Shown here: positions 1-64,000 of the stretch, in pieces
Layout of the letters: the number at the start of each line of letters is the position of its first letter
Numbering within the stretch: the stretch's first letter is position 1
DNA from: Spongilla lacustris
Lineage: Eukaryota > Porifera > Demospongiae > Spongillida > Spongillidae
DNA length: 64,000 nucleotides
NCBI GenBank assembly: GCA_949361645.1
Contig: OX442433.1
Coordinates: 7,252,407-7,316,406 of the forward strand
Direction of reading: 5' to 3'
Translations under genes and position numbers: made by a program
The notes under the pieces: generated by a model
Told to the model about the DNA's origin: nothing
Databases searched by the model: none
What the model saw: the letters and a program-made list of their open reading frames with translations, nothing else

Positions 1-484
1 ACACTCTGCAATGCCCCACCTCCATTATTAATGCCATAACTAGTAATTATTTAAAGTATACACAATATCTAAATATTGATTTTAATAAACATCACTTAAG
101 TCACAAATTCACACCAATACAATCGTTTAAAATTATTGAGGATTCCTTCCCTGTCTTGACTGAGGTGAACTCCTTAACCAGTATGTCCTATTCAAAACTA
201 AATTATTCAGTACTGCATATGACGATGTCAAGTCACAGATCTGACTTAATTCATACTTGATATCAAAGACTGGTGTTTAATGCGCCCATGGGAACTGTCT
301 CATGTGCCCCTCCCCAAAAGTGCAGATATGACCATGCCTTTATATAGGATTGATGTAGTCCCTAACCATATATGGATGAAAGGCAGCTTAATTAGTAATC
401 TTTAACATCTTGCTGCCACCTTTTCTCACAAACTAATACCATTACAGTATGTCTATATGCTAGTACTAAATTTAGTAACAGTAC
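1..484. other. Presumed PDCD5 intron
   Basis: AT-rich sequence downstream of PDCD5 exon 2 on the minus strand. I find no open exon with plausible splice sites and no repeat array here. Confidence 0.5.
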
Positions 485-646
485 CTTCTCTTGTCATCTT
501 CGGCTTTTTGTGCCTGCTGGGGCTTCCCCTAATACGAGATCAAATATATAAGTCGTATTTCAAACACGAGGCAGCCTAACCCCGTACTGAGCCTCCAACT
601 CAGCCAGTCGCTTCGCACGGATTGCTGCCAAATCGTCGTCGGCCAT
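485..646 (-). CDS. PDCD5: PDCD5 (programmed cell death 5), 5' exons only
   Basis: Two exons of a gene that runs off the left edge. Exon 1 is 581-646 and encodes a start very like the PDCD5 amino terminus (MADDDLAAIRAKRLAELEAQ, then YG). It ends at a GT donor with a complete codon. Exon 2 is 485-528, in frame, reads GKPQQAQKAEDDKRR and ends in phase 2 at GTAC. Exon 1 resembles the vertebrate start MADEELEALRRQRLAELQA from memory. PDCD5 is a small helical nuclear and cytoplasmic protein linked to apoptosis and chaperonin binding (known for the family). The conserved core should lie left of base 1; I see no further exon in 1-484. The start lies 58 bases from the divergent PAP1 start. Confidence 0.72.
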
Positions 647-660
647 TTTCAACGAAATTA

Positions 661-668
661 TGACGTCA
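661..668. promoter_or_regulatory. CRE/ATF palindrome in a divergent promoter
   Basis: A perfect TGACGTCA lies in the 58 bases between the PDCD5 start (646, minus) and the PAP1 start (705, plus). This is the consensus site for CREB/ATF bZIP factors. Its position suggests a shared bidirectional promoter; this is inferred from sequence only. Confidence 0.55.
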
Positions 669-704
669 CTAGCTCCTCCCATTTAATCAAGTCGACATTT
701 TTCC

Positions 705-3700
705 ATGATTCGCGTGGTATTAGTTGCGTCTCTGTTGGCATTGGCTTGCGCCAAGCCTTCAGCCACTGGGTCACTTAGCTTCCTTGCGTTGGGAGACTGG
801 GGCGGCCAGCCTACCTCGCCGTACTATACGACTGCAGAGAAAGACATAGCAGCTGCAATGGGGAAGACCGCCCAAAATGTCGGCTCCCAATTCACAATAG
901 CCCTTGGAGACAACTTCTATGATGTAGGTGTGAAGGATGTGACTGATCCGCGTTTCAAGGAAACGTTCGAGGTAGGTAGGGTGCTTTAAATAATGTACTC
1001 GCATGATGCACGCATGCGTGCGTTGTGCTAGCGAATTTATCCATCCTTCTCTCCCGCGCAGAACGTGTTCACGGCTAGCTCGCTGCAGTCCCGCTGGTAC
1101 GCGTTGTGCGGGAACCACGATCACTATGGTAACGCCTCTGCAGAAGTGGCGTACACACAGCTCTCGAAGAGATGGTACATGCCCAACTTCTACTACACAG
1201 AGGTGAGTGGGCTACGTGATGAATATAATTATCCAGGAGATGGTGGACACGTGTCTGGCAAGAGCAGAATACATGTACACACCTGCTTGCATGTAGATAT
1301 CTGATTGTAGTTATGAGTAGTGGTAGTGAACAATAACTGGCTCCACCTCACACACTGATACTTACATGCACACACACACACACACAGACCATGACCATCC
1401 CAGGCACCACCACCACTGTTCAGTTCATCTTCATTGACACTGTCATCTTGTGTGGTGCCACCCATCCAACAAAGAGGTCCCTCCCACCTCCTGGTCCCCA
1501 GTCTCATACCATGGCCGATGATGAGTGGGCATGGATCAATAGCACACTCTCCACCTCTACAGCTGACTGGATCCTCATGTTTGGCCACTACCCAGGTGAG
1601 GGGGTGGGATGGGATGATCATAGAGGAGGGGGCATCCATCTGCTTCCATTTCCTCCTCTTCCTCTCTTCCCTCCTCCCCTCTCCTCCATCTCTTCCCCTT
1701 CCTTACTCCTCCCTCCCCCTAACCTCCTTCTCCCTTACCATCTCCTCTTCCCTCCCCTCCCCTCCCCTCTTCCCTCCCCTCCCCTCCCCTCCCCTCTTCC
1801 CTCCCCTCCCCTCCCCTCCCCCCTCTTCCCTCCCCTCTCCCCTCCCCTCCCCTCTTCCCTCCCCTCCCCTCCCCTCCCCTCCCCTCCCCTCCCCTCCCCT
1901 CCCCTCCCCTCCCCTCCCCTCCCCTCCCCTCCCCTCCCCTCCCCTCCCCTCCCCTCCCCTCCCCTCCCCTCCCCTCCCCTCCCCTCCCCTCCCCTCCCCT
2001 CCCCTCCCCTCCCCTCCCCTCCCCTCCCCTCCCCTCCCCTCCCCTCCCCTCCCCCTCCCTCCCCTCCCCTCTCCCCTCACCCCTCCCCTCCCCTCCCCTC
2101 CCCTCTCCCTCCCCTCCCCTCCCCTCCCCTCCCCTCCCCTCCCCTCCCCTCCCCTCCCCTCCCCTCCCCTCCCCTCCCCTCCCCTCCCCTCCCCTCCCCT
2201 CCCCTCCCCTCCCCTCCCCTCCCCTCCCCTCCCCTCCCCTCCCCTCCCCTCCCCTCCCCTCCCCTCCCCTCCCCTCCCCTCCCCTCCCCTCCCCTCCCCT
2301 CCCCTCCCCTCCCCTCCCCTCCCCTCCCCTCCCCTCCCCTCCCCTCCCCTCCCCTCCCCTCCCCTCCCCTCCCCTCCCCTCCCCTCCCCTCCCCTCCCCT
2401 CCCCTCCCCTCCCCTCCCCTCCCCTCCCCTCCCCTCCCCTCCCCTCCCCTCCCCTCCCCTCCCCTCCCCTCCCCTCCCCTCCCCTCCCCTCCCCTCCCCT
2501 CCCCTCCCCTCCCCTCCCCTCCCCTCCCCTCCCCTCCCCTCCCCTCCCCTCCCCTCCCCTCCCCTCCCCTCCCCTCCCCTCCCCTCCCCTCCCCTCCCCT
2601 CCCCTCCCCTCCCCTCCCCTCCCCTCCCCTCCCCTCCCCTCCCCTCCCCTCCCCTCCCCTCCCCTCCCCTCCCCTCCCCTCCCCTCCCCTCCCCTCCCCT
2701 CCCCTCCCCTCCCCTCCCCTCCCCTCCCCTCCCCTCCCCTCCCCTCCCCTCCCCTCCCCTCCCCTCCCCTCCCCTCCCCTCCCCTCCCCTCCCCTCCCCT
2801 CCCCTCCCCTCCCCTCCCCTCCCCTCCCCTCCCCTCCCCTCCCCTCCCCTCCCCTCCCCTCCCCTCCCCTCCCTCCCCTCCCCTCCCCTCCCCTCCCCTC
2901 CCCTCCCCTCCCCTCCCCTCCCCTCCCCTCCCCTCCCCTCCCCTCCCCTCCCCTCCCCTCCCCTCCCCTCCCCTCCCCTCCCCTCCCCTCCCCTCCCCTC
3001 CCCTCCCCTCCCCTCCCCTCCCCTCCCCTCCCCTCCCCTCCCCTCCCCTCCCCTCCCCTCCCCTCCCCTCCCCTCCCCTCCCCTCCCCTCCCCTCCCCTC
3101 CCCTCCCCTCCCCTCCCCTCCCCTCCCCTCCCCTCCCCTCCCCTCCCCTCCCCTCCCCTCCCCTCCCCTCCCCTCCCCTCCCCTCCCCTCCCCTCCCCTC
3201 CCCTCCCCTCCCCTCCCCTCCCCTCCCCTCCCCTCCCCTCCCCTCCCCTCCCCTCCCCTCCCCTCCCCTCCCCTCCCCTCCCCTCCCCTCCCCTCCCCTC
3301 CCCTCTTCCCTCCTCCCTCCCTCTTCCCTCCTCTCTTCCCTCCCTCTCTTTCCTCCTTCTTCCCTCCTCCCCTCCCTCTTCTCTCCTCCCCTCCCTCTTC
3401 CCTCCCTCTCTTTCCTCCTCCCCTCCCTCTCTTCCCTTCTCCCTCCGCTTACCTCCTCCCCATTACCTCCCCCTTACATCTCTTCCTACTTCCCCTTCTC
3501 TAACCACCTTCCTCTCCTCTCTATTTTGCAGTGTGGTCTATAGCAGAACATGGACCTACTCAGCAGCTGGTTGATCAACTTAAACCGCTCCTGATTCAAT
3601 ATGGTGTTACTGGGTAATTATGCTTGATGTACAAGTGTGTTAAGGTGTGTATGGTTTAATGGATTAAGTTGTATGTGGTCTTATCAAGTATGATTCCAAT

Positions 3701-6700
3701 GGGTTAAGTTATGTATGGTTTTAAGGGGTTAAGTTATGTACAGATTAAATGATGTATTGTAGCAGGTTAAGTTATGTATGATGTTGATAATATTATGTGT
3801 AGTGTTACTGGTAAAGTTTAGCAGGAATCGTGGAGTAGTTTCTATGCAGAATCGTTGTTCATTGTGGAAACATTTTTATAAATAAAATTAATGTTTTTAG
3901 CATGACACAACCTGGGGTGTTGTATGTTGCCATGACACTACCTTACTACTTAACCTGGGGTGTTGTACGTTGCCATGACACTACCTTACTGCTTAACCTG
4001 GGGTGTTTACTTTGCTAGTGTTTATTGTGTTCTCTTTTCTCTCGTTGCTAAGTTACTTCTGTGGACATGATCACAGCCTTCAGTACATCAATGACACTGG
4101 CATCAACTACTTTGTATGTGGGGCTGGGCACCTGACTGATGATTCTGAGTCGCACCTGGTGAGATAGTAATAGTAATGTTTGGTAGTAATGTATGGTAGT
4201 AATAGTAATGTATGGTAGTAATAGTAATGTATGGTAGTAATAGTAATGTTTGGTAGTAATAGTAATGTATGGTAGTAATAGTAATGTATGGTAGTAATAG
4301 TAATGTATGGTAGTAATAGTAATGTATGGTAGTAATAGTAATGTTTGGTAGTAATAGTAATGTTTGGTAGTAATAGTAATGTATGGTAGTAATAGTAATG
4401 TATGGTAGTAATAGTAATGTTTGGTAGTAATAGTAATGTTTGGTAGTAATAGTAATGTATGGTAGTAATAGTAATGTATGGTAGTAATAGTAATGTATGG
4501 TAGTAATAGTAATGTATGGTAGTAATAGTAATGTATGGTAGTAATAGTAATGTATGGTAGTAATAGTAATGTTTGGTAGTAATGTATGGTAGTAATAGTA
4601 ATGTATGGTAGTAATAGTAATGTATGGTAGTAATAGTAATGTTTGGTAGTAATAGTAATGTTTGGTAGTAATAGTAATGTATGGTAGTAATAGTAATGTA
4701 TGGTAGTAATGTATGGTAGTAATAGTAATGTATGGTAGTATAAGTAATGTTTGGTAGTAATAGTAATGTTTGGTAGTAATAGTAATGTATGGTAGTAATA
4801 GTAATGTATGGTAGTAATAGTAATGTTTGGTAGTAATAGTAATGTATGGTAGTAATAGTAATGTATGGTAGTAATAGTAATGTTTGGTAGTAATAGTAAT
4901 GTATGGTAGTAATAGTAATGTATGGTAGTAATAGTAATGTTTGGTAGTAAGTAATGTATGGTAGTAATACTAATGTTTGGTAATTGGGTACATCACTTGA
5001 GACTTCCCAGGTTAATAGCATATCTATGCATTGTTAACATATCATACTCATAATATATTTGCATGCCTCAATTACGTGTACCCTGGAACATGTATCCCGG
5101 AACATGTACCCATCATAACTGAAGCAATTGTAACAATAAATATAAATGCTGGTATCTGTATGCTCCAAGCTATTTTGTTATGTTTATAAATTCTGATGCT
5201 GCATGAACGAAAACAACTTTTTGTTGAAGCTCCTTGTATGAATGATATAGCAAACTTAGACAAGAGTCTTGTCATTGTGAGGTGGTAGGGTTGGTATGGT
5301 ACTCATGTGAGGTGGTAGGGTTGGTATGGTACTCATGTGAGGTGGTAGGGTTGGTATGGTACTCATGTGAGGTGGTAGGGTTGGTATGGTACTCATGTGA
5401 GGTGGTAGGGTTGGTATGGTACTCATGTGAGGTGGTAGGGTTGGTATGGTACTCATGTGAGGTGGTAGGGTTGGTATGGTACTCATGTGAGGTGGTAGGG
5501 TTGGTATGGTACTCATGTGAGGTGGTAGGGTTGGTATGGTACTCATGTGGGGTGGTATGGTACTCATGTGAAGTGATAGGGTGTGGAATGCTCATGTGAG
5601 TAAGGACATCGATCTGTTCATTTGAGGTGGCGATTACGTGAAGCTATCGTGGTGTTTGAGGTGACACATTCGAATTTATGATCAAAAGGTTTGATGTCTT
5701 TTCTGATGATTCTCAGGTGGTGCTGATTAATAGGTTGGGTATAAATTGCTTACCTAGGGTGGGTGATATAAGTATTTAGACTACATGTACATGTACCTGC
5801 ACAGTGTATTTCATGACTAGTCTTGTGCAGCCCCACCCTCACAATGGAATGGAGGGTCTTGTAACAGTCCTATCCATGAGCTGTAGCAATTGAAATCTGT
5901 TATTACTTGACAAGATGTCAGGAGGAATGCAATTTTGTAAAAGGCTAATGATACCTGGAAATGTTGAGTTGTGATAACACAGCCTCTTCTGTTAGCTCAT
6001 GCGCTGCTGCAGTCCATAGAAAGAGCTGTTGACAAGCTTTTTATTCCCACAGTTTGTAGATTGCAGGGATTGATGACAAGTCTTCAATGGTGGCCTTTGA
6101 GCAGTACACGGCAGCATGTGTATGTGTTTGCCTTTGTAAAAAGATATTCGTGTGTCAAGTTTTTTAATGGAAGCACAACTCATGGATATAGGAATGTTAC
6201 CAAACCTTCCATTCCATATGGAATGGAATTGTGGCTACAGAACCGAGGTTCAGAACTTGCAATATACCACTTCTGCCTCTTTCTCACTGCAACAGACAAA
6301 TATACCACCAAACTCTCTGAGGTATCGCTATGCTCCCCTGGACCCCTTGGATCAACATGGGGGTTATGCCTCTGTCACCCTCACTCCATCAACCATGGAC
6401 GTGACGTACTATGATGCTTCAGGTATGTCTGCTAATCCCCCCAGGGTGCGCATATGTCTGCTAACCGCCCCAGGGTGCATATATGTCTGCTAACCCCCCC
6501 AGGGTGAACATATGTCTGCTAACCCCCGGGTGCACATATATGTTGGGGGTTAGCAGACATATATTCAATGTACTATGTCCAGTTTTCGATGCATAAAGAA
6601 TCTTTCAATTGCAGTCTGTCTGGAAATTGAACGATTTGAAAACTGAAGTTGTATTGCCATTTTTTCATGGTACATATTTACACACTCACACATGCACACA

Positions 6701-6899
6701 CACACATGCACACACACACATGCACACACACACATACACACACACATGCACACACACACATGCACACACACACATGCACACACACACATGCACACACACA
6801 CACATGCACACACTCACACATGCACATGCTTACACAGGATCGCAGCTGTACACAACCACAGTGCCAAACAGTCGCAAACCAGGAAAGAGGGTTAATTGA
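705..6899 (+). CDS. Purple (tartrate-resistant) acid phosphatase, copy 1 (PAP1)
   Basis: Secreted binuclear-metal phosphatase of the ACP5/TRAP type. Exons are 705-971, 1062-1202, 1388-1595, 3532-3613, 4053-4158, 6296-6422 and 6838-6899. Together they give 993 nt and 330 residues, close to mammalian ACP5 (about 325). All introns are GT-AG and phases agree throughout. An amino-terminal hydrophobic signal peptide ends near ACA-KPS. All metal-binding blocks are present: GDWGG (D31), GDNFY (D69, Y72), GNHD (N107), GHYP (H203) and GHDH (H238, H240). The family hydrolyses phosphomonoesters, including nucleotides, in lysosomes or outside the cell. Intron 3 carries a 1.5 kb CCCCT array and intron 5 carries two minisatellites. 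Exons 3-6 are almost identical to PAP2, but exon 2 is closer to PAP3. Confidence 0.9.
1739..3305. repeat. (CCCCT)n pentanucleotide array in PAP1 intron 3
   Basis: About 1.5 kb of nearly pure CCCCT repeat, with a few interruptions near 2051-2107 and 2871, inside a longer pyrimidine tract (about 1625-3530). The minus strand is (AGGGG)n and could form G-quadruplexes. The long proline/serine/leucine reading frames across it are artefacts of the repeat. Confidence 0.97.
4166..4982. repeat. 19-bp minisatellite in PAP1 intron 5
   Basis: Roughly 40 copies of TGGTAGTAATAGTAATGTA, with TTTGG/TATGG variants and occasional shorter units. It starts within ten bases of the exon 5 donor. Confidence 0.95.
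5278..5580. repeat. 30-bp minisatellite in PAP1 intron 5
   Basis: About ten near-perfect 30-base units beginning GGTGGTAGGGTTGG and ending ACTCATGTGA. The last unit is degenerate. Because the period is a multiple of three, open frames exist on both strands; none looks like a real protein. Confidence 0.95.
6423..6540. repeat. Short degenerate repeat at the PAP1 exon 6 donor
   Basis: Four imperfect units of the type ATGTCTGCTAACCCCCCAGGGTG-CATAT begin at the GTATGT donor itself. A related stretch with long C runs follows the same donor in PAP2 (12375-12475). Confidence 0.75.
6679..6826. repeat. CA-rich microsatellite (ACACATGC type)
   Basis: Tandem CACACACATGCA units just upstream of the PAP1 exon 7 acceptor. 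Confidence 0.9.
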
Positions 6900-7503
6900 C
6901 CAGCCTATGCATTAGGACATGTGTCGTAGCGGAACTGGACTGGAGTTGTTGCTGTGTGGTGACTAGTTGTTGTAATAATTGTATATAATTGGCTATACAT
7001 GTGTAGGAGAAGTATTTGGTAGCGTATGTTTTAACAATGATGTAATAACGTATAGCAGTATAATTATAATTATTAATGGCGCATGCGCGCGCTAAGAAAA
7101 GGCGCAAGCCAGCACAAACTCACAACACTCTTTTAAATCCTGCGGAAGCTTTCCCATTTTTGGTCTCCCTATTTATATATTAAATTACGGAGGTGGAAAA
7201 AATCTACTATAAAAATTCGACATGCACGAACTTCGTTCCCAGACCTACACCTTGTTTATGTACGAGGGCTGCGCCGTATCGCTACTCGTAATTTTAAAAG
7301 GAGCAAATCTAAATGTCCTGGCCATGCCATGCCAAAATATAAATAAAAGGTGATCGGTTGTATCACTGACGACGGTAGAAAGCCCTTTCCAATCAGGACC
7401 ATTTGGGGGGGGGGCTGTGGATCACGTGCGGGAACGCTGCATGCAACTAATATGGGCCTCGAAAATATATATATGCGATGCGCATTCACCTTCCGACGTG
7501 TGA

Positions 7504-10500
7504 ATGAGAATGATTGGTGTGGCGATCGTTGCGGTGTTGGTAGCATTGGCTTGCGCCAAGAATTCAGCCACTGGCTCGCTCAACTTCCTAGTGCTGGGAG
7601 ACTGGGGCGGCCAGCCTACCTCGCCGTACTACACGACTGCAGAGAAAGACATAGCAGCTGCAATGGGGAAGACTGCCCAAAATGTCGACTCCCAATTCAC
7701 GATATCGGTCGGGGACAACTTTTATGAAAACGGTGTGCAGAACGTCGCCGACCCGAGGTTTGACGAGACGTTTGAGGTAAGTCCACAAGAAGGCACGGGA
7801 CCAGAGGAATGACCCGCCAAGCTAAATTATGATAAATAGTCTCTGGTCTGTACTTTGCGGCGAGGTGTCATGCGGCTTACGACGTTACGCGAAAATGTAT
7901 CTTATTTATACCTCTTTCAACAGAATGTGTTCACGGCTACATCGCTGCAGTCCCGCTGGTATGCGTTGTGCGGAAATCACGATTACTATGGCAATGCCTC
8001 GGCGCAGATTGCGTACACACAGCTCTCGAAGAGATGGTACATGCCCAACTTCTACTACACAGATGTGAGAGGGTAATAATAGTGCGACAGTGACGGGGCA
8101 GCCCCGCCTTTTCTATATTACCGCCGCACATAGCATCACGTGCATACTATACTAGCACATGTACTCAGGGCGTTCCGCTCCGACATGCAGGCGCCGATTG
8201 AATTCACACATTCACACGCACATGTACTGACCACATTGAGTTCAAAGTACGAGGTAATCACATGCGCACACCTCATAAATGCACGCACACAGACCATGAC
8301 CATCCCAGGCACCACCACCACTGTTCAGTTCATCTTCATTGACACTGTCATCTTGTGTGGTGCCACCCATCCAACAAAGAGGTCCCTCCCACCTCCTGGT
8401 CCCCAGTCTCATACCATGGCCGATGATGAGTGGGCATGGATCAATAGCACACTCTCCACCTCTACAGCTGACTGGATCCTCATGTTTGGCCACTATCCAG
8501 GTGAGAGGGAGGAGGCGAGGCGAGGGGGTGGAGGGGGAACAATGCTGAAAAACCAATTCTTCTGTCTTGGTTTCTCAGTATGCTTGTGAATATTCCTCAT
8601 GTTCTCCTCTGGCCCCTTCTCCTCTGGCCCCTCCTCCTCTGGCCCCTCCTCCTCTGGCCCCTCCTCCTCCGGCCCCTTCTCCTCCGGCCCCTTCTCCTCT
8701 GGCCCCTTCTCCGGCCCCTTCTCCTCTGGCCCCTTCTCCTCTGGCCCCTTCTCCTCTGGTCCCTTCTCCTCTGGCCCCTTCTCCTCTGGCCCCTTCTCCT
8801 CTGGTCCCTTCTCCTCCGGCCCCTTCTCCTCCGGCCCCTTCTCCTCCGGCCCCTTCTCCTCCGGCCCCTTCTCCTCCGGCCCCTTCTCCTCCGGCCCCTT
8901 CTCCTCTGGCCCCTCCTCCTCCGGCCCCTTCTCCGGCCCCTTCTCCTCCGGCCCCTCCTCCTCCGGCCCCTTCTCCTCTGGCCCCTCCTCCTCCGGCCCC
9001 TTCTCCGGCCCCTTCTCCTCTGGTCCCTTCTCCTCTGGCCCCTCCTCCTCTGGCCCCTTCTCCTCCGGCCCCTTCTCCTCTGGCCCCTCCTCCTCCGGCC
9101 CCTTCTCCTCTGGCCCCTCCTCCTCCGGCCCCTTCTCCGGCCCCTTCTCCTCTGGTCCCTTCTCCTCTGGCCCCTCCTCCTCTGGCCCCTTCTTCTCTGA
9201 CCCCTTCTCCTCTGGCCCCTCCTCCTCTGGCCCCTTCTTCTCTGACCCCTTCTCCTCTGGCCCCTCCTCCTCTGGCCCCTTCTTCTCTGACCCCTTCTCC
9301 TCTGGCCCCTCCTCCTCCGGCCCCTTCTCCTCTGGCTCCTTCTCCTCTGGCCCCTCCTCCTCCGGCCCCTTCTCTCCTTTTTGTCTTCAGTGTGGTCTAT
9401 AGCAGAACATGGACCTACTCAGCAGCTGGTTGATCAACTTAAACCGCTCCTGATTCAATACGGTGTTAGTGGGTAAGGATGAGGTTAAGTGTATGGCATT
9501 ACAGGGTTAGGTTATGTATGATATTACAGGGTTAAGTTATAAGTTGGCATTACAGGGTTAGGTTATGTATGATATTACAGGGTTAAGTTATAGGTTGGCA
9601 TTACAGGGTACTAGTTAGAGGGAGAAAACTATGTGTGGTGTAACAAGCCAATTTTAACTGTTATTTATTGTGTTCTCTTGTTGGTAAGTTACTTCTGTGG
9701 ACATGATCACAGCCTTCAGTACATCAATGACACTGGCATCAACTACTTTGTGTGTGGGGCTGGGCACCGTACAGAGGAATCTGAGTCGCACCTGGTGAGA
9801 TAGTGGTGGGGGAGGGGTGGATGGTGGGGGTGATGTGGATGGGGAAATGGGGTGGACAGTTGTGGTTTAGTGGAAATTATTATTCCTTGAGAATATACCT
9901 GGGTAAAGAGTTCTGCGATGCCTGAGCAGTAGTACTCAAGGAAGGCATCCAATGGTAACTGAACAAGAGCATAAAAATGTTGCATTTTGAAACTTGTAAA
10001 AAGCACCTCAGACAAATGATCAATGAGGTGCAGTACACGGTAAATGTTGATGTGCTTACCACACCTCCTATACCACCTCCTCTAGGGATGTGCTTACCAC
10101 ACCTCCTATACCACCTCCTCTAGGGATGTGCTTACCACACCTCCTATACCACCTCCTCTAGGGATGTGCTTACCACACCTCCTATACCACCTCCTCTAGG
10201 GATGTGCTTACCACACCTCCTATACCACCTCCTCTAGGGATGTGCTTACCACACCTCCTATACCACCTCCTCTAGGGATGTGCTTACCACACCTCCTATA
10301 CCACCTCCTCTAGGGATGTGCTTACCACACCTCTTATACCACCCCCTCTAGGGATGTGCTTACCACACCTCCTATACCACCTCCTCTAGTGATGTGCTTA
10401 CCACACCTCCTATACCACCCCCTCTAGGGATGTGCTTACTACACCTCCTATACCACCTCCTCTAGTGATGTGCTTACCACACCTCCTATACCACCTCCTC

Positions 10501-12796
10501 TAGGGATGGGACAGTTAAAGGTTTTTGACAGTAGTTAAGTTCCAATGAACTAAAGATGTTCTGCTTGTTGTGCAGTGAAGTTAAATAAATGCATTACATT
10601 TTCCATATTCTTTCAGTTAAACTAAACTGGTTTTTGCCACAACCCAGTTAAGTTAAGTTGGCAATTTAGTTAAACAGTCACACAAATTTTATATTGGATT
10701 TTTTCCATTAAAAATTTGTGCTCTTCAATTTCTTTCTGCTTCAAATTGCATAGCATGCTCTAGAAGGAAAAAATGCTCGGAACTGGCTGAAATAATAAAT
10801 ATTTCCTGCTATTTTAGAAAATAAAAGTTCTGCTCTATTCTTTTGATCCAAAACTACAATGGATCACAAAATCTTGGTATTGTCTGATATGATTACATTT
10901 CTGGGTCAAGTGGATTGGGCCGGATTACGTTAATACAAGATATAAATTTTTTAATTTAATTCAAATTGGTTGTGTTGTTGGATAAAAAGTAAGGAAACAA
11001 GGGATTATAGAAATTATACATTCATAAATTCATAAAAATTACAGATCTACATTTACATAAGATAATACTATTGTTATTCACGCGTACGTAAAATACACAA
11101 CTAACTACACCATACATCTAAATCTACACTGCACTTCTACTCAACATCGCTCTTGAGTTGACCTTAATTAAGGACATGTTCAGACAACCATATAGATTAG
11201 AAATCACTCTGGACACCGTTTGGTTGGTTTTGATGCAGAGCCTGCGGGCCAAACGTGAGATGGTACATTGTGCCTCTATGCCCCATGCACCATAGGCTTC
11301 CACTGCTAAGGGCACACAGATCCATCCAAGTTCTTCACACTTTGGATCATTTTCAAAGTGCTTTTGGACTTCAGCAGATGCAGCTGCTGACCCCCCTGTG
11401 AATCCCGCTTCGGCAATAATAGCATTATCTTATGTATATGTTATATAGATCTACATTTAGCTACTTGAGGCAAGTAGATTTGCTAAATAATGTAGGTTTG
11501 TAATATTTATGAATTTATGAAAGTATAGCACTCCGGGGACAGAACTTCCGAGATTACTCTCACATGTATGTGTATTGCACATAATCATAATTATATTGTA
11601 AATTTATACTGTAAAAGAACAAAAGATTCCTTCTGCATGAAGTGTGAAAAAAACAACAAAACCAAAAAAAACAAAGATTAGACCGAGAAATTCTTTTATA
11701 TCTAGTTAAAAAATAAAACCAGTTAAGTTATAGTTAACTACCACCTGGCTATATAAGTGTAAGTTAAGTTAATAACTGCAATAATTGACTTAACAGACCC
11801 AAGTTAAGTTTAAAAAGTTGTTAACTATCGCAACACTAACCTCCTCTACCACCTGCTAGATATATTGTTTTAGTGGGTAAGTTGCTATGTCAACAGAAAC
11901 CATAATTATTAAATAGTCATGTATTTGATTATGGTTATGGCAACTTGACCACTAATGCAATTATGCGGTTACACAGTTTACGTTGCATGCAGAGGCTTTT
12001 CAAAAACATTTTAGTGTTAATGGAAGGAGGTGGTGTAGTGCATATCTAGGAGGTGGTATGGTGCATATCTAGGAGGTGGTATGGTGCATATCTAGGAGGT
12101 GGTATGGTGCATATCTAGGAGGTGGTATGGTGCATATCTGGTAGGTGGTATGGTGCATATCTGGTAGGTGGTATGGTGCATATCTAGGAGGTGGTATGGT
12201 GCATATCTAGCAGATGTAGGAGTACAAGATTTCTTCTGTCTCAACAGCATGACATACCTCCAAACTCTCTGAGGTATCGCTATGCTCCCCTGGACCCCTT
12301 GGATCAACATGGCGGTTATGCCTCTGTCACCCTCACCCCATCAACCATGGACGTGACGTACTATGATGCTTCAGGTATGTCTGCTAACCCCCCCCCCCCC
12401 CCCCCCCCATGGTGCACATATGTCTGCTAATCTCCCCCCCCCCCCCCCCCACGGTGTGCATATCTGTCTGCTAACTTATTAATATATTGTTTAATTTGGG
12501 GCTTCTGTTTGATATCTGTGATTAGTTAGGTTTTGCTTACAAAGTGGCCTGATAAATATTTTGGTTCCCTCTAACTTCACTACATGGAAGTGGCTAATCT
12601 GCTAAGCTTCTGATTATATATATTTTAAAAATTAATTACAGCCATTGTAACCCCAAAAAGTGAATAGTTAATGGAAGAGTTTTGCGTTTCCAAATAGAAG
12701 CTTGCACAGTGATCAATGTTTGGTTTTTTCCCTTTAGGGTTAAAGCTGTTTATCTCGTCTGTACCAAACAACCGCAAGGAAGGGAAAAGGACTTAG
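7504..12796 (+). CDS. Purple acid phosphatase, copy 2 (PAP2)
   Basis: Second ACP5/TRAP-type phosphatase with the same seven-exon plan: 7504-7776, 7924-8064, 8293-8500, 9391-9472, 9689-9794, 12248-12374 and 12738-12796. These give 996 nt and 331 residues. The last exon follows a TTTAG acceptor and aligns with the PAP1 tail, ending KRT-stop instead of KRVN-stop. A second in-frame ATG at 7510 could also start the protein, and either gives a signal peptide. The motifs GDWGG, GDNFY, GNHD, GHYP and GHDH are complete. Exon 3 differs from PAP1 exon 3 by a single silent base, and exons 4-6 are nearly identical, whereas exon 2 is clearly more diverged. Introns 3 and 5 hold different minisatellites from those of PAP1. 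Confidence 0.9.
8605..9378. repeat. 15-bp pyrimidine-rich minisatellite in PAP2 intron 3
   Basis: About 50 units of GGCCCCTTCTCCTCT and close variants (Tcc for Ttc, Ccgg for Ctgg). It ends 12 bases before the exon 4 acceptor and may act as an extended polypyrimidine tract. The three open frames over it encode only repeats. Confidence 0.95.
10049..10505. repeat. 38-bp minisatellite in PAP2 intron 5
   Basis: Twelve units of 38 bases, beginning GATGTGCTTACCACACCTCC and ending CCTCCTCTAGG, with very few substitutions. Confidence 0.95.
11112..11420 (-). mobile_element. Retroelement relic (C-terminal ORF fragment) in PAP2 intron 5
   Basis: On the minus strand an open stretch reads [19 protein letters not shown], then [13 protein letters not shown], then [20 protein letters not shown] and a stop. 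The pattern (KH-ND-KC-LGW, PLAVE-YGAWG, LYG-L-L-NARA-L-R) matches the tail I remember from reverse-transcriptase-bearing retroelement ORFs common in sponge and cnidarian genomes. Related relics occur at 50560-51040 and 51125-52465. Only the 3' end of the ORF survives. Confidence 0.6.
12026..12212. repeat. 23-bp minisatellite in PAP2 intron 5
   Basis: Eight units of the type GGAGGTGGTATGGTGCATAT followed by CTA, just before the exon 6 acceptor region. Confidence 0.9.
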
Positions 12797-13739
12797 TGAT
12801 TGGCTTTGTGTACTGTTATGCATATGTGTACATTAACAGCTGGAAATGCTCTGCTACGGTTGGTGCAACGTTAGCAGCTAGGTACAAATCATTGCATGCT
12901 GTCGGTGCAACAGTTAAATTAAAGCCGTGGGGAATATAACTAATAGCAACAAACTTTGTGTTCAGTCTGAATAACGAAGAGCCCTGCCAAAGGTGGATTG
13001 CCAGTTTTATAGCCAGTCTCAATCATTGCATATTTCTGCTCTCATCTCATGGAAGGAGCTTACTGTAGTATGGTCTATGGGGTGCTTTAGTTTGTAACAA
13101 GGCACATAGCCTGCGATTGACTTCTTTGTGAATGTGAGGGTGAAGTCTGCCTCAGCACTTCTCCAGCTACACAATGCCACTGACCCGGATACACACACTG
13201 ATCGATGCCGGATAGGCACTTCTGGTGTTAGCTGAGAGGGCCCAGGAACCACTGTGGATTACCATCAGACCTTAGCAGCTGTCGCAACGAACCTTAGTAG
13301 CTATCGCAATGGACCTTAGCAGCTATCACTAGTACAGAGCACAACACCCACTGTGACCAGTGATGATTATGATCAGGCATATGATATATACATGTACACC
13401 AGCTCAGCTGGCTAGGCTGGGTCATATACACGCAATAGAGCTGCACTGGCCCATATGCAACTGATGACCTTATAAAAAGCTAAACGTAGTCCACATGAGG
13501 TATACTTATTTGAAATTCTGAGTGCCAGAGTTATTTCAAAGCGGGAAGAAGAATGTGACACTGGACAAATAGTTGCAAAACGGTGTAAGTTCCAAAATGT
13601 AAAACCATACATGTACATGTATGTACTGACTTCCGGTCATGAGCGCAAAGAATGAATGCACTGTTTGTTGCATCATTAATTGTTATAACCGATGTAATAC
13701 GCGTTTGCGAAATCTTACAACGTTATTTGGAAGGATCCG
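12797..13739. other. Intergenic, PAP2 to nuclear receptor A
   Basis: No gene recognised. A short threefold repeat of the type GACCTTAGCAGCTATCGCAA lies at about 13260-13330. Several modest open frames on the minus strand (for example 13019-13252) match nothing I know. The end of the stretch presumably holds the receptor A promoter. Confidence 0.4.
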
Positions 13740-15427
13740 ATGAGCAGCAGCCTTGTGTTCTCCTTAGACGGGATGGCTACGTCTAATGGAGAATGTAGTG
13801 GGACTAACAGTTACGTTTTGAGTAACCTCGAAGCTATTGGCTGCTCTAGCCTTTTATCTCCCTGCCTGGAAACTTACGGTGGCAACTATTCTTCAAAGAC
13901 CATTGTGCCACAGCTGGATGATCCGTACTACAGCTCTGCTTTCCCTCCAAACAGCCTTCCAGTGTGGAACTTCAGCGCAGCCACATCCACAGATCGGATA
14001 CCTCCGGACACCACCATGTACCAAGGGTGCAAGGTCTGCGGAGACGCTGTTTCAGGCAATCACTTTGGCGTGCCTAGCTGTGACGCGTGCAAGAGCTTCT
14101 TCCGTCGGAGCTTGAGGACCAAATGCCGCTATTCGTGCCGCGCTAATCGCTCGTGCAGTGTAAACTTGCGCACAAGAGGACGTTGCCAGTACTGCCGCCT
14201 CGTGAAATGCCTTGCTGTCGGCATGAAGAAACAAGGTACTACATGTGGGAGTGTGCACGAGCAAGGGCATTGTAAGATGGGCCTAAATGAATATTGTGTG
14301 CGTAAAATAACATGTACATACCACCTAAAAATAATATTATCTTTCACTTCAAACCCGCTTGTAGCAATTCAGAACGAATATATTTCTACGCGTTTTGATG
14401 AGTTCCAGTCACCAAGTCTTCCCACACCTGTTGGGTCCCCATACAACCCCAGCAGCGACCCTTTTTATGCCCTGCCACAGGAATGCCAATTTGATTTAAA
14501 CTTTGGTTCAACATATGACACAAACTATTCCCGAAGTGTGTGTACCTCAGATAACAGTAGTGTTGTGTCATACTCGTCATCATTATCTGGGTCATCATCT
14601 TCTGAACCATCATTTTCCAGGCAGTCCTCCTCCTCCTCTGGACAGTTGTCTTTGGGATCGTCCCCATCTCACTCACCACATTCTGCACAAGAAACACCCC
14701 TGTGGTCTCCTGACATATTCCTTGACGATTCAGATGTTTGGTTGCGGGCAACAAGTGAATATTTAATCGACAAATGTGTGTTAGCTCAAGACCTAGTAAA
14801 GGAGCTAGAAGCTTGTCTCACAATGATGATCCAGTGGTCCATGAAGATACCTGAGTTTAGGAACCTTGGGGAGGAGGAGCAGGTTTGCCTCCTTCGGAAC
14901 AGCTGGTGTGAACAATGCGCACTGCAGTTTGCTGTTTGGAATGCAAGCAAGTCGAGTACCCTTGGTGTTAGGGATGGATGGTCCATCGCACCAGACCAGA
15001 TTGAGGACACCGCGGTGCACCAGATCATGCGCGGTGTGGTGGAGGTCACTTATTGGCTGGAGCACTTGAATGTGGACAGGATGGAGCTAGCCTGCATGAG
15101 AGGAATCATGCTCTTCAATCCAGGTATGCCATGGCAACTGTAATGTGACTGGGTATAATTAAATTTCCTTTCGTAGTTTCTGCTGGTCTCACTCCAGCTT
15201 CAAGAAAAAAGATGGAAGTCTGTCAAGAGCACATCATATCTCTCATGACAAGCCATGCCAGCAGAACTCATGGGGATGTTCTGTCTCAGCAAAGGGCTGC
15301 CAAGTTGCTCTTGCAACTCACACCACTCAAGTGTATCAGCCAAAATGTCATAGTGATCCTGAGGGAACAGCGGGCCCAAGGCACACTGGTAATAGGTGAT
15401 ATCTTTGATGAGCTTGTAGATTTTTGA
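13740..15427 (+). CDS. Nuclear receptor A, HNF4/RXR-like (NR2-type)
   Basis: Ligand-type transcription factor with exons 13740-14235, 14365-15123 and 15177-15427, giving 501 residues. The two-zinc-finger DNA-binding domain spans about residues 97-162: C97/C100/C114/C117 and C133/C139/C149/C152. The P-box is CDACKS instead of the CEGCKG/CDGCKG of RXR/HNF4, and the D-box is RANRS. The spliced sequence after the fingers reads GMKKQAIQNE-ISTR, very like HNF4. A serine-rich hinge leads to the ligand-binding domain with the signature WSMKIPEF...EEQVCLLRNSW and a C-terminal AF-2 helix (IFDELVDF). Intron 1 (129 nt) is in frame and stop-free, so retention would insert 43 residues. An alternative exon 3 acceptor 21 bases downstream also keeps frame. 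Intron positions match receptor B. Confidence 0.9.
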
Positions 15428-15718
15428 TGCTAAGTACAAAGTTAGAAAGTGAATTAGGTTTCCAATTGTTATAACATATTTTTGTCTATTTATTTATCAT
15501 ATAAAATGTCATTAGAGGTATAATTATACAGGTGCAAATACACTATAAGGGCAACTGTCTCCTATTACTTTTATATTTTAAACATCTGCAATCAAGGGGA
15601 AACTTAAACTAAGCCATGGAAGCCATCCCCTTGATAAGAGAGATCTCACATAGGACTTCACAAGAATCTGCCTAATATAAATCAGAGCAGCTCATTGGAG
15701 ATGTGACATTAAATCCCT

Positions 15719-15880
15719 GCCCCCCCCCCCCCCCCCTCAGCACCTCACTACCCCTGCCCCACAGCACGTCACTACCCCTGCCCCCAGCACCTCACTGTCC
15801 CCCAGCACCTCACTACCCCTGCCCCCCCCCCCCCCCAGCACCTCACTACCCCTCCCCCCAGCACCTCACTACCCCTGGCA
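15719..15880. repeat. C-rich repeat (CAGCACCTCACTACCCCTGCCCC type)
   Basis: Imperfect units with long C runs, 3' of nuclear receptor A. A 21-base copy of receptor A exon 2 sequence (15881-15901) follows directly. Confidence 0.8.
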
Positions 15881-15915
15881 GAGGTCACTTATTGGCTGGA
15901 GGGACAGCTTACAAA

Positions 15916-15936
15916 GGGTTAGGGTTAGGGTTAGGG
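15916..15936 (+). repeat. Interstitial telomere-type repeat GGG(TTAGGG)3
   Basis: Three perfect TTAGGG units preceded by GGG. TTAGGG is the usual animal telomere repeat. It lies 14 bases after the misplaced copy of receptor A exon sequence. Confidence 0.85.
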
Positions 15937-15984
15937 CACCTGCATGTTGTAGCTGTCCCATTTAGGTCACTCAATTCCCCCTTG

Positions 15985-17030
15985 TGATTCTTCTCTAAGG
16001 CAGTTTATGCTCTTTGATGAAGATGGCCTCCACTGTTTGGAAGAAAGTGCAGCCATCTAACTTACGCTTTCAGCCACCAACAAGTTCAACTACCGTTACG
16101 ACACGGTGGTCTTGGATTGACATCAGTCTCTAACCACTCTTCCAGTGCATTCATTTCATCTTTGTCCAATGCTATTGATGTCACCAATGCTCCAAATGCT
16201 TCCCATCACCTCAAACAGGCAATAGCACTCTACAACACAAAGATCAACTCTGCGGGTGCAGTCACATTTGAATCAGTGACTAGCTCTCCTCCACAGCAGC
16301 ACCATCTATCAGGCAAAATAGAAGACAATTCCTTTCAGACTCTTCTTATTAACAGCACAGTCTGTACCGGAGCAAGACTCAGAGCAGTAGCAGCCAGTAA
16401 TGCTAATGCCTGGTTGGTTGAGAGCTATTCCTTGCATACACAATGACTTAGCTTTGTATCCTCAAGAGATGCAAGTCCTATTAAAATGGTGGCTAGGTCT
16501 AGCTATCTCTTCAGCTGACAGTAAATGTCCCCTCTGCTCAAGTGCCCTTGATCCAGATTGCTTACATGTCGTTCTGGAGGTGACATCATTGCATGACACA
16601 ATAAGTGGAGGGACTGTTTTGCCAACCTGTGCTCCAAAGCATGCTTATCTCCTCAACTGGAGAAAGGTCCAGGCATAGACTTTTCTAGGCCAGCTGATGT
16701 GCTGGTACCAAACTGGTCCCTCTCCAACCCTGCAGCTTTTGACCTGAAAGTCATCCATCCGCTTAATACAGACTTGATTCTGGAAGCGAGCTTGGCTTCA
16801 GGCAACTCTGCAGAGGTTGGTGAGATTGGAAAGCATGCCAAGAATGATCAGATGTGTGCAAGGTTGGGCTGGACATGCATCCTAAGAGGCTAGCCATGCA
16901 AGTGGGAGTATGTGAAACTGAGGCACTGAGCCAAATGTACTGCCTGCTGGCTGTCACACTGATGAGGCAGAATGCAAGAGCCATTCTCCTCAGATGTGCC
17001 CGTACACCCCTTCATGATTGTTAAACTTAA
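15985..17030 (+). mobile_element. Degenerate retroelement relic, copy A
   Basis: Broken open frames carry a zinc-knuckle-like CPLCSSALDPDCLHVV, then PKHAYLLNWRKVQA, then DVLVPNWSLSNPAAFDL and GKHAKNDQMCARLGWTCI. The order (CPLC knuckle, VPNWS, KH-KND-CA-LGW) fits the C-terminal half of a retroelement polyprotein. The same sequence, with matching 5' part (TGTGATTCTTC-CTA-GCAGTTT, SSPPQQHHLSGKIEDN), recurs at 51125-52465. Frameshifts and stops show it is dead. Confidence 0.65.
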
Positions 17031-17238
17031 TTGTTTGTATTTACGGTTATTATTATTTATATTATATAAATTAATAGTAAGTGTTACTTTATTTATTTTT
17101 TGGAGAGTGAGGGAAAGAGTGCTAATGGCCTGGACATAACGTTACATTATGACGCTTCCCACGTTCAATGATACAGTAGATCAATAATTCGATTAATTGA
17201 TTCTAGCCCTACGATGTACGTATCTGTATAAATAAATA

Positions 17239-18094
17239 GAGCAAAGGAACCTATTAAGGAACAACCAACTTCCCTTGACTGCTGCAGACAAACTATGCAT
17301 GCTAGAGAGATAATTTAAACACTGTTGGATAAGAGAATTTAACGTAGATTACAACTATACTAACCATAGAAAAGGTTTTATGAATCCTGGTACCGAAAAC
17401 TCACTTTTCGGCAAACATACCCCAATGTATGGGAAAGGTACCGAATAAGGAACAACCACATCAAAGGTTGTTATATAAACACTCAACCGCAGGGGGGGTT
17501 TGCTTTGGGGAGGGGGCGGGTGCTACTTGAAACGTCTATCCTCTGGTTGCATAATTATGGCCAATAAACGACAGGCCTGTCTCCACTACGTGGGGTAGAC
17601 CATTGTAAGCTTTATTGAGGATGGTGTGGCACAAGAGGTGAAGAGGCGGGTTGATCTCAAGGCTGCTGCAATGACAACAGAAGAAGATCTGCAGTTATGC
17701 CTAAAATTGTCAATTCAGTACTACAAGTACTCAATTTAAGCGTTTGAAAGGTTCAGCTCAGTGCATGACTTCAGCACAATGGATCGATGAATTTAAGGAT
17801 ATGAAGAGGGGAGAGATAGCTGAGAAAGAAGAGCAACGCAGAAAAAGAAAAGCAGCTCTAGAAGAAAACGCTGCATTAGAGCGCATGAAAGCTATAATGA
17901 AATCAGGAGGTCGCAAAGGAGCACAATGCTGCACTCCTAGCTTGCCAAAGGATATTTATCCAGCAACTAGTGGGTCAATCAGATTCATTGATTTGCGTAT
18001 GATCCATCATTGCAAACCCATAACTTTGATTAAATTTGTAATGAGATTTAGTGTTCCTTAATAGGGGTGCGTTCCACATTCGGTCCCTTTGCTC
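17239..18094. mobile_element. TA-flanked DNA transposon remnant (pogo/Tc1-like?)
   Basis: Terminal inverted repeats start GAGCAAAGG[A/G]ACC at both ends. They continue as TATTAAGGAACA after an 18-base insertion in the right end. The element is flanked by TA on both sides (17237-17238 and 18095-18096), the usual target duplication of the Tc1/mariner/pogo superfamily. Inside, 17744-18061 encodes a lysine/glutamate-rich, probably coiled-coil stretch (EFKDMKRGEIAEKEEQRRKR and following), which resembles tails of jerky/pogo-type transposases. No DDE catalytic domain is visible, so the copy is probably non-autonomous. It sits less than 100 bases upstream of the receptor B start. Confidence 0.7.
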
Positions 18095-18190
18095 TACATG
18101 CACATTTCATTGCGCAACATTTAGAGCTGTTGGTTAAAAGTCTGGGAACGAGGCGAACACACCCGTGATACTCCCCCCCCTTTTGGTCAA

Positions 18191-20375
18191 ATGTGCGACA
18201 ACCCTTTCCCTGATTTCAGTACGGAGGGGAACCCGCCCTGCGCAGCGGACTCAACAACAGCTGACTATGGAACCCCCGGCAACGGGGAAATGGACCAATG
18301 GTACATAGATCCTCCATTGGCATTGCTTGGAAGTAGCGACTTGATCTATGGTCCCGGCTTCACAGAGAGATCGCCGTACTACTCTAGCGGTATAGACTAC
18401 CACCCACCGTACATCGAAGGCTGCGGCTACTTTCAGCCTCCCTTGAAGCACGACGGGTCCTATCTAGCGCCACCCGCAACTTCATACGCGTACCCACCGG
18501 TGACAGAAACGAATATAAAATCGACGACACCCGCCCAGCCGGCTGCTACCAAAGAGCAGCCGGAACGCCTCGAGGCCCGTTCCGCCCAGAGCGCACCGTC
18601 TGCGGTGCGGTCCTATTGCAAGGTGTGCGGGGACACGGCCTCCGGCAACCACTTTGGAGTGCTGAGCTGCGAGGCTTGCAAGAGCTTCTTCCGCCGTAGC
18701 ATCAGGGCGAATGCCCGCTACGCATGCCGATGGACGCGCAACTGCGTTGTGGACCGGTTCACGAGGAACCGGTGCAAGTACTGCAGACTGGAGAAGTGCG
18801 TGCTCCTCGGGATGAAGAAAGAAGGTGATAAGAACCGTAGAACTACGGGAGCAGCTTTGCACCTTCTTCAGGGGTGGGGGAGGGAAGGGGGTTGGGAGAA
18901 GGATGTGTCTTCATTCATTGGGTAAGGGTTTTATCCTGAGAAAGATGTGTTCAGTGTGCACATTGTTATAATTTCCGTGGGTGAGGCTTGAGACACTTCC
19001 TTTTTGTGCAGCTGTACAGGAAGATCGCCTGATCCTTGGGTACAGTCTGATGTCAAAGATGGCCGCCAGCCAGGCCCAGGTCCACCTCCCGCCTCAGTTC
19101 CACACCTCCATTCACCGAGTCCTCTCGCAAACTGCTCACGATTTTCAGGTGAAAACGTGTCTGGCTAGGTGGGATGAAGGAATTAGCAGTGACCATGTGG
19201 ACAGCACCAGTGGTAGGAGCACTCTGAAGAATCCTTCTAATATCCTGAATACAGTGGAAGACCCTGTGGCACTCTGTAACCGCTTTCCAATCACCATGGC
19301 AACTTTACTCAATGTTATTATTGAACCAAAGTCAAAGGACCTGAGAGCGATGACTCATAGTGTGGGCATCAAGGATGTTGTTGAAACATTGCAGCTGTGT
19401 TTCACCAAGGTGATCCACTGGTCAGCACAGATCCCCTCGTTCACACACCTTGGGCTGGATGACCAGGTCAGACTTCTAAAGACCAGTTGGTGCGAGCAAT
19501 GTGTGCTTCTCTTTGCTGTGGACAACACTGTTGTGCCAAAGACTGCCTTTGTGCTTGAGGGTTATCTGTGTGAGCGTGATCAAGTGGAGGACCCTATGGT
19601 GACCGAGATTATTGATAAAATTATCGGTGATGTCACATATTGGCTCAACTACCTGCACGTTGATGATGCTGAGCTGGCCTGCTTGAGAGCTCTGCTTCTA
19701 TTCAATCCAGGTGAGCTAGGGGAAGGGAGGGCTATGGTGAAGGAGGGGTAGGGGGAGGAGGGCTAGGGGGAGGAGGGCCAGGGGGAGGAGGGCTAGGGGG
19801 AGGAGGGCTAGGGGAAGGAAGGCTAGGGGGAGGGGAGGAGGGCTAGGGGAAGGAGGGCTAGGGGGAGGAGGGCTAGGGGGAGGAGGGCTAGGGGAGGAGG
19901 GCTAGGGGGAGGAGGGCTAGGGGAATTCTAGTGCAGGGCTATTGGAAGCTAGTGGAAAGGACTAGTGGAGTACGAACAAAAGTACTGGTACTTTGATATG
20001 CAAAATAGATGGGAGCTCTAGGTCAAACTAGCTCCTATTTATCAGTCTGATATAACTCTGTAGGGCCATTTCTAAAATAAAAAAGTACATGAACATGGGA
20101 CACATGTACACACTTTGTGCTTGCTAGGTGCCAGGTGCCTCAGTCCTACTGCAATGCGTGCTGTGGAGCTGTACCAGGAGCAGATACTGGCAGGTCTGGG
20201 AGCACACATCACTAAGATTCATGGAGTGGCCTCAACCAGGCTAGCCAAGCTAGTCCTTCAGCTAGGTTCAATCAAGGCAATCAGCCATGAGATGCTTCAA
20301 GGAATGGTAGTCCATCAGAAGCAAGGGACTGTGTCGATGGGTGATACGTTTACTGAACTGATGCAGTTCAATTGA
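18191..20375 (+). CDS. Nuclear receptor B, HNF4-like (NR2-type)
   Basis: Second nuclear receptor in tandem with receptor A. Exons are 18191-18824, 19012-19710 and 20128-20375, giving 526 residues. Intron positions and phases are the same as in receptor A. The amino-terminal domain is Pro/Tyr-rich. Zinc fingers use C143/C146/C160/C163 and C179/C185/C195/C198. The P-box is CEACKS, a mixture of the NR3-like EACK and COUP-like CKS forms. The D-box is RWTRN, and NCVVD...NRCKYCRLEKC followed by GMKKEAVQEDR resembles HNF4 closely. The ligand-binding domain has the signature WSAQIPSF...LDDQVRLLKTSW, and a final AF-2 helix TFTELMQF ends the protein. Intron 2 starts with a G-rich repeat at the donor. 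Receptors of this class bind DNA as homodimers or heterodimers; ligands here are unknown. Confidence 0.9.
19711..19925. repeat. G-rich repeat at receptor B intron 2 donor
   Basis: About 14 units of GGGGGAGGAGGGCTA and variants start right at the GTGAGCTAGGGG donor and fill the first 215 bases of the intron. Confidence 0.9.
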
Positions 20376-21470
20376 AATTATTTACATTGCACATATATGT
20401 TGTGATCATCGCGTGCATTTTGAGTCTCAAATGCACACAAAACACACATGCTCTATCTCTCTCACTCTTTTTTTCTGCCTCCCGAGAAACCTTTCCCCCT
20501 TCCCTTGTAATACTTATTATTTTATTTTGTGTACAAATATGAGAATATGAGTTTGTTATCTCATTGCGAGGACATCTTTGTTACACATGTAGAAGACAAG
20601 AGATTCGTGACTTTCAGTGGCCACCCTCAATTACGTAACGATCGAGGTACAGGTATGTCTGAAAAAATATCAAATTAGGCACTGCGCTGGAAATTGCATT
20701 ACATGTAAGATAAATTGCCAGCTGTATAAAATTCGCTAGTACGTCTGACCCTAAATGTAGTTACCGCCTTTTGTAATGTCCCGCAATCTCTAGCTGAAGC
20801 AAGCTATAACTCGTATTAGATAATTTAAGACCCTTAGAGCCTTAATGGGACAGGATCCTTTTCATCTCGAAAATGAGTGTTGTTTTTTGTGCATTTGTTA
20901 CGTGTACCTGCTTAAAAGTGAAACGGACAAGAGGACAAGAAAATTACTTTTATTTTTGAGCATGTTGCCGGGCAAGCAATACAGCAATACACAGCTGCAT
21001 TGAGAGCGCTAAGCGATTTATAATTTCAACTCTCATAGGAAAAAAATATTGGTGCAAAAAAAATGCAGCATCATTGCATCGTGAATTACGGCCACACTCA
21101 AGAAACAAAAATTAATTTTCAGTGATGTCGTAACAGAAAAATTCGCCAGAAAAGAGTCGTCTTTATTATACTGAACAGTGAACACACATGGACTATCCCC
21201 CTCTTGTGTATGATGAAATGAGGAACGACGGGGGGGGTACCGTAATGTAATTAAAAATAGGGCCTGGGGACGAAACTACCCGCGGCTTTAGTCACGTATC
21301 TTTGAATGGGAGGAGCCTCCCGGTGATTATAGCTAGCTACATATCAGCGTCACCGCCGTCACGCACCGTGCCAGTTTGGGACCCTCCCCCAAATATGCGC
21401 ACGAGGCACATGTAGATAGATAATACGGAGATACAAAATTATAATTATAACTTTATAATTCTATATTAAA
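20376..21470. other. Intergenic, nuclear receptor B to PAP3
   Basis: AT-rich, no gene recognised. Near 21250-21270 a GGGCCTGGGGACGAAAC end followed by TA resembles the terminus of the small inverted-repeat elements found elsewhere in the window. The PAP3 promoter must lie at the right end. Confidence 0.45.
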
Positions 21471-24400
21471 ATGATGAGGTGGGTGTTGTATGCCGCGCTT
21501 CTAGCGGCCTCCTGCTGCTACTGTGTTTGGGCAAAACCCGCTGGCACTGGGACCCTGGACTTTTTGTTAGTGGGTGACTGGGGTGGGCAGCTCCTGCCGC
21601 CCCACTACACCACGGCCGAGAAGGATGTGGCGGCTTCGATGGGGGGAACCGCTGCTGCAATTGCTTCACAGTTCACAATAGGCCTGGGCGACAACTTCTA
21701 CGAGTTTGGTGTAACCAGTGTGGATGATCCCAGGTTCCAATCAACGTTCGAGGTACGCCCCTGCCACGGATGACTCATTAACTAATAATAATCAGTTGCG
21801 AGGGCGCGCGTTTTGCAGAACGTGTTCACGGCTAGCTCGCTGCAGTCCCGCTGGTATTTGGTATGCGGGAACCACGATCACTATGGTAACGCCTCTGCAG
21901 AGGTGGCGTACACACAGCTCTCGAAGAGATGGTACATGCCCAACTTCTACTACACAGAGGTGAGAAAGTAACAGACAATTTGTTGCATATATAGGCCTAC
22001 ATGTACCAAGTTATAGTGGTCTGCCTGAATGCATGCTCAATCGTACGGTACTTGGGGTGTGTGTGTAGTACGTGGGTATACATCACATGCATACTGGTGA
22101 ATGGTATGTTAAACCACACACACACACACAGACCATGACCATCCCAGGCACCACCGCCACAGTTCAGTTCATCTTCATTGACACCATTCTCATGTGCGGG
22201 ACAACTGACCCACAAAAGAGGTCCCTGGCCCCCTGGGGTCCCCAGTCCCAATATTTGGCTGATGAGGAGTGGGCATGGATCAATGAAACCCTACAACAGT
22301 CCACAGCTGACTGGATCATCATGGGTGGGCACTATCCAGGTACATGTGGATGGGGAGGAGGAGGTAGTGGGTGGTAATGCGTTCTAAAAGGGTCTGTTAA
22401 GGCGTATAGAATAGTTAGTGAGCTTTACGGTACGTAGCCTTATACCCTCCCTCCCTCCATCCAATTCATTTGGTGCTGTTTTGAATATGCAGAGCTTCCT
22501 TGTGTAAGAGGCAATCGAACAAGCCTCCCTGTGGGCTACTGATACAGCACTATTCCTTTATCAAATGCATGCAGGTGGGCATTAAATAGGGAGACATGAA
22601 GAAGACTGCACTCTTTGAGATCCATTGTGTGCAGTAGTGCAGCAGAATATTGTGCCAGCAAAGTTATACGCCTGACAGTATGTTGGCTTTGGATTACTGA
22701 CAAAATTACTATCGGATCGTGGGGTGTATATATTGGTGATGACACTGGGTACTTAGTAAGGCGTGTGTGGATGGCTGGCTACACCTTCAAATGCTTACAC
22801 CTTACACTTTTTGCAGTGTGGTCAATAGCTGAGCATGGACCTACAGCTTTGATGGTTCAGAACCTAAGACCTTTGTTGATGCAGTATGGAGTCTCTGCGT
22901 GAGTATACAGTCCCCAGTTCTTTCCCCCAAGTATACAGTCCCCAGTCCTTTCCCCCAAATATACAGTCCCCAGTCCTTTCCCCCAAATATACAGTCCCCA
23001 GTCCTTTCCTTTCCCCAAGTATACAGTCCCCAGTCCTTTCCCCCAAGTACATGTCCTCCCCAGTCCTCTCCCCAACTAGGCAGCCCCTCCCCTTTTTCAC
23101 ACTTGTAAGCACCCCTAATGGACCCCTTTCATGATAGAGTTACCATGGTGATCACCATTCTCTCTGGTAGGCAATAAACTTTAAATTCCATTCACAAGCA
23201 TGTGCTCTCTCTTTGTGGTAACAAGCAGTATTTTACCAAGCTTAATACGACATTATCCAGCAAGTTGCCTACCAGGAGATTTCCACTCATTACCATGGCA
23301 ACTATTCATCATGTGTCCATACTAATGGCCCCATAAGATTAATTTATAAGGTCCAACCTTTTCTCTTCCTCCAGGTACTTCTCTGGTCATGATCACAGCT
23401 TGCAGCATATCAAGGAGGACAGCAGTGATGTCAACTACTTTGTGTGTGGGGCTGGCCACATGACTGATGACTCAAAGGCACATGCAGTAAGAGCCTTCGT
23501 ACCCCCCCCCCCCCCCCCCCCTCCCTGTGCATGTCAACTATTAAATAATTTTGTTCTGTATGAGACCTGGGCCTGGAGTGGTTCTGACCTGGGCCTGGCC
23601 TGGTGTGGTATTGGTTTGGGTCAAATGTTGTACTGGTCTGGGGACTGACAGGGCCTCTGCTTCCTCTCCCCCTTACAGGCAGACATTCCTTCTGGCTCTC
23701 TGAAGTATCACTATGCGCCTTCTGATCTCTTCGATAGATATGGCGGCTATGCCTCTGTGTCTGTATCTCCATCCACCATGACTGTAACATACTATGATGC
23801 CTCAGGTACGTACCACACATGTACACTAATGATGCCTCAGGTACGTACCACACATGTACACTAATGATGCCTCAGGTATGTACCACACATGTACACTAAT
23901 GATGCCTCAGGTACGTACCACACATGTACACTAATGATGCCTCAGGTATGTACCACACATGTACACTAATGATGCCTCAGGTACGTACCACACATGTACA
24001 CTAATGATGCCTCAGGTACGTACCACACATGTACACTAATGATGCCTCAGGTACGTACCACACATATGTACACTAATGATGCCTCAGGTACGTACCACAC
24101 ATGTACACTAATGATGCCTCAGGTACGTACCACACATGTACACTAATGATGCCTCAGGTACGTACCACACATATGTATACTAATGATGCCTCAGGTACGT
24201 ACCACACATGTACACTAATGATGCCTCAGGTACGTACCACACATGTACACTAATGATGCCTCAGGTACGTACCACACATGTACACTAATGATGCCTCAGG
24301 TACGTACCACACATGTACACTAATGATGCCTCAGGTACGTACCACACATATGTACACTAATGATGCCTCAGGTACGTACCACACATGTACACTAATGATG

Positions 24401-24742
24401 CCTCAGGTACGTACCACACATGTACACTAATGATGCCTCAGGTACGTACCACACATGTACACTAATGATGCCTCAGGTATGTACCACACATGTACACTAA
24501 TGATGCCTCAGGTACGTACCACACATGTACACTAATGATGCCTCAGGTACGTACCACACATGTACACTAATGATGCCTCAGGTACGTACCACACATGTAC
24601 ACTAACGATGCCTCAGGTACCCATGTGTAATGTGTATGGACAAGAAGCATACTTCAGTTACATGTGGCCTGCAAGATTATGTACCAACCTAAGCAGCACT
24701 GTGCATTCTTATAAGAGGGAACTGTTTGGCTTATCCAGATAG
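21471..24742 (+). CDS. Purple acid phosphatase, copy 3 (PAP3)
   Basis: Third and most diverged ACP5/TRAP-type phosphatase. Exons are 21471-21752, 21819-21959, 22132-22339, 22817-22898, 23375-23486, 23679-23805 and, less certain, 24645-24742. The total is 1050 nt and 349 residues. The longer signal peptide (ending CVWAKPAG) and a two-residue insertion in exon 5 distinguish it. Motifs GDWGG, GDNFY, GNHD, GHYP and GHDH are intact. Exon 2 is almost identical to PAP1 exon 2 although exons 1 and 3 differ. The last exon is chosen because it keeps phase after an AAGAAG acceptor and reads ARLCTNLSSTVHSYKRE, similar to the tails of PAP1 and PAP2. Its polypyrimidine tract is poor, and an acceptor near 24881 (TTTTAG) is the main alternative. 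Confidence 0.85.
22899..23060. repeat. 29-bp repeat at the PAP3 exon 4 donor
   Basis: Five to six units of GTATACAGTCCCCAGTCCTT followed by TCCCCCAA begin at the donor GTGAGTATACAG. Confidence 0.9.
23806..24620 (+). repeat. 35-bp minisatellite copied from the PAP3 exon 6 donor
   Basis: About 23 units, each ending in the exon 6 terminal sequence ATGATGCCTCAG and starting again with GTACGTACC, the real donor. Each unit therefore carries a copy of the exon 6 splice junction. Some units have two extra bases (ACATATGTAC). Confidence 0.95.
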
Positions 24743-25222
24743 GATTTATAATATTGAAATAGCAGCTCCAGTAGGATTTGTCCCTTGGATTTATCATTTT
24801 CAAATGAAATCGAGAATTTAGTAATGGCATAGATGTAAACTTAGAAGCTCTTACCGATCACCTTGCCTGTTGTATTTTAGGATTTTGTGGCACTTCTGTA
24901 ATGTTTCCTCTACAGTTTCTGTAATGTTTCATTGATCTTTTCATCAGCCACACAATTGTACTCTGTGAATTTACCCAAGACCAGGAAATGACACACAAGA
25001 AGTGACATGCAACTCTGGTATAGTGAGTAGTTATGATAGTAATTTTTTGTGTACCTAGCTATTGCACTGTTTGGTGTTGAAATTATAATGGAGTGTGTGG
25101 GAAGCCTACTCTAATGTTATAGATGACAGCCCCAGGTAAACCTTGGTATGACCACAGATAGAAGGTGGCTATGTGGCTCAAAATAATACATCTACTTATG
25201 AGGAAATGCTACACTAAGATGT
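24743..25222. other. Convergent intergenic, PAP3 to PNP1
   Basis: No gene recognised. It should hold the 3' UTRs of PAP3 (+) and PNP1 (-). Confidence 0.45.
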
Positions 25223-26569
25223 TTAGTGCGAGTTTTCCTCTTTAAACTTCCGAAGAAAAGATGTAACCATCTGTTGCAAGTCCTTGGCCCGCTGGTCGGC
25301 CATCTCCATCACTTCCTTGTGGTTTGGTTCAGGCTTCTCTGAGTCATTGTCCTGTATCACCATGTTAGTCACCAGTGAAAGGCCTGGAGGTGTGGTGTAA
25401 AGAGGAGTGGTCATGTTTGAAATAAAGTTGAACACAATACATTTTACATTTCCAGAGGGGTGGAAGAGCAACAGTTGAATAGTTCTATTTCCCTCCCCCC
25501 CCCCCCCCCCCCCCCCCCCCCCAAGAAGACAAGTACTAACCTAGTACCCTGATTCCACAGTGTCTTGCTACTATCACCTCTGGAACTGTACTCATACCAA
25601 CAGTATCTGCTCCCACCATCCTCAGGAATCTGGCCTCGGCAGGGGTCTCGTAATTTGGTCCGGACAGGTACACATAAACACCTTCTCGAAAAAATTCCCC
25701 CATTCCTAGTTCACTGGCGGTGGCCTTCATAAGTCTTCTCAAGTCTTTGTCGTAGGCAGTGGACATGGAGTGGAAGCGCTCCCCAAACCTACACAGCACT
25801 GGAAGGTAAGGGGATGCCCCTTGTCTCAAGCCACGTGACTTACCTCTCCTCATTCTCCCCCACCAGTGGGTGGTGCCCAGTCATCCCCACCATGTTGATG
25901 TGGTCTTTAATCAACACGATGTCACCATTGCTGAAGGCGGTGTTGAGGCCCCCAGCTGCATTGGTCACTATCAGGGTCTTGACTCCTAGCAACTTCATCA
26001 CCCTCACAGGCATAGTGACCTGGATGGGGAAGAGGGCAGACATCCATCACTTTCCTTATAAGGGCATCATCGTCCAGGAGGAGTGGCTCCGATTACCTTC
26101 CATGGGGCGTGGCCTTCATAGAAGTGGAACCTCCCCTTCATGCACACAGTTGGCACACCAGACAGGTAGCCAAACACCAGCTCGCCAGCGTGACCCTTGA
26201 CTAAAAGAGAGAGGGAGGGGGCGGGTGATTCCGTTAAGAAAGTGACGCAAGAGAGGCGGGTAATGGGAGGACGACGTATACTAGTACCGCGCACACACTT
26301 CCTTTGATCAATGCTTACCGTTGCAGCGAGGAAAATTTGGAATGTCATTGTAGTGGAGGACCGTCTTATTGTCGGCATCGATGAGATCAGCCAATCCTCC
26401 AAGCCCGGAGCCGCATATGATCCCGACATCGGGCTGTATCGTAATCTTCGCACGGATGAACCCAGCGATCCGCTCCAAGTCCTCGTAAGCTAACTTCTCA
26501 CTAAGAGAAAGGGATTTTGAATCAGGGTCAATCGGTGCGTGTTTGAGTTTCTCACCTTTTGGGTTCCAT
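25223..26569 (-). CDS. Purine nucleoside phosphorylase, copy 1 (PNP1)
   Basis: Cytosolic phosphorylase that splits inosine and guanosine with phosphate (trimeric animal PNP family). Exons in transcript order are 26569-26556, 26500-26319, 26200-26097, 26019-25844, 25788-25541 and 25383-25223, giving 885 nt and 294 residues, close to human PNP (289). All junctions are GT-AG with consistent phases. The protein starts [15 protein letters not shown]. Visible motifs are the phosphate loop CGSGLGG, KGHAG (catalytic-site histidine), [16 protein letters not shown], the purine-binding glutamate in [27 protein letters not shown], and SLVTN with the asparagine typical of 6-oxopurine specificity. The intron between exons 3 and 4, together with both exons, is about 98% identical to PNP2. 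Confidence 0.92.
25495..25522. repeat. Poly-C run in PNP1 intron 5
   Basis: An uninterrupted C run of about 28 bases close to the exon 5 donor. Confidence 0.9.
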
Positions 26570-27029
26570 GTCAAAGTTTGGCTGGTTTGGTGACAATTAA
26601 TATCCCGTATTAGGGATGTACAATGTATATATATAGTGCGGTTGATGATTATCGTGGCACGTTCCGTCATATTGGTACCAAATTAGATTCGCGGACAGAG
26701 TACAACGGCAGTCATAAAAATTATGTTTTCAAAGCTACTACAGTACCGGTTCTAAGGCTAACACAAAAAGACGAAAATGAAAGGCAAAAACAGTACGGCA
26801 CATCCAAAATCGTATGTGAACAAATGTATCAACTATATATCCCATTTTCCCGAAGGTAAAACACTTCATCCTTTCTTTTTTTGGTGCTTCACTTAGTGCT
26901 TTGGCTGCTGTGTCATAAGAAAAATGGGGGAAAACCAATTTTTCCAAAGCAGTTGAGGCATGGCATTACAGCCGTGGGAGGGAGATTACTGAACAGGTAT
27001 TTCTTCCGCAAAAGTTTAAACTGCACTAA

Positions 27030-27084
27030 GTCTCGGCCCCAGACTCGCTCGTAGCAGCGGATGGATTACATCACCGCTAGAGAC
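27030..27084. mobile_element. Small TA-flanked inverted-repeat element (deletion derivative)
   Basis: It begins GTCTCGGCCCCAGAC, contains the shared core GATGGATTACATCACCGCTA and ends AGAGAC followed by TA. The same ends and core occur at 48372, 50141, 53460 and 55194. Confidence 0.5.
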
Positions 27085-27496
27085 TATGCGAAACAGCGTT
27101 TCGCAGTAGCTGGCGTCAATGATTGCAACATCTACCCAGAGTCAGGCAGTAAATGGTTAAAACGCTTTTATTTTTATGTCCTCCATAGGACAACATGCAT
27201 ATGCCACTTTCGATCCATAGGTAGAGTGAAGTCATTTAGCAGCTGCTAAAGTGTGTCCCTCTGGAGTAATGCTGAAAGAAGTCCTGCAAGGAAGAAAGCT
27301 TCTTGTGTGGGGTGCCACAGGGGTACTTTGGTGGCACATCCATGCTATCCATTGCTGATGGCCAGGCTTAATGGTGGCAGAAGCTGAACGGCTACAAAGG
27401 ACACTTCTTTGTACCTGTAATGTCTGAGATTTTGGAACAGTGTCAAAAGTATGGGACAGGGCTGTCGAACTGGAGCAGGAGTGTCGCATAGGATGA

Positions 27497-28185
27497 GAAG
27501 AAGTTGCATGATATGGCTGTTGGAGCTGCATGATATGGCTGTTGGAGCTGCATGATATGGCTGCTGGAGCTGCATGATATGGCTGCTGCTGGAGCTGCAT
27601 GATATGGCTGTTGGAGCTGCATGATATGGCTGTTGGAGCTGCATGATATGGCTGTTGGAGCTGCATGATATGGCTGCTGCTGGAGCTGCATGATATGGCT
27701 GCTGCTGGAGCTGCATGATATGGCTGTTGGAGCTGCATGATATGGCTGTTGGAGCTGCATGATATGGCTGTTGGAGCTGCATGATATGGCTGTTGGAGCT
27801 GCATGATATGGCTGTTGGAGCTGCATGATATGGCTGTTGGAGCTGCATGATATGGCTGTTGGAGCTGCATGATATGGCTGTTGGAGCTGCATGATATGGC
27901 TGTTGGAGCTGCATGATATGGCTGTTGGAGCTGCATGATATGGCTGTTGGAGCTGCATGATATGGCTGTTGGAGCTGCATGATATGGCTGTTGGAGCTGC
28001 ATGATATGGCTGTTGGAGCTGCATGATATGGCTGTTGGAGCTGCATGATATGGCTGTTGGAGCTGCATGATATATGGCTGTTGGAGCTGCATGCATGATA
28101 TGGCTGTTGGAGCTGCATGATATGGCTGTTGGAGCTGCATGCATGATATGGCTGTTGGAGCTGCATGATATATGGCTGTTGGAGC
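27497..28185. repeat. 22-bp minisatellite
   Basis: About 30 units of GATATGGCTGTTGGAGCTGC followed by AT, with a few units extended by CTG or GCAT. As 22 is not a multiple of three, all three minus frames stay open with the same peptide; this is an artefact. Confidence 0.95.
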
Positions 28186-29032
28186 TGAGTGGAAGCCAAA
28201 GGTGAATTGAGTCACGTTGGTGGGTGCTATTAGTTCCAGTGGTGGGTGCTATTAGTTCCAGTGGTGGGTGCTATTAGTTCCAGTGGATTGGATCACAAGC
28301 AAAATGCTGAACATGAGACACCCTAATGAAAGAACCTGCAACCAACATTACAAAGTTATGCATCCATGATCTCTGACAGACTAGAGCAAAACACTTTTCC
28401 GTTTGCATTGTAAGCTAGGATCTACTTTGCTAAGATCCTCACCTTCATGGATCATGATCTTCATACCATCATTCACATGATCCTCCATCTAGACCTCACC
28501 TCATTGGCCACTTTTATAATCACTTCACCCTCTTGTGCTCTTGCTTTTCCACCATTCATGCATGGATAATGTCAGATCCTTATATGTGTGTGACAGTGAG
28601 TGTGTGTGCGTGCGCTTTGTTTATAAGTACATTATGCTGTAGCTATGCATTGTAGATGTGGAGAGCAAAGTCATTATTGTCGATTTTGTCACTGAAAAGT
28701 GAAATTGTAATCCCTTCTCTTGGCATAACTAGTACGTACATACAGTAGTACTCAGTACATTTCCCTGCACAATGAGCGAAATGCCAAAATGGGAGGGAAA
28801 GCCAGTCCAGGGGCCTCAGTGACCATTAATCTGGCACTGAATACCATATGTGATGGGACAGTATGTCTGCAAAAGTGCAAACAACCTTTTTTATAATAAA
28901 CTAAACGATGCTGCCATTGTCGTAGCAACCGGCTAATACACTATTATCACTGCCCAGAAAGATGAGGTTAGTCACAGATTACAGGAGTGCATCTGTAAAA
29001 AGCTTTGATATTACACAGATCCTGATGGTAAT

Positions 29033-32024
29033 CTACAACAGGGCTTGCAGCTGATCAATGCAGTGCTCGTGTGTGGGGTGAGCAGTCTGTAGAAGTTTGT
29101 TACTTGCCACACTCAGCACACGCCTGGACACAGCTCGAGTTCTCCTGTGGCAAATATAAAAAGGAATGCATTTCTCACCCTGCCTGACATAGGCCAACAG
29201 CTTACTTTGGTGGTACCAACTGCAGATCTTGGACACATATTCTATACAGTAATGAATGCAACATATTTGCTATCAAATGCCTTTGCCCTGGTGGATACCA
29301 GTACAGCTGCAGTATGCACTTCTGAAAAGGACGGTACTCGTCACTCTATTCATGGTTCAGTGCATGACATTGTCACTTACTAGCAGCTCGTACTCGATGC
29401 CTTTGATGCTGCCGGCTTTCCACTGTTGGACTAGTTTCAGTATAGACTGACTGTTTGGCATCAACCCCTGTTATGGTATGATAACAAGTGTCAATGCTGG
29501 CAACCTATTTCGATGCCACCTTACCAGTTTTAGCATTTCTTCCATCACCTTAACCCCCAGCGTAACGTCTGTATTGGAAGCCAACTCGACCAAATGGCTC
29601 GAAGTAGCTTTTGTCCAGTGACCTTTTAATCCTAAATGATGCAAAGATCGATTAAAAAGTGTACAGAGCAATATTAGCACCCTACCACTGGTACACTGTT
29701 CATTCCCAACAGCCATTTTTGTCAACCTGAACTGAAAAACATATGAGTCTAGCTCCCCTACATACAAAAAACCCTTACCATTTCTACAAACCCATCTGTA
29801 CCCTTCATGACAACCAAAGGCTTTGATGTCTCCATCAATACAGCTGTAGGTGGCATGTGGTCGTATGTGTGCAAGAGGCCTTATGTGTTGGGGAGATCAA
29901 ATATTTTACAGCCAGGACAACAGTTGGAACAGGTCGTGGATACCTCCAAGCAGGTGGTAGCACAGACGAGTGCCTGAAGGTCGTCTGATTGGGTTAGAGG
30001 CTACACCTAGCAGCTGCTCGACCAAGAACTGATAACTCTACAGAGAGCCGGCCAACAGTTGAAGTGTGACAAATCAAAGGAGTATCTGTCACCTTCAGAC
30101 TGAGTGCTATTCCATGCACCAAGAGTATAGACTGAAAGATGTTCATTGTCAGTGTGTCGTGTGTGTCCTGCTCAGATGCGCCCGCAGCAGTTTCAACCAC
30201 TAGATTGATCCCATGCAATGTGTGAGCCTTCAGGATAAGGGAGAGATGCTTCAACATCCTGAAGTGTAGACACAAACTCATTAGTCAATTTCCTCTCTTA
30301 CATGGGCTTAGTTGCACATACTTGGCTGCATTAGTGTCGCAAAGTTTAACGGAACCTTTGAGGTAAGACTGGACCAATGTCACTGATGACCTGGCAAGTG
30401 ACCACACACAAACATATCCAAACATATCACGATAATAGCACAGAGCATGAGGACACCACTGACTAAATGTACACAAACATGTTGCCATGGAGCTTACTTA
30501 TTAACAACCGATTAACAGCATTAACTGTCATTAACATTAAACCACTTAGTTTATTCGCCCAGTACACATTACATTGCACTTGCTTGATTGGGTCAAGAGG
30601 CACAAGAATGCAGCCTATTGAATCCATTTTAACTACAGGGTTAGTTGTACTCTCTAACAAAGACCCTACTGATGCGTACATATATCTTATATGTAATGTT
30701 AGGACAACGATCGTGGTACCCAATAATGCTTTTATCAATCAGCACCATTAGCTTACTGAGACAATCCTGACTTCATTATGTCGTGCCAGATATTTTCAAA
30801 CTGCTCTTCATGGCTAAAGAAGCAAATAACGGTCAAAACACGTATGGACTAGTGTACAAAGAACTATTTAAAAGCCTGCGGCTCAAAAATATATATATAT
30901 TTCAGGAAACAAAAGAAAGAGGCAACACCCAACTCTAACCTAGCTGACTCCAGGGCAGAGCAGTACACATCAGCCACCACCTCTTCTCTGCTGTAGCACT
31001 CAAGCATACTCGTCACTAGCTTGGCCATTACTGGAGCCATCTTATCTTGGTCCTGGTGGTGCAGACAAAGCTTCAGGGCTCTTCTGAACAGTGGCCTGAT
31101 AACAAAGATTTGGCAGTGCCAAATAAATAGCGGCGTGCATCAATACAAACTACTTAGGGAGGATGCTGCCAGCATATCTGTGGACTAGTGCTCACCTGCT
31201 AGGCTTGCTGTTGACGGACTGCATCTGTTGAATAGCATCAAGCAGTGGTTGTAGCTTATCACCTGATATCTCAACAAGACAGTTTTCAAGTACTGCTGAA
31301 AGTGGTGTTCCTCTAGAGATTACGTGCTCAAGCACTGAAAGTGAAGTGGACAACAATGCAACTTTTCCAACTTGTGTGTGCCGTGCCCAACATATTGTGC
31401 ATACATAACATATTGCTGTCTTCTGCATCTGCCCCCCCCCCCCCAAATAATAATAATAAGTTACATAAACTCACTCATTCTACTTTCTTGCAACAGCTGC
31501 TGTTTTACAGCTAGCGGAATAATTTTGTCATAGCACGAGGTGGCTATACTGCTTAGCGCAACCGTGTTGTCTGTGATGCAATTGCAAAGCCTGCATGCAT
31601 GGATACAAGGATTAAATTAGAGGGAAGCGTTAGGTACAGAACCGAAGATTGCCTTATTAGGATAGGCCTATGCTAACCGGGTAAGAAATTGGGTTCTGGA
31701 ATCATCTTTGATGGAGTGCTCCCTTATGGAGATAGCGCACACACTTTCGACGCAATGCGTAGTCTGCAATTTAGACCAGTTCAGTTTGAAGACAAAGGAT
31801 AGCGCGTCTTCTACTCTTTGCAAACTAGGTAGGGGGAAAGTACGGCGCCAAGGAGACTGAAAGAATTAAGAAGTTATTAAATTGCAGAGCCTGACTGAAT
31901 CTTGTGCCATATCCATGGCTAATGAAAATACCTTTTTAACCGAAAGCAGTAGAGTGTGAGGTTTCGCCGCTATCTCCACCAATTGTTTGACTAGTGTAGA
32001 ACGCATCGTGCACACAGATCGCAT
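29033..32024 (-). CDS. Unrecognised helical protein, 15 exons
   Basis: Assembled by hand from fifteen exons: 32024-31932, 31856-31678, 31590-31475, 31334-31196, 31095-30940, 30813-30757, 30462-30322, 30258-30007, 29984-29944, 29843-29779, 29731-29686, 29631-29525, 29467-29381, 29321-29206 and 29144-29033. All fourteen introns are GT-AG and every phase fits, giving 1707 nt and 568 residues, which is strong evidence that the gene is real. The product is rich in leucine and predicted helices (for example PLFRRALKLCLHHQDQDK, LEHVISRGTPLSAVLENCL and LIANMLHSLLYRICVQDLQL), with no signal peptide or obvious membrane segment. It looks like a HEAT/ARM-type helical scaffold, but I cannot name the family. 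The start could lie further upstream. It sits between the two PNP genes on the same strand. Confidence 0.75.
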
Positions 32025-32817
32025 GTATACCGCTGGGAAACCTCGTATCCAGTCTATCGTCAAGCCAGCGCGCTCGACGGGTTAAACGAACGCGCAGAAT
32101 TATGGTACCCAAAAACGTAACAGCTGGTGATATCATATCCAATCGCGTTTTTAGGGTCTGGGCACGAGACCAGAGGCGTGGATGTTGCAGACTTGTTTCC
32201 AAAGCGTCATAAATCCTCACATTTCGAAATTCAACTTTCAGTACAAGACAAAGCTTAGAATGGCTTCAAAAATGGCCCATTTATATCAATCCTCTGTACT
32301 CAATGATTGTACAACTTCTAGAGCTCTAAACATGCCAATCAACATCACATGCTACAGTACAATGGGATGCTATATGCACAGAAAACAGAACAGCGTATCC
32401 TATGTAGCATCGGCATAGAAAAAAACTGATCCCAATAATACATTTGGGGAGCATAGTAACAGTCCCCAAAGACACTATTGAGCCCGCCCCCCCCCCCCCC
32501 CCCCACAAATAAAAAAGTCTACTCCAAGCCGTAAAACTTGCAACCAAAGTTTATAATGCAGCTCAATTAGGTGTCAGCAAGTGAATGTCATTCTCGCTTT
32601 ACTGAAAGTTCATTTTCATCGTGTAGTCTACATCTTGTGTTGTATTACATGTACATATATACAGTAACGACTATGTAATCGTGTAATGACATTTTCTATG
32701 TCTCACTCAATTGACCTCGATCTCATGGATAAACCTGAATGAACCTATAACTTCACACCTCTGTCAAAGCACTAGTGTGATTACTGCCCAAGGTATTATA
32801 CCATACCATAAGGCCAA

Positions 32818-32985
32818 GGTACCTTACCGGCCATCCCCCCAGGTACCCTATGGACCATCCCCCCAGGTACCCTATGGACCATCCCCCCAGGTACCCAATG
32901 GACCATCCCCCCAGGTACCCTATGGACCATCCCCCCAGGTACCCTATGTACCATCCCCCCAGGTACCCTATGGACCAACTCCCCA
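32818..32985. repeat. 24-bp minisatellite
   Basis: Seven units of CAGGTACCCTATGGACCATC followed by CCCC. Confidence 0.92.
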
Positions 32986-33407
32986 TCATCCTGATTCTGT
33001 GCCAATCTCTATTAGTCCCCTCCTTTAATATCTTAAGCCCATCTCTCCTGACCCCATCTGAATAGATACTCAACATGACACTTAAAATCCTAACAGATTT
33101 TAAAATTCGTAGCCACACACATCATAAACATACCAACACACACACACCACACACAGACAGTTATACAGATACCTCTAGGTTGCCCACAAAGCCAAGCAGT
33201 TGTAGAGCCTTGTGCCTGTACTAAAGCACTATGTACAGTAGCTAGCTGCAACATAGATAGACACAAATAAGTAATGGTCCAATATGCTGACTGAATCAGT
33301 CAGGTGTTCAGTCTGCCATATAGGTCCTGCAGACAATGGGACAGCCACAGCCTGTATGCAAAGGATAAGTACAATTGAAGCACAATAGGTAGTGTGCCCA
33401 GCTCAAG

Positions 33408-33597
33408 CAGGTACAGCACACCAGTCTTCTCCACACACTACATAGGTGGTACAGCACACCAGCCTTCTCCACACACTACATAGGTGGTACAGCACACCAG
33501 CCTTCTCCACACACTACATAGGTGGTACAGCACACCAGCCTTCTCCACACACTACATAGGTGGTACAGCACACCAGCCTTCTCCACACACTACATAG
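33408..33597. repeat. 38-bp minisatellite
   Basis: About five units of 38 bases containing GGTACAGCACACCAGCCTTC and TCCACACACTACATAG. Confidence 0.92.
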
Positions 33598-33781
33598 TGG
33601 TCTGCATCAGTATTTCTGCCCGTAATCTATGGAGACTGTTTCAGCGAGCAACTGTGGATTGTTTGAAGTTGTTGCAACTACTCAACTTTCCAACTTCAAC
33701 AAACCCGCCAAAGCCGCAAAGGATTATTGCCTGGTGTGTGCCTAGCCTAAAGGGGGTGTTCTCTTCCTAGCTTCTAGCCTA

Positions 33782-33870
33782 GCCTCGTCCTCAGGCTTTT
33801 TAAATTAAAGTTAGCGGGGGCGAAACAGCCCCCCGCTAACTTTAACAAAAACAGGGCCTGGGGACGAGGC
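33782..33870. mobile_element. Hairpin MITE with TA target duplication
   Basis: Arms GCCTCGTCCTCAGGC...AAAGTTAGCGGGGGC and GCCCCCCGCTAACTTT...GCCTGGGGACGAGGC pair almost perfectly around a six-base loop. TA flanks both ends. The ends resemble those of the GTCTCG...CGAGAC elements. Confidence 0.75.
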
Positions 33871-34050
33871 TACCGCTAGACCAGAGGGCGTGGTCTTCAA
33901 AGTGACAGAGTGAATTAGCACACTTTTGTTCTAATGATATATATTGCCCCAGATGTACTGCCGTATATCACACAATGACCCCCGACCTATATATCTGTCA
34001 TTCGCATAAATATCAACTTCATGATAGCAAAGTTACTGGTGTGGATGGCG

Positions 34051-34645
34051 TTAAGATGGTGGTGCTTGATTGCAATCACCCAGCTTTTTCAAAAATGCCA
34101 CCACCAATCGCTCGACATCTTTAGCCCTCATGTTGCTTGTAGCAACCACATCCTTGTGGTTAGGCTGAGGAGTGTGTGAGTCAGGATCCTGAATGACCAT
34201 GTTGGTGATGAGTGAGAGACCTGGGGGAGGGGGGGGGAGGGGGGAAGAAATGGGAACACTTGATGGGAACAATCATGGGTGTAGGCTGGCTCATCAGTTA
34301 GATGAGCACAGCTAAGGGCCCACAGCTAAGGGCCCACAGCTAAGGGCCTTAGACAGATAGCCAGCTGCATTGGTTCAAACACTTACCAACGACCCTGATT
34401 CCACAGTGTCTTGCTACTATCACCTCTGGGACTGTACTCATACCAACAGCATCTGCTCCCACCATCCTCAGGAATCTGGCCTCAGCAGGGGTCTCATAGG
34501 ATGGTCCAGACAGGTACACATACACACCAGCTTTGTAATAGTCATCCATCTGCAGCTCATGTGCTGTGCGGGACATCAGCACCCCCAACTCCCTGTCATA
34601 AGCAGCTGTCATGGCCGGAAACCGTTCGCCAAACCTTGCCATGCA

Positions 34646-34684
<39 letters not shown>

Positions 34685-36849
34685 TGTGTGTGTGTGTGTG
34701 TGTTGTGTGTGTGTGGTGTGTGTGGTGTGTGTGTGTGTGGGGGGGTGGGATAACAACACTTCTTGAATACACAAGCACAGGTAGCAAGTAGCATAAAGTT
34801 TAGGGCTTTGTTGCTATCAAACTAGGAAGCAAAGATAATCAGTTTCATGTTCAACTTGCCAGACCATTCGGTTTAAGAGAACAAAACAGCTCCTTCTGCT
34901 CTTGTGTAACAAGACCCATCAGATATATGGTGAAGTAATAATTGCCTTGTAGCCACCAAACACCCCACTGTTCACCAACTTGTTGCACTTCACCTCCTTT
35001 TCGAGTTAGTATAATTTCTTAACTGAAATACATGACTACCCAGAATCTGGGTAATGGGCTAGCACCTACCAGACCCCCTAACTTTAATATTGGGAAAAGC
35101 AAAATGGCATTTGCATTACGTAAGGTCAACAAGCACAAAACATGTGTTGCTAAGCAGTGATATATGGTGTTGCTAGGCAGTGGCTGCATATTATGCCTTT
35201 TTGGAACACAGTAAGGCTAAGTTTGCAAGATACAGTGTAGGAACATACATCTGCTGCACCATTAGGGCCATGGACACACGCTGTGTGCCAACTCCTTTTT
35301 AAAAACCTGCTCTGAGTTTGTTTCGCTTCTTGATATGCGCTGCAGCTGTCGTGCTTTTTCTGAGAAAGTTAGCCCAAGGATTTTCAGATCTCCATTCTAG
35401 CGATATGTACACTATTACCTGGCCTTGTTCCCAGGCCATTTTATGGTGCTGCTAGGCAATGTAACAGCTGGAGCTAACCTCATTGTGGTCTCCAGCTCTA
35501 AACTATTTCAGTGATTGCATACAGTATTTTTAAAGAACAATTCCTAAAAACAAAAACTAATGAAACAAGTAATAAAAAACATTCTTTATGAGAAAGTAGT
35601 GGTATGTAAACATAGAACAGTTTGAAGGCAATGGTGGTGTAAAAAGGAAGGAAACAAGGGTTCAATGATACGAAAACTCCTATTTAGCAACAATGTACTA
35701 TAAAAGTGCTAAATATAGGACTTATATGTTTTTCGTATCATTCAACCCTTATTTCCTTCCTTTTTACACCACCATTGCCTTCAAATCCTATATGCACAAC
35801 AACATTGTGTGCTTTGCTGACCTCTCCTCATTCTCCCCCACCAGTGGGTGGTGCCCAGTCATCCCCACCAGGTTGATGTGGTCTTTAATCAACACGATGT
35901 CACCATTGCTGAAGGCGGTGTTGAGGCCGCCAGCTGCATTGGTCACTATCAGTGTCCTGACTCCTAGCAACTTCATCACCCTCACAGGCATAGTGACCTG
36001 GATGGGGAAGAGGGCAGACATCCATCACTTTCCTTATAAGGGCATCATCGTCCAGGAGGAGTGGCTCCGATTACCTTCCATGGGGTGTGGCCTTCATAGA
36101 AGTGGAACCTCCCCTTCATGCACACAGTTGGCACACCAGACAGGTAGCCAAACACCAGCTCACCAGCGTGTCCCTTGACTAAAAGAGAGAGGAAGAGAGG
36201 GTTTTAAAAGAAGGGTAGGGTAGGCAGTGTAAACATGTGGTACATGGCTGTAGTTAACCACTATTCAGTCTATTGGTAGGGGGAAAAAATGTATCTGAAC
36301 AAATTCATCTAGAAGGTGGTGGGGAGGAGGAGTTATAGTGTATACACCATTGGTAACTAACACTAACTGACGCATGAGTCATGACCTACAGACCCAAAGA
36401 TGAGACCCATGCAGTTCTTCTTCTTTTTGTCCGTTATTACAGCACACTGACAACATAAAAATCATAAAATGCACACATGCATCATGCATGCAAAAATCCA
36501 ACTGCTTTAACAAGAGGAACGGTTACATGTAAACCACAGATATTTAATAGTGCGCCTATGCACAGCACATACCATTGCAAGTTGGAAAATTCGGAATATC
36601 GTGGTAGGGTAGTGTCACAATGGGGTGCTCCTTTTGCAGCTGGTCGGCCAGACCTCCGAGGCCCGATCCGCATATTACTCCGATTTCTGGGACTATGCTG
36701 GTCTGTGCTCTAATGAACGTCACAATGACTTCCAGCTGCTCGTAACACAGTTTCTCTGCTGGGCTGCGTAGTACGGAAAGGAGCATATATAAGGGTCGAG
36801 GGTCGAGGGTCATAAGGGTACCTTACCTTGGTTGTATGTGGTTGGACAT
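34051..36849 (-). CDS. Purine nucleoside phosphorylase, copy 2 (PNP2)
   Basis: Second animal-type PNP with the same six-exon plan: 36849-36827, 36763-36573, 36178-36075, 35997-35822, 34634-34387 and 34220-34051. These give 912 nt and 303 residues. Exon sizes 3, 4 and 5 (104, 176 and 248 nt) equal those of PNP1. The protein starts MSNHIQP and keeps [48 protein letters not shown] and SLITN, so it should be active on inosine and guanosine. Exon 2, the first half of exon 5 and exon 6 are well diverged from PNP1, whereas exons 3-4 with their intron and the end of exon 5 are nearly identical. The exon 4 donor is the weaker GTCAGC. Intron 4 contains a (TG)n tract and a long hairpin. Confidence 0.9.
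34647..34745. repeat. (TG)n microsatellite next to the PNP2 exon 5 acceptor
   Basis: About 100 bases of TG repeat starting roughly 12 bases from the exon 5 boundary, so on the transcript it is a CA-rich stretch leading into the acceptor. Confidence 0.9.
35621..35785. mobile_element. Long hairpin (foldback element) in PNP2 intron 4
   Basis: The left arm starts TTTGAAGGCAATGGTGGTGT and runs through AAGGGTTCAATGATACGAAAA. The right arm is its reverse complement with few changes and ends CACCACCATTGCCTTCAAA. Arms are about 70-79 bases with a loop of about 17. It ends only about 36 bases from the exon 4 donor. No coding capacity. Confidence 0.8.
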
Positions 36850-37351
36850 TTTGGGTATATTAATTACCGCCGCCGGGAGCTGAGAGTGTATGCGCGAGTG
36901 GCACGTGCTACCGCCGCAGCCACGTGTATCGGGGTATACAAACCAGAGATAATATATTATCTCTGTACAAACCGCTTTTTATGTCTAATTATGATTGTTG
37001 CACACAGTAAACACCGGATAACTTGTCACCTCAAAGGGAGTAAAGTACTTATGAGAAGTACATGTAAATGTACATCAGAGGAAAGAAACCACATAACCAG
37101 AGTTTATTAGATGGTTGCACAACTGAGCCCAAAACGCACCGTTGAAATTGTTGTGCACAATGGATTAAACAACAAGTGCATTCAGGCTACCCAATAGACT
37201 CCTGTGTACATATTTGTACATGTATGTATGTCGTGGGCTACATGTAATTAATTTCATTGAAAGGAACATGTACACATACATGTGCTAACATGAGTTATGA
37301 TTGGCCCCAAAATAAATAAATAAATAAATTCGATTCATTTTGGGTGAGGAT
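36850..37351. other. Divergent promoter region, PNP2 / FITM2
   Basis: Five hundred bases separating PNP2 (-) from the FITM2-like gene (+). No gene recognised. Confidence 0.45.
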
Positions 37352-38179
37352 ATGAGTTCGAGTCTCTGGACTTCAGCAAAGAGAGCGATGTATTGTGCAC
37401 TCCACCAACCTCCTTTGACTAAAGTGTTCGTCTTCATGCTTGTTGTGGTGCTTGGGTCACTGCTCTGTTCTCTGTCCTTGGTACCCGCAAGCACCTTCTT
37501 CTCTGACAAGAACAACTCTTTGAACGTCTATTTAGCAAAGTACTGTTGGGGGTGGACCTTGCTGTTTCTGTTCCCACTGGTCTTTCTCTCCTCCTTCATG
37601 TACACCGCCTGTGATAAATTGCAAATGACTCGCCACTTGGGACGCTTGCTTTTTTGCCACGTCTTTTGGTATCTGGTGACCAGCGCGTTTGACGCCATAA
37701 ACCATCGAGTTGGATCGTGCTCAGCAGACAACAGCTTGGAACATTCCGTTTGCGTTAGGAAGGGTCACATATGGATAAGTTTTGATATCTCGGGCCACGT
37801 CTTTCTGCTCGTCTACTGCATTTTGGTCATATCGGAAGAGTGCGCTTTAGTTAGAAAGGATGTGTGGGAACGTTACAAGGACATTTTGGAAAGCAAATCC
37901 TGCATGCTTCCCGTGGAAAAGTACAAGCGACTACGTTCAGTGCAAAAATTTGTCACTCCCGTGTTTGCTCTTTTTGAGATATGCAGTTTGGTACTTATCA
38001 TCCTGTGGACCACGCTAGTGGTGGCATCATCGCTATACTTCCACCATTTCTTAGAGAAAGTGGTAGGTTGCTTGTGTGCCTATATCTTCTGGCGTGTTAC
38101 GTACGCACTGACGGAACTGAATTGGACCTACCTACCATGCCCAACCCGCCACGGAGTACTTAACCCTCTGGAAACTTAA
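37352..38179 (+). CDS. FITM2: FITM2-like fat storage-inducing transmembrane protein
   Basis: Single-exon gene for a 275-residue multipass endoplasmic-reticulum protein of the FIT family (human FITM2 has 262 residues). The family acts as an acyl-CoA diphosphatase needed for lipid droplet budding. About six hydrophobic segments are visible (near residues 25-45, 65-85, 98-112, 146-160, 203-228 and 236-250). The first catalytic histidine lies in FDISGHVFLL (H149) and the second in SLYFHHFLEK (H231 or H232). The spacing between them is larger than in human FITM2 because of a charged insert around residues 168-198. The start is the ATG at 37352; the frame is open a little upstream but has no other ATG. 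The gene is convergent with the Dok-like gene. Confidence 0.85.
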   Translation: MSSSLWTSAKRAMYCALHQPPLTKVFVFMLVVVLGSLLCSLSLVPASTFFSDKNNSLNVYLAKYCWGWTLLFLFPLVFLSSFMYTACDKLQMTRHLGRLLFCHVFWYLVTSAFDAINHRVGSCSADNSLEHSVCVRKGHIWISFDISGHVFLLVYCILVISEECALVRKDVWERYKDILESKSCMLPVEKYKRLRSVQKFVTPVFALFEICSLVLIILWTTLVVASSLYFHHFLEKVVGCLCAYIFWRVTYALTELNWTYLPCPTRHGVLNPLET

Positions 38180-38268
38180 GCATATATATTGGACACTAGC
38201 ATTGGAGACTTTTAAGTGTCCCCCCCCCTTTTTTTAAATAAGTGAACGCTGGGCACTGTGTGTTTTTG

Positions 38269-38274
38269 AATAAA
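38269..38274 (+). terminator. Poly(A) signal of FITM2-like gene
   Basis: AATAAA 90 bases after the FITM2 stop codon, within a TTTTTGAATAAAGC context. Confidence 0.6.
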
Positions 38275-38579
38275 GCTCACGTGTGCACTTCATTGCGAAT
38301 GCAGGACACATTGTTACAGCAAATCACCCCCCCATAGGGGCAGTGCACACCAAAAGTACAACAAATCTGGTGATGTGTTGATTAGACAACACCACTGCTG
38401 CGTCAAGCAGCCATAGCAACAACAAAAACAACAGAAAAAAAAAAATTTAACACAAAAAAGCAAACATCAAATGACAAACAAAATAAATATTGGGCAAGAC
38501 GTGGATTAACTGTGCGAGACCTCTTTCAAAATGCAGCTGTTTTCAGATGACAATGACATGACAGTGTGCAGGAAAGTGT

Positions 38580-41500
38580 TTAGTACAGAGCCGCTGAGCT
38601 GTGCGAACGTCCTGGTTTGGTCCTAGATGATGTCATCTCAACCTGGTGTCTGGCATGATCAGGGTAAGGTATGTCGAAGGATGCACTCTTGCCTCCATAC
38701 CCTATCGGTACAGCATTGTGAAACATCGGGTGAGGGTAGGGTGTCAAGATGGTGCGGGTCGGGCTCGCTTGGAATGGGTGCATGTGGTGGCATGGGGAGG
38801 TGGAAAGGAACATGATTTGCCCCGAGGCCATCAGCGTGGGTGCTTGGAATGGTGAACACTGGCTGCACATATGGAGGGCCTGGATTGAAGGAGGAGGAGG
38901 TCTCTGCTGTGATATGGAGATTGGATTGGAAGGGACCATGGACCCTGGGGAGCTCTGGGTGTGGCTAAGCTTGCTGTACTGACTCCCGCCACCACTGCCA
39001 TGTGACGGCTGTCCATGCTGCTGGTCCTGCACCATTGAGAAGGAGCGAGAGAAGCTGCTGTGGTGAGGGAGTGACTGAGTGCTTTGGGGCTGTAGGACTG
39101 CAGAGTCCATGAATACCTGCAAAAGATGAAAAGGGTATGAAATAGAATGAAATAATGAGCAAGCTCTCCAAAAGAATAATACTTTGGGATGCTATGGGAC
39201 AACATCAATCATGATGACCTCTAAGATTGATGATGACCTCTAATATTGATGACCTTTTAACATTGATGATGACCTCTAAGATTGATGACCTTTTAACATT
39301 GATGATGACCTCTAAGATCATGATGACCTCTAAGATCATGATGACCTCTAAAGATCATGATGACCTCTAAAGATCATGATGACCTCTAAAGATCATGATG
39401 ACCTCTAAGATCATGATGACCTCTAAAGATCATGATGACCTCTAAGATCATGATGACCTCTAACATTGATGACCTTTTAACATTGATGACTAACATTGAT
39501 GATGACCTCTAACATTGATGATGACCTCTAACATTGATGATGACCTCTAACATTGATGACCTCTAACATTGATGATGACCTCTAACATTGATGACCTCTA
39601 ACATTGATGATGACCTCTAACATTGATGACCTCTAACATTGATGACCTCTAACATTGATGACCTCTAACATTGATGACCTCTAACATTGATGACCTTTTA
39701 ACATTGATGATGACCTCTAACATTGATGACCTCTAACATTGATGACCTCTAACATTGATGATGACCTCTAACATTGATGACCTCTAACATTGATGATGAC
39801 TTCTAACATTGATGACGACTTCCAACACACAACTGCCTGCAAGTTATGAACAGACAACATTTCCCAGCAGGTGGAAAATTGCATCAGAGCTCTAAAATGA
39901 AGGTTTAAGGATGCAATTACACTCCCCCACTTACTGCTCTTTGATGGCTAATTGAAATGTCCAAAAGCTAATGATTGGGCTAACATATTAGACTGCACAC
40001 TACATGTAGTGACATTGAGCTGTCCCAGTATATGCATATCATGTAGGGCATTCTCTCAGTCCCAAAGCAACAATACTGTTGCCAGCGTAGCCAATGGAAT
40101 GCATCCCACACACATGTATACACAGATGTGTGCTCACACACGTCACATCCCTTAATAGGGTGTCTAGGTTGCGCAGTCATACACTATCATCACCATTTGC
40201 TGCAACGTGACCTAGCACCTGCATCATACCATACACCCAGTGATCCTACCTCCCCTCACCTCACACCAGTCCTCCATCCTACCTCCCCACACACACACAG
40301 TCCTCCATCCTACCTCCACACACACACAGTCCTCCATCCTACCTCCCCCCCACACACAGTCCTCCATCCTACCTCCCCACACACACACACACACACAGTC
40401 CTCCATCCTACCTCCCCCCCCCACACACAGTCCTCCATCCTACCTCCCCACACACACACACACACAGTCCTCCATCCTACCTCCCCCCCCACACACACAC
40501 ACACAGTCCTCCATCCTACCTCCCCTCACACTCCAGGCCACACCCCTCCTTACCTGGGATCCTTTCCGTTGTACAGTTGCCTTGGCCACGGCTACAGTGT
40601 GCACCTTAGCATGAATGAGCCTACTCTGAGGTGTGACGAATTGGAAGCGTCCCTCACCCGTACTGCAGTTCCTGTGGGTGGGTGTGGTATCACACACAAG
40701 AGGGTCCATTCCCATTTAATTACATTCTACACTAATAGCCCACCATGTAGGCTTCCCTCAGTGGCAGACCAATTAGGCACAAATGTTGTAAACACTAGCC
40801 AGCCTTGGGTCTGTAAAGTAATAAGTCCACAACCCCTATGTCCCCCCCTATGCCCTCTCTCCCAAAGGGAGTGAAGGGACGTGGCACCACTTGAATATAC
40901 CCTATTCAGGGCAAGTGCACCAATTTGCAATGACAGTGTGTGTGTGTGTGTGTGTGTGTGTGATAGTGCTACCTCGATGTACTCACCTCCCAGAGAGAAT
41001 GGTGAATGCGCTGTTACTTGCTCCGTACTTTCGCAGTGATGCAATTGGCCAAGAGACTAGCAGCTGGCCTGTAGAGGGGGGGGGGGGGGGGGGGGGGTGG
41101 CATCACAGTGAGGGCATGTAGAGGAGGCATCACAGTGAGGGCATTTCAGACGCACAAGAGGGAATGTAGTGAGGAGATCGAGTCACACCAAGGGAGACAG
41201 AGACTAAACAGTAACGACCCAACCATGCTACCAGAAGGCATTACAATACCACAAAAGAACACCTACATACCCACTGTGCTCACACAACCCTCACTCTCAC
41301 ATGGACACACATCTGCTCAGAAAGACAGCGGTCAGTACTGAAGGCAGCATACAAGAATAACCTCATGAGATAGAGCAAACAGACCAAACCCATGCAGTGT
41401 GTGTGTGTGTGTGTGTGTGTGCATGTGTGTGTGTGCAGAGGCTGACATGCAGATTGACAAGTGTTTGCCCAGTCAGCAAACACACACACATGTATATGGA

Positions 41501-41960
41501 TCATCAAGTGATTCCTCCACCCAGGAGAGGGACCAATGTTGTGGCTAAACAAAGGCTTCCACTCACCTGCTTGCGGGTTACCTCAAGACAAGATAAAGTG
41601 GTTATGGTTACTCAAGTGTGGGTGGGACAAAGACCAGTGGCCCCACATGAGAGAGCTAGCCTTACCTATCTGGTGTGTGGGCCATCCCACAATGTATGTA
41701 AGCATAGATTAATTTAGTTCTAGGAAATGGTGCACTAATGCAAACACATCTACTCACCCTACACACACAATTTGCAGCATGAATAACATATAGACACACA
41801 CACACACACACACTTAACACACACACACACTTAACACATACACACACTTAACACACACACACACGCACACACACACACACACACGAACACCACACACTTA
41901 ACACACACACTTAACACACACACACATTTAGGGAGTACACACATTTAATAACATGCACAC

Positions 41961-42012
<52 letters not shown>

Positions 42013-43834
42013 CATGCACACACAAATCTCCATTTTCACAGCATAATAATGCAATATCCATCTCTCTGGCTGTTAACCAAAGGACTCTGTTGATTGTTTA
42101 TCTTGGAACACGAACTAATAATGCTTTTCTAATAAATGCTTTCCTAACAGACCGTTACAACGTGTAACGAGGCGGGACATAGGCAGGAAAACCTCCAAGT
42201 TCATGAATCTGTGTACACGCTATACCACACTGATCGCAATGATAACATCTGTCCTACCCACAGATGGGACTTCAAACGTACCCCCAAATTACTTTTTTCT
42301 CCTTGTATACATGCCAAAACTGTACCATAGCAATGTCAGGTACAGCGGCTACTAATGGACCTTTGAAAAGGGCATTACACCGCAGCCACCACAAAGGTAC
42401 ACACAGGGCGCGCAAGACGCAGCACACAGGCCCCTCCCACCCGATCAGTCCTCACATTGATTGTGCTATCCTCACAACCCTCTCCTCCTCCTCCTCCTCC
42501 TCCAACCATTCTCCCCCTTCCTCCCATCACCTCCCCCCCCCCCCCCCCTTCTTATCGCCTCCTCCAAACTCTGTTGTTCAATCCAGGAATACCAACCATC
42601 ACAGCACAGATGTTATCAGATTAGTTAGATACCCTCAAACACCTGCCCCACTACATGGCAGCTAGGAAGTTGTCTCCGTAATGGGATGCCACACAACAGC
42701 ATACTGTAGCCAATGGTCCAACTATATCAACACCAATCTCAGCAGGCAGCTGTTAAAGCTGTTAAGTGCAAATTTGAACAAACAAAGCACTCCACATTAA
42801 CCAACCTTACCACGGGTAACATTATTCACCACCCTACCCACTCACCTGATTGGATGGAGTACAGGGAAACAGCATCTTCACCAACCAACAAGTCACAGAA
42901 AGCAGGCACACTGAGGCTTTCGGCTTCCTTAACCTGAACTCTAAACTTGATTGCTGTTGCTAAGGTAAGTAATACAAATATTCTTTAACAAGAATTACAA
43001 GGATAGGAAGCCAAAGAATGGCACTAAAATATACACCCTGTTAACACCAAATACACCCTGTTAACACCAACGGGTGACAAGCAAATACACGTGTCTCCAG
43101 GGGAGGGGCTAACAGCCAGCCCAATAATAGTAATCACACCCAACTGAGCCACATGAAGAATGATAATATAGAGAGGGAAGGGGAGAAGAGGGAAGGGGAG
43201 AGAAGGGAAGGGGAGAGAAGGGAAGGGGAGAGGAGGGAATATACCATCTGCAGGTATCTAAAATGTCCTGCTTTACTCATATGGAAGTATTATAGCATGT
43301 GTGTAGTGTAGACTGGCAAGCTACTACTAACAGCATCACTGAAACAGGCAAATGCATAGCTGCATGACCACAGTCCACACAGACTCACACATAAACCAAC
43401 CACAACACACAACCAATCACACATACTACACACACAAGCACATTGTTATAGCGTGATGACACCATACATACATACATACATACATACACACACATACACA
43501 CACATACATACACACATACATATACACACATATAAACATGCAAGATAAATACATACAGTGTACACCACCACCGCACTGCACCCTATAACACCCCATAACA
43601 CCACCGACACACAAAACAAGGCACATGTAAAGCACTCCCATTCTTCACTTGACAGCAGACATAATTCCCCCTTGTGTTGGACTCTTGCAATCCAAAACAC
43701 ACCAACCCCCAGCTTGTCAAACATACCATCACATAACCCAGACCAAAACGTTTCTGAAATAACACAAAACAAAACGTAATCAATTAACTACATCTTCCTA
43801 AGAGCTACAAATAACTTGCCATTTATAATTAATG

Positions 43835-43881
<47 letters not shown>

Positions 43882-45200
43882 TGGGGGTGTCACATGCAGA
43901 AAGCTCCTTACAGAACTGCAAAGGATATACCAAAACAAACCTCATCAGCACAAATGGGACATTGGCCAGGGCCCGGTTCCAGCACAAATGGGACATTGGC
44001 CAGGGCCCGGTTCCAGCACAAATGGGACATTGGCCAGGGCCCGGTTCCAGCACAAATGGGACATTGACCAGGGCCCGGTTCCAGCACAAATGGGACATTG
44101 ACCAGGGCCCGGTTCCAGCACAAATGGGAACATGCACACAATTTAGTTCCAGCACAAATGGGACACTTACCCCCTGGTTCCAGCTCACTTTCCACCGGGG
44201 GGGAGTGGTCACTGCAGCCGCCATTGGACCCACTGCACATGGAGGAGTCACTTGATGTGGAAGGAGGAGAGGGAAATGGAGGGGCTGACTCCAATGACTT
44301 CTGGCTTTGGAAAATTGGCTGAGTTACTGGTATTGAGACAGAGGGTGAGCCGTTGGGAGATGAGCCCGAGGGAGGAGGAGGAGGAGGAAGAGGAGGGGGA
44401 GGAGCAGAGGTAGTAGGAGGAGCAGAAACAAGTGCAAAAGGTGGCGACTGTGACAGGTGCATCTCCATGCCATTGGGACAAGCTGGGAGCATTCTCACTG
44501 GAGTCAAAGATCGAGGTGAAGATCGAGGTGATTTCGGAGACTTAGGAGAAGATGGAACATCAAAGGACAGGACAGGCTGGAGGCGATTGAGTGTGCTTGG
44601 TTCTTCCTTCCGGTAGCATATGAGTTTCTTCAATGCCTCCACCCAGTCGTCTGTCTCTGCTTCAGAACTGGCCATCAACTTGTACCCAACTCCAGGACAG
44701 AGTATCTCGAAGGACTGTTTCTTCTCTACGATGCGGTGCACCTCTACAATATCAAGAACATTGATGAAGCCTTTTGGGGCGTCACCTTTGGTGGCAGACT
44801 TCTCATCTTTATAAAATTCAAGCATACAGTACTGCAGGGCAACGTCTTGCCGAAGAATGTACCAGCGTTTTCGATCCTGTATTTTTTTTTAAAACAGAAC
44901 AGCAGCATTTGAATGGAATATAGGTGAAGGCATTTGCAACATGCTGCGTCCTGGCGGGGGAGTCAAACTAACCCAGCTAGCTAGCTAGCTGAACACAGAA
45001 TGCACTTGACCTCAGAAAGCAATGGTATTGTTTACCCGCGCAAAATTAGATTTATGAGGTTCAATGAATATTCGACTAACGTGCCCCGCAGGTGGACAAA
45101 ATGTGACAACCCCACTTACCATCAGCCCAGCTTTCTTGTCAGTGAGATACCCGCGTTTCAAAATAGTTGCACAATCGGCTGAAGATTGGTTCTGAGCCAT
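38580..45200 (-). CDS. Dok-like docking protein (PH + IRS-type PTB)
   Basis: Adaptor for receptor tyrosine kinase signalling. Exons in transcript order are 45200-45120, 44876-44171, 42959-42846, 41068-40987, 40671-40554 and 39116-38580. They give 1638 nt and 545 residues with consistent phases and GT-AG junctions. The PH domain spans about residues 15-125 (GYLTDKKAGLMDRKRWYILR ... TDDWVEALKKLICY). A Ser/Pro-rich linker with poly-proline follows. The PTB domain (about 263-395) reads FRVQVKEAESLSVPAFCDLL, then SIQSGQLLVSWPIASLRKYG, then FTILSGRNCSTGEGRFQF, the hallmark W-P...R-(Y/F)-G and C-TGEG-F pattern of Dok/IRS proteins. The tail is rich in Ser, Gln and Pro, with a few tyrosines (SQYSKL, PYPHP, PYPDH). 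The 34-bp minisatellite in intron 2 derives from the exon 2 donor. IRS or FRS relatives are alternatives; PH-PTB order favours Dok/IRS. Confidence 0.87.
39199..39822. repeat. GATGACCTCTAACATT minisatellite in Dok-like intron 5
   Basis: More than 30 irregular units built from GATGACCTCTAACATT and GATCATGATGACCTCTAA blocks. Confidence 0.93.
40258..40530. repeat. CCTCCATCCTACCTCC(CA)n repeat
   Basis: About nine units of AGTCCTCCATCCTACCTCCC plus a CA run of variable length, inside Dok-like intron 5 next to the exon 5 donor. Confidence 0.92.
41760..42010. repeat. CA-rich microsatellite in Dok-like intron 3
   Basis: Long CA runs with interspersed CTTAACACA units. Confidence 0.9.
43835..43880. 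repeat. (TG)n microsatellite
   Basis: About 45 bases of TG repeat in Dok-like intron 2. Confidence 0.9.
43948..44170 (-). repeat. 34-bp minisatellite seeded at the Dok-like exon 2 donor
   Basis: Five to six 34-base units (plus strand CAGCACAAATGGGACATTGG then CCAGGGCCCGGTTC). Read on the gene strand, the unit contains GTCCCATTTGTGCTGGAACC. The exon 2 end and donor read GCTGGAACCAGGGG|GTAAG followed by TGTCCCATTTGTGCTGG, so the array directly continues from a duplicated exon-intron junction. Confidence 0.9.
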
Positions 45201-46985
45201 TGCGCGCACAGTTTTACGCAGTTCGACTCGCCGTACTTTATTAGGCAATTTCCAAGAGCGCTTTATGCACGCTAACGCTTTGAACGAAACAACTAAGTAG
45301 GCCTAGGAAAGAACTGGACTTGTAACAAGTATTGAACTCCTGGCTCTGCCGCTTGACTTCACGTCCGAAAGGTAGTTGTCAGCGCTTGGGTAGTAATCAG
45401 GAACTTTAAGCGATACTATTATCACAGAGATGCCGTAATGTTGCACAGCGATGGTAAAAATAAAATAGCTCCAAATAAAGCGGTCGGAAGGCTTTATACG
45501 CGGGAAAATAGTAGTCGTTTCCTCTCCAAAAATAATAATAAGATTGATTCATAATAATCAATAATAATAATTCTAATATGGGCCTGAGCTGCTATTTATA
45601 TTAGCTGTTTGGTTATACTCTGCGCGAGTAGGCACAAAGGGTACGTGGTAATACGAATCATAGACGCATCGAAAATGTATTGATTTCTGCCCCCTCACTC
45701 CTCCCTTTCTCCAATTCCCCTTCTCCCGCTACTTTTATCTATCTTAATCTTTCCTCTCCCCTCTTTTCCTTCCTCTCATCTCTCTCCCCTCTTCCTCTCC
45801 CCCCTTTCTTCCATTCACTTGGCCTCTAACCACTCTCCATTTCTAATCTAATTACATTAACACATACACACACACGCCACCCTTTCCTCTCCTCTCACTC
45901 ACTCACTCACTCTCTCACACATCTCTCTCTCTCACTCATTCTCTCACTCACTCTCTCACTGGTACAAATGATGAATTCCAGCCAGTGGAATGAATGGTTT
46001 GTTACCAACACTCTGGCAACAGTGAAGGTGCATCAGTAACTTGCAGCCACATAGTTTGGAGGGAGCTAGTAGGGACTGGTGGGCATTCTTTGGAGTACAA
46101 AAGCTTCATTCATTGAAACTACAGAACTGCGGTACCCACATGCATACACACATCCATTCCTATGCACCTCTCCCCTTCAGCCAGCAACAGAAGGCTATTT
46201 TGGTTCACTAAATGGACTACTATTCCCATCCATCTTTGCCCTTCTTTCCCCTTCTCTTCCTCCATCTTTGCCCTCCTTTCCCCTTCTCTTCCTCCATCTT
46301 TGCCTTCCTTTCCCCTTCCCTCCCTCCATCTTTGCGCTTCAAGCAAGCCTGCCCTGTGCGTCATCATGTTTACTATAATTGTATAATCATTTTGACACTG
46401 GAAGTAGAATCAGATTGTGTTTGAGGTCACCATAACTCAAAACACCACAGCAGCCCTGATACCCCTAGCTACCCTGCCATACCACACCAAATTCTCTTTC
46501 TTTCTCTCCCCTCTCTCCTCTCTCTCTCTCTCTGTACCCTACCGATGTAGTACCCGCTACCCCCCACCAATGGGTCCTGTGATGGTGCAGAGGGAGGGGA
46601 GGGTCCTGTGATGGTGCAGAGGGAGGGGAGGGTCCTGTGATGGTGCAGAGGGGAGATGCAAAAGCGAGGATGCACTGAGAAGGTAAGCAACAGTTCCTTG
46701 CCATCACTGCACAGACCTACCCCACCAATGGTTCCTTGCCATCACTGCACAGACCTACCCCACCAATGGTTTCTTGCCATCACTGCACAGACCTACCCCA
46801 CCAATGGTTCCTTGCCATCACTGCACAGACCTACCCCACCAATGGTTCCTTGCCATCACTGCACAGACCTACCCCACCAATGGTTCCTTGCCATCACTGC
46901 ACAGACCTACCCCACCAATGGTTCCTTGCTGTCACTACAACAGGGCTATTGTGTATAGTGACATTACTGGTGTTCTTCCTGCCAG
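45201..46985. other. Region between Dok-like start and unassigned plus-strand gene
   Basis: Dok-like promoter at the left. Pyrimidine-rich repeats lie at 45680-45960 and 46220-46335, a GTCCTGTGATGGTGCAGAGG repeat at 46567-46655, and a 38-bp array at 46693-46930. One possible exon of the downstream gene is 45990-46036 (reads QWNEWFVTNTLATVK between AG and GT), but I cannot link it by phase. Confidence 0.4.
46693..46930. repeat. 38-bp minisatellite
   Basis: Six units of GTTCCTTGCCATCACTGCAC plus AGACCTACCCCACCAATG, 38 bases each. Confidence 0.94.
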
Positions 46986-48145
46986 GTCACCTCGTCACTT
47001 CCCAGAATTATAATCATATTAATGTTCCAGCTGATTGGTAGATAATGATGTGGCTTGGATGTAAAGGAAGGGGGGAGGGGAAGCAACGTAGAACATACAT
47101 GATAGTGGGGGGGGGGGGGGTTGTGATGGTGTAGAGGGAGGGGAGGGTCTTGTGATGGTGCAGAGGGAGGAGAGGGTCCTGTGATGGTGCAGAGGGAGGG
47201 GAGGGGGAGATGCAAAAGCAAGGATGCACAGAGGAGAAGGTAAGCACAGTGCTGTAAGCTTGTGTGATTCTTCAATGGAACTGTCTGCCAATACACACAC
47301 ACACCACATACCACAAACTGAAGCCTACTCGGAGAGAACAGGACAGTGGAGGGACAGGAGCACACCTGGGGAGGAGATGGAGGGACTGGAGCACACCTGG
47401 GGAGGAGGTGGAGGGATAGGAGCACACCTGGGGAGGAGGTGGAAGGATAGGAGCACACCTGGGGAGGAGGTGGAGGGACAGTAGCACACCTGGGGAGGAG
47501 GTGGAGATGGAGGGATAGAAGCACACCTGGGGAGGAGGTGAAGAAATCCATCAATGTTTGTTTTCAGTATTTCCATTCAATGTATATTGGTAAACTTTTA
47601 CTACTTTACAAAACATTACCTCAGTAGATTTCCCCTTCATAAAGGATACACCCCCTTGACACGTAATAACACATAACTCCTACCTCTTCTTCCCCCTCAC
47701 TTCCTGTCTTCTTCCCCATGTCCCCCCATGTTATGCACTAACCAACAGTTGAGACAATTAAATCTACTACCAATACAGGTCAAGTCAGGTCAAGTCAGGT
47801 CAGGTCAGGTCAGGTCAGAGGTTATATACTCTCAACCCTAACCCGACCCTAAGCCACTGCCTGCTGTGCCCCTGTCTACTTATTACATGTAAGAAATGTA
47901 CAATAACACTTTCACTTTCTTCTTGTGCACACACACACCACATGGGCACAAAGGTTAGATTTAAATATAGGGGTGTGGTCAGAAATGTATTGCATCTGGT
48001 TTTAGAGGACATAAGATGTTAGACTGTTGATGTGACTACTCACACAACACACCATTCCCCCTAGATGTATGATGTCATGAAGGAGAACCAGCTTGGACTG
48101 ATCTGGTGGATAATGGAGAAGGAGAATCTAATTAAACTACTTTAA
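46986..48145 (+). CDS. Last four exons of an unassigned gene
   Basis: Exons 46986-47037, 47568-47589, 47749-47778 and 48065-48145 each lie between good AG and GT sites (TTCTTCCTGCCAG, TTGTTTTCAG, CCAACAG, TTCCCCCTAG). They join with consistent phases to a TAA stop. The deduced tail reads HLVTSQNYNHINVPADCISI, then QCILLRQLNLLPIQ, then MYDVMKENQLGLIWWIMEKE and NLIKLL. It is helical and hydrophobic, and I do not recognise the family. The upstream exons are not found with confidence; the entering phase is 1. Small exons make chance agreement possible, so this is a tentative model. Confidence 0.4.
47340..47540. repeat. 28-bp class repeat (AGCACACCTGGGGAGGAGGTGGAGG)
   Basis: Seven imperfect units between exons of the unassigned plus-strand gene. 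Confidence 0.9.
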
Positions 48146-48371
48146 CCTCCACTTGGGTAAACAAATAACTGAGAACGCGAATAACTACGTACATTAAAAG
48201 CGCAAATCAATGAATTTTAATCAATGATTAACATTCACTGATGAAATTTATTGACCACAATGGACTTCAGTACAGTTTGCTTCTCCTAGTGCAGAAACAC
48301 CTCAGGTACAAGTAGTACTGTGACTGTCATTTAGTCTCAAGCGTAGAGTAAGTGAACATGACAAGAAGGTA

Positions 48372-48564
48372 CTCACTCGTACCCAGACCCAAATACCTCA
48401 CTGCTGCAGATGGATTACATCACCGCTACGTTTGGTAGAGGGTCTGGTCAATAAGTTGGTCACAGGAATGCTGGATGAGAACAGCTTTGCTCGAAGTATT
48501 GGCCACACCGTAGCAGTGATGTAACCATCTGCATCTGTGAGGTATTTGGGTCTGGGTACGAGAC
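48372..48564. mobile_element. TA-flanked MITE, GTCTCG...CGAGAC family
   Basis: The left end CTCGTACCCAGACCCAAATA and the right end TATTTGGGTCTGGGTACGAG are inverted copies. The inner arms contain GCAGATGGATTACATCACCG and its near reverse complement. TA flanks the ends. No coding capacity. Confidence 0.75.
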
Positions 48565-49436
48565 TACTCACGTATGGCTGCCTGCTAATTATTGATAACC
48601 ATCGATTTATTTGTTGCGGTTTACAATAAACTTGAAAATGAAAGCTGCGGCAAATCAGGAAAGATGATGAAAAAATTGTGGCTGATTCCAATTTCAACGT
48701 TGGTAGGAATGTACAGTGTAAAACAGTAATAGGCCTACATAAAAAATTAGCTGTCCAACATAGCAGTTGAAAGTGAGAAGGCTTTGCAGTGAGAAGCCAT
48801 GGCAGTGAGAAGGCATGGCTTTTTGGAGAAGAGATCAGTAATAGTCCGTTTGTATTTCATTCTGATCCAATCAGTTATTATCAAGCAATAGATAGCTTTA
48901 AAGTTGTTAGGAAGAATATATAGGCATACTGGTGGAGGAAGGAATATATAGGCATACTGGTGGAGGAAGGAATTCCATTTTAATTGAGTACTGCTGTGCA
49001 CTTCATACCAGGTACAATATGAGGACAGGGGCCCATAGGGGGAGAGGACAGGGGCCCATAGGAAGAGGACAGGCGGCCCATAGGGGGAGAGGACAGGGGC
49101 CCATAGGGGAGGGGACAGGGGCCCTGAGAATGGATTGAAGGCTTTCCATGCTGTCATTGTCCTGCCAGTATCATTCCTCCACCAGTATCCCAGCCCACAG
49201 ACTCATATCTGTTTACCTAATAAATAGCTACATGTAGACCTCCCCCCCCCCCCCCCCCCCCCCCCCCCGCCCCTCTTGTCTGTACATGTACACTGATCAT
49301 TGATGCTTTCCAATCATCTTCTGAAAATGTTACTGCAGTGTAGGGTATTGAGTGGATGTGTAGCAGTCGATGGTATGATAAGGCCAGTTGCACTGGTAAA
49401 TACACAGATACTCATTTATAAGCTGCACACCTGCAT

Positions 49437-50076
49437 TCAGTACATGCACAAGCATTCAGTACATGCACAAGCTGCATACCTGCATTCAGTACATGCACAA
49501 GCTGCATACCTGTATTCAGTACATGCACAAGCTGCATACCTGTATTCAGTACATGCACAAGCTGCATACCTGCATTCAGTACATGCACAAGCTGCATACC
49601 TGCATTCAGTACATGCACAAGCTGCATACCTGCATTCAGTACATGCACAAGCTGCATACCTGCATTCAGTACATGCACAAGCTGCATACCTGCATTCAGT
49701 ACATGCACAAGCTGCATACCTGCATTCAGTACATGCACAAGCTGCATACCTGCATTCAGTACATGCACAAGCTGCATACCTGCATTCAGTACATGCACAA
49801 GCTGCATACCTGCATTCAGTACATGCACAAGCTGCATACCTGCATTCAGTACATGCACAAGCTGCATACCTGCATTCAGTACATGCACAAGCTGCATACC
49901 TGCATTCAGTAGATGCACAAGCTGCATACCTGCATTCAGTACATGCACAAGCTGCATACCTGCATTCAGTACATGCACAAGCTGCATACCTGCATTCAGT
50001 AGATGCACAAGCTGCATACCTGCATTCAGTACATGCACAAGCTGCATACCTGCATTCAGTACATGCACAAGCTACA
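49437..50076. repeat. 30-bp minisatellite
   Basis: About 21 nearly perfect units of GCTGCATACCTGCATTCAGT plus ACATGCACAA. All frames over it are open on both strands because of the multiple-of-three period, not because of coding. Confidence 0.96.
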
Positions 50077-50140
50077 CACCTGCACAAGCGGGCACAAGCA
50101 TTAGAAACATAATCACTCGGGTCATCCTGCACCCCTAGTA

Positions 50141-50258
50141 GTCTCAGCCCCAGACCCAATGGATGCAGCTGCAGATGGATTACATCACTGCTACATGTTA
50201 GTAGGGCTGACGTGTAGCAGTGATGTGCAGCTGCGTTTGTTGGGTCTGGGACCGAGAC
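50141..50258. mobile_element. TA-flanked MITE, GTCTCG...CGAGAC family
   Basis: The ends GTCTCAGCCCCAGACCCAA and TTGGGTCTGGGACCGAGAC are inverted copies. Inner arms GCAGCTGCAGATGGATTACA and TGATGTGCAGCTGC pair as well. TA precedes and follows the element. Confidence 0.78.
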
Positions 50259-50559
50259 TACATGCATCCATTAGATACATGCTTCGTTAGGGTCAGCCGC
50301 CATTTTGATCAGCGTGTCATTCCCAGTGTTGGGGGGTGGGGGAGGGGGGGGGGCACCATTATGCTGGTCTATTCCTGCTAGAAAATGTGTAAAACCTACT
50401 TTAGGACCCCCCTCCTTCCCCCCCCCCCCCCCCCCCATCCCTGGGGAGGGGGGGGGGGGACTATAATAATAATAATTAATAACACCCACTGTGTCACCTT
50501 AGTGTCACCTGCAAGCATGGGGATGGTGGGGGGGGGATATGTCTAATCGCCATAACCTC

Positions 50560-51040
50560 CTGCACGATGCAGTCTTGTTGTCAGGCATCCCTGTCAGTTT
50601 GCTTGGAAGCAGGTGGTGGTTTAGGTAAGGACAAGACTCTCACCCATCCAGCTGACATATTGGTCTCTAACCCCCGTGGTTCTGCTAGTGCTGCATATGG
50701 TATCACTGTTACCTCACCGCTTAATCCCTCTATTATTTTGGAAGTGGGAGTTTCAGCATCCAAAGCAGCTGAAGCACGATAACACTCCAAATACTATGCC
50801 AAGTGCTCTGAACTAAGGTGGTGTTGCACTCCCTTTATAACCGTGGAGACATATGGAGCATGGGGAGCTGAAGCATGCAACACCTTCTCTTTTATTGCCT
50901 CCAGGGTTGCCATAATGACTAGCATACCAAAGTCCATGATCCTGTCCAGCTTGTATGGCAAACTTGCTATCATCCTCGTCCGATCTAATGCCAGAGCCAT
51001 AATGATGAGATCCCTGTTGCCCGTTACTGGACATTGAGAA
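50560..51040 (+). mobile_element. Degenerate retroelement relic, copy C (C-terminal ORF)
   Basis: It reads THPADILVSNPRGSASAAYG, then ITVTSPLNPSIILEVGVSAS, a break, then METYGAWGAEACNTFSFIAS and LYGKLAIILVRSNARAIMMR. This is the same family tail as at 11112-11420. At least one frameshift separates the halves. Confidence 0.62.
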
Positions 51041-51124
51041 CATTTAATCCCACATGTGATGTATTAATATTAATAATATAGTAATAATAATAATAATAAT
51101 CCCATCTGCTCTGGACATTATCGT

Positions 51125-52465
51125 TTGTGATTCTTCGCTACAGCAGTTTGATGAAGATGTCCTTCACTGCTTACACCACCAATTCTTATGCTACCTGAAT
51201 CAAATCTGCAACCCAAAGGCGGTGATTCAGTCATGAAGTGGACTTAATTACCAACTGAATCCAATAGTATCCGAAACATGGTCTGTAAATTTCAGGAAAT
51301 TAAGTCCACTTCATGCCTGAACCACCCCGCCTTTGGGTTGCAAATTTGATTCAGGTAGCAGAAAAATTGGTTGTGTAGAGGAATGTGCAGCCTTTGAACT
51401 TACACCAAAAAAGTTCAACTTCCACTTAGGTTTGGTGGTCTTGGATTAAGATCAGTCTCTAACCACTCCCCTAATGCTAACGTAGCATGCCTAAGGCATG
51501 TGAATGCAGGATAAGATTAAGGGTTCAGGGTTTAGGGTGCTAAGAGGCGCAAAGCGCCGATGACGCTGGTGGTCAAATTGCACCCACGGTGCTGTCCAGG
51601 CACCACAAAAAGATCACGCTCATCCCCAGTCCACTTCACGGACGAGGCACCTTCGGCGCCATACTGCACGCCACACTTAATCGCCTATTGACATCACAAA
51701 TGCTCCTAAGGCTTCCCAAAGCCTCATAAAGGCTACAAGTATAGCCTCGAGAATTCAAAGATTGATTCTGCTGATGCAATCACATTTGAATCAGTAGCTA
51801 GTTCTCCTCCACAGCACCATCTTTCAGGTAAAATAGAAGACAATTACCAGAGCAAGACTTAGAGAGCGGTGTCAGCCACTAGTGCTAATGCCTGGACCAG
51901 TGGTTGAGAGCTATTTAGCTCTGGAGCATTAAAATGGTGGCTAGGTCTCAGCTGACAGTAAATATCCCCTCTGCTCAAGTGCCCTTGATCCAGATTGCCC
52001 CCACACCCTTACATGTGGATCTGGAAGTGACACCATTGCACGGCACAAGACGTTTTTGCCAGCCTGTGCTCCAAAGCATGCTTATCTCCTCAACTGGAGA
52101 AAGGTCCAGGCTTAGATTTCTCTACGCCGGCTGATGTGCTGGTGCCAAACTGGTCTGACCTAAAAAGTCATCCATCTGCTTAATACAGATCTCACAAGCT
52201 TGGCAACTCAGCAGAATGTGGTGAGGTAGGAAAGCATGCAAAGAATGATGAGATATGTTCAAGGTTGGGCTGGACGCGCATTCCTCTATTTATTGACATC
52301 TATGGTAGTTATGGATGCTAAGCGCAAGAATGCTTTTACAGATTGAGCAAGAGACTTGCCATGCAATAGGTACTGTTTGAAAATGAAGCACTGAGCCAAA
52401 TCAACTGCCTGCTGGGTGCCACGTTAGGCAGAATGCTAGGGCCATTCTGCTGAGATGTCCCCATA
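51125..52465 (+). mobile_element. Degenerate retroelement relic, copy B
   Basis: Nucleotide-level match in order to the relic at 15985-17030: TGTGATTCTTCGCTACAGCA, the GGTGGTCTTGGATT segment, TCTCCTCCACAGCACCATCT, a CCTTGATCCAGATTGC knuckle segment, the AACTGGAGAAAGGTCCAGGC segment and the GGAAAGCATGCAAAGAATGA segment. Many stops and deletions. It follows relic C head to tail. Confidence 0.62.
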
Positions 52466-52594
52466 TTCCCCTTCATGAACCATTCTGCTGAGATGTCCCC
52501 ATATTCCCCTTCATGAACCATTCTGCTGAGATGTCCCCATATTCCCCTTCATGAACCATTCTGCTGAGATGTCCCCATATTCCCCTTCATGAAT
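52442..52594. repeat. 38-bp minisatellite
   Basis: Four units of CCATTCTGCTGAGATGTCCC plus CATATTCCCCTTCATGAA, apparently amplified from the end of the adjacent retroelement relic (its first unit begins within the relic). Confidence 0.92.
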
Positions 52595-52756
52595 GTTATA
52601 AGCTTGTGTTGTTACATGTACTGTATTATTAATCATCCCCCTCCTCCCCCTGCGTCTCCCCACCTCTCCCCAGTCCCCACCCTTGCCTATCACTTTGTAC
52701 CTCTCGCCCCGAAATTCTATATCCGCCATATGATGCTTTTTTAATTTATGGACAAA

Positions 52757-53309
52757 CCTAGTTGGGCGTGACCCGCCCTTCGCGTATTGGCGGAAGGTCG
52801 GGTTGCAAGCCTATACCAAGATTTGTTCTGGAGTGTTATGTAATATCGTTGTGAATATCGTTATGTTATTGCACATTCGGGTAGTGATATTGAGCGTTAC
52901 GTGGTGATAATGCGGTTTGTGTGTCTGCAGAGCAGCTGCTCAAGATATGTACATGTATTGCTTCGGGTGCGGTGTTGATGAGTTGGGCATGGCCCGCCCT
53001 TCGCATTGTTGTTCAGGCTTCATAGTAGCAGGGCAGCGCAACTCTTTAGCTGCCTCTCAGTTTGTAACACATTCGCAAACAAAAGCAATGTTTGTCCGCT
53101 CCATGAAAATTAATATACATGTAAGTTAAATGGAAGGAACAGCTGCCTATCATTACCTCACATCAGCCGCTAATTTGGTGATAATGGAACCCACTTGAAC
53201 GCTGCAATCCGATTGGACTGCAATCCCCGTTGCAGCAGAACAAATTCAGGTATAGGCTTGCAACCCGACCATCCACCAATACGCGAAGGGCGGGCCACGC
53301 CCAACTAGG
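52757..53309. mobile_element. 553-bp foldback DNA element with 5-bp target duplication
   Basis: Terminal inverted repeats of about 75 bases. The left end starts CCTAGTTGGGCGTGACCCGC and the right end is its complement, ending GCCCAACTAGG. The direct repeat ACAAA flanks both ends (52752-52756 and 53310-53314). A partial internal copy of the end (GGGCATGGCCCGCCCTTCGC) lies near 52985. No transposase, so it is non-autonomous. Confidence 0.85.
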
Positions 53310-53459
53310 ACAAACCGTCAATATGGCGCAGATCCTCGGACAGTTACCCTCCGGCCGATCCAGTTCCTGATCCAACTATGCTACCAATACCAGGAGCCTT
53401 TTAAAAGCCATCCATTTAAAAAGGTTCCTGATTCTGGAACTGTGAAAAGTTTCTTTAGT

Positions 53460-53698
53460 CTCGTCCCCAGACCAACACCGGCTCCTCCTCCTCCCCACCG
53501 CCTAGTGGTAATTACATCAGCGCTGTACGTACAGTACGCGTGCACGCGGTATGCTATCAGCTACAGCTACATGTGCCTTTTACACGTGACCCTTTCTATT
53601 GTGTTTTTGAGCATTCTATATTTCCAGTGTTCAATTGCCGTGAGGGGATATACCGATTCATTGTGACAGCTAAGCACATATCATTAATGATACGAGAC
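53460..53698. mobile_element. TA-flanked MITE, GTCTCG...CGAGAC family (weak)
   Basis: It starts GTCTCGTCCCCAGACC and ends GATACGAGAC, with TA on both sides and the core-like ATTACATCAGCGCTG inside. The inverted repeat is short. Confidence 0.45.
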
Positions 53699-54697
53699 TA
53701 TACGCAAAGGGGTTCGAAATTGTATATATGTTAGCACAATAGGGCATGTTTAATTAACAAGCTTGATTGATTCATCTATATCTACATGCGTGCGCGTGCG
53801 TTAACGATTGAACTTCTTCCGCGGGTATCTGCTGACTATTTCCTATATATATGTAACTCCCTTTATAAAATCCTGCGAATGCCCCTGCACTGATGTGGAG
53901 ACTCTATAAGTTTGTTTTGTAGCAAAGTCAACAGAGCCTTCGAAGAATAGTGATATTGAACTTTTAAATATTAGTTATCTGTTTCTGTTTCATGTTTTTA
54001 TAATTTACAAAGTGCAAAAAAAAAAAAGTGCTGCACGCACGTGGCTTTCTCCCCAGGGCCCACTGGGAAGCTTACAGCGCTTCTCTTGCCGGTTTGGAGG
54101 GCCACCCACCCCACAACCCTAACATGAAATCCTGTTTCCGCCCCTGTCCCGGGTGTAATTTGACACACCGGGTGTAAAGGTTGAGTCAGGGGCGCGCACC
54201 CTGATACCCTAAAACCGGAACCCCATCCTTCGATATGTACAAGCGTGTTTTGGACTGAATCACAAACAACAACATGCGTCACTATAACCGTTAATGTAGC
54301 GTCAACGACCGCGGTACGAAGTTTGGCATAACAATGATAAACCAAAATCGGATTTTTCCCACGGTTGCATGAGTGCAATGTGTATGAAGGTGTGTGCCGG
54401 TGTGTATAGCAAGACTCGCTAAATTGTGCATGCGCTGCACACAAAAAGATACGACAGATGCTCAGTTGACTCGGCCGAGATGATGGTGTTTTCTAAGATT
54501 ACTCACGCCTGCTCACTCTCCCAATCCATAATTTTTGCTCCTACTCAGTATACCCGGGGGGCGATAATCAGACAAATCTAGTACTGAATGGATAAACCCA
54601 CAGATATTAAATAGAAGCCCAGTGCGGATTCAGTAGCAGCGTTGGCCCGGCTTAGCTTCGATCATTCTATTTTAAAGCCTTCTTTTATTATAGACCT
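53699..54697. other. Intergenic, nothing recognised
   Basis: A minus-strand open frame at 53998-54444 has no recognisable features, and no repeat array is seen. Confidence 0.4.
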
Positions 54698-55068
54698 TTA
54701 ATCCCGATACCTCTGCACCGTGTCGAGGAGTGGAGGTGTGAAGTATTGATTGGTCCTGTTTCCAATGACAAATGTGTTAATAATACAATTACTCCCAGCA
54801 CAACTAACGAGTACCGCTAAATTAAACCAGAACGTGTATAACCCTGCTCCCGACCTGCTTTTCTGTTGGGACTCGATTCGTGCGAGTACACCTAACGCGG
54901 TTCCATAGCCAACAAGCTGGTGAGTAGCTATGTTTGAGATAGCCGATACAACTGTGTAGGGCATGTGATCGGCTCAAATACCATTATGTTTACCTAACGT
55001 AACGTACTTGTAGAAATTTAAGCAAGCCTTGCACACGTGATGAGCTTACCTGTTCTGTTGCCTCTCAT
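54698..55068 (-). CDS. Small unrecognised membrane protein, 2 exons
   Basis: Exon 1 is 55068-55050 (MRGNRT plus one base, donor GTAAGC) and exon 2 is 54951-54698 (acceptor CTACACAG). Together they give 273 nt and 90 residues. The protein has a likely membrane segment in the middle (FWFNLAVLVSCAGSNCIINT) and a hydrophilic tail ending TVQRYRD. I do not recognise the family. A start at 54964 without splicing is also possible and gives 88 residues in the same frame. The gene is divergent from ZNRF, with about 290 bases between the starts. Confidence 0.55.
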
Positions 55069-55193
55069 GCTTCGCAACTGGTCGTTACAGTGCCGTCAAT
55101 TCCTGGCAAGGGGAGTTTTTATTTTTAATTTGTTACAACATTGCGCATGCGTCACCGAACGTTCCAAGAAAAGAAAACAGGAAAAGCTTACGT

Positions 55194-55279
55194 AATCTCG
55201 ACCTAAATAGATATCACGTAAAAGTTCATGATGTAATCGTCCGCTGCTTTTAATTTGTATGTGGGTGTGGGGACGAGAC
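55194..55279. mobile_element. Short TA-flanked element in the ZNRF upstream region
   Basis: It begins ATCTCGACC after TA and ends TGTGGGGACGAGAC before TA, with a core-like GATGTAATCGTCCGCTGC. It ends 79 bases before the ZNRF start codon, in the shared upstream region of two divergent genes. Confidence 0.4.
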
Positions 55280-55358
55280 TAATGTATACGTGTGTCGAGT
55301 TTGATGCGAATGTTCAGTTTTCCAATAATATTCACTAGTGCTAAGAGGCCGCAAGAAG

Positions 55359-55956
55359 ATGGGAGGACGGCAGTCGCGTGGCACGTTAGCCACTAACTTA
55401 GATGGACACAGAAATCACTCGCCGACTTCACGAAATCGCATTTCCGTGAATCCAAATATGTATCACAGACCATTGCCGGAGATTCCCCGTTCACCTTCCG
55501 AGTCCGTATCGACCCAGTTTTCTGCACTAACCCTAACGTCGCCGGGTACTCCTTCGCGTCGCGAGCCGGATGGCTCGAGGAGTGAACACGTGGACGCGAC
55601 TTCTCTGCCAAGGGTCGTCGGAGTAGAACATAATTACGCACACCGGAGGAGGCGCCATCATAACGGGGCCACGTCTGGTTCGTCTCTTGAATCGCTGCTT
55701 CTTATCAGGGGACTTGGTAGGTAGGAACTGTGAAGACGTGTGTGGTGTGTTTAACGGATGCATGAGCCCGTTAGTATTAGTATTATTGCGTGTGTACATG
55801 TGTACACTTCATCTCGTGTACAGTAACATGTATGTCTTTTGTGCCTGTGCGTAAACACTTGGGAATTACCCAAACGCGCTCTCAGTTGTCACGTGCTACA
55901 TTTATGTTCACACGGTCTAAGGTTCGCTGTTTGATCTTGCCGACAGACGTGTCTGC

Positions 55957-56022
<66 letters not shown>

Positions 56023-58723
56023 ACGTATGTATGTATGTTTGCATGTAATTAATGTCATATGTACACGTTTGACACTATGCTTGGGTGACATACTTTGATC
56101 TTTGATAGATGCTCATGTGGCTGTTCAGTGTGTTTGTTTTGGGTGTGTGTGTTGTGATTGTCTAGGTTGTACAATACCCAGACAGTCTCCTTTATGTGTC
56201 TCTGATTCTACTGATCCTGCCCTTTGTTGGATGCCAAGGCCAGAATGGCTACCTCCTCTGTCACCTCACTCCCTTCCACTCTCCTCCATTCTCTCTCTCC
56301 CTCCTCTCTCCCACTCAGCAGTGCTGAGCATACACAACACATACCACATTGCTCTGTTGTGCGGTGCACTGGCCATGCATGTCCAACAGCTGTGTGTGAG
56401 CAGCTGCCGCTTCCCTCCCCTTAGGACTGAGGTGCCCCCTGTGCTCCAAGGAGCTGACCTCTACTGAGCTGGAGCAGCACATTGTTGTCTGCCTGGCCAG
56501 AACCAAAGTTCTTTACAATGGTAGGTGTGCCCAGAGCTCTATAGAATGGTGGATGTGCATATCTGGTCTCTTTGATGTGGATGAATGGACCGATGTGTGG
56601 GTGTGGTGGTGTGAATATGAACAGTGAGAGGACATCTGTTAGGTGATAGGGGTGCTGGGAGAGGTGATAAGAGTGATGTTGGGGAGAGGTGATAGGAATA
56701 GTGATGTTGGGGAGAGGTGATAGGAATAGTGATGTTGGGGAGAGGTGATAGGAATAGTGATGTTGGGGAGAGGTGATATGAGTGATGTTGGGGAGAGGTG
56801 ATAGGAGTGATGTTGGGGAGAGGTGATAGGAGTGATGTTGGGGAGAGGTGATAGGAGTGATGTTGGGGAGAGGTGATAGGAGTGATGTTGGGGAGAGGTG
56901 ATAGGAGTGATGTTGGGGAGAGGTGATAGGAGTGATGTTGGGGAGAGGTGATAGGAGTGATGTTGGGGAGAGGTGATAGGAGTGATGTTGGGGAGAGGTG
57001 ATAGGAGTGATGTTGGGGAGAGGTGATAGGAGTGATGTTGGGGAGAGGTGATAGGAGTGATGTTGGGGAGAGGTGATAGGAGTGATGTTGGGGAGAGGTG
57101 ATAGGAATAGTGATGTTGGGGAGAGGTGATAGGAGTGATGTTGGGGAGAGGTGATAGGAGTGATGTTGGGGAGAGGTGATAGGAGTGATGTTGGGGAGAG
57201 GTGATAGGAGTGATGTTGGGGAGAGGTGATAGGAGTGATGTTGGGGAGAGGTGATAGGAGTGATGTTGGGGAGAGGTGATAGGAATAGTGATGTTGGGGA
57301 GAGGTGATAGGAATAGTGATGTTGGGGAGAGGTGATAGGAATAGTGATGTTGGGGAGAGGTGATAGGAATAGTGATGTTGGGGAGAGGTGATAGGAATAG
57401 TGATGTTGGGGAGAGGTGATAGGAGTGATGTTGGGGAGAGGTGATAGGAGTGATGTTGGGGAGAGGTGATAGGAGTGATGTTGGGGAGAGGTGATAGGAG
57501 TGATGTTGGGGAGAGGTGATAGGAGTGATGTTGGGGAGAGGTGATAGGAGTGATGTTGGGGAGAGGTGATAGGAGTGATGTTGGGGAGAGGTGATAGGAG
57601 TGATGTTGGGGAGAGGTGATAGGAGTGATGTTGGGGAGAGGTGATAGGAGTGATGTTGGGGAGAGGTGATAGGAGTGATGTTGGGGAGAGGTGATATGAG
57701 TGATGGTTGGTGTGGTGAGGTGAGCAAACCACACCCACTTTATCAGTGTTAAATGATGTACACCCCTCTCTGTGCACAGTTGACACACTTCGTTTTGATG
57801 CTGGCGAATGTACCATATGTTTGGATGATATGAGAATAGGTAAGAGTATGAATGGTGTGGGATGGGGTGGGGTGGGGCGATGTGTGTGGTGTGTATGGTG
57901 TGGGGTGGGGCGATGTGTGTGGTGTGTATGGTGTGGGGTGGGGCGATGTGTGTGGTGTGTATGGTGTGGGGTGGGGCGATGTGTGTGGTGTGTATGGTGT
58001 GGGATGTGTATGGTGTGGGGTGGGGTATGAATGATGTGAGATGTGTATGGTGTGTATGTGGAGTGTGTATGGTCATATATGGGGGGGGGGGGGGGGGGGT
58101 TAGTGATGCTATAGCAAGGTCTGTGACCAAGCTGTTTTGTTTCTCATTTACAGGAGACAAGATTGCTAGACTGCCATGTTTGTGCGTATACCACATCAGG
58201 TAAGTCTATTTGGGTTATGACTTGTAAGTTGTGTTTTTGGAAGTTAAACGTTACATATATAATGTGTTGAGGCTACAGATGCAAGGTGATTGTTGGCCAG
58301 CTTCTCCAGGGTTAAAAAATCATATTCATAGAAAGTTGCCATGATTTTATACTAAATACATAATGTTGGCCTCAATCTGGATGCACAGGCTGTGCACACA
58401 GTATGGATGTTAGCACACATGTGCAGTTTGTGTGTTAAGACTGGCGGTGTGCACATGGCAACTTTCAGGTGACCCTTTTCTTGTCAAAATAGTTTTGAGA
58501 ATGATAATGCTCAATTATTTCTTGTGTTTGAGCACCAGGAAATAGAAAGCCTTTCTATTTGGAGTGACAAGTTGCCAGAAAGATTTGCTGATATGTATGT
58601 CTTATATGGTACATGTATGCCTTATATGGTATACTATTTTCCACCCCACAAAGGTGTATAGAGCAGTGGCACAAAGTGAATCCAACCTGTCCTGTTCATC
58701 CTGAATCTGAATCTACTTCATGA
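55359..58723 (+). CDS. ZNRF: ZNRF-type E3 ubiquitin ligase
   Basis: Exons are 55359-55716, 56425-56520, 57780-57839, 58154-58199 and 58654-58723, giving 630 nt and 209 residues (human ZNRF1 227, ZNRF2 242). The start MGGRQSRG provides the myristoylated glycine of this family, which targets membranes. A basic Ser/Pro-rich region precedes a zinc finger (CPLCSKELTSTELEQHIVVC) and a C-terminal RING (GECTICLDDM, then GDKIARLPCLCVYHIRCIEQ, then NPTCPVH). ZNRF proteins attach ubiquitin to membrane and endosomal targets. The start was chosen at the MGG because it is the first ATG and matches the family. Intron 2 contains a 25-bp minisatellite of about 1.1 kb, and intron 3 starts with a GT-rich repeat at its donor. 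Confidence 0.92.
55963..56038. repeat. (GT)n and (ATGT)n microsatellite in ZNRF intron 1
   Basis: GT run followed by GTAT/GTAC tetranucleotides. Confidence 0.9.
56632..57715. repeat. 25-bp minisatellite in ZNRF intron 2
   Basis: About 42 units of GATAGGAGTGATGTTGGGGA plus GAGGT, with GGAATAGTGATG variants three bases longer. The long minus-strand SYHLSPTSL frames are repeat artefacts. Confidence 0.96.
57840..58060. repeat. GT-rich repeat at the ZNRF exon 3 donor
   Basis: Four to five units of GGTGTGGGGTGGGGCGATGT plus GTGTGGTGTGTAT start close to the donor GTAAGAGTATGAATG. Confidence 0.9.
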
Positions 58724-58759
58724 CCCTGTGCACCAAATGACTTTGGTTGTTGTTTTGTA

Positions 58760-58841
58760 CGTATTTATGTATGTATGTATGTATGTATGTATGTATGTAT
58801 GTATGTATGTATGTATGTATGTATGTATGTATGTATGTATG

Positions 58842-58874
<33 letters not shown>

Positions 58875-58915
58875 GTATGTATGTATGTATGTATGTATGT
58901 GTGTATGTATGTGTT
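58760..58915. repeat. (ATGT)n microsatellite
   Basis: About 38 tetranucleotide units just 3' of the ZNRF stop, probably in its 3' UTR or beyond. Confidence 0.95.
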
Positions 58916-59148
58916 AGTATGAAGTGACCAATCAGTCATTTATACCTGTTTCTTAACAAATTTCTGTTCTTTCAGTGGTTTAATGTAGAGTGAAAATGAA
59001 TTAAATAATGTGATCATATACAACCAACACGTGATGAGATCAGTCACACGTGATGAGATCAGTCACACACATATACACACATCGCAAGGGAAATAGAAAG
59101 CTTTGTTTCAATTAATTGTTGTCAGTGGATCATTGGTTCAGTTCCGTG

Positions 59149-60166
59149 CTATAGTTCACCTTGTGTCACGGTGTGGAATGATATCTGAAGATTGCTTCCA
59201 GCATCCAGCATTGGTTGGAGGCTGGCATCATTGTCAGAATGGTGGAGATGGTCGTGCGAAGACGTGTCATCTGGATGTGCACAGAGAGAACAAAACTTTG
59301 AAGGGCCTCTCATACATGCCTGGTCATTTCAAAACTTACCAACTTCTCCCTCCTCCCCCTCCCCTTCATCCTCTTCATCAGCGTCATTGCCACGTTCCTC
59401 TCTCACATGATCCCCAGTGTGTGGTGACAGCTCACCATCAGTCTCAGTTCTGTGTTCAATGACGTAGCCACTCTCACTATCTGATGTGATCACAATGTGT
59501 CCAGGGATAGATGGGGAGGAGGAATCTTCAAAGTTATCAAACCATGACTTTCCAGCACAATCGTTCTTCTGCACAATGCTGCTGGACTCAGCTGCAGCTG
59601 ACCCCCGGGGGAAGTCAGCAGAGTCAGCTGACCCCCGAGGAAAGTCAGCAGAGTCTGCTGAGGCATCTAGATGCTCGATGGAAATAGTCTCCAGTGTGGA
59701 CAGCTCCTTCAGGTTAAGCTGTAAAGGTTCTAGTTTGGGTGGCCAGTCGTGAAATTTTATGTCCAAAGGTTCCAACCTAGGAAGACCTCCTGAGCTGTTA
59801 AGTGGAGAGCTAGCATACCTGGCCTTGTCCATGCAAGGTGCACCAAGGGCTATGGCACCTCCCACACCTTCAGTAGCCTCCTCCCCAGACTCATGCTGCC
59901 GATTGTGCTCCCCATCTAAGCACTCGAGAGTAATCTTACACCCGTTTGACACCTTCTGAACCATGCCTTTGGTGCTTTTGCAGATACATTTTATCACGGG
60001 GTTGATGAGGGGATCGAATGACAGACCGCTCATCTGTTTGCAGATGGAGCCAACATCTAGCAGCTTGCCCTCGTGTTGTGCTAATGCATCTAAAGGGTCA
60101 CCTCCAATTAATGCCCGGCAGTCTTCGAGATTGGCCTCGCATTCGTTATGTGCATCAGTCAGGCAT
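59149..60166 (-). CDS. 3' exons of an unrecognised acidic-tailed protein
   Basis: The exon 60166-59340 (acceptor TTCTACACAG, entering phase 2) joins 59270-59149 (acceptor TGCACATCCAG) in frame to a TAG stop. It encodes about 315 residues. The first part is cysteine-bearing (CLTDAHNECEANLEDCRAL, CKQMSGLSFDPLINPVIKCI, CKITLECLDG). The middle is leucine-rich (KLEPLQLNLKELSTLETI) with an immediate repeat of SADSADFPRG. The end is acidic (DADEEDEGEGEEGEV) and then His/Asp-rich. I do not recognise the family. Upstream exons are missing; 60700-60593 (-) is a candidate (ISYWLVQTSGRPFL...) with good splice sites, but it does not join directly by phase. Confidence 0.55.
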
Positions 60167-60175
60167 CTGTGTAGA

Positions 60176-60179
<4 letters not shown>

Positions 60180-60221
<42 letters not shown>

Positions 60222-60238
60222 ATGTGTGTGTGTGTGTA
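60180..60238. repeat. (TG)n microsatellite
   Basis: TG run directly upstream (gene sense) of the acceptor at 60167. Confidence 0.9.
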
Positions 60239-60344
60239 AGTGTGCACATTAGTATTTATAGATAAATATGCACTTGCTTCAGTTTCCATGGTTACACTGC
60301 AATCTCAAAACTATGTACAGGGATCAAAGAGCTCCAGTGTCTGG

Positions 60345-60595
60345 GTACACCTGTACACCTGCACACCAGCACATCTGCACACTTGTACACCAGCACATCT
60401 GCACATCTGTACACCTGCACACCTGTACACCAGCACACCTGCACACCAGCACACCTGTACACCAGCACACCCCACACCTGCATACCCGTACACCAGTACA
60501 CATGCACACCTGTACACCTGCACACCAGTACACCAGCACACCTGCACACCAGTACACCTGCACACCAGTACACCAGCACACCTGCACACTACCTC
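60345..60595. repeat. CACACCTG(C/T)ACACCAG degenerate repeat
   Basis: Short irregular units of about 8-16 bases mixing CACCTGCACA, CACCAGCACA and CACCAGTACA. Confidence 0.9.
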
Positions 60596-60769
60596 TGGAC
60601 AGTCAGGTGCCATCAGGTGCAGAGCAGTTTCAGCAACTCTTCTATTTAAATGCACACTTAAAAAGGGTCTACCACTGGTCTGGACTAGCCAGTAAGAAAT
60701 CTGGCAGGAAGAGGACGTCACATGTATGGCCTCTCACCAAAAGTCATGGTACAATAAGAGTGAACCTGC

Positions 60770-61115
60770 CAACACCACATGACCACCACCTGATATCATA
60801 TCACATCATTATTGACCACCACCCCCACGTGACCACCACCTGATATCATATCACATCATTGACCACCACCTGATATCATATCACATCATTGACCACCACC
60901 TGATATCATATCACATCATTGACCACCACCTGATATCATATCACATCATTGACCACCACCTGATATCATATCACATCATTGACCACCACCTGATATCATA
61001 TCACATCATTGACCACCACCCCCACGTGACCACCACCTGATATCATATCACATCATTGACCACCACCCCCACATGACCACCACCTGATATCATATCACAT
61101 CATTGACCACCCCCA
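60770..61115. repeat. 30-bp minisatellite
   Basis: About ten units of GACCACCACCTGATATCATA plus TCACATCATT, some with an inserted GACCACCACCCCCACGT block. Confidence 0.94.
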
Positions 61116-61659
61116 CCACCATCATCACTGACTGCTCATATTGGATCAGATAGTGACCAGTAGCAAATTTGAGTTTTAAGCTCAATAACAAACACACAAC
61201 AACTTTTGAATGTGCTTAATCAGATAAGCGACAGGAAAAGCTAAAATTACAATAGTTTTAAAAATGTGCAAAAATACAATTCTCGAACAGTGGTATTATT
61301 ATAATAAATGGTCTGCATGTGAGGAATAAAGTATTGTGCTTCAGTTCACTGCATACTAACATTACATGAATGCTGGTCCTATGGGGTCACTGCATACTAA
61401 CATTACATGAATGCTGGTCCTATGGGGTCACTGCATACTAACATTACATGAATGCTGGTCCTATGGGGTCACTGCTTGCTCCCCAGATTACATTATATGC
61501 CTCAAACATTTGGCAACTTAAAATCAATGATGCCAAATCAATGATGCTCATGCATATTCATATATCTAATTAATCTCTAACACAGTCCTGCTCTATGGCC
61601 TTATCTGAACTGCTGATCTTCTATACATCAGTCAATGGCATGAATGAAGGAAGTGCCCA

Positions 61660-61880
61660 GAGCCTCCCAGAGCTGCCCAGAGCTGCTCAGGGCTGCCCAG
61701 AGCTGCTCAGGGCTGCCCAGAGTTGCTCAGGGCTGCCCAGAGTTGCTCAGGGCTGCCCAGGGCTGCTCAGGGCTGCCCTGAGCAACTCTGGGCAGCCCTG
61801 AGCAACTCTGGGCAGCCCTGAGCAGCTCTGGGCAGCCCTGAGCAGCTCTGAGCAGCTTTGGGCAGCCCAAAGCTGCTCAG
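61660..61880. repeat. Palindrome built of 20-bp tandem units
   Basis: The left arm consists of GCCCAGAGCTGCTCAGGGCT-type units. The right arm is the inverted form (AGCCCTGAGCAACTCTGGGC). The centre lies near 61776. The two arms are over 90 bases each and could form a cruciform. Both strands read a PELLRAAQ-type repeat peptide. Confidence 0.93.
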
Positions 61881-62021
61881 AGAAACAGCAGACCATCACA
61901 CCAGTATATGTATATGCCACATTGTTTTTAAGTATAAAATGAATAAAATATGCATGATGCATCAATATTAATTAACCAACACCAATAGAACTAAAAACTA
62001 CAATAGACATGAACACAAGTT

Positions 62022-62108
62022 ACACACACACACACACACATACACACACACACACACACACATACACATACATACACACACACACATACACACATACACA
62101 CACACACA

Positions 62109-62143
<35 letters not shown>

Positions 62144-62155
62144 CACACGCACACA
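62022..62155. repeat. (CA)n microsatellite adjoining aroA
   Basis: CA runs with occasional T, ending three bases before the stop codon triplet of aroA (minus strand), so it is the immediate 3' sequence of that gene. Confidence 0.92.
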
Positions 62156-62157
62156 CA

Positions 62158-63480
62158 CTAACTGTGGCAAACAGAAAAAAAAGTTTTGAAATATTCAGGA
62201 TAAGTTTTCTTGACGCAGTCTGGGTTATCAATGCACACAGAAGCCCCTATGGGGTTAAATGCAGCGAGTGAGAAACACATGGCCATACGGTGGTCACCAT
62301 ACGTAGTGATTACAGCAGGTCTCCAAGCCTTGGGCGGGGTGATGTGGAGGTAGTCTGACCCTTCCTCCACACCAGCACCAAGTTTTGTAAGTTCTGTTGC
62401 CATGGCTACTATACGATCACACTCCTTTACACGCCAAGTGGCAACACCCCGTAGCAAAGTGGGGCCATCAGCATACAAGGCCAAGACAGCCAATGTCATA
62501 GCCACATCCGGCATGTGGCTCACATCCAAGTCCACACCCTTCAGAGGCCACGCCCCACGGCACACCACAACCCTACCTGGCTCTAATCTGACATCAGCAC
62601 CCATATCTGCAAGAACCTCACCGAAAGCAATGTCGCCCTGAATCGATTGCGACCCCACCCCATCCAGTACTATCCCCTGCCCCTTGCTGGCTGCTAGGGC
62701 ACCTGCAGCCATAAAGTAAGACGCTGAAGAGGCATCGCCTTCCACGAGATAGTCTCCTGGACTGCTGTATTGGGCGTTATTTGGGATGCAATAAACCCCG
62801 TCTACGTGTTCCTCAACACGAATTCCGAAGCTTTCCATCACACGAAGCGTCATATAGACATACGGTCTGGACACGAGATGACCGACAACTTGTATTCGAA
62901 TATCACCCATGTTGGAAACAAGGGGCAGAGCCATGAGAAGAGAGCTCAAGAACTGGCTGGACACATCTCCCCGTACCTGGATGACTTCGGGCAGGCGGAC
63001 ATACCCTGGTTGTATGCGCAAGGGAGGGCATCCCTCCTCTCCAAGGTACTCCAGCTTGCAGCCCACCACACGAAGCGCGTCAACGAGATCGGCGATCGGT
63101 CTTTCGTGCATACGGTGCGCACCTTCTAGAATGACCTCCGCTTCCGTGGTAAGCGCAAGGACGGCCACAAGCGGGCGCATGGCCGTTCCTGCATTGCCGA
63201 GAGACAGGCGAGTGGGTCGCCGAGCAGAAAGTCGTTTGTCGTTACGTACAACAGTGATATTTGCATCACTACGAATCTCGCACCCCAGACTTATCAGGGC
63301 CTCTTTCAAAACGCTGGTGTCTTCGGCTTCCAACACATTGGCGATCCGTGTTTCTCCGTTGCTTAGAGCAGCTAGCAACAAGGCACGGTTGGAAATGCTC
63401 TTTGAGCCTGGCAACAGAACCGTTCCTCCAGCTGTCTTCAAAGGTGGAAGGCGTAGTGTGTAACCGTAGGAAATATTCAT
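62158..63480 (-). CDS. aroA: EPSP synthase (3-phosphoshikimate 1-carboxyvinyltransferase), bacterial class I type
   Basis: Intact, intronless 440-residue enzyme that joins phosphoenolpyruvate to shikimate 3-phosphate, step six of the shikimate pathway. Motifs fit class I AroA (E. coli type, about 427 residues): LPGSKSISNRALLLAAL (K27), LGNAGTAMRP (95-103, with glycine and proline as in glyphosate-sensitive enzymes), HRMHERPIADLVDAL, GDVSSQFLSSLL, SHMPDVAMTLA (D325), WRVKECDRIVAMATEL (K352, E353), YGDHRMAMCFSL, and a C-terminal lysine in VKKTYPEY. All key residues are kept, so it is probably active. Animals lack this pathway, and no other pathway gene is in the window. The start is the only plausible ATG before the first motif. 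No mitochondrial or plastid leader is seen. Neighbouring sequence is repeat-rich and eukaryotic in style. Confidence 0.95.
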   Translation of the reverse strand: MNISYGYTLRLPPLKTAGGTVLLPGSKSISNRALLLAALSNGETRIANVLEAEDTSVLKEALISLGCEIRSDANITVVRNDKRLSARRPTRLSLGNAGTAMRPLVAVLALTTEAEVILEGAHRMHERPIADLVDALRVVGCKLEYLGEEGCPPLRIQPGYVRLPEVIQVRGDVSSQFLSSLLMALPLVSNMGDIRIQVVGHLVSRPYVYMTLRVMESFGIRVEEHVDGVYCIPNNAQYSSPGDYLVEGDASSASYFMAAGALAASKGQGIVLDGVGSQSIQGDIAFGEVLADMGADVRLEPGRVVVCRGAWPLKGVDLDVSHMPDVAMTLAVLALYADGPTLLRGVATWRVKECDRIVAMATELTKLGAGVEEGSDYLHITPPKAWRPAVITTYGDHRMAMCFSLAAFNPIGASVCIDNPDCVKKTYPEYFKTFFSVCHS

Positions 63481-64000
63481 TTACTCGTTATCTCGTATCC
63501 GGACCCACACATCCCTACAACAAGAATTTCCTAATTAACGACTTTCAGTTAAACCAAAGGCAAGACGCCATGATGCTTATGTGCCTGTGCTTATACATAA
63601 CAGGCTATACCTAACAGCCTGCTATCACACAACACATACGTCATTTAACAAAATAATTTTTTTACATGCGTGTAACAGGATAAATGCACACAAGAGGAAA
63701 AATAGTAATACATGTACATAAATAATTATTACACATATAGATATGTACAATACAATACATAATATGAGGAACACAATGCAAGAAACTAAATACTAAGCTA
63801 CATGTGTGTAACACATACATGTAACACACAATTTGCACTGGTGTAATTAAGCCCATGTAGAAAAATTTACAGCAATGGAACTGTGTTAAAGATTTTCAAG
63901 CCTCCTCCACAGGGCTCTACACTGTACCAATGGCCCCCCTTCTCCACAAGACTCTACACTGTACCAATGGCCCCCCTCCTCCACAGGGCTCTACACTGTA
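63481..64000. other. Upstream of aroA
   Basis: No bacterial operon partner follows. AT-rich DNA leads to a 37-bp tandem repeat at 63905-64000 (CTCCACAGGGCTCTACACTG plus TACCAATGGCCCCCCTT), which continues beyond the window. Directly before the aroA ATG a TCTCGTATCCGGACCC stretch resembles the MITE terminus seen elsewhere. Confidence 0.5.

What the first reader, a model, noticed from the sequence alone, without database searches (positions are those of the whole stretch)
62158..63480. Intact bacterial-type EPSP synthase in an animal chromosome
The sequence shows a complete intronless class I AroA with all catalytic residues, while the recognised animal genes of the window, except FITM2, are intron-rich. 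Metazoa are known to lack the shikimate pathway. The flanks are minisatellites and microsatellites, not bacterial operon DNA, so simple contamination is unlikely inside one continuous window. Horizontal transfer from a bacterium is the simplest inference. A lone pathway enzyme could work on a symbiont's intermediate or have a new role.
Basis: partly seen in the sequence, partly recalled or inferred. Interest (0 to 1): 0.8.

Follow-up and report, generated by a model that had tools for sequence, protein, structure and literature searches.

The report
Bacterial aroA gene inherited by animals
An animal chromosome carries an intact gene for EPSP synthase, an enzyme of a pathway that animals are thought to lack; it came from a beta-proteobacterium, and a second related animal species has it in the same neighbourhood, so it is an old inherited gene transfer and not contamination.

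Summary
Window 62158-63480 (-) is an intact 440-codon EPSP synthase ORF (Pfam E 1.5e-113; model TM about 0.9 to bacterial EPSPS). The window is animal DNA: two nuclear receptors and FITM2.

Among 8,000 scored proteins (120 listed) one other, P0002 (80% identical), is close. A contig of its length, 1,202,026 bp, also carries homologues of two host genes of the window: FITM2 (75%) and the gene 2 kb from aroA (49%). Linkage in two species makes contamination or chimera very unlikely.

Trees put the pair beside fused AroA-Cmk proteins of Burkholderiales, on a long stem. No Cmk part was found. The two animal proteins differ mostly where bacteria vary (Fisher p 1.6e-6), so selection has acted. The 3' half is CpG-depleted, the 5' half is not.

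Most likely it still makes EPSP from shikimate-3-phosphate. Substrate source, transcription and other pathway genes are untested: the genome search did not complete (17 tries). None of eight poly(A) hexamers occurs within 1.5 kb. The host phylum is not known; a sponge is my guess.

The parts
62158..63480 (-). aroA: intact intronless EPSP synthase gene, 440 aa
63488..63556 (-). 5' leader, non-coding here (in-frame stop just before the ATG), similar to the DNA implied by the N-terminal extension of the second animal's protein P0002; the upstream limit is approximate
   Evidence: alignment score 39.4 against at most 31.4 in 300 shuffles and 26.4 in 300 pieces of the window
62681..63560 (.). CpG-rich 5' part of the gene (CpG o/e 0.75-1.1 in 220-nt bins) in a CpG-poor window (0.38); the 3' half of the gene is depleted (0.48)
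62022..62158 (.). AC microsatellite directly after the stop codon
61654..61854 (.). about 200-bp near-palindrome of 10/20-bp units downstream of aroA
59332..60165 (-). exon of a host gene next to aroA; homologue P0147 lies on a contig of 1,202,026 bp, the length of the one that encodes P0002; a longer homologue (P0148) has RING and B-box domains
37352..38179 (+). host FITM2 gene; homologue P0123 lies on a contig of the same length, 1,202,026 bp
13740..15143 (+). host nuclear receptor ORF (zf-C4 and ligand-binding domain): marks the window as animal

Best explanation
A betaproteobacterial aroA, from a relative of the Comamonadaceae/Sphaerotilaceae that carry a fused AroA-Cmk protein, entered the nuclear genome of an animal ancestor (a sponge is my guess). 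Only the AroA part is present. It has been inherited through at least one speciation, has drifted towards host-like base composition and is kept by selection as a working EPSP synthase (shikimate-3-phosphate + PEP -> EPSP + phosphate). Shown: intact ORF, host linkage in two species, tree placement, constraint on sites. Inferred: transcription, catalysis, and that the substrate comes from other transferred enzymes or from ingested or symbiotic bacteria.
For: Of the 120 listed of 8,000 scored proteins only P0002 (80%, contig of 1,202,026 bp) is close; the other listed rows are bacterial-type proteins at 56-59%, all but P0097 listed with both AroA and Cmk domains. FITM2 homologue P0123 (75%) and neighbour-gene homologue P0147 (49%) are on contigs of the same length, 1,202,026. 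Window + P0002 form a 100/100 clade inside betaproteobacteria, beside the fused clade at 100/98, rooted on 3 gammaproteobacteria; placing them outside has p-AU 0.029. 126 of 136 bacterial near-invariant columns are kept; window and P0002 differ at 9 of 136 conserved against 74 of 292 other columns. Third-position GC 0.517, host ORFs 0.515 and 0.575. CpG falls from 0.97 in the 5' half to 0.48 in the 3' half (difference 0.49), against a mean difference of -0.11 and a highest of 0.26 in 21 bacterial homologues. Model pLDDT 89.8, TM 0.88-0.90 to ligand-bound bacterial EPSPS.
Against: No transcript evidence. None of eight poly(A) hexamers within 1,500 nt downstream. P0002 has L in place of S beside the substrate lysine (position 26). 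Neutral simulations keep a frame without stops in 58 of 2,000 runs at 89 differences and 340 of 2,000 at 45, so intactness alone is weak evidence. A third related animal (contig 583,984 bp, P0146) shows no aroA among the rows listed. Codon usage of AT-richer Burkholderiales fits almost as well as the host's (-1.239 against -1.213 per codon; in the 5' half slightly better, -1.275 against -1.294). Whole-gene CpG o/e (0.74) equals FITM2 (0.73) but one of 13 bacterial homologues is lower (0.69; others 0.81-1.24), and FITM2 shows no CpG fall (0.65 then 0.82). Exclusion of a place outside the betaproteobacteria is mild. Other shikimate genes could not be sought.
Confidence: 0.8

Rival explanations
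1. Contamination or a chimeric assembly: bacterial DNA joined by mistake to animal DNA.
For: The gene lies among long tandem repeats, where assemblies can go wrong. Earlier shikimate genes of Nematostella were later drawn into the contamination dispute (passages of PMC7003083 and PMC4557100).
Against: The same linkage with two host genes in a second species, a conserved non-coding 5' leader, no bacterial neighbours found, CpG depletion in the 3' half, 59% best full-length bacterial identity.
Confidence: 0.03
2. Real transfer, but the protein has a changed role (another substrate or a non-catalytic function).
For: Long stem of 1.16-1.32 changes per site; 34 residues shared by both animals and absent from 85 bacterial rows; animals are held to lack the pathway that supplies S3P.
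Against: S3P- and PEP-binding positions are kept, 23 of 24 checked, and the stem may lie partly in an unsampled donor lineage.
Confidence: 0.15
3. Real transfer, but a neutral relic on its way to decay, not expressed.
For: None of eight poly(A) hexamers nearby; no aroA listed for a third related contig; a frame without stops is not very improbable under neutrality.
Against: Differences between the two animals avoid conserved sites; AroA is as conserved between the species (80%) as FITM2 (75%).
Confidence: 0.1

Closest known systems
Fused AroA-Cmk of Burkholderiales (NCBIfam NF008816 / PRK11860)
   Same: Best NCBIfam match by score over the AroA half (595 bits); sister clade in the trees
   Different: Cytidylate kinase half absent; score below that family's cut-off of 943; 56-59% identity; lies in animal DNA
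EPSP synthase of Escherichia coli (PDB 1g6s)
   Same: Fold, length, 23 of 24 checked positions
   Different: 49.6% identity over 415 residues; host is an animal; N336 is T
Shikimate-pathway genes reported in Nematostella vectensis (Starcevic et al. 2008; seen only as cited in other papers)
   Same: Claim of bacterial shikimate genes in a non-bilaterian animal
   Different: Those were traced to a Tenacibaculum-like flavobacterium (passage in PMC4237138) and drawn into the contamination dispute; here the donor is betaproteobacterial and host linkage is conserved in two species
Shikimate enzymes annotated in the coral Acropora digitifera (shikimate kinase, AroKB, quinate dehydrogenase; passages of PMC3750612)
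   Same: Shikimate-type enzymes in an animal's predicted proteome
   Different: EPSP synthase is not named there (no occurrence in the held 300,000 of 311,543 characters)

Membership tests
EPSP synthase (AroA) | Full-length EPSP synthase domain above curated cut-offs | tested here: met
   PF00275 380.1 bits (cut-off 22.8), TIGR01356 428.7 bits (cut-off 287.25)
EPSP synthase (AroA) | Catalytic and substrate-binding residues | tested here: met
   23 of 24 positions equal E. coli; N336 is T (at least 98% of 85 bacterial rows: S); list of positions recalled
EPSP synthase (AroA) | Two-domain EPSPS fold | tested here: met
   pLDDT 89.8; TM 0.88-0.90 to ligand-bound bacterial EPSPS; (model only)
EPSP synthase (AroA) | EPSP synthase activity | not testable with these tools
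   needs an assay
Fused AroA-Cmk (PRK11860) | C-terminal cytidylate kinase domain | tested here: not met
   ORF stops after the AroA domain; 595 bits against a cut-off of 943; no Cmk remnant in the window with the Cmk parts of 2 proteins and the fused ORFs of 5 loci
Horizontally transferred animal gene | Linked to host genes on one contig, also in another species | tested here: met
   (that the three proteins share one contig is inferred from its equal length, 1,202,026)
Horizontally transferred animal gene | Phylogeny nested in bacteria | tested here: met
   (rooted); only proteobacterial rows, no plant or algal rows; plant chains score lower than the best bacterial chains
Horizontally transferred animal gene | Transcribed in the host | not testable with these tools
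   no RNA data

The most novel reading that the evidence does not exclude
An animal lineage keeps a working step of the shikimate pathway in its own chromosomes, either as one of several transferred genes that let it make chorismate, or as a lone enzyme completing a pathway shared with its bacteria.
Probability: 0.35. Interest if true: 0.85.

Novelty: new member of a known kind. Interest (0 to 1): 0.66.

Why it matters
Absence of the shikimate pathway from animals underlies their need for aromatic amino acids and the use of its enzymes as herbicide targets (established knowledge). The best-known earlier claim of such genes in an animal (Nematostella) was drawn into the contamination dispute. 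A case with conserved host linkage in two species gives a clean test of whether an animal can carry out a shikimate step, and of how host and symbionts might divide a pathway.

Tried and rejected
Contamination or chimera: rejected on cross-species linkage. Algal or plant source: not favoured, since plant chains score 371 bits or less against 404 for the best bacterial chain, and Burkholderiales-type proteins 533 (different searches); no plant or algal rows were put in the trees. Plasmid records: 81 with a match, 40 listed, the best 49% identical. Remnants of the bacterial operon: none found (199 ORFs of 120 aa or more, and Cmk pieces, from 5 of 80 loci and 2 proteins, against the window at E 1e-3; every hit lies over aroA, on either strand).

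Ten paper searches, in open-licence PMC papers only: no listing shows a report of this gene, but most listed papers were not opened. Passages seen by find: PMC4237138, PMC4784904, PMC13342648, PMC10542158, PMC7003083, PMC4557100, PMC3750612 and PMC3018139; PMC6005172 gave only a reference-list passage and PMC6040629 no occurrence; all other papers: search listing only. Starcevic 2008 and Artamonova 2013 are not held.

The genome-wide search for EPSP synthase copies was sent 17 times and never answered; searches for aroB, aroC, aroD, aroE and aroK were to follow and were never sent. Whether the host has further shikimate genes is open.

Full report
What is there. The ORF at 62158-63480 on the minus strand runs from ATG to TAG without interruption and encodes 440 residues. 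It is a full-length EPSP synthase: PF00275 at 1.5e-113, TIGR01356 above its cut-off, 49.6% identity to E. coli EPSPS over 415 aligned residues with 23 of 24 checked positions identical, and a model (pLDDT 89.8) that superposes on ligand-bound bacterial EPSPS at TM 0.88-0.90. The residue list is recalled; the alignment is.

The surroundings are animal. ORFs at 13740-15143 and 18191-19751 carry zf-C4 and nuclear-receptor ligand-binding domains, which by established knowledge occur only in animals; FITM2 lies at 37352-38179 and a purine nucleoside phosphorylase fragment at 34352-34774. CpG is strongly depleted over the window (o/e 0.38), as in a methylated genome. No call names the host; a sponge is my guess and nothing more.

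A second species has the same linkage. In one search, 8,000 candidates were scored and 120 listed. Apart from the window's own protein (632,211-bp contig) one entry, P0002, is 80% identical over the full length and lies on a contig of 1,202,026 bp; the other 118 rows are bacterial-type proteins at 56-59%, where named mostly Polaromonas. The FITM2 search returned 23 proteins, among them P0123 (75%) on a contig of 1,202,026 bp. The search with the host exon next to aroA (59332-60249, residues 30-305) returned 6 proteins, among them P0147 (49%), again on a contig of 1,202,026 bp. That these are one contig is inferred from the equal length. FITM2 is 24 kb and the exon about 2 kb from aroA here; positions on the other contig are not known. 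P0144, on the 632,211-bp contig, differs from the window's exon by one residue and a repeat length, so that contig may be another haplotype or assembly (inference).

Donor. Trees of 87 rows (85 bacterial: 69 of the 80 loci and 16 of the listed proteins) and of 45 rows rooted on three gammaproteobacteria (33 loci, 7 listed proteins) join the window and P0002 at 100/100 and place them beside the Comamonadaceae/Sphaerotilaceae fused AroA-Cmk clade (100/97 and 100/98). That this clade excludes the animals has 95/87 and 93/87. Keeping the animals outside the betaproteobacteria is rejected only mildly (p-AU 0.029). The stem is long (1.16-1.32), so the exact donor is not resolved. The rows were chosen by similarity to the query, and no plant, algal or other bacterial phyla were included. 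The best identities in whole genomes were 57% (Ramlibacter, full length) and 61% over residues 89-438 (truncated Polaromonas locus L046, 80 of 593 relatives kept).

Age and selection. 34 residues are shared by both animals and seen in none of 85 bacterial rows; 126 of 136 near-invariant bacterial columns are kept in the window and 123 in P0002. Window and P0002 differ at 9 of 136 such columns and at 74 of 292 others (Fisher 1.6e-6), so the sites that matter in bacteria were still protected in the animals. Identity of AroA between the species (80%) is like that of FITM2 (75%). An intact frame alone is weak evidence: 58 of 2,000 neutral runs to 89 differences and 340 of 2,000 to 45 had no stop, indels ignored.

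Assimilation. Third-position GC is 0.517, host ORFs 0.515 and 0.575, against 0.35-0.95 in 80 bacterial loci, so this measure alone does not exclude an AT-richer bacterium. Codon usage fits the host better than GC-rich Comamonadaceae; AT-richer Burkholderiales fit nearly as well (slightly better in the 5' half), and the host model was trained on the very genes it was compared with. CpG o/e is 0.97 in the 5' half and 0.48 in the 3' half; in 21 bacterial homologues of the fused clade the difference averages -0.11 and never exceeds 0.26. Over the whole gene it is 0.74, within the range of 13 bacterial homologues (0.69-1.24) and equal to FITM2 (0.73). A CpG-rich start and a depleted body are what a gene transcribed in a methylated animal genome would show, but FITM2 itself does not show it (0.65, 0.82). 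The P0002 reading frame extends 24 residues upstream; the DNA it implies resembles the window's non-coding leader better than any of 300 shuffles or 300 window pieces.

How it probably works. With substrate-binding and catalytic positions kept, the simplest reading is that the protein still transfers enolpyruvyl from PEP to shikimate-3-phosphate. Only about eight residues precede the first residue aligned to E. coli EPSPS, so I expect a cytosolic enzyme; no targeting predictor was run. Where S3P would come from is the open question: further transferred genes, or bacteria taken up or housed by the host. Against expression: none of eight poly(A) hexamers occurs within 1,500 nt downstream on the coding strand.

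What is known. Shikimate genes were reported in Nematostella and traced to a Tenacibaculum-like bacterium (passage in PMC4237138); that case was drawn into the dispute over contamination (passages in PMC7003083, and PMC4557100). The coral Acropora digitifera has annotated shikimate kinase, AroKB and quinate dehydrogenase, but EPSP synthase is not named in the held text (PMC3750612). The HGT study of Amphimedon does not mention EPSP synthase, aroA or shikimate in its main text, nor does the 2026 compendium of metazoan transfers. My ten searches listed no report of an animal aroA of betaproteobacterial origin, within open-licence PMC papers.

Limits. The genome-wide search failed 17 times. No DNA of P0002 was available, so dN/dS was not computed. 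P0145/P0146 belong to a third related animal (contigs of 39,866 and 583,984 bp); no row among the 120 listed shows a contig of those lengths, so loss, absence, a relic or a contig end there remains open.

Mended against the calls: the N336 statement, the 61% partial locus, the plasmid search, the coral paper, the CpG range of bacterial genes, the codon result for the 5' half, the second neutral simulation, and the ground for the sponge guess.

Noticed in passing
1377-2452 and 8282-9377, also 22115-22341: Duplicated segments (70% and 79-80% identical); the first two carry a short coding stretch that reads the same by eye and looks like an acid phosphatase exon (name recalled; no Pfam hit for the second copy, the first was not scanned).
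   Followed up: partly
13740-15143 and 18191-19751: Two nuclear receptor genes side by side, with P-box regions CDACKSFFRR and CEACKSFFRR that I recall as unusual.
   Followed up: partly
56657-57710: 25-bp minisatellite, 41 copies, 97% matches, which gives long meaningless ORFs.
   Followed up: no
2001-3000: Stretch made almost only of C and T on the + strand (GC skew -1.0, AT skew -0.99).
   Followed up: no
61654-61854: About 200-bp near-palindrome, 87.6% self-complementary.
   Followed up: no
59332-60249: P0144 on the 632,211-bp contig differs from the window's ORF by one residue and a CA-repeat length: perhaps another haplotype or assembly of the same species.
   Followed up: partly
contig of 583,984 bp (P0146): A third related animal has the gene that neighbours aroA, but no row listed shows a contig of that length.
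   Followed up: no
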